Origin: a virus | Reading direction: 5' to 3' (one strand) | Virus record (IMG/VR): IMGVR_UViG_3300025705_000006 | Span: 1 to 51,380 of that record | DNA length: 51,380 bases | Shown: in pieces, positions 1 through 51,380 of the stretch | How positions within the stretch are numbered: position 1 is the first letter of the stretch | Layout of the letters: each line of letters opens with the position of its first letter | Notes under the pieces: model-generated | Database searches by the model: none | Told to the model about the DNA's origin: nothing | The model's input: the letters and a program-made list of their open reading frames with translations, nothing else | Position numbers and translations under genes: made by a program

Positions 1-2
1 CT

Positions 3-284
3 GCTAATAAAAAGAAAAGAAAAGAAGAGATGCTTCAAGGCTATAGCAGTGAAACGGATATGAAGAGATATGACTTTCCTTTATGGGAGAGAACGTTTGG
101 ACCTGACTCTCCAGGATATGAAACAAGGCAGGCAGAGAAAGAGTTAAAACGAAAAGCACGTAAGCTAAGACAACAAGAGAAGGATAAGATGTATGACTAT
201 ACGCCTCCTAAAAAGGAGAAAAGTTCAAGTCTTTTTGGACCTTCAACTACAAGAAAATCAAAAAGTTCAAGTAAATTATTTTAA
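3..284 (+). CDS. Small basic phage protein, probably 5'-truncated
   Basis: This lysine/arginine-rich protein has a Ser-rich tail ending in SSSKLF. The reading frame is open to the left edge of the window with no stop before the first ATG at 30, so the gene may begin outside the window; starting at 30 it would have 84 residues. The middle (about residues 30-55 from that ATG) is strongly charged and probably helical. No domain is recognised. It is followed after 3 bases by another small basic gene on the same strand, so both look like the tail end of a + strand virion operon resembling the small-protein cluster at 19.7-21.7 kb. Function unknown. Confidence 0.55.
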   Translation, partial: ANKKKRKEEMLQGYSSETDMKRYDFPLWERTFGPDSPGYETRQAEKELKRKARKLRQQEKDKMYDYTPPKKEKSSSLFGPSTTRKSKSSSKLF

Positions 285-287
285 CAT

Positions 288-437
288 ATGCCATTCACAA
301 AAGCAGGTAAAAATAGAAATGTAAGTCCAAGTGGAAGAGTGTTTACTGACAAACAAGTAAAGCTATACTATGCCACAGATGGATTTAAAAAATCTAAACT
401 ATCTAAGAAACGAAGAAAGAAAAGAAAAAGGAAATAA
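288..437 (+). CDS. 49-residue basic protein
   Basis: ATG at 288 lies 3 bases after the previous stop, and the frame encodes 49 residues ending at TAA 435-437. The N-terminal half (PFTKAGKNRNVSPSGRVFT) is ordinary, while the last 15 residues are almost all Lys/Arg, which suggests nucleic-acid binding or packaging with DNA. A bidirectional hairpin terminator follows directly, which supports this being the last gene of a + strand operon. Similar Lys/Arg-tailed mini-proteins occur at 19.7-21.7 kb. No function is known to me. Confidence 0.6.
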   Translation: MPFTKAGKNRNVSPSGRVFTDKQVKLYYATDGFKKSKLSKKRRKKRKRK

Positions 438-465
438 AAAAGCCTCAATTAAGAGGCTCTTTCGC
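435..465. terminator. Bidirectional intrinsic terminator
   Basis: Stem AGCCTC (441-446), loop AATTAA, stem GAGGCT (453-458). A run of A precedes it, giving a good U tract on the - strand; CTTT follows on the + strand. It sits between convergent operons, ending the + genes before 437 and the - strand operon that ends at 573. Confidence 0.75.
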
Positions 466-572
466 TATTAACCAGTTTTTGTAAACAATTAGAAAGTTAC
501 ATAAACTAAACAGAATTGACCGAAAATTATTCAATTGATGTTTTTGTAGACCTCAAAGATAATAAAATTTTT

Positions 573-758
573 CTAAATCTCGTCTTTAAAACTAGACTTT
601 ATATTATTTAATGTTGATATAAGTTGATTAATATCTTGTTCTGCTTGATTAAAATCTTTATCAACTAAGCTTTCATATACACTACTAGACTGGTCGTGGA
701 TCTCATCCATTAGATGGTTAATGTGTTTTAATCTTTTTTCATCTAAAGGGTTAATCAT
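573..758 (-). CDS. Small helical protein, unknown
   Basis: A 61-residue protein, acidic to neutral, predicted almost entirely helical with heptad-like Leu/Ile spacing (HLMDEIHDQ, INQLISTLNNIK). It starts 6 bases after the metallophosphoesterase stop and is the last gene of the - strand replication operon. No family recognised. A small coiled-coil accessory protein is the most that can be said. Confidence 0.6.
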   Translation of the reverse strand: MINPLDEKRLKHINHLMDEIHDQSSSVYESLVDKDFNQAEQDINQLISTLNNIKSSFKDEI

Positions 759-764
759 TTTCTT

Positions 765-1793
765 TTAAAATATATGAGTTAATCTAGCTATTTGTCCATG
801 GTCTTTTGAATGAATAAATCCTTCTACTGCCTTTATTCCACCAACACCATATCCATTTCTATGATGCCAAGAGTCTGATCCACTAGGAGACCTCAGAGAC
901 TCAACAGTTATCCCATGATAGTCTTTTGAATTCTTGTGATGTACGTGGTGTGTGTATACATACCTGTGTTTGGTTTCTGCCCACCATTTAGAAAACTCAT
1001 TAGCCATTATAAGTGGCAGGTCAGCAATCTTTGCTCCATCTCCATGAGTAGTTCCAATTAAATTTTTACCATACTTGTATCCCTTTCTATGTGCAATGCT
1101 ACAATCAAAGGTTATGTTATCGCATTTTCTGAACCAAGATTTTATTGAGTCTGACAACATAAATCCAGAGACGTAGTCATGATTACTAGGGTTATAAACA
1201 AAGTGAACATCTGCTATGTCTAATAATATTTCTATTATATCTACATATAATTTTTTTGCAGTAAGAAAGTTATCATACCACATCCCATCTGTATCTTGTG
1301 GTGTTCCTGATGTAGTCTTTCTAGAAGGAACATCAACGTGCAGTATATCATTACCTCCAATAAACAAAATCTGATCTATATTAAATCCTTGTGATTTATT
1401 TATTATTCCTTCAACCCCTTCCTTAACTCTTTTAACTGCTATCTGTGAGTTATATTCCTCTCCAGTTTCAAATGATGAGGCTAGTTTTCCTATATGTATA
1501 TCAGCAGGATCGATAACTAGTAAGTGAGAATCATTATTTTTTTTTCTTTTTATTTTCGGATATGAAGGAGAGTGTTTGTCCATCTCCTCTATTATTGCGT
1601 CTCTTAATTTATGTATAGATATACCTTGTTTTTTAGCATGAATAGAGAAGTGTTTTCCTTTATGCCAATAATGACTAATATCTTCTATAGGTATTCCAAC
1701 TTCTTCAGCTTCTTTTTTTAATGCTCTGTGGTCTCTTATTAACTCATATTCCTCTTCGTCTAACCTAGGTCTGTGTTGCATTTTATTTTTCAT
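765..1793 (-). CDS. Calcineurin-like metallophosphoesterase
   Basis: A 342-residue protein. The metallophosphoesterase metal-binding signature is complete and in order: DxH at residues 98-100 (DIH), GGND at 146-149, NHD at 204-206, THGD at 249-252 and THHVHH at 281-286. Family members hydrolyse phosphomonoesters or diesters with two metal ions; phage versions often act on DNA or nucleotides. The first 90 residues are basic with an HTH-like pattern, which suggests nucleic-acid binding. It lies in the replication operon downstream of primase, helicase and VRR-NUC genes, so a DNA-end or nucleotide-processing role is likely (inference). The substrate cannot be read from sequence. Confidence 0.85.
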   Translation of the reverse strand: MKNKMQHRPRLDEEEYELIRDHRALKKEAEEVGIPIEDISHYWHKGKHFSIHAKKQGISIHKLRDAIIEEMDKHSPSYPKIKRKKNNDSHLLVIDPADIHIGKLASSFETGEEYNSQIAVKRVKEGVEGIINKSQGFNIDQILFIGGNDILHVDVPSRKTTSGTPQDTDGMWYDNFLTAKKLYVDIIEILLDIADVHFVYNPSNHDYVSGFMLSDSIKSWFRKCDNITFDCSIAHRKGYKYGKNLIGTTHGDGAKIADLPLIMANEFSKWWAETKHRYVYTHHVHHKNSKDYHGITVESLRSPSGSDSWHHRNGYGVGGIKAVEGFIHSKDHGQIARLTHIF

Positions 1794-1842
1794 ATTTGAT
1801 GTAATTAAAAATACAAAAAAAAAAATTAGATATTTTTTGTAA

Positions 1843-2151
1843 TTAATTTGTTAAAAAATTCTGCTTTTCTTTTGAGTTCTCTCGGTATAGCCTTTTAACA
1901 GTGGTTTTTAATCTTTTTATCTCTCTTTCTTGACCATGAAAGAAATCTATAGATGCTTTGTATAAAACTCCCTTATCGATAAATGCTTTATCAATTGCTC
2001 TTTTTAATACTTCAATAGAAACATAATACTTGTGGTGTATGTTGTTTAGTTCTTCTAAATCTTTTTTAGACAATCCATTAGCTTCTGCTGAATCTCTAGC
2101 TTGTCTTATCTCTTCAAATCGTTCTCTTAATAGTTCAATTGGTTCTGTCAT
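1843..2151 (-). CDS. Coiled-coil protein, unknown
   Basis: A 102-residue, highly charged and mostly helical protein with two likely coiled-coil stretches (residues 1-30 and 70-98). No catalytic motif was seen. It lies between the VRR-NUC side and the metallophosphoesterase in the same - strand operon. A 49-nt A/T-rich gap follows it before the phosphoesterase. A possible 40-residue ORF overlaps its start. Function unknown. Confidence 0.65.
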   Translation of the reverse strand: MTEPIELLRERFEEIRQARDSAEANGLSKKDLEELNNIHHKYYVSIEVLKRAIDKAFIDKGVLYKASIDFFHGQEREIKRLKTTVKRLYRENSKEKQNFLTN

Positions 2152-2257
2152 TTGATTTTAATTTAAGTATTTTTTGAAATAGTTCTTTTCTCTTATCACC
2201 TTTCGGTAATTTATCTAGCATTTGTTGTGCTTTCTGTATTGTTTTTTTTATGTTCAT
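2135..2257 (-). CDS. Possible 40-residue overlapping ORF
   Basis: ATG at 2257 (- strand) opens a 40-residue frame (MNIKKTIQKAQQML... ending LKSNDRTN) with stop at 2135-2137. It bridges the gap between the 124-residue and 102-residue genes, overlapping the first by 47 bases and the second by 17. Such tight overlap is usual in this operon, and the amino-acid composition (Lys-rich amphipathic helix) is plausible. There is no homology evidence. Confidence 0.4.
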   Translation of the reverse strand: MNIKKTIQKAQQMLDKLPKGDKRKELFQKILKLKSNDRTN

Positions 2258-2585
2258 AGTTTTCAATTGTTTGTTTTGCTTTAACGTAATCTAAATATTC
2301 ATCCAAGGTATCTTGTTTTATGTCTACAAAATATGGATACTCTCCTTCCTCACGCAAAAAAGCTAAAGAAAAAAAGAAAGGGTTTTCTCCTCTTATGACA
2401 CCACCAATAAAATTATAATCATCTGATGGTGTAAATAAATCATAATTTAAATTTTCAAGAGCATTATTAACTTTAACTCTAAGATTAAATGGCAACTCAT
2501 TTAAGTATGTTGCAACATAAAATGTCACGCCATAGTTTTTTAATAATATATCTCTATCCTCTGTAAACCTCAGTTCTAAATCCAT
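2211..2585 (-). CDS. Hypothetical phage protein (124 aa)
   Basis: An acidic, aromatic-rich protein of 124 residues with a hydrophilic Asn/Thr-rich C-terminal tail. Its ATG lies inside the VRR-NUC gene (32-base overlap), indicating translational coupling. Patterns such as FFFSLAFLREEGEYPYFVDI suggest a compact alpha/beta fold, but I do not recognise the family. Its place in the replication operon suggests an accessory replication or host-takeover role (inference only). Confidence 0.6.
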   Translation of the reverse strand: MDLELRFTEDRDILLKNYGVTFYVATYLNELPFNLRVKVNNALENLNYDLFTPSDDYNFIGGVIRGENPFFFSLAFLREEGEYPYFVDIKQDTLDEYLDYVKAKQTIENYEHKKNNTESTTNAR

Positions 2586-2793
2586 GTTTTTCTAATTCTT
2601 TTATTCTATATTTTTGTAACTCCGACAACTTCCCACCTTCTTTTTTTATCTCACTGAAAAGTATCTTACCATCTGGGTGAACTGCAATTAGATCAGGGAT
2701 GCCGTTCTTATTGGTCTTAATAAGCTTGATTACATAGTAACCCTCTGACTCTAATTGCGTTATTCTCTTCTTTTGTATATGTTGTTCTGTCAT
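2554..2793 (-). CDS. VRR-NUC domain nuclease
   Basis: A 79-residue stand-alone VRR-NUC (PD-(D/E)xK superfamily) domain. The active-site pattern is visible: GIPDLI with Asp34, SEIK with Glu48 and Lys50, then a Gln/Leu helix (LSELQKYRI). Stand-alone phage VRR-NUC proteins are structure-specific nucleases or Holliday-junction-type resolvases and often sit beside SNF2-type helicases, as here (helicase at 3093-4334). It probably processes recombination or replication intermediates. Length is typical of the phage form. Confidence 0.88.
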   Translation of the reverse strand: MTEQHIQKKRITQLESEGYYVIKLIKTNKNGIPDLIAVHPDGKILFSEIKKEGGKLSELQKYRIKELEKHGFRTEVYRG

Positions 2794-2796
2794 AAA

Positions 2797-3087
2797 CTAA
2801 GTAAGTTTTTTTGTTTCAGTTGGTTTATAGTTTAAACACGCATATAATCCATGAGATAGTCTTTGTATTTTTCTACTTAAAACTAATTTTTTTAATATAT
2901 CTGCCAAAGTTCTTTCTTTTATAAACATAGTCTTAGCTTTTTCCAAAACCTCCTTCCTTTCAAGTATTCTTTCTTCCTCATTTATCCATTTTACTAACTC
3001 TTTTATTCTTACATCGTTGTATGAGTTTTCAAATGACCAATCAGAGGTAGCATAAGTTAGTTTATTGTAATTTTTTTTAATTCCCAT
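2797..3087 (-). CDS. Putative winged-helix small protein
   Basis: A 96-residue basic protein between the VRR-NUC nuclease and the SNF2 helicase, with 3 and 5-base gaps. Residues about 60-87 (TLADILKKLVLSRKIQRLS then HGLYAC) resemble the recognition helix and wing of winged-helix domains. It may be a DNA-binding partner of the helicase/nuclease pair. The domain call is from pattern only. Confidence 0.6.
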   Translation of the reverse strand: MGIKKNYNKLTYATSDWSFENSYNDVRIKELVKWINEEERILERKEVLEKAKTMFIKERTLADILKKLVLSRKIQRLSHGLYACLNYKPTETKKLT

Positions 3088-3092
3088 TGTAT

Positions 3093-4334
3093 TTAATTTA
3101 AAGTTAATAAATCTTTTTTAAAGTGTTTAAGGGTATAATCCTTCTTTTGAACTACTGATTTGTATATTTCTTTCTCTATCCCATCCTTAGCAAACACCCA
3201 GTAAACTTTACTTAGCTTACTATCTTTGGTTGTCATTCGGTCACGACTTTGCCAATAACTTGTTGCACTGAAGTCTATGTTGTAGTACACTAGGAACTCA
3301 GCATTACGTAAACTTATCCCCTCCCTACCACTCACAATCTGTAGTGCTATGGTTTTGTCTGTTGAATTAAACTCATCAAGCTCCGTACACAACTGATCTC
3401 CATAAACAGTTTTTAATGCGTTCAGCTCTTCTTTAAACTTATAAAATATTCCAACCTTTGACACGCAAAAGTTGTCATAAATAAACTGTGCTTTATTTAA
3501 ATCTAATATCATAGAGTTTCCACTCTCAAACTTAACAGTTCCACTATACATTTGGTGAAGTTTCATCATAAGTTTTACTGGTGTGTCGGCAAGTATCACA
3601 TCCTCATTCCCTTCAACAACTAAATCTTTTTTTAGTTTAGATGTTAAACTATAAGTCAATTCACTCATATCAACTTCCAATACTTCTTCAATTATATCAT
3701 TCTCAAATCCTGCCTCTTTCTGAGTAAATCTAATCGTGTATGGATTCATCTTGTCAACTATAGTTTCAAGTCCTCTAGAATAGTCATTAATCATCATAGA
3801 GTTTATTTTTCTCTGCCTAACATCTACATAGTCCTTTGCAAACTTATAGAAGCTTACATACTCTCTAAATGGATTATTTGGAATACCATACACCTGGTGA
3901 TACATTTGACTGTAAGACTCAGGTGTAGGTGTTCCTGACATCAGAATTACTTTACTTTTATTTTTTTTGATTAATGCCTTTACATCTCTAGCACGTTTGT
4001 TAGGCTTAGGTATCGCACCTAAACTATGTGCCTCATCAATGATGACAATATCCCACTTAATATTTTGTGGTAGCTTATGCATACTTTCATAGTTTATTGT
4101 AAACAATATAAATGATGCAGGACACATAAGGTCATAGTCACCAACGATTGATGATATAGCTTTCTTTTTAGTAAGAAACAATACGTGTTCCACATCCATC
4201 TGATCTGCAATACCTAAACTTGTTAAAGTCTTTCCAGTTCGCACTTCCATTGCAAGATATAGGAATCCTTTGTCTTTTAGAATCTCAGTTCCTTGACTGA
4301 TAATATTCTTTTGATAGTCTCTAAATTCAATCAT
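3093..4334 (-). CDS. SNF2-family DEAH helicase
   Basis: A 413-residue superfamily 2 helicase of the compact phage SNF2 type. Motifs in order: Q-motif-like FRDYQ (4-8), Walker A RTGKT (32-36), DEAH box IIDEAH (98-103), motif III SGTP (133-136), motif V VSGREGIS (334-341), motif VI QSRDR (362-366). ATP-driven DNA translocation or remodelling is expected. The neighbouring VRR-NUC gene suggests a helicase-nuclease module for replication-fork or recombination intermediates. It begins 3 bases downstream of the primase-helicase stop, in one operon. Confidence 0.92.
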   Translation of the reverse strand: MIEFRDYQKNIISQGTEILKDKGFLYLAMEVRTGKTLTSLGIADQMDVEHVLFLTKKKAISSIVGDYDLMCPASFILFTINYESMHKLPQNIKWDIVIIDEAHSLGAIPKPNKRARDVKALIKKNKSKVILMSGTPTPESYSQMYHQVYGIPNNPFREYVSFYKFAKDYVDVRQRKINSMMINDYSRGLETIVDKMNPYTIRFTQKEAGFENDIIEEVLEVDMSELTYSLTSKLKKDLVVEGNEDVILADTPVKLMMKLHQMYSGTVKFESGNSMILDLNKAQFIYDNFCVSKVGIFYKFKEELNALKTVYGDQLCTELDEFNSTDKTIALQIVSGREGISLRNAEFLVYYNIDFSATSYWQSRDRMTTKDSKLSKVYWVFAKDGIEKEIYKSVVQKKDYTLKHFKKDLLTLN

Positions 4335-4337
4335 ACC

Positions 4338-6755
4338 TTACATTAGTTTACCTTGTACTTCTAGTTCTTCTTTACCTCTGAATCGAATCCATCTTCCATC
4401 TCTGTCTCTACCCTCCTCTGGAGCACAACCAAATTTGTAATTAGCATATGCAACGAGCCACTTGTAGAATCTGTTTCTTGTTATAGACATCTTAGACTTG
4501 GGTGCATAATCTGGGTATTCAGATGTAAATTCTACATATAGAGTTTGCTTGTAGCTTTTTCTGTTTTTTGCAACCAATAGATTATCCATCTCTCCCTCAA
4601 TCAGACCACACCACTCTAAAAACTCATGGCTTGTTTCAACACCTAGGTTTCTTATCTCTTGGTTTACAGAATGAGATTTTAATAATCCTTTCCCAAGGTA
4701 TAGTTGTAGGTTTTGAATCATATAGTTATCAAACTGACACCACTCTGCATCATCCCAATCTCCAAACATTAATTTACCAAACTCATCTAATGGGGTACGA
4801 TTTTTATTATAGTGTTGACTAAGTTCCACCTCCCACTTTCTACGAGCAAATGAATTACCACTCCCTTTGATTGCATAGTTAGTAGTAATAGCTATCTTAG
4901 GTGATTTAGAAAATGGTATAGAGATGGCATCTTTATTTTTCTTCTCTAAGGTCATGCCCTCAGTAACAACAGAAAACAACCTTTCAAAGTCAAAGTATTT
5001 CTTAACATCATCAAACACAAGTATCTGTGTATCTGCTGACACTAATTGATATGCAAAGGAACGTTCAAAAGCAAACGACTTTCCATCAATCGTGACAACC
5101 TTTTTCATGTGTGATATTGCCTTCATAAAAATTCCCTTACCAGTTCCACCTTCAGGTGTGTCTGTTATAACCTCGTCATTTAATATAATAGCAGGACAAT
5201 AGCTTAAATTTTTGTGAGCATGAAGCATAAATCCAATGGTGCTTTCCATAGTTTTAATTCTCTTCTGCTCTTGTTCGCCTCCACAAATATTTTTTACAAA
5301 CGTTTGATATGTACAATTACCAACTTCACATATTTTAAATTTTCTATCAATGATATGGTCTCTCCATACATAACCTTCCAAATCTGAATACTCCATTATT
5401 TTTACAGAGTTTTTAGTTATTTCAACTGCACAATTATTATAATACAGATAAGCAGAATACTTAGTATCTTCAATAAAAAATATGTCAATTGTTTCTAGTA
5501 GTGTTAAAAACTCTTCTCTGAAAAACCTAACTGAATCTGCAAAATAATTATATATACTAATATCATCAAGGGTTAGTAGATGAGAAAGAACAAAATCTTT
5601 TATTTCTTTTTCAGATGTGTGATCTACTAAATTACTTTCTCTTTTAACAAACACATAGTTCTTACTTCCCTCTGGACAAAATTTAAAAAAACCTTTATCT
5701 TCTAAAAACCTTTTAAATTCTATGTGAACAATCTTAACAACTCCCTTGTCACTTTTAGTCCAAAATATATATTTGCTATTTTCATCTTCAACTTTATGTA
5801 TTACGGCATTAACTACATCGCCACCAACTGCCGTATCTTCAAATTGCTGACGAATCTCCTTTTTTGGTACTCCTCTTCTAAGTTGTTGTTTTATCTTACT
5901 TATTGCTACGTCATCCTCGTAATACTTAGTTCCAAAGTTTTGTCTGTTGGAGTACGCTGAGTCTATTGTTCTTTTAATTTCTTTTTGATTAAAATCTTTA
6001 CTTGCATACTGATTAAGAATGTAACCAGCTAAGGATGGCTGAACTCCATAATCATTAAAAGCCATTGCTAGTATGTAAACATTTTGGTTTCGTTGTCCTT
6101 CAGACATTGGGTATTTTTTTGTCCACCATTTAACTAGTATCTCAACTATTTTGTTTTCGTCTGTGATAGGTATTGTTGGTGAATCTGATGAGGTAAACTC
6201 TTTATACTCAATTTCAGCAACCTCATCCCATACAGATGAGTTTTTATTTAAAAATAGTAATGGATCATAAGACTCATAACAAACCCTACTTACATTCTTG
6301 CAAGTTTTGTCAAAGTATTTTGACTCATAATATTTTTCTAGTGCTATAAAATAATTTATATGGTTTTCTACATCTTGAGGTATCTTAACTATAACTTTCA
6401 ATCCATTACCACTTGGTGAAACAAAAACAGAATAAGTATATTTATCTTTTGTTAGTTTTTGCTTTTCAGATATCATAGTTTTTTGTTTCTCATATCCATC
6501 AAAATCTAAACATATAAAACCACTATGCTCGTTTAGTGAAGAATCTTTTCTGTTGGTAAATTTTCCTGAAAAACATATAGCTGGTAATTTTTTCTTTAGT
6601 TCGTTTCGATGGGTCTTATCTTTTTCTTTTCGAATGTTTTTAACTAGGTCTTTAGACTTCCCATTCTTTATTCTATCAAGTATTTTGTCTATGTTAACAT
6701 AGAATGGAGTGTCTGTTTCCTTAATGTTTCTAAATATTGTGATGTTCTGTGTCAT
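4338..6755 (-). CDS. Primase-helicase (BT4734/VirE-N-like primase plus D5-like SF3 helicase)
   Basis: An 805-residue replication protein. The N-terminal part (about 55-185) resembles the BT4734/VirE N-terminal archaeo-eukaryotic primase-like domain, with ICLDFDGY (81-88) and SPSGNGLKVIVKI (113-125). A PriCT/VirE-like helical stretch follows at about 215-275. The C-terminal ATPase is D5/SF3-like: Walker A GGTGKG (536-541), Walker B LVFDDV (579-584), motif C ITTNY (623-627), then a likely winged-helix tail. It would open origins and prime or unwind DNA for the phage. It is the first gene of the left - strand operon, directly downstream of the GTGACA/TCGTATAGGGA element. Confidence 0.88.
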   Translation of the reverse strand: MTQNITIFRNIKETDTPFYVNIDKILDRIKNGKSKDLVKNIRKEKDKTHRNELKKKLPAICFSGKFTNRKDSSLNEHSGFICLDFDGYEKQKTMISEKQKLTKDKYTYSVFVSPSGNGLKVIVKIPQDVENHINYFIALEKYYESKYFDKTCKNVSRVCYESYDPLLFLNKNSSVWDEVAEIEYKEFTSSDSPTIPITDENKIVEILVKWWTKKYPMSEGQRNQNVYILAMAFNDYGVQPSLAGYILNQYASKDFNQKEIKRTIDSAYSNRQNFGTKYYEDDVAISKIKQQLRRGVPKKEIRQQFEDTAVGGDVVNAVIHKVEDENSKYIFWTKSDKGVVKIVHIEFKRFLEDKGFFKFCPEGSKNYVFVKRESNLVDHTSEKEIKDFVLSHLLTLDDISIYNYFADSVRFFREEFLTLLETIDIFFIEDTKYSAYLYYNNCAVEITKNSVKIMEYSDLEGYVWRDHIIDRKFKICEVGNCTYQTFVKNICGGEQEQKRIKTMESTIGFMLHAHKNLSYCPAIILNDEVITDTPEGGTGKGIFMKAISHMKKVVTIDGKSFAFERSFAYQLVSADTQILVFDDVKKYFDFERLFSVVTEGMTLEKKNKDAISIPFSKSPKIAITTNYAIKGSGNSFARRKWEVELSQHYNKNRTPLDEFGKLMFGDWDDAEWCQFDNYMIQNLQLYLGKGLLKSHSVNQEIRNLGVETSHEFLEWCGLIEGEMDNLLVAKNRKSYKQTLYVEFTSEYPDYAPKSKMSITRNRFYKWLVAYANYKFGCAPEEGRDRDGRWIRFRGKEELEVQGKLM

Positions 6756-6776
6756 TTCTGTGTCAATTTTATGTCG
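6749..6776. repeat. TGTGTCA direct repeats at primase start
   Basis: CTGTGTCA occurs twice (6748-6754 and 6759-6765 regions) followed by ATGTCG. Read on the - strand these are TGACACA boxes overlapping the start codon of the primase-helicase (ATG at 6755). They match the GTGACA boxes upstream and near groEL, and may be operator half-sites for a phage DNA-binding protein. Confidence 0.5.
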
Positions 6777-6820
6777 TTTTTTTTTCTGTAACTATCTGGT
6801 TATTAGTTTAGTGTTATTTT

Positions 6821-6915
6821 GTGACAATTTTTTACTATCGTATAGGGAATAAAAAAAATAAATATATAAAAAGTATATAAATATATAGAGATTGTTTTTT
6901 TGTCATATTCGTCAC
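6821..6915 (+). promoter_or_regulatory. GTGACA/TCGTATAGGGA element, left copy
   Basis: GTGACAATTT (6821-6830), 7 nt, TCGTATAGGGA (6838-6848), an A/T tract with TATATA runs, TTTGTCA (6899-6905) and GTCAC (6911-6915). The same blocks, with the same 17-nt and 61-nt start-to-start spacing, recur at 17218-17311. The outer boxes are inverted (GTGACAA versus TTTGTCA) around an AT-rich core. This fits an origin or operator (inference). It lies between the SSB terminator and the primase-helicase gene. Confidence 0.65.
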
Positions 6916-6926
6916 ACACAAGAGGT

Positions 6927-6951
6927 AAAAAAAGGGAGATATAAATCTCCC
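6927..6951 (-). terminator. Intrinsic terminator after SSB
   Basis: Read on the - strand: GGGAGAT, loop TTAT, ATCTCCC (6951 down to 6934) followed by seven T (6933-6927). It lies 22 bases past the SSB stop and ends the recombination operon before the primase operon. Confidence 0.85.
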
Positions 6952-6972
6952 TATTTATTTATAATTATAGTT

Positions 6973-7320
6973 TTAGAATGGCACTTCACCATCATCTTCT
7001 CCTACGACCTCTGGCTCATTTACCTCTATGTTAGATGGATCAGCTTTAGACACCTTCCATGCTTGTAGGCTCGTGTAATACTTTCCGTTGTACTCGTTGC
7101 AGTTTACATTAAACTCAACCTTAACTACATCTCCAACGTTGTTATACTGATTAAACTGTTGTACCTTTTCATCTTTAAACAACTCAAAGCAAAATAGGTT
7201 GTTGTATGTTTCTCCATTGTCGATTAAAAATAGTTGCTTAGTCCAGGCATTTCCTGACTTTGATGTTCCACTCTGTGGTGGTAATACTTTGGTAATTTTA
7301 CCGATTACTGATAATTCCAT
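6973..7320 (-). CDS. Single-stranded DNA-binding protein (DUF3127-like OB fold)
   Basis: A 115-residue protein resembling the DUF3127 family of OB-fold SSB-like proteins in Bacteroidota and their phages. It starts MELSVIGKITKVLPPQSG and alternates beta strands through residue 92. The last residues form an acidic tail ending GEVPF, as in bacterial SSB C-terminal tips that recruit partner proteins. It would coat ssDNA during replication and annealing-based recombination. It is the final gene of the exonuclease/annealing-protein operon; its ATG follows the 48-residue ORF stop directly. Confidence 0.82.
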   Translation of the reverse strand: MELSVIGKITKVLPPQSGTSKSGNAWTKQLFLIDNGETYNNLFCFELFKDEKVQQFNQYNNVGDVVKVEFNVNCNEYNGKYYTSLQAWKVSKADPSNIEVNEPEVVGEDDGEVPF

Positions 7321-7467
7321 TTACTGATTAATTTTAATGTTACGTTCCAAATGTTTTAATGTTTCTTCGATAAGTTGATTCTTATCACTCCTGGTCTTAC
7401 ATACTTTTGGAACTTGTAAGTACATAATGTTAGAAGATTTTTTTAGTTTTTTAAATAAGTTCCACAT
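7321..7467 (-). CDS. 48-residue small protein
   Basis: ATG at 7467 overlaps the 3' end of the exonuclease gene by 17 bases. The frame ends with TAA at 7321-7323, immediately next to the SSB start at 7320. The protein is basic (MWNLFKKLKKSSN... ending NIKINQ) and probably helical. The exact stop-to-start join and conserved direction argue that it is translated. No family recognised. Confidence 0.6.
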   Translation of the reverse strand: MWNLFKKLKKSSNIMYLQVPKVCKTRSDKNQLIEETLKHLERNIKINQ

Positions 7468-8191
7468 GACGATAATATTGATTTACATCATCCGTAGCAT
7501 CTTCTCCAAAAAATTTATTGTATACCTCGATTGCCTTCTGAACCTTTACTGCACCCTTCTCAATAAAGTCTGCCGTTGTTTCAAAGACTCCTAGCTGACC
7601 ATTAGTCTTATCTATTACGAGAAATTTTAGAGGCTTACCAAACAATGTATGGTATACGTATGCTTGACTATCGTAGTTGTATTTTGATGCACTATAAATG
7701 AATTTATTTATGTCACTTGTAGTTTTTATATCAATCAAACAGTCATTTGCACAAACTATATCTGCCTTACCTTTCCACATTACTCCTCCTATCTCTCCAA
7801 TTGCTGGAACTTCAAACTGATTACCATCAGCATATATCATATCGTAAAAGTCTAAGTTGGATGTCATAACCTTTGCAAGTTCTGTGATGTCATCATATTC
7901 TTTTTGTAGCAAAAGGAATGGCTCTTCAGACTCGGCTAATATTTCCTTGTACTTCTTTGTGTTTCTGCTTGACACATCTACTGCGTTCCAATCTTTAACT
8001 TTTTCTGGCTCTAAAATCAAGTGGTGAAACAATCTTCCTTTCGCAAAATTTATGTTGTCATCTTTCTGTACCCCAAATTCTTTTGGGTTTGAAAGTAATG
8101 CTCCAATATCACTATTGGAGAGATAGTTCTTACCTATCCCTCCGTAATATTCCTTGTCGTCTTTAAGTTGTTTGATTATTTTGTCTGACAT
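7451..8191 (-). CDS. RecE-like PD-(D/E)xK exonuclease
   Basis: A 246-residue nuclease of the exonuclease VIII/RecE (YqaJ-like) type. Visible motifs: GRLFHHLILEP (52-62) with the family His, GKAD with Asp144, LIDIKT with Asp154 and Lys156, and the YDSQAYVY motif (173-180) that caps the active site. Such enzymes resect one strand of duplex DNA to load an annealing protein. The gene directly upstream (8195-8887) is a DUF1071 annealing protein and the SSB lies downstream, so exonuclease, annealing protein and SSB form one recombination unit. Confidence 0.85.
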   Translation of the reverse strand: MSDKIIKQLKDDKEYYGGIGKNYLSNSDIGALLSNPKEFGVQKDDNINFAKGRLFHHLILEPEKVKDWNAVDVSSRNTKKYKEILAESEEPFLLLQKEYDDITELAKVMTSNLDFYDMIYADGNQFEVPAIGEIGGVMWKGKADIVCANDCLIDIKTTSDINKFIYSASKYNYDSQAYVYHTLFGKPLKFLVIDKTNGQLGVFETTADFIEKGAVKVQKAIEVYNKFFGEDATDDVNQYYRHVELI

Positions 8192-8194
8192 GGC

Positions 8195-8887
8195 TTATAA
8201 GGATTTAGCAATTTCTTTCTTAACCTTTGCAGTCATACTATATTTGGTAAGTAAGTTTTCACCAATCTTCTTCAGACCTAACTCTTTGTTTGCTACCACA
8301 TACTTCAACACCTTCTCCCAATTATCATCACCGATATCTAGATTAATTATGGTAGTCTTTTTAGGCTCTGCTTTTTTAGGTGCAGTTTTTTTAGGCTCTG
8401 CCTTTTTTGGAGTAGCCAACTTCTCAGCTACACTTTTGTCATCTTGTGGTAGGTCTTCACCTGCATAGATATAATGACCTAATCCAAACATAGCTAAGTT
8501 CTTCACAAGACACCTCATAATAGTCTTGTTGATGTCAAACATACTAGCACCTTGTACAGACTTCTTTCCATACCTTGTAGTGTATTCATATGCCTCCAAC
8601 TTCATAGCCTTGTTTGCTCCATCCATAACTGGCAACCACATCTCTAATGTTTCACCCTTAATGGTGACTTCTGTGCTACACATATAACCCATATTAGGAT
8701 CAAATACAAATGGCATATTAGTAGCCTCGTCTTTCACTACCTTGTACGTTGCACTAGGGTAGTTCTTCTTTACCTCTGCCCATGCCCATGCCCAAGAGAG
8801 ATAAGTTAATCCATTTTTCTGCTCGACCTTGTCATTGACATTTATAGCCGACAGAGTTTCAAAAACTGATTTTTCTGTTTTGCTCAT
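8195..8887 (-). CDS. Single-strand annealing protein (DUF1071, Sak3-like)
   Basis: A 230-residue protein. Residues 8-150 match the DUF1071 annealing family: GLTYLSWAWAWAEVKKNYP near 26-44, GASMFDINKTIMRCLVKNLAMFGLG at about 112-136, and YIYAGEDLP. A low-complexity linker with repeated PKKAEPKK units (about 157-180) leads to a small C-terminal domain (about 182-230), perhaps for SSB or nuclease contact. It anneals complementary single strands in phage recombination. Three bases separate it from the downstream exonuclease gene. Confidence 0.85.
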   Translation of the reverse strand: MSKTEKSVFETLSAINVNDKVEQKNGLTYLSWAWAWAEVKKNYPSATYKVVKDEATNMPFVFDPNMGYMCSTEVTIKGETLEMWLPVMDGANKAMKLEAYEYTTRYGKKSVQGASMFDINKTIMRCLVKNLAMFGLGHYIYAGEDLPQDDKSVAEKLATPKKAEPKKTAPKKAEPKKTTIINLDIGDDNWEKVLKYVVANKELGLKKIGENLLTKYSMTAKVKKEIAKSL

Positions 8888-8895
8888 AATTTAAT

Positions 8896-9288
8896 TTAAT
8901 TTAACTTGATTTTTACTTTATTAAAATTGCGTAGGATTTGTTCCCTACTAGCTTTTAGTTTTCTAATTGTCTTTATACTATCATTATTCACTAAAGCATT
9001 CTGTATTCTAGTTTCTAATCGTGAAAGCTTTGTACGACAATTAGACAAATATAAGACATATATTGCTCTTTTCCAACCTAAAGTTTTGAAATATTTATAT
9101 TCATCGCAATTTATTTCCTGGTAATAGTCCCCACCCTTTGTCATGTCTATTATAGACACCTTGTCTGAATATAATTCTTTGATTATTTTAAATCCATGAC
9201 ACATATAGGACTTGACTTCCTTGTCATGCAAAGGTTTTGAATGATAGTCATCTTCTGCTTGGTAAAATAACTCACCTAAATTGTACAT
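8896..9288 (-). CDS. Hypothetical protein (130 aa)
   Basis: A 130-residue protein between the DnaA-like gene (13-base overlap) and the annealing protein. The C-terminal half (about 80-130) is basic and helical (LSRLETRIQNALVNNDS, IRKLKASREQILRN). It contains two Cys but no clear metal-binding pair. No family recognised. Co-transcription with recombination genes suggests a DNA-metabolism accessory (inference). Confidence 0.6.
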   Translation of the reverse strand: MYNLGELFYQAEDDYHSKPLHDKEVKSYMCHGFKIIKELYSDKVSIIDMTKGGDYYQEINCDEYKYFKTLGWKRAIYVLYLSNCRTKLSRLETRIQNALVNNDSIKTIRKLKASREQILRNFNKVKIKLN

Positions 9289-9578
9289 AAACCATTAATT
9301 CTATCTATAACAATTTGATAATCTTTATCTTCAGAAACCTTTTCGTTAACCCTCTTTATTCCATAGTGTATGGTGGAGTGAGGTATTTGGTATCCTCTGT
9401 TCTCCATATACTTTTGTATGTTTGTGAGTTGTATTTTGTTTTCTAAACATAGGTAATATAATAAGTATCTTGCGTCTACTATAGATGCTTTTTTATTTTT
9501 TTGGAATAAATATTTTTCTTCCATCCCAAATGCCACCGACACTTCTGTGGCTAACTTGTTAAATAGTGTATACTTCAT
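9276..9578 (-). CDS. DnaA domain IV-like DNA-binding protein
   Basis: A 100-residue protein resembling only the C-terminal dsDNA-binding domain (domain IV) of the initiator DnaA. Residues about 35-80 carry the helix-turn-helix layout ending in HSTIHYGIKRV, close to the DnaA signature HSTV.. with its following helix. The AAA+ ATPase part of DnaA is absent. It may direct host initiator binding or bind a phage origin. Its ATG overlaps the stop of the 50-residue gene upstream (ATGA). Confidence 0.75.
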   Translation of the reverse strand: MKYTLFNKLATEVSVAFGMEEKYLFQKNKKASIVDARYLLYYLCLENKIQLTNIQKYMENRGYQIPHSTIHYGIKRVNEKVSEDKDYQIVIDRINGLCTI

Positions 9579-9727
9579 TCTACTGATATGTTTTGAGAGT
9601 TAATAATCTCGCCATGCTCTGCATCAGCTACCCATCTCCTAGCTTGATCTATATCGTCAGTGTATTTAGTTTCGGATGGTTGTGACCCACCATAATAAAG
9701 GTGGATAGTAAGTTTCATTTTCTTCAT
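9575..9727 (-). CDS. 50-residue small protein, first gene of recombination operon
   Basis: ATG at 9727 opens a 50-residue frame (MKKMKLTIHLYYGG... ending QNISVE) whose TGA at 9575-9577 overlaps the ATG of the DnaA-like gene. The composition suggests a small beta-alpha domain (KYTDDIDQARRWVADAEHG). A TATATTTG -7 box lies 18 bases upstream on this strand, so it is the first gene of the operon. Unknown function. Confidence 0.65.
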   Translation of the reverse strand: MKKMKLTIHLYYGGSQPSETKYTDDIDQARRWVADAEHGEIINSQNISVE

Positions 9728-9745
9728 AATTTGATTTAATTTAGA

Positions 9746-9753
9746 CAAATATA
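9746..9753 (-). promoter_or_regulatory. Bacteroidota-type promoter for recombination operon
   Basis: On the - strand TATATTTG matches the TAnnTTTG -7 box; the start codon is 19 bases downstream. A TTTTG lies about 14 nt upstream, shorter than the usual spacing to a -33 box. A strong terminator ends the preceding operon just upstream, which supports a new transcript starting here. Confidence 0.6.
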
Positions 9754-9870
9754 AGAAACTTATTGCACAAAAACTAGAAACCTTGCACTTAAATGAAACC
9801 TTGCATTATCATACGTTAGGGATTTTTTAGGGACTTCCTAAATCGGCATTTTTAGATTATAATCGGCAAT

Positions 9871-9903
9871 AAAAAAAGCCTATGCAAGTTATCGCATAGG
9901 CTT
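9871..9903 (-). terminator. Intrinsic terminator of early small-gene operon
   Basis: On the - strand AAGCCTATGC (9903-9894), 8-nt loop, GCATAGGCTT (9885-9876), then a T run. The 10-bp perfect stem followed by seven T ends the operon running from 16292 to 9926. Confidence 0.88.
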
Positions 9904-9925
9904 AATTGATAAGTGGTTTCTTTGA

Positions 9926-10132
9926 TTAAAATGGTAGGTTAATATTTATTTTTCTATACTCTTCGCCATCATTAAATTCCTTGATGGTTTTGTAGTTCGT
10001 GTCAAAATCTTCATTGTGTGCCTCAATAACTTGCTTTACCTCTTCGTAGTTAAATTCGTATGTCGCTGATGCGTCATCCGTTTCCGAGTAAACAAACACT
10101 ATTGGCTCATTTAATAATTTTTCGATTGTCAT
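9926..10132 (-). CDS. Hypothetical acidic protein (68 aa)
   Basis: A 68-residue, strongly acidic protein (ETDDASATYEFNYEEVKQ) ending NINLPF. It is the last gene of the early operon before the terminator. Its start codon is preceded by the recurring leader AACAATTAGAATTATG, which here also encodes the end of the methyltransferase-like gene (QLEL-stop). Small acidic early phage proteins are often DNA mimics or host-enzyme inhibitors, but nothing here proves that. Confidence 0.6.
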   Translation of the reverse strand: MTIEKLLNEPIVFVYSETDDASATYEFNYEEVKQVIEAHNEDFDTNYKTIKEFNDGEEYRKININLPF

Positions 10133-10770
10133 AATTCTAATTGTTTTTGGTTAATAATTGTAAATTGGGTAGCCATAGCTTTGGCTATTCCCTTGAATGT
10201 TTTACTTCGTAGCTTTGATCTCTCCGATGCATTTTTTGAATTTTTTAGTGCATCAAAGTACCACTTCGGTTGCCTTTTCTTGACTCCCTTTTTACTGATG
10301 AATTCTATAAACTCGCCTTTTTCTACAATATTCGTTGGAACAAGTAGAGGTAGGTTTTTAAGCCATAGGCACGTACTCTTTTGAGCCTTATCTCCAAACA
10401 TCCAAGGTTGTATTATTTGGCTAGGCTTTCGGTACTTTGTACTCATAATTCCAATAGGGTTTTCTACGCATATCTTGTCTATGGGTGCGTTAATCATCTC
10501 CATAAAAAAGTCTATACCTTGTTGTTGCCTACCATCCTTAATCTTCTGCTCAAAATGTCTAGCACCACTAACGGCTAAATGAGTGCAAGGTGGGAATGCA
10601 ATAAGCATATCCCAACCCTTGTGCAACTCCTTTAATAAATCGCCTTGTATGTGCCATTGTGGATATCCTCCACTACTCTCCATCACATCGCAACTGAATG
10701 CCTCGTGACCTAACTTACGTAACTCTATGGTTACGGCTTGTGATTCCTCACATCCTACTAATATTCTCAT
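10129..10770 (-). CDS. Cytosine-methyltransferase-like protein, copy 1
   Basis: A 213-residue Rossmann-type protein usually annotated as a DNA cytosine methyltransferase in phages. Motifs: N-terminal SAM-site start RILVGCEESQ (2-10), FPPCTHLAVSGA (59-70) containing the PPC catalytic-Cys loop (Cys62), and VENPIG (102-107) in place of the usual ENV. It is much shorter than restriction-type C5 methyltransferases and I see no separate target-recognition domain. Copy 2 lies immediately upstream, overlapping by 4 bases (ATGA). It could modify DNA cytosine or a nucleotide pool; the substrate is not decidable here. Confidence 0.75.
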   Translation of the reverse strand: MRILVGCEESQAVTIELRKLGHEAFSCDVMESSGGYPQWHIQGDLLKELHKGWDMLIAFPPCTHLAVSGARHFEQKIKDGRQQQGIDFFMEMINAPIDKICVENPIGIMSTKYRKPSQIIQPWMFGDKAQKSTCLWLKNLPLLVPTNIVEKGEFIEFISKKGVKKRQPKWYFDALKNSKNASERSKLRSKTFKGIAKAMATQFTIINQKQLEL

Positions 10771-11423
10771 AGTTTACATTTTAGCATTACTTCCTTGCAT
10801 AGTTCTGATGGTATCTTCGACCTCTCGTAGTTACCCTTCCGACCTTGAGTTCCACTTTGACTTCCTCTCGGTGCAGACTCGTGGTGGCAATTCTTGTTGC
10901 CATTGTGACATTCTGCTCTTGGCATCCATCCGTTTGGGTTATCCAATCCGTAGATAAAGTTACTCCAAATGTCTGTGGGTTTTGCCCTAGAATCTCCATA
11001 GGTGCAGTACCATATCGTTGTTCTTGGTAACTCCTGGACCACACTTAATTTACGTAACTTTCCTCTAGGATTCTCTATGAAAAACTTTAGGCTTGGATTT
11101 AGCTTTCTAAAGTGTTCAATTATATTCAAGGTAGACTGAACATACTCCACACCTTTAAGTGCGTTCTCCGACTTCGGTGTGTGGTCTTTATTCCAATGTT
11201 TGCCAATACTAGCAACAGAGAAATATGTGCATGGTGGAGATGCCCATATGACTGATGGAATGAATGGCACTTTTGATACATCAAAATTGTTGATGTCAAC
11301 TGCGTAATCAATCCCATCGAACTCATTGATGTCAGACGAAAATACTTCGTATCCTAACTTCTCTGCCTCCTTGCCAACACTCCTAGAGCCTCCGAATAAT
11401 TCTAATAATTTATCGCTTTTCAT
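10767..11423 (-). CDS. Cytosine-methyltransferase-like protein, copy 2
   Basis: A 218-residue protein with LLELFGGSRSVGKEAEKLG (6-24), the usual C5-methyltransferase motif I (FGG), then ASPPCTYFSVAS (61-72) with the catalytic-type PPC (Cys65), and FIENPRGKLRK (115-125) with ENP rather than ENV. Near the C-terminus GDSRAKPTDIWSN parallels GDKAQKSTCLWL in copy 1, so both share one architecture. The Cys/His-rich stretch (about 172-182: CHNGNKNCHH) may bind metal. The stop overlaps the start of copy 1, so the two are translated together. A heterodimer or two specificities are both possible. Confidence 0.75.
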   Translation of the reverse strand: MKSDKLLELFGGSRSVGKEAEKLGYEVFSSDINEFDGIDYAVDINNFDVSKVPFIPSVIWASPPCTYFSVASIGKHWNKDHTPKSENALKGVEYVQSTLNIIEHFRKLNPSLKFFIENPRGKLRKLSVVQELPRTTIWYCTYGDSRAKPTDIWSNFIYGLDNPNGWMPRAECHNGNKNCHHESAPRGSQSGTQGRKGNYERSKIPSELCKEVMLKCKL

Positions 11424-11539
11424 AGTTCGATAGGTTTTGAATAAAAATTATCATCAATGCAAATGTGTTCCATAATATCGCCATCATCATCTACGATATC
11501 ATAACAACATCTATCACAAGTTTTATACTCTGTACTCAT
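11420..11539 (-). CDS. Nested 39-residue Cys-containing protein from internal start
   Basis: ATG at 11539 is preceded by an exact copy of the leader that precedes at least ten other genes here, and lies in frame inside the 125-residue ORF. The product would be 39 residues with CDRCC and HIC motifs, possibly a minimal zinc knuckle. Independent initiation is inferred from the leader. Confidence 0.5.
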   Translation of the reverse strand: MSTEYKTCDRCCYDIVDDDGDIMEHICIDDNFYSKPIEL

Positions 11540-11797
11540 AATTCTAATTGTTTTTTGGTGTTCTCTCTGTTTATTCCACACATTTAATGTGTTGTTGATT
11601 AATGTTTCATACTCATCAAATTTTTCATTATAAAAATCTTGTGCTTCTTCAGTAAAGCAAAACTCCAACATTCTTGTCCCTTCTGTATTTACTTCTCTGT
11701 AAGTTTCTTCACCAAAATTCATCTCTGTAATTTGTGTAGCAATTTCATCTACACACTCTAAAAATTTACTATCACTTACTAATATTTTATTACTCAT
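11420..11797 (-). CDS. Hypothetical protein (125 aa), apparent fusion of two units
   Basis: A continuous 125-residue frame from ATG 11797. Residues 1-80 are acidic and helical (TQITEMNFGEETYREVNTEG). Residues 81-87 (QKTIRI and Met87) are encoded by a copy of the intergenic leader AACAATTAGAATTATG, which elsewhere lies between genes. The last 39 residues (CDRCCYDIVDDDGD) look like a separate small protein with a CxxCC pair. Either the frame is a genuine fusion or the upstream gene lost its stop while the internal start remained. The terminal stop overlaps the methyltransferase start. Confidence 0.6.
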   Translation of the reverse strand: MSNKILVSDSKFLECVDEIATQITEMNFGEETYREVNTEGTRMLEFCFTEEAQDFYNEKFDEYETLINNTLNVWNKQREHQKTIRIMSTEYKTCDRCCYDIVDDDGDIMEHICIDDNFYSKPIEL

Positions 11798-11802
11798 AAT
11801 TT

Positions 11803-12069
11803 CTAATTGTTTAATTGATTAATAAATTCTAATACTGCCCAATACACCTCACCAAAGTTACTATAAAGACTCAAGTCAATTAGTTCTTGTGGTACTCCTT
11901 CGCACTCAGCCTCAATTGTCTGTACAACTGGCATCAGCCAATCCCAAGACTTATGGAACTGCATTGGTGAAATAGTACCATCATTATGCTTTGGTGAATA
12001 GCATTTATTATGCTTTACATCATAACCCATAAATTCTGCTATTAACTTATTATTTTCCATTTCACTCAT
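11803..12069 (-). CDS. Conserved phage protein (88 aa)
   Basis: An 88-residue acidic protein with a Trp-rich centre (FHKSWDWLMPVVQTIEAE, about 38-55). I associate this pattern with conserved small proteins of Bacteroidota phages of unknown role, possibly the phage ABA sandwich domain. It ends INQLNN with the TAG inside the downstream leader motif. Its own 98-nt leader lacks that motif and instead carries a predicted three-way junction at 12118-12162. Function unknown. Confidence 0.65.
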   Translation of the reverse strand: MSEMENNKLIAEFMGYDVKHNKCYSPKHNDGTISPMQFHKSWDWLMPVVQTIEAECEGVPQELIDLSLYSNFGEVYWAVLEFINQLNN

Positions 12070-12117
12070 AATTTAAATCGCCCATTTTAGTCGGAAGGGA
12101 CTTTATCCTAGTTAGAT

Positions 12118-12162
12118 GTGGGATATGGTTTTGCTCCATACAAGTGCGTCTACGCATCCCAC
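12118..12162 (-). ncRNA. Predicted three-way-junction RNA leader
   Basis: On the - strand the 45 nt tile exactly as P1 GTGGGA / TCCCAC (6 bp), P2 TGCG-TAGA-CGCA (4 bp), linker CTTG, P3 TATGG-AGCAAAA-CCATA (5 bp), with no other unpaired junction bases. It sits in the only long gap between two small early genes, 48 nt upstream of the 11803-12069 start codon. It may be a cis-regulatory RNA or processing site. On the + strand the same fold is followed by seven T and could terminate antisense transcripts. Confidence 0.45.
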
Positions 12163-12167
12163 TTTTT

Positions 12168-12317
12168 TTAGTCTAGAAATACCTCATCTAGAGAGTATCC
12201 AAACTTTGTCCTACATATGTAGTTAATGAAATTATCCATATGTTTCTCGTCAGCAAACTCTTTGGTAACGTACCAATCTTTTGCTCTGTCTGTTCTAAAT
12301 TTTAAGGTCGCTTTCAT
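12168..12317 (-). CDS. 49-residue small protein
   Basis: ATG at 12317 overlaps the stop of the gene upstream (12314-12316), and the frame ends with TAA at 12168-12170. The 49 residues (MKATLKFRTDRAKDWYV... ending SLDEVFLD) have a beta-alpha-like pattern (KEFADEKHMDNFINYI). The tight overlap and position in the operon argue for a real gene. It is reminiscent of small conserved phage proteins, but I cannot name a family. Confidence 0.65.
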   Translation of the reverse strand: MKATLKFRTDRAKDWYVTKEFADEKHMDNFINYICRTKFGYSLDEVFLD

Positions 12318-12667
12318 AGGCTTGAAAAGTTAAATATACTTGTCTTTGCTTTATAATATATCCATATGATTTTGTCGATGTATTCCACATCTCCATCTTC
12401 TTGGAGTTGAAGATCAAAAGGTAGTTCGTCATTTTTCATCTCATCAAAGAACGTACTCAATGCCCTATCTTCAACGCAATATTCATCCTTGAATAGTTCG
12501 TACTCATCGCCTTGCATAAAGTTTAAGCCAATCCAATTATCTTCGTGTTTCTCGATGTATATCCATCGGTCTGATGGCTGATGCCATATGTGGTTTACTT
12601 CTACTATCGTACATTCTCTTAATTCCAACGTTGGTTGGAGGTTACTTTTTCTAATAATCTGTTTCAT
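12314..12667 (-). CDS. Hypothetical protein (117 aa)
   Basis: A 117-residue acidic protein rich in Trp and Glu (HIWHQPSDRWIYIEKHEDNW). The leader AACAATTAGAAAG precedes the ATG. Several Trp and aromatic residues in short strands suggest a beta-rich fold. No family recognised. Member of the early small-gene operon. Confidence 0.6.
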   Translation of the reverse strand: MKQIIRKSNLQPTLELRECTIVEVNHIWHQPSDRWIYIEKHEDNWIGLNFMQGDEYELFKDEYCVEDRALSTFFDEMKNDELPFDLQLQEDGDVEYIDKIIWIYYKAKTSIFNFSSL

Positions 12668-12671
12668 CTTT

Positions 12672-12914
12672 CTAATTGTTTTTTAAATTGTTAAATAAAT
12701 CTCCAAAGCAAACCCAATCTATACCCTCGTCATAGTTGTCTGCAAATATCCAATTAGGAATACCATTTTTTGTGTGGTATTTCCTAACTAGAGATTCTAA
12801 TTCATCACTTGTTCGGCTCATACTCCATATTTTTTTGCCTTTTAGAGTATTGAGAAGAAACAAACCTACTTGTTCATTTTCTTCATTGACATATGTTAAA
12901 TTTTGTGTTTTCAT
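12672..12914 (-). CDS. Hypothetical protein (80 aa)
   Basis: An 80-residue protein starting after the leader AACAATTAGAATTATG. It ends NNLKNN-stop, with its TAG supplied by the next leader. Residues 28-60 (KIWSMSRTSDELESLVRKY) look like a helical segment followed by an aromatic tail (NWIFADNYDEGIDWVCFG). No family recognised. Confidence 0.6.
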   Translation of the reverse strand: MKTQNLTYVNEENEQVGLFLLNTLKGKKIWSMSRTSDELESLVRKYHTKNGIPNWIFADNYDEGIDWVCFGDLFNNLKNN

Positions 12915-12918
12915 AATT

Positions 12919-13179
12919 CTAATTGTTTTTATTGGTTATTTTAATTTGTTCAACTTCATCTTGCTTGAGACCTAGCAAGGAATTTACCTCATCGTGTATT
13001 TCGTCTTGAATTTCAAAGGGATAATCTCCTTCTTCATACTTTATAAATTCATTGTCGATTAGGTACTCTACTATTGTGATGGCTACATCTCTTGTATCAT
13101 CGTAAGTAACTACTTTCTCTTTATTCATAACTCTCTCTCTATTGAGACTTTCACGAATTGCTTTTTCTAGTTCTGTCAT
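12919..13179 (-). CDS. Hypothetical acidic protein (86 aa)
   Basis: An 86-residue, mostly helical acidic protein (AITIVEYLIDNEFIKYEEGD). It is preceded by AACAATTAGAAATTATG and ends NKNN-stop with the TAG inside the next leader. No catalytic motif. Likely a small early phage protein of unknown function. Confidence 0.6.
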   Translation of the reverse strand: MTELEKAIRESLNRERVMNKEKVVTYDDTRDVAITIVEYLIDNEFIKYEEGDYPFEIQDEIHDEVNSLLGLKQDEVEQIKITNKNN

Positions 13180-13200
13180 AATTTCTAATTGTTTTAATGG

Positions 13201-13539
13201 TTATAAACTTCTTGCTTTTTCTATTACGGCAGTTCCACTATTAATGGTCTTTAGGATGCCATCCCAATCGCCTTCTAGAGCCATCCAACATAGGTCATCA
13301 GCACTAGCTTTAAAGCCTCCTCCAGTTGCACCACAACCGAACTGATAGTTGCTCATTGCGTTGCCCATTCCACTAGGAAGAACTGACCATACCTTCCAAA
13401 AATCTTCTGTCTTTATAAACTTGATTTCTGAACGATTGTCGCACATACACGATACCATTTTTAAGGTAACTCTCTTTGGATTTTTTACCACCTCTAGTGT
13501 TGGTGGATTGTGTCTTAATTCTCGATAATAATTTTTCAT
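13201..13539 (-). CDS. Hypothetical protein (112 aa) with Gly-rich loop
   Basis: A 112-residue protein. It contains a CMCDN segment (31-35) and a glycine-rich stretch around 68-77 (FGCGATGGGF) that could form a ligand-binding loop. I do not recognise the family. The leader AACAATTAGAATTATG precedes the ATG, and its TAA stop begins the next stop/start module. Confidence 0.6.
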   Translation of the reverse strand: MKNYYRELRHNPPTLEVVKNPKRVTLKMVSCMCDNRSEIKFIKTEDFWKVWSVLPSGMGNAMSNYQFGCGATGGGFKASADDLCWMALEGDWDGILKTINSGTAVIEKARSL

Positions 13540-13557
13540 AATTCTAATTGTTAAAGG

Positions 13558-13962
13558 TTAATCTATTAATTTTATTTGGTTTATATCATACACCATTTCA
13601 TCACACATTGTATCATATCCTTCCATAATATACATAGGCAATTCATCTCTTTCGTCTAACATTTGTTCGACATTGTACTCAATTTTTCCATTCTTTTTTA
13701 ATTCATTAAGGAAATATGTTCCCCAATATTTTTGGTCATCAAAGTCGCTGAACATCCAATCCAAAAACCTTGATTTTTTTAATTTGTATTTCGTACTTGT
13801 TTTTAAATGATTATTAAATAGTTCATTGTTCTGTTCGTTGATATGCATCTGTACTTCCATTAGGTTGTCTACATTATACATAACATTGTGTACTTCTTTA
13901 CCGACAAATGTTGTCAGTGTTCCATCACCATCTAAGGTGTAATCTGTGATTGCTTTTGCCAT
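13558..13962 (-). CDS. Hypothetical protein (134 aa)
   Basis: The frame is open to 14031, but the start is placed at ATG 13962 because the standard leader AACAATTAGAACG directly precedes it and the extra upstream codons fall in a structured leader (element A). The 134-residue product is acidic and helical, with FLDWMFSDFDDQKYWGTYF near the centre. No family recognised. Probably translated under control of the upstream RNA element. Confidence 0.65.
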   Translation of the reverse strand: MAKAITDYTLDGDGTLTTFVGKEVHNVMYNVDNLMEVQMHINEQNNELFNNHLKTSTKYKLKKSRFLDWMFSDFDDQKYWGTYFLNELKKNGKIEYNVEQMLDERDELPMYIMEGYDTMCDEMVYDINQIKLID

Positions 13963-14033
13963 CGTTCTAATTGTTTTAAATGCAAGGCAATATCGCCTTG
14001 TACCACCAAAACCTCGCACATTTCTGTGCAAGG
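13963..14033 (-). ncRNA. Structured leader, element A
   Basis: On the - strand: hairpin CCTTGCACA-GAAA-TGTGCGAGG (14033-14012, one G-T pair), linker TTTTGGTGGTA, hairpin CAAGGC-GATATT-GCCTTG (14000-13983), then AAAACAATTAGAACG and the ATG at 13962. Element B (15001-15070) has the same order, the same GAAA loop, the shared GGTTTTGGTGGT and compensating stem changes, which supports a functional RNA structure. Confidence 0.6.
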
Positions 14034-14057
14034 CATTTGATGAGGTTGAGGTTGTTT

Positions 14058-14366
14058 TTACAACTCTATCTCGTTATTGGTTAGTCCCTCGATTAGTGCC
14101 TTGCGATTAGAGTGGTCTGCTCTTTTCCAAGCCTCTGTAAACGTGCCTCTGCAAATTGCAGTCATAAAGCCTCCTAATCCATCTACAAGTTGATTCTTGC
14201 GTTCTATGGATGCAATCTCCTCGATGAGAGTGTGAGCCGTTCCACAACAAGAGCCGTTGTCAGAATAGTTAGCGATTGCTACAAGCATTGTGTAGTTCTT
14301 GTAGGTGATTCCTTGTGGTAGATATCCCTTTGGAAATCCACTTCTTAATTTGATTTTTGTAGTCAT
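14058..14366 (-). CDS. Hypothetical basic protein (102 aa)
   Basis: A 102-residue protein starting MTTKIKLRSGFPKGYLPQG. A central GSCCGTAH segment (about 37-44) is followed by helices. The leader is a variant of the module (AACCAATAGAAATTATG). No family recognised; the early-operon location is the only clue. Confidence 0.6.
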   Translation of the reverse strand: MTTKIKLRSGFPKGYLPQGITYKNYTMLVAIANYSDNGSCCGTAHTLIEEIASIERKNQLVDGLGGFMTAICRGTFTEAWKRADHSNRKALIEGLTNNEIEL

Positions 14367-14371
14367 AATTT

Positions 14372-14767
14372 CTATTGGTTTAATTTATTATATTCTTCTT
14401 CAGTTATTACGGCAAAGTCGTTCATCCCTTGAGCCTCATATAAGAGGTCTGTGGGAGTGTCTTTGCTTTGGTCATAGCAGTAAGTAAGGTATCCGACTTC
14501 GTTGTTCTCGTATTCCTCAATTAAGGCATCTAATCCTTCATCTTCAAGTATCCGAACTGCACCATCTCCAAAGAGATAGTAAGCCTTCTGATAGTGAGTC
14601 TTGTTGAAGAACTTTTTTAGTAGCATATTCATGAACTCGTAGTCGGTTTCGTTTAATGCCTTGTCATTATTTGCAAGGTCATTGTCTTGAAGAATCTCAA
14701 GCAGTTCGACTTGGATTGCGTCAATCGTGTTGTCGTGTAGTTGTTCTAAAATTTGTTCTGTAGTCAT
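14372..14767 (-). CDS. Hypothetical acidic protein (131 aa)
   Basis: A 131-residue, strongly acidic and mostly helical protein, starting MTTEQILEQLHDN. The leader AACAATTAGAAATTATG precedes it. No catalytic motif recognised. Highly acidic early proteins can act as DNA mimics, but there is no specific evidence here. Confidence 0.6.
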   Translation of the reverse strand: MTTEQILEQLHDNTIDAIQVELLEILQDNDLANNDKALNETDYEFMNMLLKKFFNKTHYQKAYYLFGDGAVRILEDEGLDALIEEYENNEVGYLTYCYDQSKDTPTDLLYEAQGMNDFAVITEEEYNKLNQ

Positions 14768-14772
14768 AATTT

Positions 14773-15000
14773 CTAATTGTTAATTGGGTTAATAAATGTT
14801 TCTAATACTTGCACTACGGCTTGGTTTGATACGAATGGATTTACTCTTGCTCCACTCGTGATTTTTTGCACCTCCTTTACCCTCTGCTCGATGAGTTGTT
14901 GCAACTCAATTACTAGGATAGTTGATGCTAATGTTCCAAGTCCTTTTACGTCTTTGTGACCTCGTTTGATCCTTTGGTCGTTGTTTAAATTTTTACTCAT
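14773..15000 (-). CDS. Hypothetical protein (75 aa)
   Basis: A 75-residue protein with a basic N-terminus (DQRIKRGHKDVKGLG) and a helical remainder (ILVIELQQLIEQRVKEVQK). It ends INPINN-stop with TAG in the next leader. Its own leader carries structured element B and AACAATTAGAAAA before the ATG. Unknown function. Confidence 0.6.
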   Translation of the reverse strand: MSKNLNNDQRIKRGHKDVKGLGTLASTILVIELQQLIEQRVKEVQKITSGARVNPFVSNQAVVQVLETFINPINN

Positions 15001-15070
15001 TTTTCTAATTGTTTTAAAGTGAAAACGTCATTGCTTTCACCACCAAAACCCCACTATTTTCATAGTGAGG
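15001..15070 (-). ncRNA. Structured leader, element B
   Basis: On the - strand: hairpin CCTCACTAT-GAAA-ATAGTGGGG (15070-15049, one G-T pair), then GGTTTTGGTGGT overlapping hairpin GTGAAAG-CAATGACG-TTTTCAC (15040-15019), then TTTAAAACAATTAGAAAA and ATG at 15000. Compared with element A, four base pairs of the first stem change on both sides while pairing is kept. Confidence 0.6.
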
Positions 15071-15099
15071 CGAATACTGGAAATTGGTGTTTTGGAGGA

Positions 15100-15672
15100 C
15101 TAAATCGTGTAGATTGTATCCATCCCTTTTTCAGTAATATGTGCCATTGCTCCACCATCATTTCCTTCGTCATCCATCTGTGGAAACAATAAACTTCCAT
15201 CACTCATCTCAAAGACAATGGAACTCCTACCCCAAGCTAAGTATTGCATCTCATTAGGGGTCATATAACGAACTCTAGTGATGGTAAGTCCACTCAAGTG
15301 TTGGAACTTGTCTGCGTGAAGGATGTGAGGTGGCAGAGCCTTTCTATTAGCCTCTCTTTTAGCCTTGCGTCTGTCAAGCACGTTCTTGTTGTTCTCACGT
15401 ATCAAGGCAACTCCTTCTTCGTAACTGCAAGTAGCGAACTCATTGCCGACTTTGGTTAGCTTGTAGTGACCTCTTGACTGCCTCTCGATTAGACGTTCAT
15501 AGTCATTCCAATTCTTGATGTTGATGCCGTAATAACCTTGTCTGTAGGTGAACTCATCTGCCTTAAATCCTTGAGCATTCCATACGGCTTTTTGGATGTC
15601 TTTTCTAGTGAACTCATTGCCACCAAATCTGTTCGATAATTCTCTAAATACTGATTGCTTAATTGTCTTCAT
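15100..15672 (-). CDS. Hypothetical protein (190 aa), possible N-terminal winged helix
   Basis: A 190-residue protein. Residues 1-80 read like a small DNA-binding helical domain (FRELSNRFGGNEFTRKDIQK, then SRGHYKLTKVGNEFA). Residues 90-112 are a basic linker. The C-terminal part (about 125-185: TRVRYMTPNEMQYLAWG, then GSLLFPQMDDEGNDGG) resembles a domain I associate with phage and plasmid hypothetical proteins. The leader AACAATTAGAATTATG precedes the ATG. A regulator is possible; not proven. Confidence 0.62.
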   Translation of the reverse strand: MKTIKQSVFRELSNRFGGNEFTRKDIQKAVWNAQGFKADEFTYRQGYYGINIKNWNDYERLIERQSRGHYKLTKVGNEFATCSYEEGVALIRENNKNVLDRRKAKREANRKALPPHILHADKFQHLSGLTITRVRYMTPNEMQYLAWGRSSIVFEMSDGSLLFPQMDDEGNDGGAMAHITEKGMDTIYTI

Positions 15673-15692
15673 AATTCTAATTGTTTTAATGG

Positions 15693-15956
15693 TTAAACGT
15701 ATTTTAATACTTGTGTGTAAATTGGTTTCTTTGTGATGGTAAGTCTTATTCTCTCACCAATCTCCACCACAAATTGTTCGTCATCTGTAGTTCCAATGTT
15801 CAGCACATCTGCTGAAGATAAGTCTAGATTTTTCATCCAATATTCTCGGAGATATGCAAGTGAATCTAGTGCAGTTTTCTTGCTTGAAAAGTCAATGTTC
15901 TCAAAGCAAAATCCGTTCTTTAGGTCAAAGCCGTAAATGTTATAAATGTTTCTCAT
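15693..15956 (-). CDS. Hypothetical protein (87 aa)
   Basis: An 87-residue protein with alternating beta/alpha pattern (NIYNIYGFDLKNGFCFENID, then STKKTALDSLAY-like helix). Its leader is a variant (AACAACTAGAATTATG) that also supplies the TAG stop of the gene upstream. No family recognised. Confidence 0.6.
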   Translation of the reverse strand: MRNIYNIYGFDLKNGFCFENIDFSSKKTALDSLAYLREYWMKNLDLSSADVLNIGTTDDEQFVVEIGERIRLTITKKPIYTQVLKYV

Positions 15957-15960
15957 AATT

Positions 15961-16134
15961 CTAGTTGTTTAAGGTTAAAAGGTTAAGTTTAAATTTAGTT
16001 CTGTTCCACCACGTAAAGTGTTGGTATTCTTCTTCAGTGAAGATTTCTGTTCTGATGATATCACTACCATCTTGCCTTGTCTGTAATGCGTGTAATCCAC
16101 TCGGCAATACAATGTGTTTGAGTATTCTGTTCAT
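15961..16134 (-). CDS. 57-residue small protein
   Basis: ATG at 16134 with leader variant AACCAATTAGAACT; TAG at 15961-15963 lies within the next leader. The 57 residues (MNRILKHIVLPSGLHAL... ending LLTLNN) include EEEYQHFTWWNRTKF, which looks like a helix-strand pair. The stop/start module on both sides strongly suggests translation. No family recognised. Confidence 0.65.
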   Translation of the reverse strand: MNRILKHIVLPSGLHALQTRQDGSDIIRTEIFTEEEYQHFTWWNRTKFKLNLLTLNN

Positions 16135-16148
16135 AGTTCTAATTGGTT

Positions 16149-16292
16149 TTATTGGTTATTAATTATTTCCTCAATTGAGTCGTTGGTGTAGCAAAGAACT
16201 TTGTTACAATAGAAAGATTCTATCTGTTCTTGACTAGGATTGGTCGACATAAAGTCGATAACTGCTCTGCGTAAGTTGTTGTAATTCTTCAT
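16149..16292 (-). CDS. 47-residue small protein, first gene of early operon
   Basis: ATG at 16292, TAA at 16149-16151, 47 residues (MKNYNNLRRAVIDFM... ending EEIINNQ). It is the first gene of the long - strand early operon and, unlike its neighbours, lacks the AACAATTAGAA leader (AATCACAGAATTATG instead). No family recognised. Confidence 0.6.
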   Translation of the reverse strand: MKNYNNLRRAVIDFMSTNPSQEQIESFYCNKVLCYTNDSIEEIINNQ

Positions 16293-16367
16293 AATTCTGT
16301 GATTTTCAAGTATTTATGTTTTTACTTGTGTTATAGGACTATTCCCACGACAATATAGTGAATTTTC

Positions 16368-16389
16368 GTCTAATATCCGTCTAATATCT
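16368..16389. repeat. 11-bp tandem repeat GTCTAATATC(C/T)
   Basis: Two adjacent copies (16368-16378 and 16379-16389) differing only in the last base. An 11-bp spacing places both on the same helix face, as expected for a dimeric regulator's operator. It lies about 76 bases upstream of the first early - strand gene. Confidence 0.55.
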
Positions 16390-16532
16390 GTGTTATTTTC
16401 ATAGGAGTAATTGTCTTTTGTTTTTGACTTGTCTGAACATAGACTAACAAAGGGATTGCGAGATGCTACCTACATCGAAATGTTTACGCAAAATTTAGAT
16501 GGGGGAGAGGTTATGAGATGCCTCTAAGCATC

Positions 16533-16610
16533 TTAATACTTTAAGAGTTTAAAGTTCTTTAGTTCTCTTTTGTATCTGTTCCTATGGATGTGAAGGTAGT
16601 TCCCCTTCAT
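16533..16610 (-). CDS. Possible 25-residue peptide
   Basis: ATG at 16610, TAA at 16533-16535, 25 very basic residues (MKGNYLHIHRNRYKRELKN...). The frame stays open upstream of the ATG for about 75 bases. It lies in a hairpin-rich region that could instead be a non-coding RNA. It lacks the leader module of the neighbouring genes. Weak evidence. Confidence 0.25.
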   Translation of the reverse strand: MKGNYLHIHRNRYKRELKNFKLLKY

Positions 16611-16826
16611 TAGATTGGGAGTTCCACGTAGATTGATGCAAGGGTAAAACCTACGACAATCGTAGTGGTGGCAAGGGATTGATCCACCTCAACTAAAAGC
16701 TAAAAAAATCAGAAACAACGAAACAAAAACGTGAAATGTCGAGCAAAAAAAATCGGTTTTCTCTGGGGGGGTGCGTCTTCATCATATCATATAACCCAAA
16801 CACTGCACCTATCTAATAAAATTTTG

Positions 16827-16834
16827 TACCTTTG
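16827..16834 (+). promoter_or_regulatory. TACCTTTG promoter -7 box
   Basis: Matches TAnnTTTG, 30 bases before the ATG at 16865. It overlaps an upstream TTG codon of the same frame, which argues that translation starts at 16865. No clear -33 TTG was seen. Confidence 0.5.
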
Positions 16835-16864
16835 GGATATACGTATAATTTAAAATTAAGAACC

Positions 16865-17056
16865 ATGGATGGATTAACAATGAAAGATGGGAGATTAATT
16901 AATGATCGCCCTGTAGGTATTTCTGGTATATCACAAGCTGCTATGTTAAGAAAGGCTAATAAGCAAAGAAGCATAACTCAAGATATTGCATTGGGTATTG
17001 AACTTGCTGATGACAGAAAAGAAATGAAACAAGCAATTACAAAATTTTTAAAGTAA
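16865..17056 (+). CDS. Small protein (63 aa)
   Basis: The frame is open from a TTG at 16832, but the ATG at 16865 is chosen because a promoter -7 box covers the TTG. The 63 residues (MDGLTMKDGRLINDR... ending ITKFLK) are mostly helical in the second half with mixed charge. It is a single-gene + transcript closed by a terminator at 17076-17106, placed in the control region beside the GTGACA iterons. This is a typical place for a regulator or initiator accessory, but no HTH is evident. Confidence 0.6.
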   Translation: MDGLTMKDGRLINDRPVGISGISQAAMLRKANKQRSITQDIALGIELADDRKEMKQAITKFLK

Positions 17057-17075
17057 AATTTTCTATGTTTATTTT

Positions 17076-17106
17076 GAGGGGTGACTTTATAGTTGCCTCT
17101 TTTTTT
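17076..17106 (+). terminator. Intrinsic terminator
   Basis: GAGG (17076-17079) pairs with CCTC (17096-17099), with an inner ACT/AGT pairing and a bulge, followed by seven T. It ends the single-gene transcript before the iteron array. Confidence 0.65.
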
Positions 17107-17112
17107 GTTTTA

Positions 17113-17311
17113 TTGTGACAGACTAGTATAGTTTATTATAATATTGTGACAAATAAATGACAGTTTTGTGACGAATTTAAATACTTAACTATTTGATAAT
17201 TAGTATTGTGACAGTTTGTGACAATTTAAAAGGGTCGTATAGGGAGTAGTATTTATAAAAGGAGGAAAAAATATATATATATATAGGGAAAAAAGTTTGT
17301 CACCTTGTCAC
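17113..17311 (+). promoter_or_regulatory. GTGACA iteron array and TCGTATAGGGA element, right copy
   Basis: TTGTGACA boxes at 17113-17120, 17144-17151, 17206-17213 and 17216-17223, plus TTGTGACG at 17166-17173. Then TCGTATAGGGA (17235-17245), an A/T tract including a TA run, TTTGTCA (17296-17302) and GTCAC (17307-17311). Layout and spacing match the left copy at 6821-6915. The last box abuts the -33 element of the groEL promoter, so binding there could regulate groEL. Origin or operator (inference). Confidence 0.65.
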
Positions 17312-17315
17312 AGGT

Positions 17316-17344
17316 TTTGAAATGGAATAATTATTGTATCTTTG
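17316..17344 (+). promoter_or_regulatory. Consensus Bacteroidota promoter of groEL
   Basis: TTTG (17316-17319), 17 nt, TATCTTTG (17337-17344), 26 bases before the ATG at 17371. Both boxes match the Bacteroidota primary sigma consensus. Confidence 0.82.
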
Positions 17345-17370
17345 TATGTATAACATTTAAATCAAATCAA

Positions 17371-18993
17371 ATGAATAATCCAATGGGAGGGTATTCACCT
17401 AAAGAACTTACGATAGGTGTAGACTCACAAAAGAAACTTCTTCAAGGTATCTCTATGATATCAAGTGCAGTTAAGAGCACACTAGGACCTATGGGTCAAA
17501 CAGTAATAATTGAATCACCTCATCACACTCATGGAATGACAGTCACCAAGGATGGTGTAACTGTTGCTAAGAGTTATGACATGGCAGACCCTGTAGGTAA
17601 TCTTGCCGTAAAGATGATGAAGGAAGCATCAGCTAGAACTGCTACCTCAGCAGGTGATGGGACTACTACTGCTATAGTGTTGACAGAGGCGTTAGTCAAA
17701 CAGGGATTGCAAAAGATTACTGGTGATGTAAACAAGACAGAAGTTCTAAGACATCTAGCAAGTGAGACTGAAGGGTTGGTTAAGTCTTTAAAGAAGGAAA
17801 GTAAGAAGGTAACAAAGAAGAGGTTAGTTGATGTAGCAACTATATCAGCCAATAACGACAAGGTTATAGGGAAGATAATCTCTGACTGCTACAACGATGT
17901 TGGCAAGAACGGCATAGTCACTGTTGAGAACTCACCGACACCAGAGACTTTTTATGAAACCACGAAAGGTATTAAGATAGATAAGGGATATTCGTCACCG
18001 ATGTTTATCAACCACCAAAAGAAAGACGAGTGTATATTGGAAGATGTGCATATACTAGTATGTGATGCAGAGATCAGTAACATACTTCAGATAGAGAATG
18101 TGTTGAAACCAATCATACAAGATAAGAAAAAATTATTAATTATATCACCATGTACTACCAATGTGATAGCCACTTTGGCTGCCAATGTTCAGAAGAGGGG
18201 GTTACACTTATGTACAGTTCCACCACCAAACTTTGGATATCGTCAGCATGAGCTGATGCAGGACATTGCGTTGTCGGTAGGAGCTACATATTTTTCGGAG
18301 AAGACAGGTGACGATTTAAGCCTCATTGAATTTACAGACTTAGGGTTTGCTTCCAGGGTGATAGTTGGGAGAGACTCTTCTGTAATTTTAAGTGAGGCTG
18401 AGGAAAACAAGGATGTGGACCAAAGGGTAGCTGAGTTGTGGGATGCACATAAAGTGACAAAGCAGAAGCACGACAAGGATTTTATTCTGCAGCGAATCGC
18501 CTCCTTGACAGGAGGGATAGGGGTTATCCATGTAGGAGGTAACACAGACCTTGAGCAGAAAGAGTTGTATGACAGGGTAGACGATGCAGTGTGTGCAGTA
18601 CGTTCAGCTTTAGAGGAGGGAATACTTCCAGGAGCAGGAATGGCACTAGCAAAAATATGTGCACCCTTTCACTTCAAGAGAAATGAAAAAAAGGAAACCA
18701 AGGAGCTTATGGTAGCGAGAGATATTATGTACAATGCCCTGCAAGCTCCATGGAGACAGATACTTATAAACGCAGGTCTAGAACCTGATGATATTCTTAA
18801 AGACCACTACCTTAGTGGATTTGATTATGGGTATGATTTAAAGACTAAGGAATATGGTGACCTAATAGAGATGGGTGTCATTGACCCTACCAAGGTGACT
18901 AGGTCGGCTCTTCAAAATGCAGTGTCTGTTGCAGTAACTATTTTATCAACCAATGCCATTATTACAATGGCTAGAACATACGAAAGCGAATGA
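17371..18993 (+). CDS. groEL: Phage-encoded GroEL chaperonin (HSP60)
   Basis: A 540-residue group I chaperonin, full length for the family. The start is placed at ATG 17371 rather than an upstream in-frame codon at 17305, because the promoter lies in between. The ATP-site motif AGDGTTTA is at 94-101 and TVTKDGVTVAKSY at 57-69. The equatorial GILPGAGMALAK and the VDDAVCAVRSALEEG helix are present. The C-terminus ends ARTYESE with no GGM tail. It would assemble as a 14-mer to fold phage proteins, probably capsid or tail. groES follows with a 4-base overlap, the reverse of the bacterial groES-groEL order. Confidence 0.95.
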   Translation: MNNPMGGYSPKELTIGVDSQKKLLQGISMISSAVKSTLGPMGQTVIIESPHHTHGMTVTKDGVTVAKSYDMADPVGNLAVKMMKEASARTATSAGDGTTTAIVLTEALVKQGLQKITGDVNKTEVLRHLASETEGLVKSLKKESKKVTKKRLVDVATISANNDKVIGKIISDCYNDVGKNGIVTVENSPTPETFYETTKGIKIDKGYSSPMFINHQKKDECILEDVHILVCDAEISNILQIENVLKPIIQDKKKLLIISPCTTNVIATLAANVQKRGLHLCTVPPPNFGYRQHELMQDIALSVGATYFSEKTGDDLSLIEFTDLGFASRVIVGRDSSVILSEAEENKDVDQRVAELWDAHKVTKQKHDKDFILQRIASLTGGIGVIHVGGNTDLEQKELYDRVDDAVCAVRSALEEGILPGAGMALAKICAPFHFKRNEKKETKELMVARDIMYNALQAPWRQILINAGLEPDDILKDHYLSGFDYGYDLKTKEYGDLIEMGVIDPTKVTRSALQNAVSVAVTILSTNAIITMARTYESE

Positions 18994-19247
18994 AGCCAAT
19001 AGGAAAATATATCGTGATTGATGAAATCAAAGAAGAGATCAGTACAGAGTCAGGAATACTTTTAACTAGCGAAGACACCAAGGACTTGAGATATAAGAAG
19101 GGTGTGGTTGTCATGCCTGGTACAGATGTGGGTGTGGTAAACACTGCTGATGAGATATACTACGACTCAAGGGCAGGCTACAAGATGGTAATCAACGGAA
19201 CGCAGCACACAGTTATTTCTGAATCTGATGTCGTTGTTGTCTTGTAA
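18990..19247 (+). CDS. groES: Phage-encoded GroES co-chaperonin
   Basis: An 85-residue cpn10 protein, slightly shorter than host GroES (about 95). It has the beta-barrel start (PIGKYIVIDEI), a mobile-loop region around 17-31 (STESGILLTSEDTKD) and the C-terminal HTVISESDVVVVL strand. The ATG overlaps the groEL stop (ATGA), so the two are translationally coupled. It would cap the phage GroEL ring. The 3' end overlaps the convergent winged-helix gene by 35 bases. Confidence 0.88.
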   Translation: MKPIGKYIVIDEIKEEISTESGILLTSEDTKDLRYKKGVVVMPGTDVGVVNTADEIYYDSRAGYKMVINGTQHTVISESDVVVVL

Positions 19248-19647
19248 AAGCGTTCATTTCTGTTATAAAATTTCGATACACCTTATCGGTGTATGATACG
19301 TTTCTAAGAAACATAGGGTTGCCATCATTACTTGTAGGAATTTCCTTCCCATTGAGGTATTTGTATATTGATGTGGTGACCCTTTTTCCTTTTGTAGAAA
19401 GTTGATATAGAGCTTTTCTTTTACCCATTCTTTTTCTAAAGACCTCAATCCAACCTGCCTGTCTTAGATTTTCAAATCTGTTTTTATTCCAACTTATTAA
19501 TTCATCGAACTCTTTAAATTTATCTTTTGAAAAGTATTGTTCTGATTTTAAAAATAGTAAGATGTCAAGGTCTGCTTGTGTTAGCTTATGTTTTGCTTTT
19601 ATAAACTGACGCACTACCCTCCAATATTTTAAGTAGTCTGATTGCAT
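19213..19647 (-). CDS. Winged-helix (MarR-like) transcriptional regulator
   Basis: A 144-residue, basic protein. Residues about 22-95 fit a MarR-type winged helix: LTQADLDILLFLKSEQYFS, then a recognition-helix-like WNKNRFENLRQAGWIEVF, then the wing KRKALYQLSTKGKR. It is transcribed alone on the - strand, divergent from the small-protein/virion operon starting at 19687, with a promoter in the 39-base gap. It likely controls the early-to-late switch or its own promoter (inference). Confidence 0.72.
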   Translation of the reverse strand: MQSDYLKYWRVVRQFIKAKHKLTQADLDILLFLKSEQYFSKDKFKEFDELISWNKNRFENLRQAGWIEVFRKRMGKRKALYQLSTKGKRVTTSIYKYLNGKEIPTSNDGNPMFLRNVSYTDKVYRNFITEMNAFTRQQRHQIQK

Positions 19648-19669
19648 AAAATTTAATTTAGTAACTTTG
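19642..19669 (+). promoter_or_regulatory. Bacteroidota-type promoter of late small-protein operon
   Basis: TTG (19642-19644), 17 nt, TAACTTTG (19662-19669), 17 bases before the ATG at 19687. The -33 box overlaps the divergent regulator's start codon, so autoregulation is possible. Confidence 0.7.
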
Positions 19670-19686
19670 TTGTAAAGATACTAATT

Positions 19687-19935
19687 ATGACTGACGAAGA
19701 AAAAACATCTAACTTTAGGCAAAGCACTGCTAATGCAATTGCTGATTTGAGATCACAAAACAAAAAGCTTACCTCTGAGGCAATCGCAAACAGAAAGGAA
19801 AAAAGAGCAGCAGCTAAAAAGAAAAGAAAAGATGCTAAGAGAAGAAGAGTGTCAGAGAAGTATACTAAAATAGCAGGTCTTCAAGGTCTTCAAGGTCTTC
19901 AAGGATTAACAACAACAAAAACAAAAACGACATGA
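19687..19935 (+). CDS. Basic protein with GLQ repeats (82 aa)
   Basis: An 82-residue protein: helical N-terminus (about 1-40), Lys/Arg block (about 38-55) and a C-terminal GLQGLQGLQGL run encoded by three 9-bp DNA repeats (19876-19902), then a Thr/Lys tail. It is the first gene of the + strand operon after the promoter. Function unknown; the basic block suggests DNA or RNA contact. The stop overlaps the next ATG. Confidence 0.6.
   Translation: MTDEEKTSNFRQSTANAIADLRSQNKKLTSEAIANRKEKRAAAKKKRKDAKRRRVSEKYTKIAGLQGLQGLQGLTTTKTKTT
19876..19902 (+). repeat. 9-bp tandem repeat GGTCTTCAA x3
   Basis: Three exact copies in frame, encoding Gly-Leu-Gln repeats in the small basic protein. A likely slippage-prone microsatellite. 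Confidence 0.85.
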
Positions 19936-20141
19936 GTAAATGTAAAGGAAAAACAGGAGCTACTTTAAAAGCTTGCAAGGAGCAAGAAAAGTTTATGAAA
20001 CAATTAAATAAAAAAGATAGTATTTTTAATGATAAAAATAAAGCTGCTATGAAGACAAAAAATAAGTATTTAAAAAAATATTCTACGAATAATAAAAATA
20101 CAGTACGAACTTCTCAGCCATTAGCTCCAACACAATTTTAA
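19932..20141 (+). CDS. Small basic protein (69 aa)
   Basis: A 69-residue Lys/Asn-rich protein beginning MSKCKGKTGATLKACKEQEK, with two Cys close to the N-terminus. It overlaps the previous stop (ATGA). The remainder is low-complexity Lys/Asn. Unknown function; one of a run of tiny basic genes. Confidence 0.6.
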   Translation: MSKCKGKTGATLKACKEQEKFMKQLNKKDSIFNDKNKAAMKTKNKYLKKYSTNNKNTVRTSQPLAPTQF

Positions 20142-20144
20142 ATT

Positions 20145-20300
20145 TTGCCAAAGAAAGGTAGAACAAAAGGAAATAAAATATGTCCTGCAGGTATTGCATG
20201 GGCAAAGAGAACCTTTGATAAGTATCCATCTGCGTATGCAAATATGGCTGCAAGTAAATATTGTAAAGACCCTAATTACGCTAAAGGTAAAAAGAAATAA
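20145..20300 (+). CDS. DUF5872-like small protein (51 aa), TTG start
   Basis: A TTG at 20145 opens a 51-residue frame (MPKKGRTKGNKICPAGIAWA...) ending GKKK-stop at 20298-20300. The stretch CPAGIAWAKRTFDKYPSAYA with a later Cys (SKYC) resembles the short conserved DUF5872 pattern seen in phage and viral small proteins. No ATG is available in this position, so a TTG start is required. Probably a virion-associated or DNA-associated protein. Confidence 0.72.
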   Translation: MPKKGRTKGNKICPAGIAWAKRTFDKYPSAYANMAASKYCKDPNYAKGKKK

Positions 20301-20302
20301 GT

Positions 20303-20497
20303 TTGAATAAAAATCATTACCATATTGTTTTGATGATATTAAGTGTTATAGGTTTTATATTAATATTTTCATTAGTTGCATCTGTAATAGTAGATAGAGA
20401 ATTAGATGAAGATGGTAAAGAAATTATAAGACAAATAACAACAAGTTTAATTGCTATTGTAGCAATGATAATAGGAGGTAATCACATAAAAGAATAA
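20303..20497 (+). CDS. Small membrane protein, two TM helices
   Basis: TTG start at 20303 (an ATG 30 bases on would give a shorter form). The 64 residues contain two hydrophobic helices (about 10-29 and 48-60) separated by an acidic loop (DRELDEDGKEIIRQ). This topology is holin-like, but the gene lies 4.5 kb before the lysis cassette. Membrane protein of unknown role. Confidence 0.62.
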   Translation: MNKNHYHIVLMILSVIGFILIFSLVASVIVDRELDEDGKEIIRQITTSLIAIVAMIIGGNHIKE

Positions 20498-20499
20498 TT

Positions 20500-20811
20500 A
20501 TGCCAACAGACAAAACAATAGTAACCACTGCATCTATTACAAAAGTAAAGAACGACAAAAAGAAAAGAAAGAGTCGTTCTACTTTTGAATCTGAAAATAG
20601 AATTTCAAAGAAAGTTACTAACGGAGGAAATGTAAAACGTAAGTCTGCAACCCTTCAAGATGATGGTAGTTTAGTAATTGCAGTTAATACTTCTAGAAAA
20701 CCTGTTGGAAGAAAAAGAACTATTAATAAAAAAAATAGAGCTGCTAAGAAGTTAGAAAGAATGACTAATAGGTTTAATAAACAACAGGATTCTTTTATAA
20801 AAAATGCATAA
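20500..20811 (+). CDS. Basic low-complexity protein (103 aa)
   Basis: A 103-residue protein with Lys/Arg clusters (KNDKKKRKSRS; GRKRTINKKNRAAKKLERM) separated by a short beta-like piece (SATLQDDGSLVIAVN). It looks like a nucleic-acid-associated virion protein. The stop overlaps the next start (taATG). No family recognised. Confidence 0.6.
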   Translation: MPTDKTIVTTASITKVKNDKKKRKSRSTFESENRISKKVTNGGNVKRKSATLQDDGSLVIAVNTSRKPVGRKRTINKKNRAAKKLERMTNRFNKQQDSFIKNA

Positions 20812-21101
20812 TGGCAGATAAAAGTAAAATGGCTTGTAACAAGCCAAGACGTTCAGATAGAGCAGGAAAAAAGAAAATGGTAAAAGCTTGTGCAGGGGGA
20901 AAAGAAAAACTAATTCATTTTGGAGCTAAAGGTTATGGGCATAACTATAGTGCAGCAGCTCGAAAAAGTTTTAAAGCTAGACACAAGTGTGGTACGGCAA
21001 AAAGTAAATTAACTGCAAGATATTGGGCATGTAAAAACTTATGGTCAGGTAAAGGTGGAAGCACAAAATCTAGTCCAAAAAATAGACAAGGAAAATATTA
21101 G
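20811..21101 (+). CDS. Conserved small phage protein with FGxxGYG and Cys motifs
   Basis: A 96-residue basic protein. The core KLIHFGAKGYGHNYSAAARK then FKARHKCG.. and ARYWACKNLW matches a widespread phage protein pattern (I/VxFG..G, KxFxARH, YWA.K..W) of unknown function. N-terminal Cys-Asn-Lys-Pro and a Gly/Lys-rich tail flank it. Likely a virion or DNA-associated protein conserved across tailed phages. Confidence 0.72.
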   Translation: MADKSKMACNKPRRSDRAGKKKMVKACAGGKEKLIHFGAKGYGHNYSAAARKSFKARHKCGTAKSKLTARYWACKNLWSGKGGSTKSSPKNRQGKY

Positions 21102-21113
21102 TATATTTGTATC

Positions 21114-21275
21114 ATGGGAAAATTTAAACAACTAGTTAAGAAGCTAATGTCGGAAGGCAATTCTGAAACGGCTGCGAAAAAAATAGCCTATACTGCTGGT
21201 GTAAACAAATACGGCAAAAAAGGAATGGTTCGAAAAGCAGCAGCAGGTATGAAGAGAGCTAGAAGAAATAAGTAA
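21114..21275 (+). CDS. 53-residue basic protein
   Basis: ATG at 21114, TAA at 21273-21275, 53 residues (MGKFKQLVKKLMSEG..., ending RARRNK). The core (SETAAKKIAYTAGVNKYGKK, then MVRKAAAGMKRA) is a basic helix-loop pattern typical of tiny conserved phage proteins. A TATATTTG box lies directly upstream (21102-21109), but with only 4 bases to the ATG it may be chance. Confidence 0.65.
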   Translation: MGKFKQLVKKLMSEGNSETAAKKIAYTAGVNKYGKKGMVRKAAAGMKRARRNK

Positions 21276-21298
21276 TTAATTAAATAAATAAATATATC

Positions 21299-21508
21299 AT
21301 GAAACAAGGTTACAACGCTAGACTAGATGAGTCTCTAGGAGCAAAAAACGGAAAAAAGTCTCAGTCATTAAAAGATCGTAGAGACGAAAGTAAAGCAATG
21401 TCTAAAAAAGACTATGGTCATGCATACGGAGGAGATCATTCTATGAAGTATGAAAAACATTACCCAAAAAGTGTAAAAGGACATTTAAGTAAATTAATAA
21501 GAAAATAA
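21299..21508 (+). CDS. Conserved small phage protein (69 aa)
   Basis: A 69-residue basic protein: NARLDESLGAKNGKKSQSLKD near residues 6-26, then a Tyr/His/Gly stretch (YGHAYGGDHS). The first part reads like a conserved phage sequence block. Located in the tiny basic gene cluster ahead of virion genes. Unknown function. Confidence 0.65.
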   Translation: MKQGYNARLDESLGAKNGKKSQSLKDRRDESKAMSKKDYGHAYGGDHSMKYEKHYPKSVKGHLSKLIRK

Positions 21509-21510
21509 GT

Positions 21511-21675
21511 ATGTTGAACGAAAAATCTAAAGGATTAGGAGATACCATTGAAAAAATTACCACTGCTACTGGTATTAAAAAAGTAGTAGACAAAGTTGCT
21601 AAAGCAACAGGTAAACCATGTGGATGTTCTGAAAGAAGAGATTCGTTAAACAGAAAGTTTCCTTACAGTAAATAG
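21511..21675 (+). CDS. 54-residue Cys-containing phage protein
   Basis: ATG at 21511, TAG at 21673-21675, 54 residues. The sequence GLGDTIEKITTATGIKKVV followed by a CGC/ERRD/L/FPY tail is a pattern I associate with small conserved phage proteins of unknown role. CGCSERRD may hold a metal or disulphide. Last of the tiny-gene run before the virion surface proteins. Confidence 0.68.
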   Translation: MLNEKSKGLGDTIEKITTATGIKKVVDKVAKATGKPCGCSERRDSLNRKFPYSK

Positions 21676-21700
21676 TTAAACTTTAAAAATAAAAATAAAA

Positions 21701-22285
21701 ATGATACCAAACGGAACAAAATTTCATGGAGTTGCATCCTTTGTACCAACAGAGAATTTAGGATCAGCTTCAGCAAACGCAATGAGAGATGCTTACACAT
21801 TCCCTGAAGATTTCAGTGAACTTGTAACAATATCTTATAACGGAAAAATTATTAACCTCGGAGCAGGGAATAACAATCCATTTAATGGAGACGCAGTAGA
21901 GTGGGGAGGAATCCAATCACCAACTTCTCAAACTTCTGCAATTATATTTCCATATGCAGTAAAAATTCAGTCTGTATATTTTAAAGCTGCTGCACCAATG
22001 AGTGGAGCAAGTGCAGATTTTAATTATGTATTTAATCTTTACACTAGTACAGATTTAGCAGCAGACCCTAACACACCAGGAACATGGACTCAATTAGGAG
22101 CTTTAGTTACTGAGTTAACTAATGCAGATGACAATACTGCACCAGGATTTGTGGAAGATGTAACTTCACAAAACTTAGTAATTCCTGCAGGAAGCATGTT
22201 TGCTATGGGTGGAATTGAATTAGCAGGAAGTATTTCAGAAACTACTATTGAAGCAGTAGTTGGAATTGTTGTTACTAAACTTTAA
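21701..22285 (+). CDS. Putative virion structural beta protein (194 aa)
   Basis: A 194-residue, Ala/Thr/Asn-rich, beta-strand-rich protein with low charge. The N-terminal part (about 30-55, FPEDFSELVTISYNGKIINL) and the following sandwich-like domain resemble tail or capsid appendage proteins. It is followed by another virion-type beta protein and by the DUF285 adhesin. Function is inferred from composition and location. Confidence 0.6.
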   Translation: MIPNGTKFHGVASFVPTENLGSASANAMRDAYTFPEDFSELVTISYNGKIINLGAGNNNPFNGDAVEWGGIQSPTSQTSAIIFPYAVKIQSVYFKAAAPMSGASADFNYVFNLYTSTDLAADPNTPGTWTQLGALVTELTNADDNTAPGFVEDVTSQNLVIPAGSMFAMGGIELAGSISETTIEAVVGIVVTKL

Positions 22286-22295
22286 TATTTAAGAT

Positions 22296-22562
22296 ATGTC
22301 ATACCAGAAATTACAAACAAGCAGGGCAGTTGCAGTTATTCCATCTAATACCGATGATATACCTAGCATTTCTTCACAAAATGGAAGAGGAAATAATGGA
22401 TGTGTTTTATATGTAGGGACTGGAGGAAACCTTAGAGTATTAACTGCAGGGGGAGATGACGTAACTTTTGCAGGATTTCCTAATGGAGGATTTTTACCAG
22501 TAAATGTTGTAAGAGTTTATTTAACAGGAACTTCTGCTTCTGACATATTAGCACTTTGGTAA
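22296..22562 (+). CDS. Putative virion spike or decoration protein (88 aa)
   Basis: An 88-residue protein. The C-terminal half ([19 protein letters not shown], then [16 protein letters not shown], ending ILALW) matches a common phage virion pattern in which a short beta domain ends TxAxxILALW. N-terminal '[15 protein letters not shown]' also fits that family. Likely a small structural or decoration protein on the particle. Confidence 0.65.
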
Positions 22563-22563
22563 T

Positions 22564-24903
22564 ATGTATATATCCATTGCAGTAGGTATAGGATCTTCAA
22601 CATCCTCAGCAATTGGTGCAGGGGGTGGTGGTTCTCTGCCTCTAACTGACGCTACATTTAATCAAGCGATTACAGATATATTAGCACAAGACCCCAATGG
22701 GGATTACGACCTAGCACCCTATGGTAAAATTCAAAATTGGAACGTTAGCCAAGTAACAAATATGTCATTTGCTTTTAACCAAGCAACATTTAATGGGAAC
22801 ATTAGCGCTTGGGATACAAGGAGTGTAACTAATATGAGGTTTATGTTTTCTGGAGCTCTAGCTTTCAACCAACCAATAGGTAATTGGGATGTAAGCAAGG
22901 TAACTAATATGGAATCTATGTTTAGTGATGCTTTGGCTTTTAACCAATCCCTAGCAGGTTGGAATGTTAGTAGCGTTATTGACATGAATAATATTTTTGA
23001 AAATTGTTTTGCTTTTAACGGTGCTATTGGCAATTGGAATGTTGGCAGCGTGGAAAATATGAACTCTATGTTTTTAATGGCTACTTCTTTTAATCAAGCT
23101 ATTGATTCCTGGAATACAAGCAGTGTTACTGACATGAATAGTATGTTTGAAGATGCAACTATATTTGATCAGCCTTTAGACTCTTGGGATGTGAGTAAGG
23201 TCACTAATATGAGATATATGTTTATTTCTACTGATAATTTTAATCAGTCTTTAAATAACTGGGATGTTAGTAGCGTTACTGATATGTTGGGTATGTTTAA
23301 GAATGCAACTTCATTTGATAAATCTTTAAACAGTTGGGATGTTAGCCAAGTTACAAATATGTTTAGCATGTTTGAAGATGCTACATCATTTAACGGAAAC
23401 ATTAGTTCTTGGGACACTAGCAACGTGAACAACATGCAAGAGATGTGGAAAGACGCAACAAGTTTTAACCAAGATTTAAGTGGTTGGAGTGTGAGTAATG
23501 TTAGTAATTACACTGACTTTGATACTAATACACCAAGTTGGACATTACCCAAACCACCTTTTGTAAATCCTAATCAATTAACTGATGCAACATTTCAAAC
23601 TGCAATTAATGATATACTAGCTCAAGACCCTAATGGAGATTATGACCTTGTTCCTTATGGAAAGATACAAGATTGGGATGTTAGCCAAGTTACAAATATG
23701 TCTAATGCTTTTTTTAACAAAAGCTCGTTTAATGGCGATATTAGTGCTTGGGACACAAGTAGTGTGACTAACATGAATACTATGTTTAGGAATGCTTCTG
23801 TTTTTAATCGAAACTTAAATTCTTGGGATGTCAGCAGTGTAACTAATATGTTTTCTATGTTTAGGGATGCTTCTGTTTTTAATGGCGATATTACAAGTTG
23901 GAATACAGGTAGTGTTACTGGTATGGGCGATATGTTTTATGATGCAAATGCTTTTAATCAAGATATAGGTTCTTGGGATACTGGTAGTGTAACTAGTATG
24001 ACTAATATGTTTAGGAGTAGTTCTATTTTTAATCAAGATATAGGTTCTTGGGATGTAAGTAATGTGACTAATATGTATGGTATGTTTCAAAGTGCTATTG
24101 CTTTTGATCAACCTATTGGAAATTGGGACACGAGTAGTTTAATGTTTATGAACCAAATGTTTACAGATGCTAATGTTTTTAATCAGCCTCTTGATAATTG
24201 GGATGTGAGTAGTGTAGAGAATATGGGTAGTATGTTTAATGGAGCATTAGTTTTTGACCAACCATTAAACTCTTGGGACACGAGTAGTGTTCTTCAAATG
24301 AATAATGTGTTTTATCGAGCATTTGATTTTAACCAAGACATAAGTGGATGGGATGTGAGTAATGTGACTAATATGAGTAGTATGTTTAGAGATGCAGATT
24401 CATTTAATCAAAATATCGGTTCTTGGGATGTGAGTAGTGTGACTAAGATGGATTGGATGTTTTATGGTAATACTGCTTTTGACCAACCATTAAACAATTG
24501 GGATACAAGTAGTGTGACTACTATGTATAATATGTTTGGTTTTGCTACTGTTTTTAATCAACCGATTGGTAATTGGGATACAAGCAGTGTTACTGATATG
24601 AATCAAATGTTTTCCAATACTATTTTCAATCAAGATATAAGTTCTTGGGATGTAAGTAATGTGACTACTATGATGAATATGTTTATACAAAACAAAGTTT
24701 TTAATCAAGATATAAGTTCTTGGGATGTGAGTAGTGTTACTAATATGAGATTGATGTTTTTGGTTACAACTCCTTCTGCAATGAATCAAGACTTAAGTGG
24801 TTGGAGTGTGAATCCAAATGTTACTAATTGTAGTGGTTTTAGTGATGGAACTTCTGCAACTTGGACACAACCAAAACCTAATTTTACTTCCTGTACCCCA
24901 TAA
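22564..24903 (+). CDS. DUF285/BspA-type repeat protein, candidate receptor-binding protein
   Basis: A 779-residue protein made of about 25 repeats of 25 residues (consensus [16 protein letters not shown]), the DUF285 (BspA-like) family. After a Gly/Ser-rich N-terminus (1-26), block 1 (27-338) has about 10 repeats and block 2 (339-779) about 15. Each block opens with [23 protein letters not shown] and ends with a SW/TW-x2-PKP motif, so the array has been duplicated as a unit. DUF285 proteins are surface adhesins in bacteria; on a phage the likely role is host binding. No signal peptide was seen. Confidence 0.85.
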
Positions 24904-24924
24904 ATAGCTTAATTATTTTTTACT

Positions 24925-24932
24925 TAACTTTG
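24925..24932 (+). promoter_or_regulatory. TAACTTTG -7 box before lysis cassette
   Basis: Matches TAnnTTTG and lies 22 bases after the DUF285 gene stop. No -33 TTG was seen at the usual distance. It could start a lysis transcript. Confidence 0.5.
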
Positions 24933-24937
24933 TTTGT

Positions 24938-25024
24938 ATGAAATCAAGTGTTAAAAGTTATTATGTTCAAACTAATTCTTGGTTGATAGACATTCAAATA
25001 AATTATCAATACAAAGATGTTTAA
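24938..25024 (+). CDS. Possible 28-residue peptide
   Basis: ATG at 24938, TAA at 25022-25024, 28 residues (MKSSVKSYYVQTNSW... ending YKDV). It overlaps the next ORF start by 8 bases. It could be a lysis leader peptide or chance. Confidence 0.3.
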   Translation: MKSSVKSYYVQTNSWLIDIQINYQYKDV

Positions 25025-25184
25025 CAAAATGACATTATCAGATATAAAACTAACACTGCTAAATAGCTTAGCACTAATTGTTTCTTTTAGTAAACTAGAG
25101 GCAATACTTAAAATAGTATTATTGATAGCTTCTATTGTGTATACTGCACAAAGGATTTATGCTAACTACAAAGAAAACAAATGA
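25017..25184 (+). CDS. Small membrane protein, holin-like (55 aa)
   Basis: ATG at 25017, TGA at 25182-25184 overlapping the endopeptidase start (ATGA). The 55 residues contain a hydrophobic stretch (about 12-24) and a clear TM helix (about 29-44, AILKIVLLIASIVYTA) with a basic C-terminus (YKENK). Size, topology and coupling to a lytic peptidase suggest a holin or lysis accessory. Family not recognised. Confidence 0.6.
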   Translation: MFNKMTLSDIKLTLLNSLALIVSFSKLEAILKIVLLIASIVYTAQRIYANYKENK

Positions 25185-25552
25185 AATATTTTAGCTATAA
25201 AGAATTTGATTCTCCTGACATGCCAGGCAGTGGTTCGTTAATGGATGAGAATTTTTTAGAAATGCTTGATGAAGTTAGAGACAAGTTTGGAAAGCCTATT
25301 ATTATAAATAGTGGCTATAGAAGCGAAGATCATAATGCAGCAGTTGGAGGTAAACCCAAAACAGAAACATCACCAGGTTCAAGTCATATGTATGGGTTAG
25401 CAGCAGATATAAAATGTGATAATAGTGTTGATAGATTTTATTTGATATATTTACTACAAGAAACAGGGTTTCAAAGAATAGGAGTTGCCAAAACTTTTAT
25501 TCATGTAGATTTAGATTTTGAAAAATCTCAGCAAGTAATGTGGATGTATTAG
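25181..25552 (+). CDS. Peptidase M15 family endolysin (L-alanyl-D-Glu or D-Ala-D-Ala type)
   Basis: A 123-residue zinc peptidase of the M15_3 type. Zinc ligands and catalytic residues: SGYRSxxHN (44-52) with His51, SSHMYGLAADI (67-77) with His69 and Asp76, and FIHVD (106-110) with His108. It would cleave peptidoglycan peptides at lysis. No signal peptide is present, so a holin must release it; holin-like genes lie on both sides. Confidence 0.87.
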   Translation: MKYFSYKEFDSPDMPGSGSLMDENFLEMLDEVRDKFGKPIIINSGYRSEDHNAAVGGKPKTETSPGSSHMYGLAADIKCDNSVDRFYLIYLLQETGFQRIGVAKTFIHVDLDFEKSQQVMWMY

Positions 25553-25553
25553 T

Positions 25554-25949
25554 ATGAAAAAGATATTAGATTGGTTTGGAAGTACTGTAGTCAAAGACAT
25601 AATGGGTGGTCTTGATAAATTATTTACTTCTAAAGAAGAAAAAATTTTAGCAGAGAATGCTATCAAACAAATTCTCATTGAAAAAGAATTGGAGCTGCAA
25701 AGAATGCAGACAGAAATAATTGTAGCCGAAGCGAAAGGAAATTGGATTCAAAGAAGTTGGAGACCAATTTTAATGTTAGCTTTTGGATTTATAGTTATCT
25801 ATGTAAAGTTTCTTGCTCCTTTGTTTGATTTAACAATACCTGAGCTTGAGAACGAGTTTTGGAATTTGCTACAAATAGGAATAGGTGGATATGTTATCGG
25901 AAGAACAGGAGAAAAAATGATGAAGTCATATTCAGAAACAAAAAAATAA
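25554..25949 (+). CDS. Holin-like protein of the 3TM family (131 aa)
   Basis: A 131-residue protein matching the 'holin of 3TMs' pattern: charged helical N-terminus with EKILAENAIKQILIEKELEL, the hinge RSWRPILMLAFGF (66-78), hydrophobic segments about 70-85 and 110-121, then a basic tail. Such proteins form membrane holes that release the endolysin. It follows the M15 peptidase by one base. Confidence 0.78.
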   Translation: MKKILDWFGSTVVKDIMGGLDKLFTSKEEKILAENAIKQILIEKELELQRMQTEIIVAEAKGNWIQRSWRPILMLAFGFIVIYVKFLAPLFDLTIPELENEFWNLLQIGIGGYVIGRTGEKMMKSYSETKK

Positions 25950-25953
25950 TATT

Positions 25954-26862
25954 ATGCCAAAAATTAGTTCATATAATACAGTAACACCTCAAGGTGATGA
26001 TAAGATAGTTATCACTCAAACAAATGGAACACCAACAGATGTAACTAAAAACATTACTGTTGAGGGTTTAAAAACTTACATAGGACAAGCTGATGATATT
26101 CCTACTCCATATATGTATGTTTTGAAAAGACCACATGTTGATGCAACTACAAAAAATAAAAAAGCTTTTGTGGCTATGCAAAAACCTGTTGAAACAGATT
26201 GGTTAACTAAAAATCCTAGACTTTTTATGTTTAGATATAAAAAGCAAAAAGTTAAAAATTTAGACCAGGTGTATGTTATGAAAAGGGCAAATTTTATTCA
26301 TCCTTCTCATAACAATGGAGCATATCAGAGAACTAATTTCCCAGGCAGTAATTGGGCATCAACTTTACAGACTACTGATAATGGTGTTATGTTGTTTCCT
26401 ATTCCAACAGAATGGGATATAAACAGTGAATTAAAGATAGCTAAGACAGGGTCATTAATAACTGACTTTGCTTCGCTAAGACCTACTACATATATTGAAG
26501 TTCCTTTTAATCCTTTAGGATTTTTGTTTGATATCGTAAATCCAACAGAAGTGACATCACTTCCTGCGACAACAACACAAGATTTTTGGGGTACACGATT
26601 TTCAGTTACAAGACCTGCTTCTAATATAAATGTAGAGAATAATCCAAATGATTATCATACCTCACAAATTATAATGAAATTTGCTATAGGTATACCAAAC
26701 CCTACATGGACAAATACAAACCATGAGTTACCTTATATTTTTGGAGATTTATCAAATGCCGTAACATTAAAATATCAATATGATGGCAGTAATCCTAAAG
26801 TTGTAAATAATTACACACTAACTCAAGGGTCAACAGGTAATGCTCAAAGGTTTACCATTTAA
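25954..26862 (+). CDS. Putative tail/appendage virion protein (302 aa)
   Basis: A 302-residue protein. The N-terminus (residues 1-42: PKISSYNTVTPQGDDKIVITQ) is the type that begins many tail fibre and spike proteins of Bacteroidota phages, in which it anchors the protein to the virion. The rest is beta-rich with few charges and no enzymatic motif. Likely an appendage subunit. It is followed by the 29-bp repeats and a strong terminator, so it ends the transcript. Confidence 0.6.
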   Translation: MPKISSYNTVTPQGDDKIVITQTNGTPTDVTKNITVEGLKTYIGQADDIPTPYMYVLKRPHVDATTKNKKAFVAMQKPVETDWLTKNPRLFMFRYKKQKVKNLDQVYVMKRANFIHPSHNNGAYQRTNFPGSNWASTLQTTDNGVMLFPIPTEWDINSELKIAKTGSLITDFASLRPTTYIEVPFNPLGFLFDIVNPTEVTSLPATTTQDFWGTRFSVTRPASNINVENNPNDYHTSQIIMKFAIGIPNPTWTNTNHELPYIFGDLSNAVTLKYQYDGSNPKVVNNYTLTQGSTGNAQRFTI

Positions 26863-26877
26863 AATATGCGAGGTTGG

Positions 26878-26964
26878 CAATTAGTATGACATCTTTGAGA
26901 TGTTTACAATTAGGATGACATCTTTGAGATGTTTTCAATTAGTCTGACCTCTTCGCTTAGAATA
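26878..26964. repeat. 29-bp tandem repeats with hairpins
   Basis: Three units begin with CAATTAG at 26878, 26907 and 26936 (period exactly 29). The first two contain the palindrome ACATCTTTGAGATGT (26889-26903 and 26918-26932); the third is diverged (GACCTCTTCGCTTAG). They lie between the last virion appendage gene and the terminator. They may be binding sites or mRNA-stabilising hairpins. Confidence 0.75.
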
Positions 26965-26993
26965 CCTCTGTTAATTCAGGGGTATTTTTTTTT
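26961..26993 (+). terminator. Strong intrinsic terminator
   Basis: AATACCTCTG (26961-26970), loop TTAATT, CAGGGGTATT (26977-26986) with one T-G pair, followed by T7. Confidence 0.88.
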
Positions 26994-26996
26994 GAT

Positions 26997-27004
26997 TATA
27001 TTTG
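26997..27004 (+). promoter_or_regulatory. TATATTTG promoter for packaging operon
   Basis: -7 box directly after the terminator and 20 bases before the ATG at 27025. No clear -33 element. Confidence 0.6.
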
Positions 27005-27024
27005 TATAAATTAAATCTAATTAA

Positions 27025-27255
27025 ATGAATGATATTCGTAAGATAGCAGTTGGTCCTGATTACAAAGGAGGAGCTATGCATTATGTTGTTGGGCAAGAAA
27101 TATTAAAAGGTACTTACAAAATACATCACATAAGATATGATGAAAATGTAGATGCCTTTAAAATATGGATTGAATCCACATATAACAAAGAAATTGTTTT
27201 GTGGAAGCAGTTTATTAATATGCCTGTATCTGTCGAATATAATATTAACTTCTAA
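27025..27255 (+). CDS. Hypothetical protein (76 aa)
   Basis: A 76-residue beta-rich protein starting MNDIRKIAVGPDYKGGAMHY. It is the first gene after the 26997 promoter; its stop overlaps the next ATG (taATG). I associate the pattern with a small conserved phage protein of unknown function near terminase genes. No motif. Confidence 0.6.
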   Translation: MNDIRKIAVGPDYKGGAMHYVVGQEILKGTYKIHHIRYDENVDAFKIWIESTYNKEIVLWKQFINMPVSVEYNINF

Positions 27256-27818
27256 TGAAATCACCTTACTTATTTATCACTACTCCTTTAGACAATAAAA
27301 GATATAACAATACAAAAAATATAGGTGGAGTAGACTTTATAACAAGCACCTCAGAAGAAAATCACAAGGCATCTAATCGTATTGCTGAGGTGGTAGCTAC
27401 ACCTATTGTGTATGATGGTCCTATTAAACCAGGAGATAAACTTTTAGTTCATCATAATGTTTTTAAATTTTATAACGACATGCAGGGTAGAAGAAAAAGT
27501 GGTAGAAGTTATTTTATGAATGATTTATTTTTTGTTGAGCCTGATCAGTTTTATATGTATCATGATGGCAAGCAGTGGAATACTAGTGGCAGGTATTGTT
27601 TTACAAAACCTGTTCCTACAGAGGATTATTATTTGTACAAAAACACAAACGAAGAACCTTTAGTTGGTGAAATAAAGTATAGCAATGAGTATTTGCGTTC
27701 ACAAAATGTGAATCCAGGAGATAAAATATGTTTTAAACCAGAAAGTGAGTATGAGTTTGAGGTGGATGGTGAAAAACTTTATCGAATGTTTGATCATCAA
27801 ATAACAATTAAATTATGA
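27255..27818 (+). CDS. GroES-like fold protein, possible second co-chaperonin
   Basis: A 187-residue protein whose strand pattern looks like two GroES-type beta barrels. First half: AEVVATPIVYDGPIKPGDKLLVHHNVF (44-70). Second half: NPGDKICFKPESEYEFEVD then LYRMFDHQITIKL (about 152-187), which parallels GroES VGDxVLFxxxxGTEVxxDGExYxxxxxxxILAV. Bacteriophage co-chaperonins of this kind exist. It lies next to the packaging genes and may work with the phage GroEL at 17.4 kb, alongside the normal GroES at 19.0 kb. Homology is inferred from pattern. Confidence 0.5.
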   Translation: MKSPYLFITTPLDNKRYNNTKNIGGVDFITSTSEENHKASNRIAEVVATPIVYDGPIKPGDKLLVHHNVFKFYNDMQGRRKSGRSYFMNDLFFVEPDQFYMYHDGKQWNTSGRYCFTKPVPTEDYYLYKNTNEEPLVGEIKYSNEYLRSQNVNPGDKICFKPESEYEFEVDGEKLYRMFDHQITIKL

Positions 27819-27940
27819 AAGACAAGCCTAAAAGAAAAAAAAGACCAAGAATTAAATATAATCCAAATGGCACTAGACCCACAAACTTTAAAAAAGAATA
27901 TTATTCAGGCAGGAATGAGAGCCGTAGAGCAACTAATTAA
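27815..27940 (+). CDS. 41-residue basic protein overlapping next gene
   Basis: ATG at 27815 overlaps the previous stop (ATGA). The frame runs 41 residues (MKDKPKRKKRPRIKYNPNG... ending SRRATN) to TAA 27938-27940, overlapping the next gene by 74 bases in another frame. The N-terminal KPKRKKRPR is strongly basic. Coupled start and composition favour translation; no homology evidence. Confidence 0.45.
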   Translation: MKDKPKRKKRPRIKYNPNGTRPTNFKKEYYSGRNESRRATN

Positions 27941-28154
27941 AGTTGCTAAAGAAGATATAATTAAACCAGACCCTGAAGACGAGCTAGCTGCTGATAGATT
28001 AAAAAATGCTGCAGCTACTAAGAAGTTAGCTATATTTGATGCTTTCGATATACTAACTAGGATAGAAAATGAAAAAAATTTAATGGAAATCGAAGAACGA
28101 GGTCCAAGTAAACTAGATACTAAACAAGGATTTGCAGAACGAAGATCTTCATAG
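27867..28154 (+). CDS. Putative terminase small subunit (95 aa)
   Basis: A 95-residue, helical, acidic-to-neutral protein directly before the large terminase with a 23-base overlap, the usual position of the DNA-recognition small subunit. Helices DELAADRLKNAAATKKLAIF and AFDILTRIENEKN fit. No HTH motif is evident, so the call rests on position and size. It may set the packaging start site. Confidence 0.55.
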   Translation: MALDPQTLKKNIIQAGMRAVEQLIKVAKEDIIKPDPEDELAADRLKNAAATKKLAIFDAFDILTRIENEKNLMEIEERGPSKLDTKQGFAERRSS

Positions 28155-30297
28155 TTTATACAGAGTTATAGATAACTACATACCTAAAGGTATTCTTAAA
28201 AAAAAGAATAGAAATAGGTCGTGGAAATATGGCTATGATGAAAAATATGATGTCGTTATAATTTCTAAAACAGGCGAGATAGGTGAAGTATATGAAATTA
28301 ACGGACTTAGGATTGGATTACCTAAAGCTCCAGAGTCTATTCAAGGAGACAACAACAAGTGGGAAAGAAAAGAACCACCAAAGACAATTCTAAAAATACA
28401 ATCTATATTTCAATGGAATGAGCATCCTAATACTTTCAAAGCTCAATGGGTAGACTATATTGAAAGTGAGTTTGATAAAAGAGAACAAGGCTATTGGTTT
28501 ATAAACAAGAACATTAGTACATATATAACTGGGTCACATTATATGTATCTTCAATGGACAAAGATTGATGTTGGTTATCCAGATTTTAGAGAGGCTAACA
28601 GAATTTTTTATATTTTTTGGGAGGCTTGTAAAGCAGACCCTAGATGCTTTGGCATGATATATCTAAAAATTAGACGTTCAGGTTTTTCATATATGGCATC
28701 TGAAGAGTGTGCAAATGTGGCAACAATATCTAAAAACTCTCGTATAGGAATATTATCTAAGTCTGGGTCTGATGCCAAAAAAATGTTTACAGATAAGGTT
28801 GTCCCAATTGTAAGAAACTATCCTTTCTTTTTTAAACCTGTTCAAGATGGTATGGATAAACCAAAAACTGAATTAGCTTTTAGAATCCCTGCATCAAAGA
28901 TTACAAAAAAGAATATGTACAATGTTGATAATGAAGAGATGGAAGGTCTTGACACAACCATTGACTGGAAGAATACAGATGACAACTCTTATGATGGGGA
29001 GAAACTTTTATTATTAGCTCATGATGAAAGTGGGAAATGGCTAAAGCCTAACAATATACTAAATAATTATCGTGTTACAAAAACTTGTTTAAGGTTGGGT
29101 AGAAGAGTAATTGGTAAATGTATGATGGGTTCGACATCTAACTCTCTTAGTAAAGGAGGTGAAGAGTTTAAGAAACTTTATTACGATTCTAATCCACATG
29201 AAAGAAGTAACAATGGTCAAACCAAAAGTGGGTTATATTCACTTTTCATCCCTATGGAGTGGAACTTTGAAGGTTATATAGATGAGTATGGCATGCCTAT
29301 GGATGATGTAATAGATTACTGGAACAATGAAGTTGAAAGTTTAAAAAATGATCCTGACGCATTAAATGAGTTTTATAGACAATTTCCTCGTACTGAATCG
29401 CATGCGTTCAGGGATGAAAGCAAACAATCATTGTTTAATCTTACAAGAATATATCAGCAGATAGACTACAATGATTCACTTATACAAGAACACCATACAA
29501 CTCGTGGTTCTTTTTCTTGGAAAAATGGAATTAAAGATACTGAAGTGATATGGACTCCTAACACTAGAGGAAGATTTTTAGTAGGGTGGCTTCCTAAAAA
29601 AAATATGCAAAATAGGTACAAGAAAAACAATAGGGGAGATTTTTTTCCTTTAAATGAGCATCTTGGTGCTTTTGGGTGTGACAGTTATGATATATCAGGA
29701 ACTGTTGGAGGAGGTGCATCTAATGGTGCATTGCATGGAATTACAAAGTTTAATATGGATGATGCTCCTAGCAATCAGTTTTTTTTAGAGTATGTAGCAA
29801 GACCTCAAACTGCTGAAATATTTTTTGAGGAAGTATTGATGGCGTGTGTTTTTTATGGAATGCCTATATTAGTAGAGAATAATAAACCTAGGTTGTTATA
29901 TCATTTTAAAAATAGAGGGTATAGAAGCTTTAGTATAAACCGACCAGATAAACTTAAACACAAGCTTTCTAAGACAGAAAAAGAGCTTGGGGGTATACCT
30001 AACTCAAGTGAAGCAGTAAAACAAGCTCACGCAGCAGCTATTGAGTCTTATATTGAAACATACGTAGGATTAGTTAAAGAAGATGAAATGGGTTATATGC
30101 CTTTTAGTAGAACATTAGAAGATTGGGCAAAGTTTGACATTAGCAACAGAACTAAGTTTGACGCATCTATTAGTTCAGGTTTGGCAGTAATGGCTTGTCA
30201 AAGACATCTTTATCAACCTGTAAAAAAACAATCAAATATTATTGTTAACTTTGCTAGATACAACAATAAAGGAAATCGTAGTGAAATAATTAGATAA
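28132..30297 (+). CDS. terL: Terminase large subunit
   Basis: A 721-residue packaging ATPase/nuclease. A Walker A-like region is KIRRSGFSY (179-187), lacking the usual GK(S/T), and Walker B is LLLLAHDES (292-300) with the catalytic Glu. The C-terminal nuclease has GCDSYD (Asp) near residue 525 and an E/D-containing strand later (LVENNKPRLLYHF). It cuts and drives DNA into proheads through the portal encoded next. The atypical Walker A is noted among the findings. It overlaps the small subunit gene and is followed directly by the portal ATG. Confidence 0.85.
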   Translation: MQNEDLHSLYRVIDNYIPKGILKKKNRNRSWKYGYDEKYDVVIISKTGEIGEVYEINGLRIGLPKAPESIQGDNNKWERKEPPKTILKIQSIFQWNEHPNTFKAQWVDYIESEFDKREQGYWFINKNISTYITGSHYMYLQWTKIDVGYPDFREANRIFYIFWEACKADPRCFGMIYLKIRRSGFSYMASEECANVATISKNSRIGILSKSGSDAKKMFTDKVVPIVRNYPFFFKPVQDGMDKPKTELAFRIPASKITKKNMYNVDNEEMEGLDTTIDWKNTDDNSYDGEKLLLLAHDESGKWLKPNNILNNYRVTKTCLRLGRRVIGKCMMGSTSNSLSKGGEEFKKLYYDSNPHERSNNGQTKSGLYSLFIPMEWNFEGYIDEYGMPMDDVIDYWNNEVESLKNDPDALNEFYRQFPRTESHAFRDESKQSLFNLTRIYQQIDYNDSLIQEHHTTRGSFSWKNGIKDTEVIWTPNTRGRFLVGWLPKKNMQNRYKKNNRGDFFPLNEHLGAFGCDSYDISGTVGGGASNGALHGITKFNMDDAPSNQFFLEYVARPQTAEIFFEEVLMACVFYGMPILVENNKPRLLYHFKNRGYRSFSINRPDKLKHKLSKTEKELGGIPNSSEAVKQAHAAAIESYIETYVGLVKEDEMGYMPFSRTLEDWAKFDISNRTKFDASISSGLAVMACQRHLYQPVKKQSNIIVNFARYNNKGNRSEIIR

Positions 30298-32733
30298 ATG
30301 AAAGACGTAAAAATAAATGTTTCTTCTGTTGGGTTTCCAAGTCAGTTTGTTTCTGATAGTGAAAAAGCATCAGATGAATTTGGCTTACAAATAGGTCAAG
30401 CTATTCAATACGAATGGTTTAAGAAAGATGGCAACCAATGCAGATACTATAATCAGTGGAGAGATTTCTACAGGTTGCGTCTTTATGCTAGAGGTGAACA
30501 GTCGGTAGCTAAATATAAAAATGAACTTGCAGTTGATGGTGATTTAAGTTACTTGAATCTAGACTGGACACCTGTACCTATCATACCTAAATTTGTAGAT
30601 GTTGTTGTTAACGGAATGAACGACAGGTTGTTTGATGTGAAAGCATATGCCGAAGACGCTATGTCTCAAGCTCAAAGAAGCAAGTATCAAGATATGATAC
30701 AAGGTCAAGCAGCAGCTAAAGATATACTTCAAATTGTACAAAACGAAACAGGAGCTGACCCTTTTATTATGAATCCTGATGACCTTCCTCAAACTGATGA
30801 AGAGTTAAATTTATACATGCAACTTAAATATAAGCCTGCAATAGAGATTGCAGAAGAGGAAGCAATTAATACAATTTTAGCTGAAAACCACTATAACGAT
30901 GTTAGAAAAAGAGTTGATTACGATTTAACTGTTTTAGGTATTGGTTGTACAAAACATGAATTTTTACCAGGAGCAGGAGTTGAAATTAAATATGTAGACC
31001 CTGCAAATATTGTTTACAGTTATACAGAAGACCCACACTTTAAAGATTGTTTTTATTGGGGAGAAATTAAAACTCTCCCAATTACTGAGTTGATGAAAAT
31101 TGACCAGTCTTTAACTAGAGAAGATTTAGAAGAAATTTCTAAATACTCTCAGAGTTGGTATGACTATTATAATGTGGCTCAGTTCTATGAGAATGATATT
31201 TTTTATAGAGACACTGTTACATTAATGTATTTTAATTATAAAACCACTAAAAAAGTAGTTTATAAAAAGAAAATACTAGAAAATGGAGGAACAAAGGTTA
31301 TAGAGAAAGATGACCAATTTAATCCACCTGTAGAAATGATGGAAGAAGGAAGATTTGAGAAGATGGAAAAAACCATTGATGTGTGGTATGAAGGGGTAAT
31401 GGTTATGGGTACAAATATTCTTTTAAAGTGGGAACTTGCAGAAAATATGGTAAGACCTAAATCAGCTCAACAACATGCATTACCAAACTATGTAGCAGTT
31501 GCACCAAGAATGTACAAAGGTGTCATTGAGTCTTTAACTAGACGTATGATTCCTTTTGCAGATTTAATACAAATAACACACTTAAAACTACAACAAGTAA
31601 TTTCAAGAGTTGTTCCTGATGGGGTTTATATTGATGCTGATGGATTGAATGAAGTAGACTTAGGTACAGGAAATGCTTATAATCCAGAAGATGCTTTGAG
31701 ATTATATTTTCAAACAGGTTCTGTTATTGGTAGAAGCTATACTCAAGATGGAGACTACAACCAAGGTAAAGTACCAATAAAAGAATTACAATCTAGTTCA
31801 GGTGCTAGTAAAACACAAATGCTTATTGCTAATTATAATCATTATTTAGGAATGATTAGACAGGTAACAGGATTAAATGAAGCTAGAGATGCTTCTTCAC
31901 CTGATCCTAATTCTTTAGTTGGTTTACAAAAACTTGCAGCTTTAAATTCTAATGTTGCAACTAGACATATACTTGAAGGTTCGTTATATATATATAGAAC
32001 TTTAGCAGAAGCTATAACTTATAGGGTGGCAGATATATTGCAATATGCAGATTTTAAAGATGATTTTGCTAATGCTATAGGTAAATATAACGTAAGTATA
32101 CTTAATGATATTAAAGACTTGTATATTTATGACTTTGGTATTTTTATTGAAGTAGCTCCAGATGAAGAACAAAGAGCTCAATTAGAAGCCAACATACAAA
32201 TGGCTTTATCTAAGGGTGACATTAATCTAGAAGATGCTATTGATATTCGAGAAATAAAAAATATCAAACTTGCTAATCAGTTACTTAAAGTAAAACGTAA
32301 AGCATTACAAGAGCAGCAACAACAACAAGTTATGCAAGCTCAAGCTATGCAAGCTCAACAAGCATTAAAGTCTCAAGAAATAAAATCTCAAATGGAAATG
32401 CAAAAGCAACAAGCTGAGATACAAGGTAAGATGCAATTGAAGCAAACTGAGATAGCCTTTGAGATTGAAAAGCAAAATAATGAGGCTATGCTTAAAAGCA
32501 AGTTAATGCAAGAAGAGTTTAATTATAATTTACAACTAAGAAATATATCGGAACAATCATTAGCTCAAAGAGAGGTGCAAAGAGAAGGAGCAAAAGCTAA
32601 TAGAATTAGTCAAGCTAATACGGAACAATCAAAACTAATACAACAAAGAAAAAATAATTTACCACCAGTAAATTTTGAATCAAATGAGGATAGTCTAGAT
32701 GGCTTTGATTTGGCTGAATTCAATCCTAGATAA
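30298..32733 (+). CDS. Portal protein
   Basis: An 811-residue protein immediately after terL, the usual portal position. N-terminal clip/stem-like part: YYNQWRDFYRLRLYARGEQS (about 51-70), then VPIIPKFVDVVVNGMNDRLFD (about 93-113). The last 150 residues are a Gln-rich coiled coil (QQQQQVMQAQAMQAQQAL) found in Bacteroidota podovirus portals. It would form the dodecameric channel at the capsid vertex. Long for a portal because of this tail. Confidence 0.85.
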   Translation: MKDVKINVSSVGFPSQFVSDSEKASDEFGLQIGQAIQYEWFKKDGNQCRYYNQWRDFYRLRLYARGEQSVAKYKNELAVDGDLSYLNLDWTPVPIIPKFVDVVVNGMNDRLFDVKAYAEDAMSQAQRSKYQDMIQGQAAAKDILQIVQNETGADPFIMNPDDLPQTDEELNLYMQLKYKPAIEIAEEEAINTILAENHYNDVRKRVDYDLTVLGIGCTKHEFLPGAGVEIKYVDPANIVYSYTEDPHFKDCFYWGEIKTLPITELMKIDQSLTREDLEEISKYSQSWYDYYNVAQFYENDIFYRDTVTLMYFNYKTTKKVVYKKKILENGGTKVIEKDDQFNPPVEMMEEGRFEKMEKTIDVWYEGVMVMGTNILLKWELAENMVRPKSAQQHALPNYVAVAPRMYKGVIESLTRRMIPFADLIQITHLKLQQVISRVVPDGVYIDADGLNEVDLGTGNAYNPEDALRLYFQTGSVIGRSYTQDGDYNQGKVPIKELQSSSGASKTQMLIANYNHYLGMIRQVTGLNEARDASSPDPNSLVGLQKLAALNSNVATRHILEGSLYIYRTLAEAITYRVADILQYADFKDDFANAIGKYNVSILNDIKDLYIYDFGIFIEVAPDEEQRAQLEANIQMALSKGDINLEDAIDIREIKNIKLANQLLKVKRKALQEQQQQQVMQAQAMQAQQALKSQEIKSQMEMQKQQAEIQGKMQLKQTEIAFEIEKQNNEAMLKSKLMQEEFNYNLQLRNISEQSLAQREVQREGAKANRISQANTEQSKLIQQRKNNLPPVNFESNEDSLDGFDLAEFNPR

Positions 32734-32760
32734 TGTCTAAAATCGGTATTATTTTTTTCT

Positions 32761-32768
32761 TATATTTG
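32761..32768 (+). promoter_or_regulatory. TATATTTG promoter before scaffold/capsid
   Basis: -7 box 20 bases upstream of ATG 32789. It follows the portal stop with no strong terminator between. No -33 TTG is obvious. Confidence 0.6.
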
Positions 32769-32788
32769 TAGTAATCAAATTTAATCAT

Positions 32789-33874
32789 ATGGAATTCAAA
32801 GTAAAAGAAGTAACAGTAGGGGAAGAAAAATCAGTTCAAGAGGTTGAACAAGAGCTTTTAAGTAAGCATGAAGAAAACTTAAAAGCTGAAGAGCCAAAAG
32901 CTGAAGAGCCAAAAGCTGAAGAGCCAAAAGCTGAAGAGCCTTCTGAATTAAACGAGAAAGACGTTCTTTCATATATTGGTAAAAGATATAATAAAGAAAT
33001 TAATTCATTTGATGAGTTAATGAGTAAGCGAGAAACTCAGGAAGAATTACCTGAAGATGTCGCTGCTTACTTTAAATATAAAAAAGATACAGGGAGAGGA
33101 ATCAAAGATTTTGTAGAGTTACAAAAAGATTTTGAAGACACCAACCCTGATTCTTTACTTAAAGATTATTTGCGTGCTACGGAAGATGGTCTTGATGAAG
33201 AGGATATAGAAACCTTAATGGATGACTATTCTTTTGATGAAGATTTAGATGACGACAGTGATATAAAGAAAATTAAGTTAAAGAAGAAAAAAGCTATTGC
33301 TAAGGCAAAAGATTACTTTAAAGAAATGCAAGAGAAGTACAAGCAACCACTTGAGTCAAGGGGAACGCAATCTTCTAATGTGTCTGACGAAGAAATGGAA
33401 GGCTATAAGCAATACATCGCAGATGTGAAGTCTCATGAAGAAGAGACTACTAGAAAGAAAGAGTTTTACGACTCAAAGACGTTAGAAGTATTTACACCTG
33501 AATTCAAAGGTTTTGAGTTTAATATAGGTGAGGAAACAATAACATTTTCTCCAGGTAGTTTAGAAGATTTAAAAAAGAATGCATTAAATCCAGGTGGTTG
33601 GGCAGCCAAGTATTTAGATGATAGTGGTCTTTTAAAAGATTCAAAAGGTTTTCATAGGAGTGTAGCAATTGCACAGAATCCTGAAAAATTTGCTAAGTTC
33701 TTTTATGAGCAAGGTAAAGCTAATGCCACAGAAGATGTGATGCGTAAGACAAAAAATATTAATATGTCTGAACGTAGAACACCAGAAGTGACAAGCAAGG
33801 GAGGAACACAATTTAAGTCTTTAAACACAGATAGTGGGAAGGGACTTAAAATTAGAAGTATAAAAAGAAAATAA
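32789..33874 (+). CDS. Scaffold-like protein
   Basis: A 361-residue acidic, largely helical protein between portal and capsid, the usual scaffold position. A KAEEP unit repeats four times (about 31-51) encoded by exact 15-bp repeats. Glu/Asp/Lys-rich coiled stretches fill 60-230. The basic C-terminus (GKGLKIRSIKRK) is typical of scaffold proteins that contact the capsid shell. No protease motif was seen. Likely directs prohead assembly. Confidence 0.72.
   Translation: MEFKVKEVTVGEEKSVQEVEQELLSKHEENLKAEEPKAEEPKAEEPKAEEPSELNEKDVLSYIGKRYNKEINSFDELMSKRETQEELPEDVAAYFKYKKDTGRGIKDFVELQKDFEDTNPDSLLKDYLRATEDGLDEEDIETLMDDYSFDEDLDDDSDIKKIKLKKKKAIAKAKDYFKEMQEKYKQPLESRGTQSSNVSDEEMEGYKQYIADVKSHEEETTRKKEFYDSKTLEVFTPEFKGFEFNIGEETITFSPGSLEDLKKNALNPGGWAAKYLDDSGLLKDSKGFHRSVAIAQNPEKFAKFFYEQGKANATEDVMRKTKNINMSERRTPEVTSKGGTQFKSLNTDSGKGLKIRSIKRK
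32881..32940 (+). repeat. 15-bp tandem repeat x4
   Basis: Four exact in-frame copies of a 15-bp unit encoding KAEEP in the scaffold-like protein. Copy number may vary between related phages. Confidence 0.9.
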
Positions 33875-33896
33875 TTAATTTAAAAAAATAAAAATT

Positions 33897-35354
33897 ATGG
33901 CAGGATCAGTCCAAGCTACGCCAGGTTTTGATTTGCAACCAAGTTCGCATCAAACACCTTTGGCTTCAAATTACATTACTGACTTCAACTTTTTGAATCA
34001 GTATTTACCAGATACTTACGAAAAAGAATTCGAAAGATATGGTAACAGAACAATCTCCTCATTCATTAGAATGGTAGGAGCAGAAATGCCTTCTAACTCA
34101 GACCTTATCAAATGGGCAGAGCAAGGAAGATTACACACCAAGTACGTTGATTGTGGTACTGCAGCAGTAGTAGCAGGTGGAGAAGCAATTTTTCAAGTAA
34201 ATGACGTTCTTAACCCTGCAGGTTCAACTGTACAACCAGGTTCTGGTGCAACAGTTCAGATTGCAATTAGAGTTGGTCAAACAGTTGTTGTTGTAAACAA
34301 CGATGGATCAGGTGAGTTCAAAGCTATTGTAATAGCAGTTGACCTTGCAAACAACCAATTCACTGTTGCATTCTACGATGCAGGTGGTTATACAGGTGGT
34401 TCAGGATTAGGAAATGCTGATGCAAGTATTTTCATCTATGGTTCTGAATTTAAGAAAGGAACAAATGGAATGCAAGGTTCATTAGAATCTGACGATTTCA
34501 TTTTCGAAAACTCTCCAATTATCATTAAAGATAAGTATGCAGTATCAGGTTCTGATATGGCTCAAATCGGATGGATTGAGGTTACTACTGAAAATGGAGC
34601 TTCAGGTTACTTATGGTACTTAAAGTCTGAGCACGAAACTCGTTTACGTTATGATGACTATTTAGAAACTGCAATGATTGAAGCAGTTCCTGCTGAAGCA
34701 GGTTCTGGTGTTGCTACACAAGTTACTTCTGACCAAGTTGGAAACAAAGGTTCTGAAGGTGTATTCTATGTAGTACAACAAAGAGGTAATGTATGGGCAG
34801 GTGGAAACCCTAATGCTTTAGCAGACTTTGACGCAATCATTTCACGTTTAGACAAGCAAGGTGCTATTGAAGAGAATGTAATTTTCTTGAACAGAGACTT
34901 TGGATTTGACATCGATGATATGTTAGCAGCTCAAAACTCTTATGGAGCAGGTGGAACTTCTTATGGTCTTTTTGACAATGATGAGGAGATGGCACTTAAC
35001 TTAGGATTTACAGGATTCCGTAGAGGTTATGACTTTTACAAGTCTGACTGGAAATACTTAAACGACCCAACAATGCGTGGGGGAGTTGATGGTACAGGAA
35101 GCATCAATGGATTGTTAGTGCCTGCAGGTTCTACAACTGTTTATGATCAAATTCTTGGGAAGAACGCTAAGAGACCATTCTTACATGTTCGATACAGAGC
35201 TTCTGAAACTGAAGACAGACGTTACAAAACTTGGATCACTGGTTCAGCAGGAGGTGCAAGAACATCTGACTTAGATGCGATGGAAGTAAACTTCTTGAGT
35301 GAAAGAGCAGTTTGTACTTTAGGTGCAAATAACTTCTTCATCTTCCAAGATTAA
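33897..35354 (+). CDS. Major capsid protein
   Basis: A 485-residue protein between the scaffold-like gene and connector genes, with its own strong terminator. The N-terminal helix region (FLNQYLPDTYEKEFERYGNR) and long beta-rich middle are consistent with an HK97-fold capsid protein. The sequence is Gly/Ala/Asn-rich with no catalytic motif. The call rests on gene order, size and composition. Confidence 0.82.
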   Translation: MAGSVQATPGFDLQPSSHQTPLASNYITDFNFLNQYLPDTYEKEFERYGNRTISSFIRMVGAEMPSNSDLIKWAEQGRLHTKYVDCGTAAVVAGGEAIFQVNDVLNPAGSTVQPGSGATVQIAIRVGQTVVVVNNDGSGEFKAIVIAVDLANNQFTVAFYDAGGYTGGSGLGNADASIFIYGSEFKKGTNGMQGSLESDDFIFENSPIIIKDKYAVSGSDMAQIGWIEVTTENGASGYLWYLKSEHETRLRYDDYLETAMIEAVPAEAGSGVATQVTSDQVGNKGSEGVFYVVQQRGNVWAGGNPNALADFDAIISRLDKQGAIEENVIFLNRDFGFDIDDMLAAQNSYGAGGTSYGLFDNDEEMALNLGFTGFRRGYDFYKSDWKYLNDPTMRGGVDGTGSINGLLVPAGSTTVYDQILGKNAKRPFLHVRYRASETEDRRYKTWITGSAGGARTSDLDAMEVNFLSERAVCTLGANNFFIFQD

Positions 35355-35372
35355 GAATACCAACAAATGAAA

Positions 35373-35400
35373 GGGGTCTCTTTAAAGAGACTCCTTTTTT
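35373..35400 (+). terminator. Terminator after capsid gene
   Basis: GGGGTCTC (35373-35380), loop TTTAAA, GAGACTCC (35387-35394) with one G-T pair, then six T. It lies 18 bases after the capsid stop. Confidence 0.88.
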
Positions 35401-35424
35401 ATAAATTAAATTAAATTATATCAA

Positions 35425-36171
35425 ATGAAAACTACAGTACAAAGAGTAGACAAGGTCTACAAGTTAACAAGAAATGCAGCACCTTTATCTTTCATGCTTG
35501 CAACTAGACACACTAGAAGATTCCCATTACTTTGGGTTGACCCTGAAACAGGAATAAACAGAGAATTACGTTATGCTAGAAATCAATCATCTCCATTTGT
35601 AGATGAACAAGATGATAATGCAATTATAGAGCCTGTTATTTTTGAAGATGGATTTTTAAGAGTTACCAAAAATAATCAAGTTTTACAAAGATTCTTAGAT
35701 GTTCACCCACACAATGGAGTTAAGTTTAAAGAATTAGATAATGCAAAAGATGCTCAAGAGATTGTTGAAAGCATTAACATAGAGCTTGATGCAATGATAG
35801 AAGCTCGTTCTTTATCTATATCGCAACTAGAAACCTTAACAAGAGTATTGTTTCAAAAAGACCCATCTAGAATTAGTACGGATGAGATGAAGAGAGATAT
35901 CTTAGTTTATGCTAAGAGAGAACCTCAAGATTTCATGTCGGTTATAAATGACCCTGTATTAAAGTTACAAGCAACTGTACATAAGTTGTTTGAACAAGGT
36001 CTTATTAAATATAGAAACAAAAATAAAGAAGTGTGGTTTTCTACCAAAACCAACAAAACACGACTATGTGTAATACCTTTTGGAGAAGACCCAATTTATA
36101 TAGTGTCATCATATTTTCAATCTGACGATGGGATTGAGGCATTAAAAGTATTAGAAAACTTAATGGAGTAA
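35425..36171 (+). CDS. Putative virion protein (248 aa)
   Basis: A 248-residue protein of mixed charge. The N-terminal half contains FPLLWVDPETGINRELRYA (about 34-52) and VLQRFLDVHPHNG, and the C-terminal third looks like a winged helix (KLFEQGLIKYRNKNKEVWF). I associate this pattern with conserved structural proteins next to capsid genes in Bacteroidota podoviruses. It has a private transcription unit between two terminators. The role is unknown; head completion or capsid decoration is possible. Confidence 0.6.
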   Translation: MKTTVQRVDKVYKLTRNAAPLSFMLATRHTRRFPLLWVDPETGINRELRYARNQSSPFVDEQDDNAIIEPVIFEDGFLRVTKNNQVLQRFLDVHPHNGVKFKELDNAKDAQEIVESINIELDAMIEARSLSISQLETLTRVLFQKDPSRISTDEMKRDILVYAKREPQDFMSVINDPVLKLQATVHKLFEQGLIKYRNKNKEVWFSTKTNKTRLCVIPFGEDPIYIVSSYFQSDDGIEALKVLENLME

Positions 36172-36210
36172 TTAGTTAATAATAATTTTTTTTGTGATTC
36201 ATTAAGTAAG

Positions 36211-36240
36211 GAGGTCTTTTTTGAGACCTCTTTTTTTTTT
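36211..36240 (+). terminator. Strong intrinsic terminator
   Basis: GAGGTCT (36211-36217), loop, AGACCTC (36224-36230), then ten T. Confidence 0.92.
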
Positions 36241-36243
36241 GAT

Positions 36244-36251
36244 TATCTTTG
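36244..36251 (+). promoter_or_regulatory. TATCTTTG promoter for tail operon
   Basis: -7 box 4 bases after the terminator T run and 17 bases before ATG 36269. It begins the connector/tail transcript. Confidence 0.65.
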
Positions 36252-36268
36252 TGTAAATAATAGTTAGG

Positions 36269-37231
36269 ATGATAAACGATATTAGAAATACAGTTTTAGC
36301 CGTATTAAACAAAAATAACTATGGCTACATCTCTCCACAAGATTTTAATCTATATGCACAACAAGCTCAAATGGATTTATTTGAGGATTACTTTTATGCA
36401 TATAACTATCAGGTTAACAAAGAAAACCAAAGAACTTCTGGAACAGGATATGCTGATATAAAAAAAGGTTACGTAGAAGTTATCGATTTCTTTTCTGTAA
36501 CTACGCCATTAACACCAATAGCACCAAATTATACACAGTATAATTTACCTTCTGCTGCAACTACTGGTTCAGATTATTACTTAATTAACAAAATAATTAT
36601 TAATAATTCTTTAGTGGTTTCTGGAACTACTACAGGAACTGTTGGAGGTCAAAGTAAAATAATAGATTCAAATGCAAACTTTACATCATCAGGTGTTCAA
36701 GTTGGAGATATTGTTTTTGTAGTAATTGCTGCAGTTCCTACTTATGTTACAGTAACTAGTATTGATAGTAATATACAACTAGGTGTTACACCTAATGTTA
36801 TAAATACTTTTCCATTAGATTACAAGATATATAAAGGAAACACTATTAAAGAAGTTGAAAGAGTGGAGCAAAGTAAAATTACTTTATTAAATATGTCTCT
36901 TTTAACTGCACCATCTTTGATGTTTCCTGCTTATACAAGTGAAGGAAATGTTGCTACATTGTATCCAACACCTACATTAGGAACAGTTGTAACAAGTCAA
37001 TATATACGTTATCCTAAACCACCTAAATGGACTTATGTAGATTTAGGTACTGATAATGAACCAGTCTTTGACCAATCACAACCTGATTATCAAGACTTTG
37101 AATTGTTTCCAGATGATGCTACGGATTTAACAATGAAAATTTTACAGTATGCAGGAGTATCAATACGTGAAGCATCAGTTGTACAGTACGCAGGAGCAAA
37201 AGAGGCTGCTGAAATTAATAGCGAAAAATAA
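36269..37231 (+). CDS. Head-tail connector-like structural protein (320 aa)
   Basis: A 320-residue protein. The first 45 residues are helical (DFNLYAQQAQMDLFEDYFYA), followed by a long beta-rich part and a helical C-terminus. The helical start and position after the capsid resemble adaptor (gp4-like) connectors that dock on the portal. The next gene is another neck-type protein. The family call is tentative. Confidence 0.6.
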   Translation: MINDIRNTVLAVLNKNNYGYISPQDFNLYAQQAQMDLFEDYFYAYNYQVNKENQRTSGTGYADIKKGYVEVIDFFSVTTPLTPIAPNYTQYNLPSAATTGSDYYLINKIIINNSLVVSGTTTGTVGGQSKIIDSNANFTSSGVQVGDIVFVVIAAVPTYVTVTSIDSNIQLGVTPNVINTFPLDYKIYKGNTIKEVERVEQSKITLLNMSLLTAPSLMFPAYTSEGNVATLYPTPTLGTVVTSQYIRYPKPPKWTYVDLGTDNEPVFDQSQPDYQDFELFPDDATDLTMKILQYAGVSIREASVVQYAGAKEAAEINSEK

Positions 37232-37233
37232 TT

Positions 37234-38157
37234 ATGTCATACATTAGTCAATACGAATATTACGAAAATGGAGGGAATGCTCCAGAAGATGCTAATTGGG
37301 GATCATACCAATATGTATCATTGCAAGATATAGTTGTAAACTATCAATTAATGTATTCAGGTAATCATTCTTTAATAAATAATGAAGAGAGATACAAGAT
37401 ACTTTTTCATGCAAAAAGAGCTATTCAAGAATTAAACTATGATGCATTTAAAGAAATAAAGGTTTTACAACTTACAGTTTCTGAAGAACTTAGATTTATA
37501 CTGCCTTCTGATTATGTAAATTGGGTTAGAATATCTTATTATAAAGATGGTGTTATTAGACCTATGGTAGAAAACATTCAAGTAAATTCAGCTAGAGCTT
37601 ATTTACAAGCCAATGATGCTAGAATACTTTTTGACCAAGATGGAAAAGCAATACAACCTCAATACTCACCTTTAGATTTTGCAAGAATTACAGGTCAGCA
37701 ACCAAGTATTTATTTAAACAGTTTAAGTCCATATAATGGATTTTTAGGATATGAGTACGAAGGATGTTGGTACTTCGACTTTGCAGTGGGTGCTAGGTTT
37801 GGTCTTAATACAGAGACTGCTAATGCTAATCCTACTTTTAGAATTGATAAAAAAACAGGAGTAATTAATTTTGATTCTACTATGGCTAACGAAAGTTGTA
37901 TATTGGAATACATTTCTGATGGCATGGAAGGTGGAGATGACACACAAATAACTGTAAATAAGTTGTTTGAAGAATATGTTTATGCATATATTAGCTATCA
38001 AATATTAGGTAGTAAATTAGGAGTTCAAGAATATATAGTAAATAGAGCTAGAAAATCAAAATCAGCACTTCTAAGAAACGCAAAAATAAGATTAAGCAAT
38101 ATACACCCAGGAAGATTATTAATGAATCTGAGAGGTAGAGACAAGTGGATAAAATAA
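37234..38157 (+). CDS. Neck/ring-type structural protein (crAss-like ring protein pattern)
   Basis: A 307-residue protein. The N-terminal region reads NYQLMYSGNHSLINNEERY then FHAKRAIQELNYDAFKEI and LPSDYVNWVRISYYKDG, a pattern I associate with ring or adaptor proteins of crAss-like and related Bacteroidota podoviruses. The C-terminal helix-rich part has basic residues. It probably forms a ring below the portal. It starts 2 bases after the preceding stop. Confidence 0.7.
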   Translation: MSYISQYEYYENGGNAPEDANWGSYQYVSLQDIVVNYQLMYSGNHSLINNEERYKILFHAKRAIQELNYDAFKEIKVLQLTVSEELRFILPSDYVNWVRISYYKDGVIRPMVENIQVNSARAYLQANDARILFDQDGKAIQPQYSPLDFARITGQQPSIYLNSLSPYNGFLGYEYEGCWYFDFAVGARFGLNTETANANPTFRIDKKTGVINFDSTMANESCILEYISDGMEGGDDTQITVNKLFEEYVYAYISYQILGSKLGVQEYIVNRARKSKSALLRNAKIRLSNIHPGRLLMNLRGRDKWIK

Positions 38158-38158
38158 T

Positions 38159-41100
38159 ATGGCTAAACTTTCAAGAAACTTTGTAGCAGGTAAAATGAAT
38201 AAGTCCGTTGACGAGAGGCTCGTTCCAAACGGACAATATATTGACGCAGTAAATGTTAGGTTAGGATCATCTGAATCAACAGAGATTGGAGCAGTAGAAA
38301 ATTCTAAAGGGAATACTAAGCTTACGAACTTATCATACGGAGGGGTTCTTTTAAGTAACCAAGCAAAGTGTATTGGTTCTGTAGACGATGGTGCTAATGA
38401 TACTTTGTATTGGTTTGTAACTGACCCTGCGTTTGGTTCTACAAGTCCTTCAGGAAAGTTAGACTTAATTGTCTCGTTTAATGTAGTAACAAGCATTTTA
38501 TCCTATTTAGTAATAAGTGTTTCTGATGGAGGTACATCATCACAAACAGTGTTAAACTTTGATGATAAACATTTAATAACTGGAGTTAATGTTATTGATG
38601 GATTATTGTTTTGGACTGATGATTACAATCCTCCAAGGTTTATTAATATACTAAGAAATTATGAAGACCCTTCAGGTAGTCCTTTGGTTGATGGTGGAGG
38701 TAATGCAAGCCTTTTAAGAGAGTCTTTGTTAGTTATCAAAAAACCACCTGCTAAAGCTCCAGAAATAGAATTGACAAGCACGCCTGGTGGACAAGAAAAT
38801 TTCTTAGAAGAAAGATTTATATCTTTTGCTTATAGATACGAATACCAAGATGATGAGTATTCTGCCGTTTCACAATTTTCAAATGTAGCATTTCAAACAT
38901 CTCCATTTGATTTTAGTACAGAGTCATTTATAAATGAAGGGGTGGTTAATTTATTTAATACGGCTATTATAACATATAATTCAGGAGGACCTTTAGTTAC
39001 TGCTATTGATTTACTTTTTAAAGATAGTGATGGCACTATTATAAAAGTAATTGAAAAGTTAAAAAAATCTGATTTAGGTTTAGCTAATAATACTGAATAT
39101 ACTTTTAATTTTAGAAATAGTAAAATATTTACAATACTTCCTGATTCAGAACTGCTTAGATTATATGACAATGTTCCTTTATTAGCTAAAGCTCAAACCA
39201 TTATGGGTAATAGACTAATGTATGGAAATTACATAGAGAACTATAATTTAGTAGATAAAAACAATTCTCCTATACGTTTAGAATTTGAAACCGAATTACT
39301 ATCTGAAGATATAGGTTTTGAGAATATAGAAGATGTTTTTACAATAGGAGAGTATACATTTGGAGGAGCAATTTCTGTTCCAGAATCAAGGTTATTTGTA
39401 AATTTAGGAGATGTAGAGTTAGTTGCAAATTCTATATTAACTATTGAAGCATCTTTTGTACATAGTAGTTTTAGTGGAAATACTCCAACCGAAACAAGTG
39501 GATCAGTAGATGTTCAATTTGTTTATATATTACCTCAATCTTTTAGCTCTGTATATGAATTAGCTTCAAGTGTAGACTTTCAAGAAAAGGTAGGTATAGC
39601 AAGTAATATAAAACCTGTTTTTAATATTGACCCTGCAATTGAAACTTCTTGTGATGGTAATACATTTACAGACGTAATTAATTGTGCCGTACCAAATATA
39701 TTAGATGCAGCTCAACCGACTACCTGGACTAAATATGAAAGTGGAACTTCAGCAGCAAATCAACCTATATCTCTTATAACAGTTCCAGGTCTTGATAGTA
39801 TTGGATTTCAACTGCCTGCAATACGCAGAGTAGATAACACAACAACTCCAACTCAAAGTGCTTATGAATATTTTCAATGGGATAGTGCAGAAGTTTCTTT
39901 TCAATTAGTAAGTAATACTAACAGTCTTCATAGTAATAGAGATTATGAAATAGGTATAGTTTACATGGATGAATTTAATAGAGCATCAACTGCTTTGGTT
40001 AGTCCGTTAAACACAGAACATGTGCCTTGTGGATTTTCTGACCTTAAAAATTTTATAAGGGTTTCAATACCACCTCAACAAAAACCTCCGTATTGGGCAA
40101 CTAAATATAGATTTGCAATAAAACCTAATGCAGAAACTTACGAAACAGTTTATACCAATATCTTTTTTACAGACCCTGCTACCAATGACACGTACTTTTT
40201 ATTAGAAGGTGAAAATTCAAGAAAAGTAGAAACAGGAGACAGGTTAATCGTTAAAGCAGACACAAGTGGTTCTTTGTTAAGATGTGCTTATGCAACAGTT
40301 TTAGATAAGGAAGCACAACAAAGAGATTTTCTTGATCCCTTACCAACCGATGAAAATGGAAAAGAAATAAATATTCCTGCAGGGACTTACATGAAAATAA
40401 AGGCTCAAGACTTTTCAGTATCTGTAGGACCTGACCCTTTTATATTACCAGGTAAGCAGACTAAAACAGTACGAGGAAATGGTAACTATCCTATACTTGC
40501 ATATAAAGGATTTGCAGAGCCTGATGATGCAGGTAATTATCAAAACCTTACTATTCCTTCAGGCAGTAGAATACAAATGACATTTGAGTTCGAAAGAAGA
40601 GGACCTCAAAGGGGTAATAATGCATGTGAACGTAGAAAATATAATTTAGATGTTAGTTTAATTGCATCCACTGATTATGATAATATTATTGATTGGTTTA
40701 ATGGAGACAATGTTCAATCAGTTTTAAATACAGGAACGCAAGAAGTTGGTGGTACTGGAGGTGATGTAGAAAATGTGTACATACCAACTACGGCAACATC
40801 TTCAGATCCATTTGGTACATATGGAATTACGCCTGCATTAGGAACAAATTATTACAGGTGGTTTCAAGACCCTAGTACTCAAGAGATACGTTTTATAATG
40901 TCTGGTACTAGAGCTTGTGGAAGCACTAAAAAAAGAAGGTCTAGCGTTACTGCAACATGGCAAATATTTAGAGCTGAATCTACACTTGTGTTTGAGACAG
41001 AGCCTACTGATGCACTACCAGATGTTTGGTATGAAGGTGCTCAAACATTTGATATTGCAAAAGGAGGTTGTAAAACTGTATTTCAAGTAGCTTCTAGTGA

Positions 41101-44100
41101 ATCTAATCCAATTGCATTTGTATACACTTTAGATGGTATTCAATCTCAACTTGTTCTTCAACCAGGTGATTCTGCAGCAGAATGGACAGATTGTGGTTCT
41201 GCTATAATATCACCATCTACTCCACCTGATGTTCCTGCAGATGTTACAATTACTAATACTCCATATGCAGATGTGCATCTTGGAAATGTTCAAGATCAAG
41301 ACGCAACAAGTCCTGCAATTATTGACACATCATTTTTTAATTGTTTTGCTTTTGGTAATGGTGTAGAAAGTTATAAGATTAGAGATTCTATAGTGGGCAA
41401 GCCATTATTATTAGGTAACAGGGTTACAACTACTTCAGCAGAAGATTATAGAGAAGCTGATAGATTTGCAGACATAACTTATAGTGGTATATACAATGAT
41501 GAGAGCAATGTAAATAAACTTAATGAGTTTAACCTTGGGCTAATAAACTTTAAGAAAACAGAAGAATCATTTGGTCCTATTGAAAAACTATTCGCTAGAG
41601 CTACTGATATACTTACATTACAAGAAGATAAAATATCATATGTACTAGCAGGTAAAAATTTATTATCTGATTCAGTTCCAGGAGGAGCTATTACATCTGT
41701 TCCAGAAGTTCTTGGAACTCAAATAGCTAGATTAGAGGAGTATGGGATAAGCTTTAACCCTGAAAGTTTTGCACAATATGGATTTGATAAATATTTTTCT
41801 GACCAAAAACGTGGAGCATTAATTCAACTAAAAGGTAGTGCATATTCTAATGAACAACTTACAGTTATATCCGATGCAGGAATGCGTTCTTGGTTTAGAG
41901 ATAAATTTATATCATCTCCTAATAATCAAAAACTAGGAGGGTACGACCCTTACATGGATGAATATGTTTTTTCCATTAATGATGAGTTGCTTCCAATTAA
42001 TGTGCCTTGTATTGAATGTGGAATTAATCAACTATTAAATTTTAACGGAACAACTATCACCTACTGCTTTAATGTAGGAGAATTAGTGGGTGAAGTAACT
42101 ATAACAATTAATGTTTCTGATTTAACTAGTGGTTCTCTTCAAGCACAAGTTGAATATGGAACAACACTTCAAGTGGTAAATTTAGTTAATGGACTAAACA
42201 CAATCACAGTAATTAAAAATTTAGTTTTAACAGATACTCTAAACCTTACTTTTGATGGAACTGCATCAGCAGTTATAGACTATACAGTTAGTTGTGTAGA
42301 TGCCAAAGCATTAAGTATTGTCCAAGTTTGTGTTACTAACAACTCAGATGCAGGTCAATTTATTCATAATCAATATCGATGGGTTGATGGACCATTTATT
42401 TCTCCATTACATCAGGAGCAAATTGAATTTTTATCATCGATAAACTCTCCTAATGTATCACAATACAGTACAGTTGCAGGGGTTCAAGGTGCAGGAGTAA
42501 TACCTGCTGATGGAGCAATCGTTTCGATTATTTCAAACAAAATACCACCAACAGATGATTTTGTTTTTGTAACCCCACCTATGAATTTTAAATATTTAAG
42601 GTCAGCAACGTTATACTCAAATACACCTGCATCAATACAAACATTATTAAACGCTTCTACTCAATTACCAGTAAATTCTTCAGGAGCACCAAGCACATAC
42701 TTGGGTGACTTTATAATGCCTGCAGGAACTTCTGGTGATTACTTGTATTTGATATATGATTACAGGTCTCCTGTTTTTGCTGAGTTATGTTACTCAACCA
42801 CAGATAGTCTAGATGCGTGTTGTGGTTGTTCAGAACCTGATACTTTTGAAGCTACCCAATGTAGAGCCGATGGAGTTGTACAGACTGAGGTTGTTCAAGG
42901 TGTGTATACCACAGGGGAATTAGTTGTGATTAATGGATGTACTTATGAAATTGGATCAATAACTCCATCTGCAGCTACTGCAACTGTTACTTCTATATTA
43001 CCTTCAGGCACTACATGTGAAGACATATGCCAAGAGTATCAACTAGAAGATACTAATGGAGTTGATACAGATGTTGACTACATAGATTGTAATGGGGATT
43101 CAGTAACGGCTACAGTTCTTGCAAACGATGATTTAGTTATTTGTGCTCAAGAGATTTCTGCAACACCAGGAATTATTATTACTCTTGAAGATTGTGAGTG
43201 TGACCCTGTTGCACCATTCTTAATAGTTGAAAGATGTATAATAGATTGGAGTACAAATGGTTTTAATCAACTTACTGTAGTAAATAGTGGTCTGTTTAAT
43301 GTTGGTGATTTAATTACTATAAATGAAGATGCAGATTGCACGTATGTTATTGTTTCTGAAACAAATGTTGGTCCTGCTAATGCTACTTCTACAGGATTAA
43401 GCACTGCTGCAGATTGCAGTGAGGTTTGTAATTTTTACACAGTAACTAATAATAGTTCAACAGTTGATTTTATATATACTAATTGTAATGGTACAGTTAT
43501 AAATGAAGATATTAAAGCAGGAAACTTTAAAAATATATGTGCTAAAGATGCAGCACCACAACCTGATTTTGATTTAGTTTGGACAAGTTGTGAATGTCCT
43601 AGTAGTGAACCTTCTTTTGTAAATTTAGAAAGATGTCAATCTTTAGTAGCTACAACAATTCCTACCACATATATAGCTAATAATGCAAGTTATAATGTAA
43701 ATGATATTGTTCAAATTGATAACGAGCCTGATTGTAAATTTAAAGTAATATCATTTACTGAGTTTGGAACTGTTAATACTAACATAATAAACACTTATCC
43801 AGGTGAAGATTGCAGTGACGTTTGTAATGAATATACACTTACAAACACTGCAGGAGGTAGTATATCTGTTAATTATATAGACTGTAATGGATTATTAGTA
43901 AAAATAGATGTTACTAGTCCAGTAGTGGAAAACATTTGTGCATCTTCTATTACTCCTTCTTTAGGAATAGTTGTGGAATTTGTTTCTTGTGATTGTAATC
44001 TTGTTGCATCAAACTATTCAATTCAAGAATGTGTTACTGGTGAAGTTAGAACAGTAACATCTTCTATTGCAGTTTCAGTTGGAGATAAAGTAGAATTACT

Positions 44101-44374
44101 AAGTGGAGATGGATGTAAGTGGACAATAACAGGAACTAGTGCAAACACTGCTACTGATGATATAATTGCATTGAGTTCAAATCAAGGTTGTGTTTGTAAT
44201 TCCTATACGTGGGAAAATAATACTGGCAGTAATTTAACACTTGAGTATGTTGATTGTCTTGGAACACCTATTTCTCAGACAATTATTCCTACCGAAGTTT
44301 GGAATGCTTGTATATCACAACTCATTACTAACGATGGTGCTACAGTAATTAGCGTTACATGCACTTGTTTTTAA
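38159..44374 (+). CDS. Giant tail/stabilisation protein with four C-terminal Cys-rich repeats (2071 aa)
   Basis: A 2071-residue protein. Residues 1-60 (KLSRNFVAGKMNKSVDERL, then PNGQYIDAVNVRLGS) resemble the N-terminus of the large tail-tube/stabilisation proteins of Bacteroidota podoviruses. The long beta-rich middle follows. From about residue 1554 to the C-terminus come four tandem units of about 130 residues, each with a CxxxC-type entry, a DCNG or similar box, an ICA/ACI box and a CEC/CDC/CTC exit. It likely builds the short tail hub or spike, with the Cys-rich modules displayed outwards and possibly disulphide-bonded in the medium. Confidence 0.75.
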   Translation: MAKLSRNFVAGKMNKSVDERLVPNGQYIDAVNVRLGSSESTEIGAVENSKGNTKLTNLSYGGVLLSNQAKCIGSVDDGANDTLYWFVTDPAFGSTSPSGKLDLIVSFNVVTSILSYLVISVSDGGTSSQTVLNFDDKHLITGVNVIDGLLFWTDDYNPPRFINILRNYEDPSGSPLVDGGGNASLLRESLLVIKKPPAKAPEIELTSTPGGQENFLEERFISFAYRYEYQDDEYSAVSQFSNVAFQTSPFDFSTESFINEGVVNLFNTAIITYNSGGPLVTAIDLLFKDSDGTIIKVIEKLKKSDLGLANNTEYTFNFRNSKIFTILPDSELLRLYDNVPLLAKAQTIMGNRLMYGNYIENYNLVDKNNSPIRLEFETELLSEDIGFENIEDVFTIGEYTFGGAISVPESRLFVNLGDVELVANSILTIEASFVHSSFSGNTPTETSGSVDVQFVYILPQSFSSVYELASSVDFQEKVGIASNIKPVFNIDPAIETSCDGNTFTDVINCAVPNILDAAQPTTWTKYESGTSAANQPISLITVPGLDSIGFQLPAIRRVDNTTTPTQSAYEYFQWDSAEVSFQLVSNTNSLHSNRDYEIGIVYMDEFNRASTALVSPLNTEHVPCGFSDLKNFIRVSIPPQQKPPYWATKYRFAIKPNAETYETVYTNIFFTDPATNDTYFLLEGENSRKVETGDRLIVKADTSGSLLRCAYATVLDKEAQQRDFLDPLPTDENGKEINIPAGTYMKIKAQDFSVSVGPDPFILPGKQTKTVRGNGNYPILAYKGFAEPDDAGNYQNLTIPSGSRIQMTFEFERRGPQRGNNACERRKYNLDVSLIASTDYDNIIDWFNGDNVQSVLNTGTQEVGGTGGDVENVYIPTTATSSDPFGTYGITPALGTNYYRWFQDPSTQEIRFIMSGTRACGSTKKRRSSVTATWQIFRAESTLVFETEPTDALPDVWYEGAQTFDIAKGGCKTVFQVASSESNPIAFVYTLDGIQSQLVLQPGDSAAEWTDCGSAIISPSTPPDVPADVTITNTPYADVHLGNVQDQDATSPAIIDTSFFNCFAFGNGVESYKIRDSIVGKPLLLGNRVTTTSAEDYREADRFADITYSGIYNDESNVNKLNEFNLGLINFKKTEESFGPIEKLFARATDILTLQEDKISYVLAGKNLLSDSVPGGAITSVPEVLGTQIARLEEYGISFNPESFAQYGFDKYFSDQKRGALIQLKGSAYSNEQLTVISDAGMRSWFRDKFISSPNNQKLGGYDPYMDEYVFSINDELLPINVPCIECGINQLLNFNGTTITYCFNVGELVGEVTITINVSDLTSGSLQAQVEYGTTLQVVNLVNGLNTITVIKNLVLTDTLNLTFDGTASAVIDYTVSCVDAKALSIVQVCVTNNSDAGQFIHNQYRWVDGPFISPLHQEQIEFLSSINSPNVSQYSTVAGVQGAGVIPADGAIVSIISNKIPPTDDFVFVTPPMNFKYLRSATLYSNTPASIQTLLNASTQLPVNSSGAPSTYLGDFIMPAGTSGDYLYLIYDYRSPVFAELCYSTTDSLDACCGCSEPDTFEATQCRADGVVQTEVVQGVYTTGELVVINGCTYEIGSITPSAATATVTSILPSGTTCEDICQEYQLEDTNGVDTDVDYIDCNGDSVTATVLANDDLVICAQEISATPGIIITLEDCECDPVAPFLIVERCIIDWSTNGFNQLTVVNSGLFNVGDLITINEDADCTYVIVSETNVGPANATSTGLSTAADCSEVCNFYTVTNNSSTVDFIYTNCNGTVINEDIKAGNFKNICAKDAAPQPDFDLVWTSCECPSSEPSFVNLERCQSLVATTIPTTYIANNASYNVNDIVQIDNEPDCKFKVISFTEFGTVNTNIINTYPGEDCSDVCNEYTLTNTAGGSISVNYIDCNGLLVKIDVTSPVVENICASSITPSLGIVVEFVSCDCNLVASNYSIQECVTGEVRTVTSSIAVSVGDKVELLSGDGCKWTITGTSANTATDDIIALSSNQGCVCNSYTWENNTGSNLTLEYVDCLGTPISQTIIPTEVWNACISQLITNDGATVISVTCTCF

Positions 44375-44385
44375 ATTAAATAACT

Positions 44386-44541
44386 ATGAAGTATACTAAC
44401 AGTTGGAAGTCAAACGCAAAACAAAATGATAAACTAGATTTTATACTTAGAATTGGTAAAATAACTTTTATTAAATTTAACGTTGATCTTGGTAAAAAGA
44501 AATTTATATTCACATTATTGAATTTTGGAATAAAAAATTAA
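44386..44541 (+). CDS. 51-residue basic protein
   Basis: ATG at 44386, TAA at 44539-44541, 51 residues (MKYTNSWKSNAKQND... ending LNFGIKN), hydrophobic/basic with alternating strands. It fills the gap between two tail genes with short spacers (11 and 1 bases), so it is probably translated. No family recognised. Confidence 0.6.
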   Translation: MKYTNSWKSNAKQNDKLDFILRIGKITFIKFNVDLGKKKFIFTLLNFGIKN

Positions 44542-44542
44542 T

Positions 44543-45250
44543 ATGGCAGTAACAGGAAATTATTATTTAAACGGACCTACATTAGGATTATCCACTGCAG
44601 TATTTACAGATGTTGATTTAACTGTATGTGCTCCAGATGGATTTTATTCTGATGGAACTATTTCTAGGGAACAAGTTAATTGTCTTCTACTACCTCAACA
44701 AATTTGTCCTAATTGTATTGAGAATGCTATAACACTTGAGTATAACGCAACATCTGCTTTGGATTTGTTTTGTGTATCAAGCGTACAGGTCACTGCTTAT
44801 ATGGCTTTAGGTGATACATTTTTAACTGCTTCACAAATATTTCAAACTAATTCTTTAACCACTCCTATGGCTGATGGTTTTTACAAAGAAATAGGTTCAA
44901 ATATTTATCGTGAAAATTCTGGAAGTAATTTACAGGTTCAACAACCTGGACCTGTTTGTCCACCAACAAGTCAATTATACTTATCAGGAGTAGCTATACC
45001 TTGTAGTACTTTTTGTACTAATAACTATAATATAGTTGTACAGACATCTACAGTTAGTGGTAATAACTACTATAGCTTAACATTAGGTGATGAAATTGTA
45101 GGAGGATTAAGTGATGGGTGGTATGCTTATTACTTTGAAACTTCGTCTACTAGTGCTCCTGCTAATGGTTGGAGGGTAATGGAAATACAAAGCAATCTTG
45201 TTACTGATATTTTAGCATGTGATGCATCTAATAACTGTCAAAATCTTTAA
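44543..45250 (+). CDS. Tail fibre-like protein with Cys pairs (235 aa)
   Basis: A 235-residue beta-rich protein with CPNC (about 51-54) and further Cys (FCVSS, PCSTFC). It repeats a motif ADGFYxE / SDGWYAYYF / PDGFYSDGT, i.e. three DGxY units (about 30, 110, 190). The Cys pattern and location suggest it interacts with the Cys-rich repeats of the giant tail protein or is another exposed appendage. Unknown exact function. Confidence 0.62.
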   Translation: MAVTGNYYLNGPTLGLSTAVFTDVDLTVCAPDGFYSDGTISREQVNCLLLPQQICPNCIENAITLEYNATSALDLFCVSSVQVTAYMALGDTFLTASQIFQTNSLTTPMADGFYKEIGSNIYRENSGSNLQVQQPGPVCPPTSQLYLSGVAIPCSTFCTNNYNIVVQTSTVSGNNYYSLTLGDEIVGGLSDGWYAYYFETSSTSAPANGWRVMEIQSNLVTDILACDASNNCQNL

Positions 45251-45253
45251 ATT

Positions 45254-46102
45254 ATGTCTGGACCTTCAATACCAACATTAGAATCAAAATATACATTAAC
45301 ATATGATGATGGAGTAAAGGGGTTTCCCTCTTTTTATACTTACTATCCTGATTGGATTCAAGGTATGAATAATTACCTATACACTTTTAAGGGAGGTAAT
45401 ATTTATAGACATAACACAAATGAAACTAGAAATAATTATTATGGAGAAGATTTTTCCTCTATACTAACATCGGTGTTTAATGACCAACCTTTAGAGAATA
45501 AACTATTTAAAACTTTAGAGCTAGAGTCTGATGCATCTTGGAGTGCAACGGCAGATAGTGATCAGCAAATTGGTAACTTTATTAACAAAGACGAGTTTAA
45601 ACTTAAAGAAGGAAACTATTTCGGATATCTTAGGGCACAAAATTCAGAGCCTGCAAGTGCAGCTCAATATCCTTTAAGGTCTGCTAATGGTATTGGAAAT
45701 AACACAACTGTAAATACGTTATCTCCAAATAATGTAATTATTAATTTTAGCACAGACCCATATATAAATATTGGAACAATATTAAGTATTGGCGATTATT
45801 TGTATATTAAGAGTGGTTTTACAAATCAAGTTACTTTAATTGGAGAAGTAAAAGATAAGGTTGTTAATCTTCAAAGTGGAACAAATTATTTGATAGTTGA
45901 TACCACTATTACAGATTCTTCTGGAACTCCAATTGGTAATTTACCACCTACTAGTCCAAACTATTATTTCTTTATAAAGAATGGTACGGCAGAGTCTCAT
46001 GGTATATTAGGTCACTATGCAGTGTTTACTTTAACCAACAATAATACAGGTGCAGTAGAGTTATTTGCCGTTGGTTCAGAGGTTATGAAATCATTTCCTT
46101 AA
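45254..46102 (+). CDS. Conserved tail virion protein (282 aa)
   Basis: A 282-residue beta-rich protein. Residues 14-62 (LTYDDGVKGFPSFYTYYP, then GMNNYLYTFKGGNIYRHN) are a pattern I associate with conserved structural proteins of Bacteroidota podoviruses. No enzymatic motif. It is the last gene of the tail block before a new promoter box at 46109. Confidence 0.68.
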   Translation: MSGPSIPTLESKYTLTYDDGVKGFPSFYTYYPDWIQGMNNYLYTFKGGNIYRHNTNETRNNYYGEDFSSILTSVFNDQPLENKLFKTLELESDASWSATADSDQQIGNFINKDEFKLKEGNYFGYLRAQNSEPASAAQYPLRSANGIGNNTTVNTLSPNNVIINFSTDPYINIGTILSIGDYLYIKSGFTNQVTLIGEVKDKVVNLQSGTNYLIVDTTITDSSGTPIGNLPPTSPNYYFFIKNGTAESHGILGHYAVFTLTNNNTGAVELFAVGSEVMKSFP

Positions 46103-46108
46103 AATTAG

Positions 46109-46116
46109 TATCTTTG
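46109..46116 (+). promoter_or_regulatory. TATCTTTG -7 box before ejection-protein genes
   Basis: Matches TAnnTTTG, 5 bases before ATG 46122. The short leader makes it less certain, and there is no -33 TTG. Confidence 0.4.
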
Positions 46117-46121
46117 AAGTA

Positions 46122-46652
46122 ATGGTAGAAGAAGAGGTTTCTTTACAGGTTTTAAACAGTATCCCACAAGGGACAGGAATGTTGTGGGAAAAAATAGAAA
46201 AATTTAAAGAACAAGTTGACGCTATAGAAGGTGCATTAAAACATAAAGCAGGTACTAAGTACGAAGGAAAGATGAGTGAAGTGTACCCTTTAAAACAACA
46301 TCTTGAAGGAGGTTTGTATACAAGGGAGTTATTTATGCCTAAAGGACATTTAATAATTACAATGATACACAAACAAAATCATCCATCATTCTTACTAAAA
46401 GGTAAGGTGTCTTATTTAACTGATGAAGGATTAGTTGAAACTATTGTTGCTCCACATGTTGTAAAAACAAAAGAGGGTGCACAACGAGTTTTTTATGTAC
46501 ACGAAGATAGTGAGTGGTGTTGTGTGTATAAAACTGATGCAAAAACATTTGAAGAAGCTGAGGCAGATGTTTATGTAGATACTTATAAAGAGTTGCCTCA
46601 AGAAATAATTAAAAAAAGAATATTATGGCAGGAGTTGGAACAGGTTTATTAA
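46122..46652 (+). CDS. Cupin-like protein (176 aa)
   Basis: A 176-residue protein. A cupin-like core is visible at about 66-140 (GLYTRELFMPKGHLIITM, HPSFLLKGKVSYLTDEGL, then HVVKTKEGAQRVFYVHEDSE), with the small-barrel order of strands and a possible metal His pair (MIHKQNH). Cupin-like proteins occur in Bacteroidota phage virion modules with unknown function. The end overlaps the next gene by 28 bases. Confidence 0.55.
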   Translation: MVEEEVSLQVLNSIPQGTGMLWEKIEKFKEQVDAIEGALKHKAGTKYEGKMSEVYPLKQHLEGGLYTRELFMPKGHLIITMIHKQNHPSFLLKGKVSYLTDEGLVETIVAPHVVKTKEGAQRVFYVHEDSEWCCVYKTDAKTFEEAEADVYVDTYKELPQEIIKKRILWQELEQVY

Positions 46653-47623
46653 TAGGGAGTTTAATTTTATCTGCAGGGGGGATGGGTGCATCTTTTCTTC
46701 AGGCAGGTCAACAACGTAAAGCCGAAGAAAAAGCCAAGCGTGAAGGTGAAAAAGCAATGGCAGCAGCTAGAAAAAAACTTGAGGTAAATTATATAGACGC
46801 ATTAGGCATAAATAAAGAACCTTACGAACTTGAACGTGAGGCTTTACTAGTTGCAGGAGCAGGGGGTGTTGAGGCAGTAAGAGAGTCTGAACGTGGTGCA
46901 GCAGCAGGTGTTGGTCGAATACAACTAGCACAACAAAAAGGTCAACAAGGAATTCGTACTGCAATGGGTAGAGAGTTGACTGCATTAGATAGAGCAGCAG
47001 CAGCAGAAGATTCAAGGCTTCGTGACGTTGGTGTTCAGTTAGATTTAGGTGAGGTTGCAGGAGCACAGATGGCAGCATCAGATGCTAGTCAGGCTGCTGC
47101 TGCAGCACAGACACAAGGGTTTCAACAATTAGCGTCTTTTGGTGCTGAACTTATGAGTGCAGCACCACTGTTTTCAAAAAGTGCAGGTGTTAGAGATTTT
47201 AACCAAAGTCAAAGAATGGCAGGTAGAGCAGGTAAAGACGCTTACATGAACGCTAATCCAGATAAAGGATTTTTGGGTATTGGAACAGGATATAGACAAT
47301 CAGATACAAATTTAGGTAGACAGGCAGTATTAAATAATAATATGCTTAAGATGTTAAATGCTGGAAATTCAGGATTTAATGCTGATAGGTTTGCTAAACT
47401 TGCAGGAAAGCAAGGACTTGGTTCTTTTGATGAAAATCAATTCTTAGCCAACCCTCAGTCTTACATAAACAGAGGTAGTGTAGAACAACAGTCATACTTG
47501 AATAATATACTTTATGGTAGTTCAATGAATGTAGGTGGTCCTATAGAAGACCAAGAAATTATTGAAGAAATTAAAAGAAAAAGAAGTGGTGATCCAATGA
47601 ATGGCATGTATGGATTTTATTAG
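46625..47623 (+). CDS. Internal virion (ejection) protein 1 (332 aa)
   Basis: A 332-residue protein. The N-terminus has a hydrophobic segment (3-25, GVGTGLLIGSLILSAGGMG, then FLQAGQQRKAEEK), followed by Ala-rich coiled-coil helices to about 180. This is typical of podovirus core/ejection proteins in which the hydrophobic part enters the host membrane. It lies upstream of two further internal-protein candidates. It overlaps the upstream gene by 28 bases. Confidence 0.72.
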   Translation: MAGVGTGLLIGSLILSAGGMGASFLQAGQQRKAEEKAKREGEKAMAAARKKLEVNYIDALGINKEPYELEREALLVAGAGGVEAVRESERGAAAGVGRIQLAQQKGQQGIRTAMGRELTALDRAAAAEDSRLRDVGVQLDLGEVAGAQMAASDASQAAAAAQTQGFQQLASFGAELMSAAPLFSKSAGVRDFNQSQRMAGRAGKDAYMNANPDKGFLGIGTGYRQSDTNLGRQAVLNNNMLKMLNAGNSGFNADRFAKLAGKQGLGSFDENQFLANPQSYINRGSVEQQSYLNNILYGSSMNVGGPIEDQEIIEEIKRKRSGDPMNGMYGFY

Positions 47624-47641
47624 AAAAAAACAATAAATTAA

Positions 47642-49537
47642 ATGGCAACATATTATAAATACGCAGAAAGGGATGCTAGTAATCAAGTAAACTGGTCAGA
47701 GATTACCTCTAACATGGTCAATTCTTTAAAGGCTGCTGAAGCCATTAGAGAGTCTAAGAGACAAGCTATTGATGACGCTACTGCAGAACTAAGCTTAACC
47801 CTGTCAGAAGCTCCTCAAGGAGACCACAGAGGGTTAAATGAGTTTGCCATGACATATGCAAACAACGCACAACAGATGCGTTTAATGCAGGACAAATTAT
47901 TAAAGTCTGGTCAATTAAAATTAAAAGATTATAACATTGGTCGTGCTAATCTTACTCAAGGAACTACACAACTTTTTAATTTAGGAAAAAAATACCAAGC
48001 TATATACTCTGATAGAATGAAGAAGTTTCAAGATGGAACTACATCTCAACTAGATGCTGATATGTTGGCTAGGCTTGAAGGATTTGCAAATTTTTCTAAT
48101 CATGAGGCTTATATTAACCCTACCAATGGGCAGGTAAGTATTGGTAAATTGGTAGACAAGGAAGTAGATGGAAAGACTGTTACAACTATGGATAGAACTC
48201 CTGGTAGTTTTACCACAGTTCAACAGTTAAACTTTTCTTTATCTCAAGAAATACTAAAGTATCAATTAGATGTTTTAGATGCAGAGGTGGCTAAGTTTGC
48301 AGATACTTATTTAACAACAGATGGATTATACCGAACTATTGATGACGTTAGGCAGATGAAAGATTTTGACCTTATGGTAAATGATATGGTTCAGACTCAA
48401 GTGCAAATTCCAAATGGGGTCGCTAGTATTCTTAAAGATTATGTTGGTGGCTTTAACACTGTTTTTAATAAAGAAGACCAAGACGAAAACTCTATACTTA
48501 TGATAGAAGACCCTGCACAACCAGGATCAGGTAAAATGATTATGGATGTTACAAGTGAAATGGGTAAAAAACAAAAAGCTAAAGCTGAAGAATTTTTAAG
48601 AAGACATATAGACAAACAACTAGGTCGTAAGGAAACTCAAAAAGAACCTACGCCACCAAGAGAAAAAAGTGCAAATAAAATACTTGAAGAGCAACAAGGA
48701 AGTGTTGTTGACTTATGGAACTCATTGTATATCACAAAAGACTCTGCTAAAAGAAATAGTATTATTAGTTCTATTATTTCTAGTCCATACAATAAACAAG
48801 CTAAAAATACTTTAGTTGATATAGAATTTGTTTCAAGAGAAAATAAACAAGGGGTAATGCAAGACTTTATGGAAGTGAGTTATGAAAACCCTGCAGGTAA
48901 TAGAACTGGAGATAATGCTATTCCTATAACTGATAGTTATGTAGATTGGGCAGCAGCAGGAGTAGAGATTCATGGAGTTCAAGACAAAGCTAAAAGAGAA
49001 AAAGGATTAAGTACGGAATCAATATTTGGTGGAAAAGATAATTCATTTGAAGGAACAAGGGCAGGAAGAGGTGATGATACTGTTGAAGAAGCATCTTTTG
49101 ATATTGGTCTTGACAAGTTTTTTAATACAAAGGTTGATAATGCTAAACTTATGTTCGGAACTAATGATGAGGATTTAATTCCTAACCTTTTTAAGACGGC
49201 TGAATTTGTTGATTTAGGAGTACGTTTAGACTCAACAGGAGTAAATAAATACACTATAACAATACCAGGGGTCGATACAGTTTTTAAAGTTACTCAAGAA
49301 AATATGCTTACTAAACTTCCTCAAATTTTGAAAAGGGTATATAAAGAATTAGGCTTAGATAAGGAATTAAGAAATAGATTATCAAAGATGACTGATGCTG
49401 AAAAAACACAATGGAAAAAGAACAATGCACAGTTTGACATAGAACAACTTTTAAAGAGTGATAAAAGAGAAAAAAGCACAACAACATCAACATCTACCGA
49501 CCCTGTAATTGACGGCTCTAAATATAACACAAACTAA
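47642..49537 (+). CDS. Internal virion (ejection) protein 2 (631 aa)
   Basis: A 631-residue, mostly helical protein with scattered charge. Residues 1-110 (SNMVNSLKAAEAIRESKRQA...) and 180-270 are coiled-coil-like. No enzymatic motif. Its place between the Ala-rich internal protein and the giant last gene matches the order of core/ejection proteins in podoviruses. The stop overlaps the next ATG (TAATG). Confidence 0.65.
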   Translation: MATYYKYAERDASNQVNWSEITSNMVNSLKAAEAIRESKRQAIDDATAELSLTLSEAPQGDHRGLNEFAMTYANNAQQMRLMQDKLLKSGQLKLKDYNIGRANLTQGTTQLFNLGKKYQAIYSDRMKKFQDGTTSQLDADMLARLEGFANFSNHEAYINPTNGQVSIGKLVDKEVDGKTVTTMDRTPGSFTTVQQLNFSLSQEILKYQLDVLDAEVAKFADTYLTTDGLYRTIDDVRQMKDFDLMVNDMVQTQVQIPNGVASILKDYVGGFNTVFNKEDQDENSILMIEDPAQPGSGKMIMDVTSEMGKKQKAKAEEFLRRHIDKQLGRKETQKEPTPPREKSANKILEEQQGSVVDLWNSLYITKDSAKRNSIISSIISSPYNKQAKNTLVDIEFVSRENKQGVMQDFMEVSYENPAGNRTGDNAIPITDSYVDWAAAGVEIHGVQDKAKREKGLSTESIFGGKDNSFEGTRAGRGDDTVEEASFDIGLDKFFNTKVDNAKLMFGTNDEDLIPNLFKTAEFVDLGVRLDSTGVNKYTITIPGVDTVFKVTQENMLTKLPQILKRVYKELGLDKELRNRLSKMTDAEKTQWKKNNAQFDIEQLLKSDKREKSTTTSTSTDPVIDGSKYNTN

Positions 49538-51380
49538 TGAACGAACAAGCATTTAAAGAATTATACGAAGAATTTAAAAGCACTGGTTATTTAGGAACAG
49601 AGGCTGATTTTAAAATATTAATGAGCACAAATTCTGATGCATTTAATGATGGATTTAATCAGTTTACAAACACAGGTTATAATGGAGATGCTGACGCATT
49701 TGCACAACTTATTGGGGTAAGCAATCCATTAAAAAAAAAAGACGAATCAAGTTTTATTACTCAAGATCCAAATGGGGAATTGGTTACGGAAAACATTTCT
49801 TCGGCTACACAACCACAGACTGAGCAAGATTATTTTGAGGGAACTTTTGGTAACATACTAAGAGGATTTGATACAGTAACACAAATAGGTTTAGGGGACT
49901 TTATAGACGATATGTCTCGTAGTGTTGCTACTGGTTACTATCAAGGTCAGGTTGCTGAGGATGCATCAGACATACTACTACGAGGTGCAAACGCAACCGA
50001 TGAAGATATATACAGTTTTATTGAAGCTAATAAACAGGCACAAAAACTAGGTCCATCTGATGAGATGATGGAGTACCAAAAGACCTACGAAGAAAACGGA
50101 AAAGGTTTTATGGGAGTTGTTATGGGGTTAGCTAAGTCAGGATTACAAGTTATTCCTGAAGTTATACTTAGCTCTATGGCTTCTATGGCTTCCAATAAAG
50201 ACTCAAGAGTAGCAGCAGGCACAATATTAGGTGCAGGTGCAACAGTAGGTGCTACTACAGGTGGAGCAGGAGGGACAGTAGCTTTGCCTGTTATAGGAAC
50301 AGTAGGTGGAGCAGCAGCAGGAGCTATTACAGGAGCAGCAGCAACACTTCCATATGCTTTTGCAGCAGCAGGGTCAGTCCTTGAAATGGGTGCTACATTT
50401 TCTGAGTTACTACAGGAAGAGGTTGAGGGAGAGCTTACTCCTGAAAAAATTAGAGAGGCATTAAATGACGATAAAATATATACGAGTCTACGAAACAGAG
50501 CATTAGCTAGAGGTCTAACTATTGGTGTAATTGATGCGTTTACAGGCAGACTAGGTGGTAAGGTTGCAGGTGGAATTCTTAGAAAGGCTGGTAAAGGTGC
50601 AACTAAAGGCACAAAAATTAAATCTGTTTTGGCTGCGTCAGGAGTTGAATCAGTAGGTGGTTCTGTAGGTGAGGCTACTGCTAGAGGTGTGATTGGTCAA
50701 GAAATGGATATCTCTGAGATTGCATTAGAGGGTATTGCTGAAGCACCAGGTGGTATAAAGGATGTTATATCTGCAAGGTTTTCAAAGCCAAAGTATAAAG
50801 TAAACGGAAAGAAGGTAGATGTAGAGACTATAGACAACCTTATAGAGACCATGACCTTAGACCAACTACAGTCTACAAAAATACAGATTGATAATGATTA
50901 CGAAGGTAGGGCAGACAAACTTTCTGACAGAATATTACAATTAAATACTGAGAGATTAATACTAGAGGCTAACCCTGATATTAACCCTGAGACTTTAGCT
51001 GAAATAACAAAGCTACAACTAGAGCTTAGTAAATTAGAAGGAAACAAAACTGAGGTGGCTAAGGAAAAGGCTAGTATACTTAAAGCTAAAATAAAAGACT
51101 TACAAGAGAATCAGCTAGAGGCAGAGGTGGATACTGAGGTAGATGCCTTTAGAGAGCTTGAACAGAGTGAGCAATTAAAATATATAGAGCAGGCTAGTAA
51201 AGAGTTGGTAGAAGAGTCTGAAGCAAAGGGTGATGAGGAGTTTGAAATAACTGAACAACAAAATTTAGAACGAGCAGTTGAGTTGTTTAATAAAGACCAG
51301 CAAACAGAAACGGATACAGAGGTAGAGGTTACTCCTAAAGAAGAAACAGAGGTAAAAGAAGAAAGATATAAGGACTCTCA
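49537..51380 (+). CDS. Giant internal virion protein, truncated by window end
   Basis: ATG at 49537, open with no stop to 51380 (614 residues here; the true end lies outside). The N-terminus is acidic-polar (AFKELYEEFKSTGYLGTEA). Residues about 225-285 form a Gly/Ala-rich hydrophobic stretch (TILGAGATVGATTGGAGG, then ALPVIGTVGGAAAGAITGA) able to insert into membranes. Residues 425 to the edge are acidic coiled coil. This resembles the largest podovirus ejection or polyvalent proteins. No lytic domain is visible in the part shown. Confidence 0.75.
   Translation, partial: MNEQAFKELYEEFKSTGYLGTEADFKILMSTNSDAFNDGFNQFTNTGYNGDADAFAQLIGVSNPLKKKDESSFITQDPNGELVTENISSATQPQTEQDYFEGTFGNILRGFDTVTQIGLGDFIDDMSRSVATGYYQGQVAEDASDILLRGANATDEDIYSFIEANKQAQKLGPSDEMMEYQKTYEENGKGFMGVVMGLAKSGLQVIPEVILSSMASMASNKDSRVAAGTILGAGATVGATTGGAGGTVALPVIGTVGGAAAGAITGAAATLPYAFAAAGSVLEMGATFSELLQEEVEGELTPEKIREALNDDKIYTSLRNRALARGLTIGVIDAFTGRLGGKVAGGILRKAGKGATKGTKIKSVLAASGVESVGGSVGEATARGVIGQEMDISEIALEGIAEAPGGIKDVISARFSKPKYKVNGKKVDVETIDNLIETMTLDQLQSTKIQIDNDYEGRADKLSDRILQLNTERLILEANPDINPETLAEITKLQLELSKLEGNKTEVAKEKASILKAKIKDLQENQLEAEVDTEVDAFRELEQSEQLKYIEQASKELVEESEAKGDEEFEITEQQNLERAVELFNKDQQTETDTEVEVTPKEETEVKEERYKDS

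Follow-up and report, generated by a model that had tools for sequence, protein, structure and literature searches.

The window analysed here, a 51,380-nucleotide stretch from an IMG/VR viral record, raises the question of what signal is shared by two of its gene junctions on the minus strand. Leader A (15099-15001) lies between the genes at 15100-15672 and 14773-15000, whereas leader B (14057-13963) lies between those at 14058-14366 and 13558-13962. Both are only 95-99 nt long and present the same order of elements, namely, a GAAA hairpin (P1), the sequence GGTTTTGGTGGT, and a second hairpin (P2), after which the next gene starts. The first-pass annotation described two 9-bp GAAA hairpins, and the sequences confirm both, with CCTCACTAT-GAAA-ATAGTGGGG in A and CCTTGCACA-GAAA-TGTGCGAGG in B. 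The comparison of A with B also verified that pairs 5, 7, 8, and 9 differ on both sides while pairing is kept, and that a single T.G pair is present per copy, at position 3 in A and position 4 in B. P1 of copy A is GCCTCACTAT-GAAA-ATAGTGGGGT, with 10 bp when the closing G.U is counted (15048..15071, minus strand), and P1 of copy B is GCCTTGCACA-GAAA-TGTGCGAGGT (14011..14034, minus strand). The genes 5' and 3' of copy A encode 190 and 75 amino acids, both with no family match; those around copy B encode 102 and 134 amino acids, the latter with a weak match to phrog_30812. The distance from the upstream stop codon to P1 is 29 nt in A and 24 nt in B. Exact GGTTTTGGTGGT was found in the window at 15050-15039 and 14013-14002, with no third site. 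The leaders had folding z-scores of -3.8 and -4.9, and none of 200 shuffles folded equally well. A covariance model of the element, R1, detected just these two sites in the window (E ~1e-18), the next match having an E value of 0.08.

The first-pass annotation took the leaders for a selected RNA structure of an unrecognised type, a view against which an absence of further homologues or of covariation would have spoken. Neither was the case. At least 50 more copies were found in viral contigs, usually one to four per phage, and in these the stems differ and pairing persists. In total, 68 non-redundant copies were recovered from at least three phage gene-content groups, and the window had no match in Rfam 15 at the gathering cut-off. 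The IMG/VR scan used the pattern CCT-N6-GAAA-N6-RGGTTTTGG, which fixes pairs 1-3 only, and matched 65 contigs. The tail continued as TGGT or GGGT in 52 of these, all of which had at least eight of the nine pairs; the 13 contigs with no such continuation had between 3 and 8. Among 32 distinct stem sequences, 99% of the cells pair and the covariation score was 0.68 as compared to 0.26 for shuffled data; this alignment was itself picked for pairing, and the scans provide the cleaner evidence. In a further test, new loci were chosen by tail sequence alone, ignoring the stem, which resulted in 17 non-redundant copies. P1 or a close variant was present in all 10 non-coding copies, one of which (L382) is weak and incomplete, and most of the remaining 7 could be read as coding matches; stop codons were mostly 10-26 nt upstream. 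With the R1 model, each source phage had between one and four copies, often grouped within 3 kb; some of these have a different loop or a changed tail and were beyond the reach of the patterns. The hairpin shape is thus clearly kept by selection in many uncultured viruses, and we consider the RNA structure itself, as distinct from its mechanism, near-certain.

P1 is usually 9-10 bp long, often with a GAAA loop, although some copies have only 5-6 bp, and nearly all copies have a G.U wobble as their third or fourth pair. These G.U pairs, together with the constant orientation with respect to the genes, argue for an RNA rather than a DNA cruciform. An inverted repeat capable of forming a cruciform next to a conserved sequence is what would be expected of a DNA element, such as an N4-like virion polymerase hairpin promoter or a recombination site. 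N4-type promoters, however, are Watson-Crick DNA hairpins, whereas nearly all stems contain G.T at position 3/4. Considering also the fixed orientation, the fixed spacing from the stop codon, and the occurrence in dissimilar phages, a DNA element is highly improbable.

GGUUUUGGUGGU, which follows P1, is conserved and forms the 3' side of an outer helix, P0, whose 5' strand is variable and A/C-rich. The sequence GGTTTTGGTGGT had been placed between the hairpins, and it is indeed exact in both copies, but folds and shuffle tests indicate that it pairs with the upstream strand and is no linker. Taken together, P0 and P1 amount to a single long, irregular hairpin. In the minimum free energy (MFE) fold of copy A, CACCAA (15084..15089, minus strand), past the stop of the gene at 15100-15672, pairs with UUGGUG (15046-15041) of the conserved GGTTTTGGTGGT (15039..15050, minus strand). 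In copy B, whose variable strand reads CAUCAAA, UCAUCAAA (14036..14043, minus strand) pairs with UUUGGUGG, the 3' strand being positions 14010-14003 of the conserved sequence at 14002..14013 (minus strand).

Across the family, the A/C-rich strand past the upstream stop pairs with conserved UUUGGUGGU, and P0 has a mean length of 6.6 bp. With the upstream 28 nt included, the 68 copies had a mean MFE of -23.5 kcal/mol, as compared to -20.5 (sd 0.3) with these 28 nt shuffled. The mean ensemble energy was -24.5 versus -22.5 (z -7.9) for shuffles in which the upstream dinucleotides were kept and the last three bases fixed. When each copy was ranked against its own shuffles, 26 of the 68 were in the best 10% (6.8 expected). 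The most enriched upstream 4-mer was CACC, present in 28 of 68 copies versus 9.6 expected, and the most enriched upstream words included CACC, ACCA, CCACC, and CACCA, each of which is complementary to the tail. A purine precedes P1 in 67 of the 68 copies and pairs with the first U. The register of P0 differs between copies; a fixed-register pairing test was weak (z up to 2.3 in any single register), and the support for P0 comes from the energy and k-mer tests. Several deviating tails show matched changes, namely, ACACG/CGUGU (L281), ACUACC/GGUAGU (L079), and CACCU/AGGUG (L283), although the consensus tail would pair equally well overall. P0 is therefore well supported as an ensemble feature rather than pair by pair.

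The region between the tail and the next gene is less uniform. The second hairpin seen by the first-pass annotation is present in both leaders, as GTGAAAGC-AATGAC-GTTTTCAC in A (15019..15040, minus strand) and CAAGGCG-ATAT-TGCCTTG in B (13983..14000, minus strand), both according to the fold. However, only roughly a third of the family contains P2, often as GGCAATAGTGCC and with other stems elsewhere, mostly in copies with the ATG 34-42 nt past the tail. The A-rich start region comes last and is outside the folded structure. Its AAAACAATTAGAA, initially counted as part of the leader, proved to be generic: it precedes many operon genes, with 7 exact and about 8 near-exact copies. With small variations it is found directly 5' of the ATG in more than 10 early genes at 10132-16149 of the window (minus strand). 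It looks like the translation start context of the operon, outside the element. Further repeats precede genes elsewhere in the window, of the form TTATATTTGTA...ATTAAAT at 9726-9758, 26985-27046, 32749-32810, and 36232-36293, and resemble the -7 box TAnnTTTG of Bacteroidota promoters. The window also encodes, at 17305-18993 and 22564-24903, a GroEL-like chaperonin and a protein whose gene has ~19 repeats of 75 nt.

The element is intercistronic. The initial description as an early-operon leader does not hold, as the element is also located 3' of major capsid genes. The upstream genes include those for HK97 major capsid, ArdC-type anti-restriction, and DUF932 proteins. The downstream genes are mostly small and have no known function, with start codons about 10-44 nt beyond the tail; a few resemble DNA methylases by eye (ELFSGSRSIGK), a kind of protein that the window also encodes (phrog_757). 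In 49 of 65 copies, P1 begins 18-24 nt past the stop of the upstream gene. This spacing is maintained even where the upstream gene differs: relatives of the window, L299 among them, contain an extra 87-amino-acid gene directly 5' of copy B, and their DNA match breaks at the stop adjoining it, yet copy B is retained, with stop distances of 24 versus 26 nt.

Such tight spacing could reflect coupling, in which the ribosome that ends the upstream gene would open or restore P0, or be held nearby, and so set re-initiation. Bacteroidia ribosomes do not use Shine-Dalgarno pairing, which makes other coupling devices plausible (PMC9976891). In 50 of 58 copies, however, P0 has its outermost base 9 nt or more beyond the stop, so that folding is possible beside a terminating ribosome, and the onset of P0 is mostly out of its reach. 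The distance to the next ATG varies widely, and Watson-Crick matches between the tail and one Bacteroidota 16S gene did not exceed 7 nt, besides the usual short matches that contain wobbles. Ribosome coupling is therefore quite unlikely.

The carrier viruses probably infect Bacteroidota. For the window, this host is suggested by its nearest annotated phages, which are those of Flavobacterium, Polaribacter, Cellulophaga, Nonlabens, and others. Of 16 sampled records, window included, 12 share many genes and form one group related to Flavobacterium elemoviruses. Almost none of the genes of this main group were found in G015, G016, G029, and, in part, G026, and a further set of carriers has the element behind capsid genes. 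BLAST comparison of the predicted ORFs of the window and 15 sampled carriers, which are incomplete records, revealed no gene family common to all, a result that suggests the involvement of a host factor or of some property intrinsic to the RNA.

Outside uncultured viral contigs, the element was scarce. The covariance model search that the first-pass annotation proposed for Bacteroidota phage genomes was successful in viral contigs, where R1 found matches, but not in eight annotated phages, mostly isolates, nor in the examined part of MW202828. The latter is the nearest annotated relative, with a 68% identical primase, and has a perfect palindrome, GTGTCGTTAACGACAC, shortly 5' of the next ATG in seven gene junctions (6477-6573, 6799-6840, 7594-7631, 7884-7925, 9651-9708, 10927-10962, and 11872-11907). 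A BLAST search of the INPHARED phage collection with the element returned no real match, at a sensitivity that is low for so short a query. In host collections covering 84,980 species genomes, 13 matches were obtained, of which one was real, namely, L241, from a contig assigned to an Aliivibrio MAG. For one class, reached via a Bacteroidota MAG, 295 genomes were covered, and the matches examined consisted of terminators, unrelated hairpins, coding tail matches, and one partial look-alike; this look-alike, CCTCGCTGCGAAAGCAGCGGGGTTTTGGTCGT, is located 3' of a gene in host genome G254 (L321, 1501-1538) and has no GGTGGT tail. Two other routes to homologues were abandoned: GGTTTTGGTGGT combined with AAAACAATTAGAA as a search key yielded only near-identical relatives and chance coding matches, and protein-based relatives of the two downstream genes led to close relatives only.

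A phage or host RNA-binding protein could bind the hairpin and the conserved strand as an operator and control downstream translation. One strand is conserved in sequence while its partner and P1 vary, and several copies per phage resemble a regulon. Nevertheless, the start codons lie ~10-44 nt past the tail in an open A-rich stretch, with nothing obvious masked, and no common phage gene was seen across the groups; a translational operator is unlikely. Start masking in general is unlikely, given how open the start region is and how its distance varies.

Comparison with known systems showed partial likenesses. A comparison of five loci with Rfam at E<=1 gave nothing beyond an unrelated tRNA and a chance miRNA match, both away from the motif, and a search of the open-access literature returned no description of it. 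The T-box core (AGGGUGGNACCGCG) contains GGUGGUA, as does the element, which, however, has no Stem I, specifier loop, or ACCGCG; the window leaders of 95-99 nt contain neither Stem I with a specifier loop nor a T-box sequence and did not match Rfam. The lambda nut boxB is a GNRA-type hairpin behind a gene within a phage operon, but in nut, boxA is 5' of boxB, whereas the element has its conserved sequence on the 3' side and an outer helix. The element is thus a new family among intercistronic phage RNA hairpins, marked by its distinctive conserved strand.

Among host signals, the element resembles Bacteroidota intrinsic terminators, which share the GC-based stem, the frequent GAAA loop followed by T, and the placement after a stop codon. 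P1 is a stable GC stem, as expected of a terminator, and its CC/GG base, loop, and following T resemble those of real Bacteroidota terminators (L322, L323). Three such terminators (L322, L323, and L330) have P1-like stems of the form CCTCACCAT-GAAA-ATGGTGAGG-TTTTTTT, and going by these sequences, the phage element may have derived from a terminator. A leaky terminator behind the T7 capsid gene offers a model for a tuned terminator or pause site, at which P1 and UUUU would make the host RNA polymerase halt or pause part of the time and lower the output of the downstream gene. In agreement with this main rival, the element is found 3' of capsid genes, and in phages of this kind, canonical terminators are located at a similar distance from the stop (median 26 nt). 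However, only 24% of these lie within 18-24 nt of the stop, as compared to 75% for the element. In place of the ~6-8 nt U-rich tract of intrinsic terminators, the element has only four U, or AUUU in some copies, then the conserved, upstream-pairing GGUGGUA; it sits within operons and was not flagged by a terminator scan. Moreover, the selection on P0 concerns RNA past the termination point. Since P0 requires the whole tail to be transcribed, and since the short U4 is followed by GGUGG, a post-transcriptional function is favoured over simple termination. A tuned terminator is somewhat unlikely.

T7 RNase III sites are irregular hairpins of ~50-60 nt between phage operon genes, where they separate messages, and the element resembles the R1.1 type in being an irregular hairpin at such a position. 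It differs in its shorter duplex, in the strict sequence conservation of its 3' strand, and in that cleavage is only putative. A single cut close to the 3' end of T7 R1.1 gives products of 47 and 13 nt (PMC4858673). In the element, P1 and P0 add up to ~16 bp, and less in some copies, which is short for the interrupted duplex of ~20 bp of a classical site and may speak against RNase III, as the resemblance of P1 to host terminators speaks against processing. The strict conservation of UUUUGGUGGUA is also unexplained by RNase III alone.

Based on the layout similar to T7 RNase III sites and its presence in unrelated phages, we tentatively favour processing or stabilisation, in which the element would be a host-recognised, cis-acting signal on the finished polycistronic phage mRNA; this reading falls somewhat short of an even chance. 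The UUUUGGUGGUA strand at the hairpin base would be read by a factor that is probably of host origin, given that the element occurs in unrelated phages in which no common gene was seen. If this strand were cleaved or protected, the upstream message, such as that for capsid or anti-restriction proteins, and the downstream message would have separate fates. It is possible, if rather doubtful, that the element represents a novel class among the intercistronic RNA signals of phages, shared by phages that otherwise differ in gene content, in which UUUUGGUGGUA is read by a ribonuclease or RNA-binding protein of the Bacteroidota host.

Little is known of how phages of Bacteroidota adjust the output of genes relative to one another within long operons. 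In hosts that do not use Shine-Dalgarno signals, an element recurring between genes of different phages, both structured and marked by sequence, provides a concrete handle on this question, as a defined RNA that can be probed, mutated, and used as bait for its binding partner.
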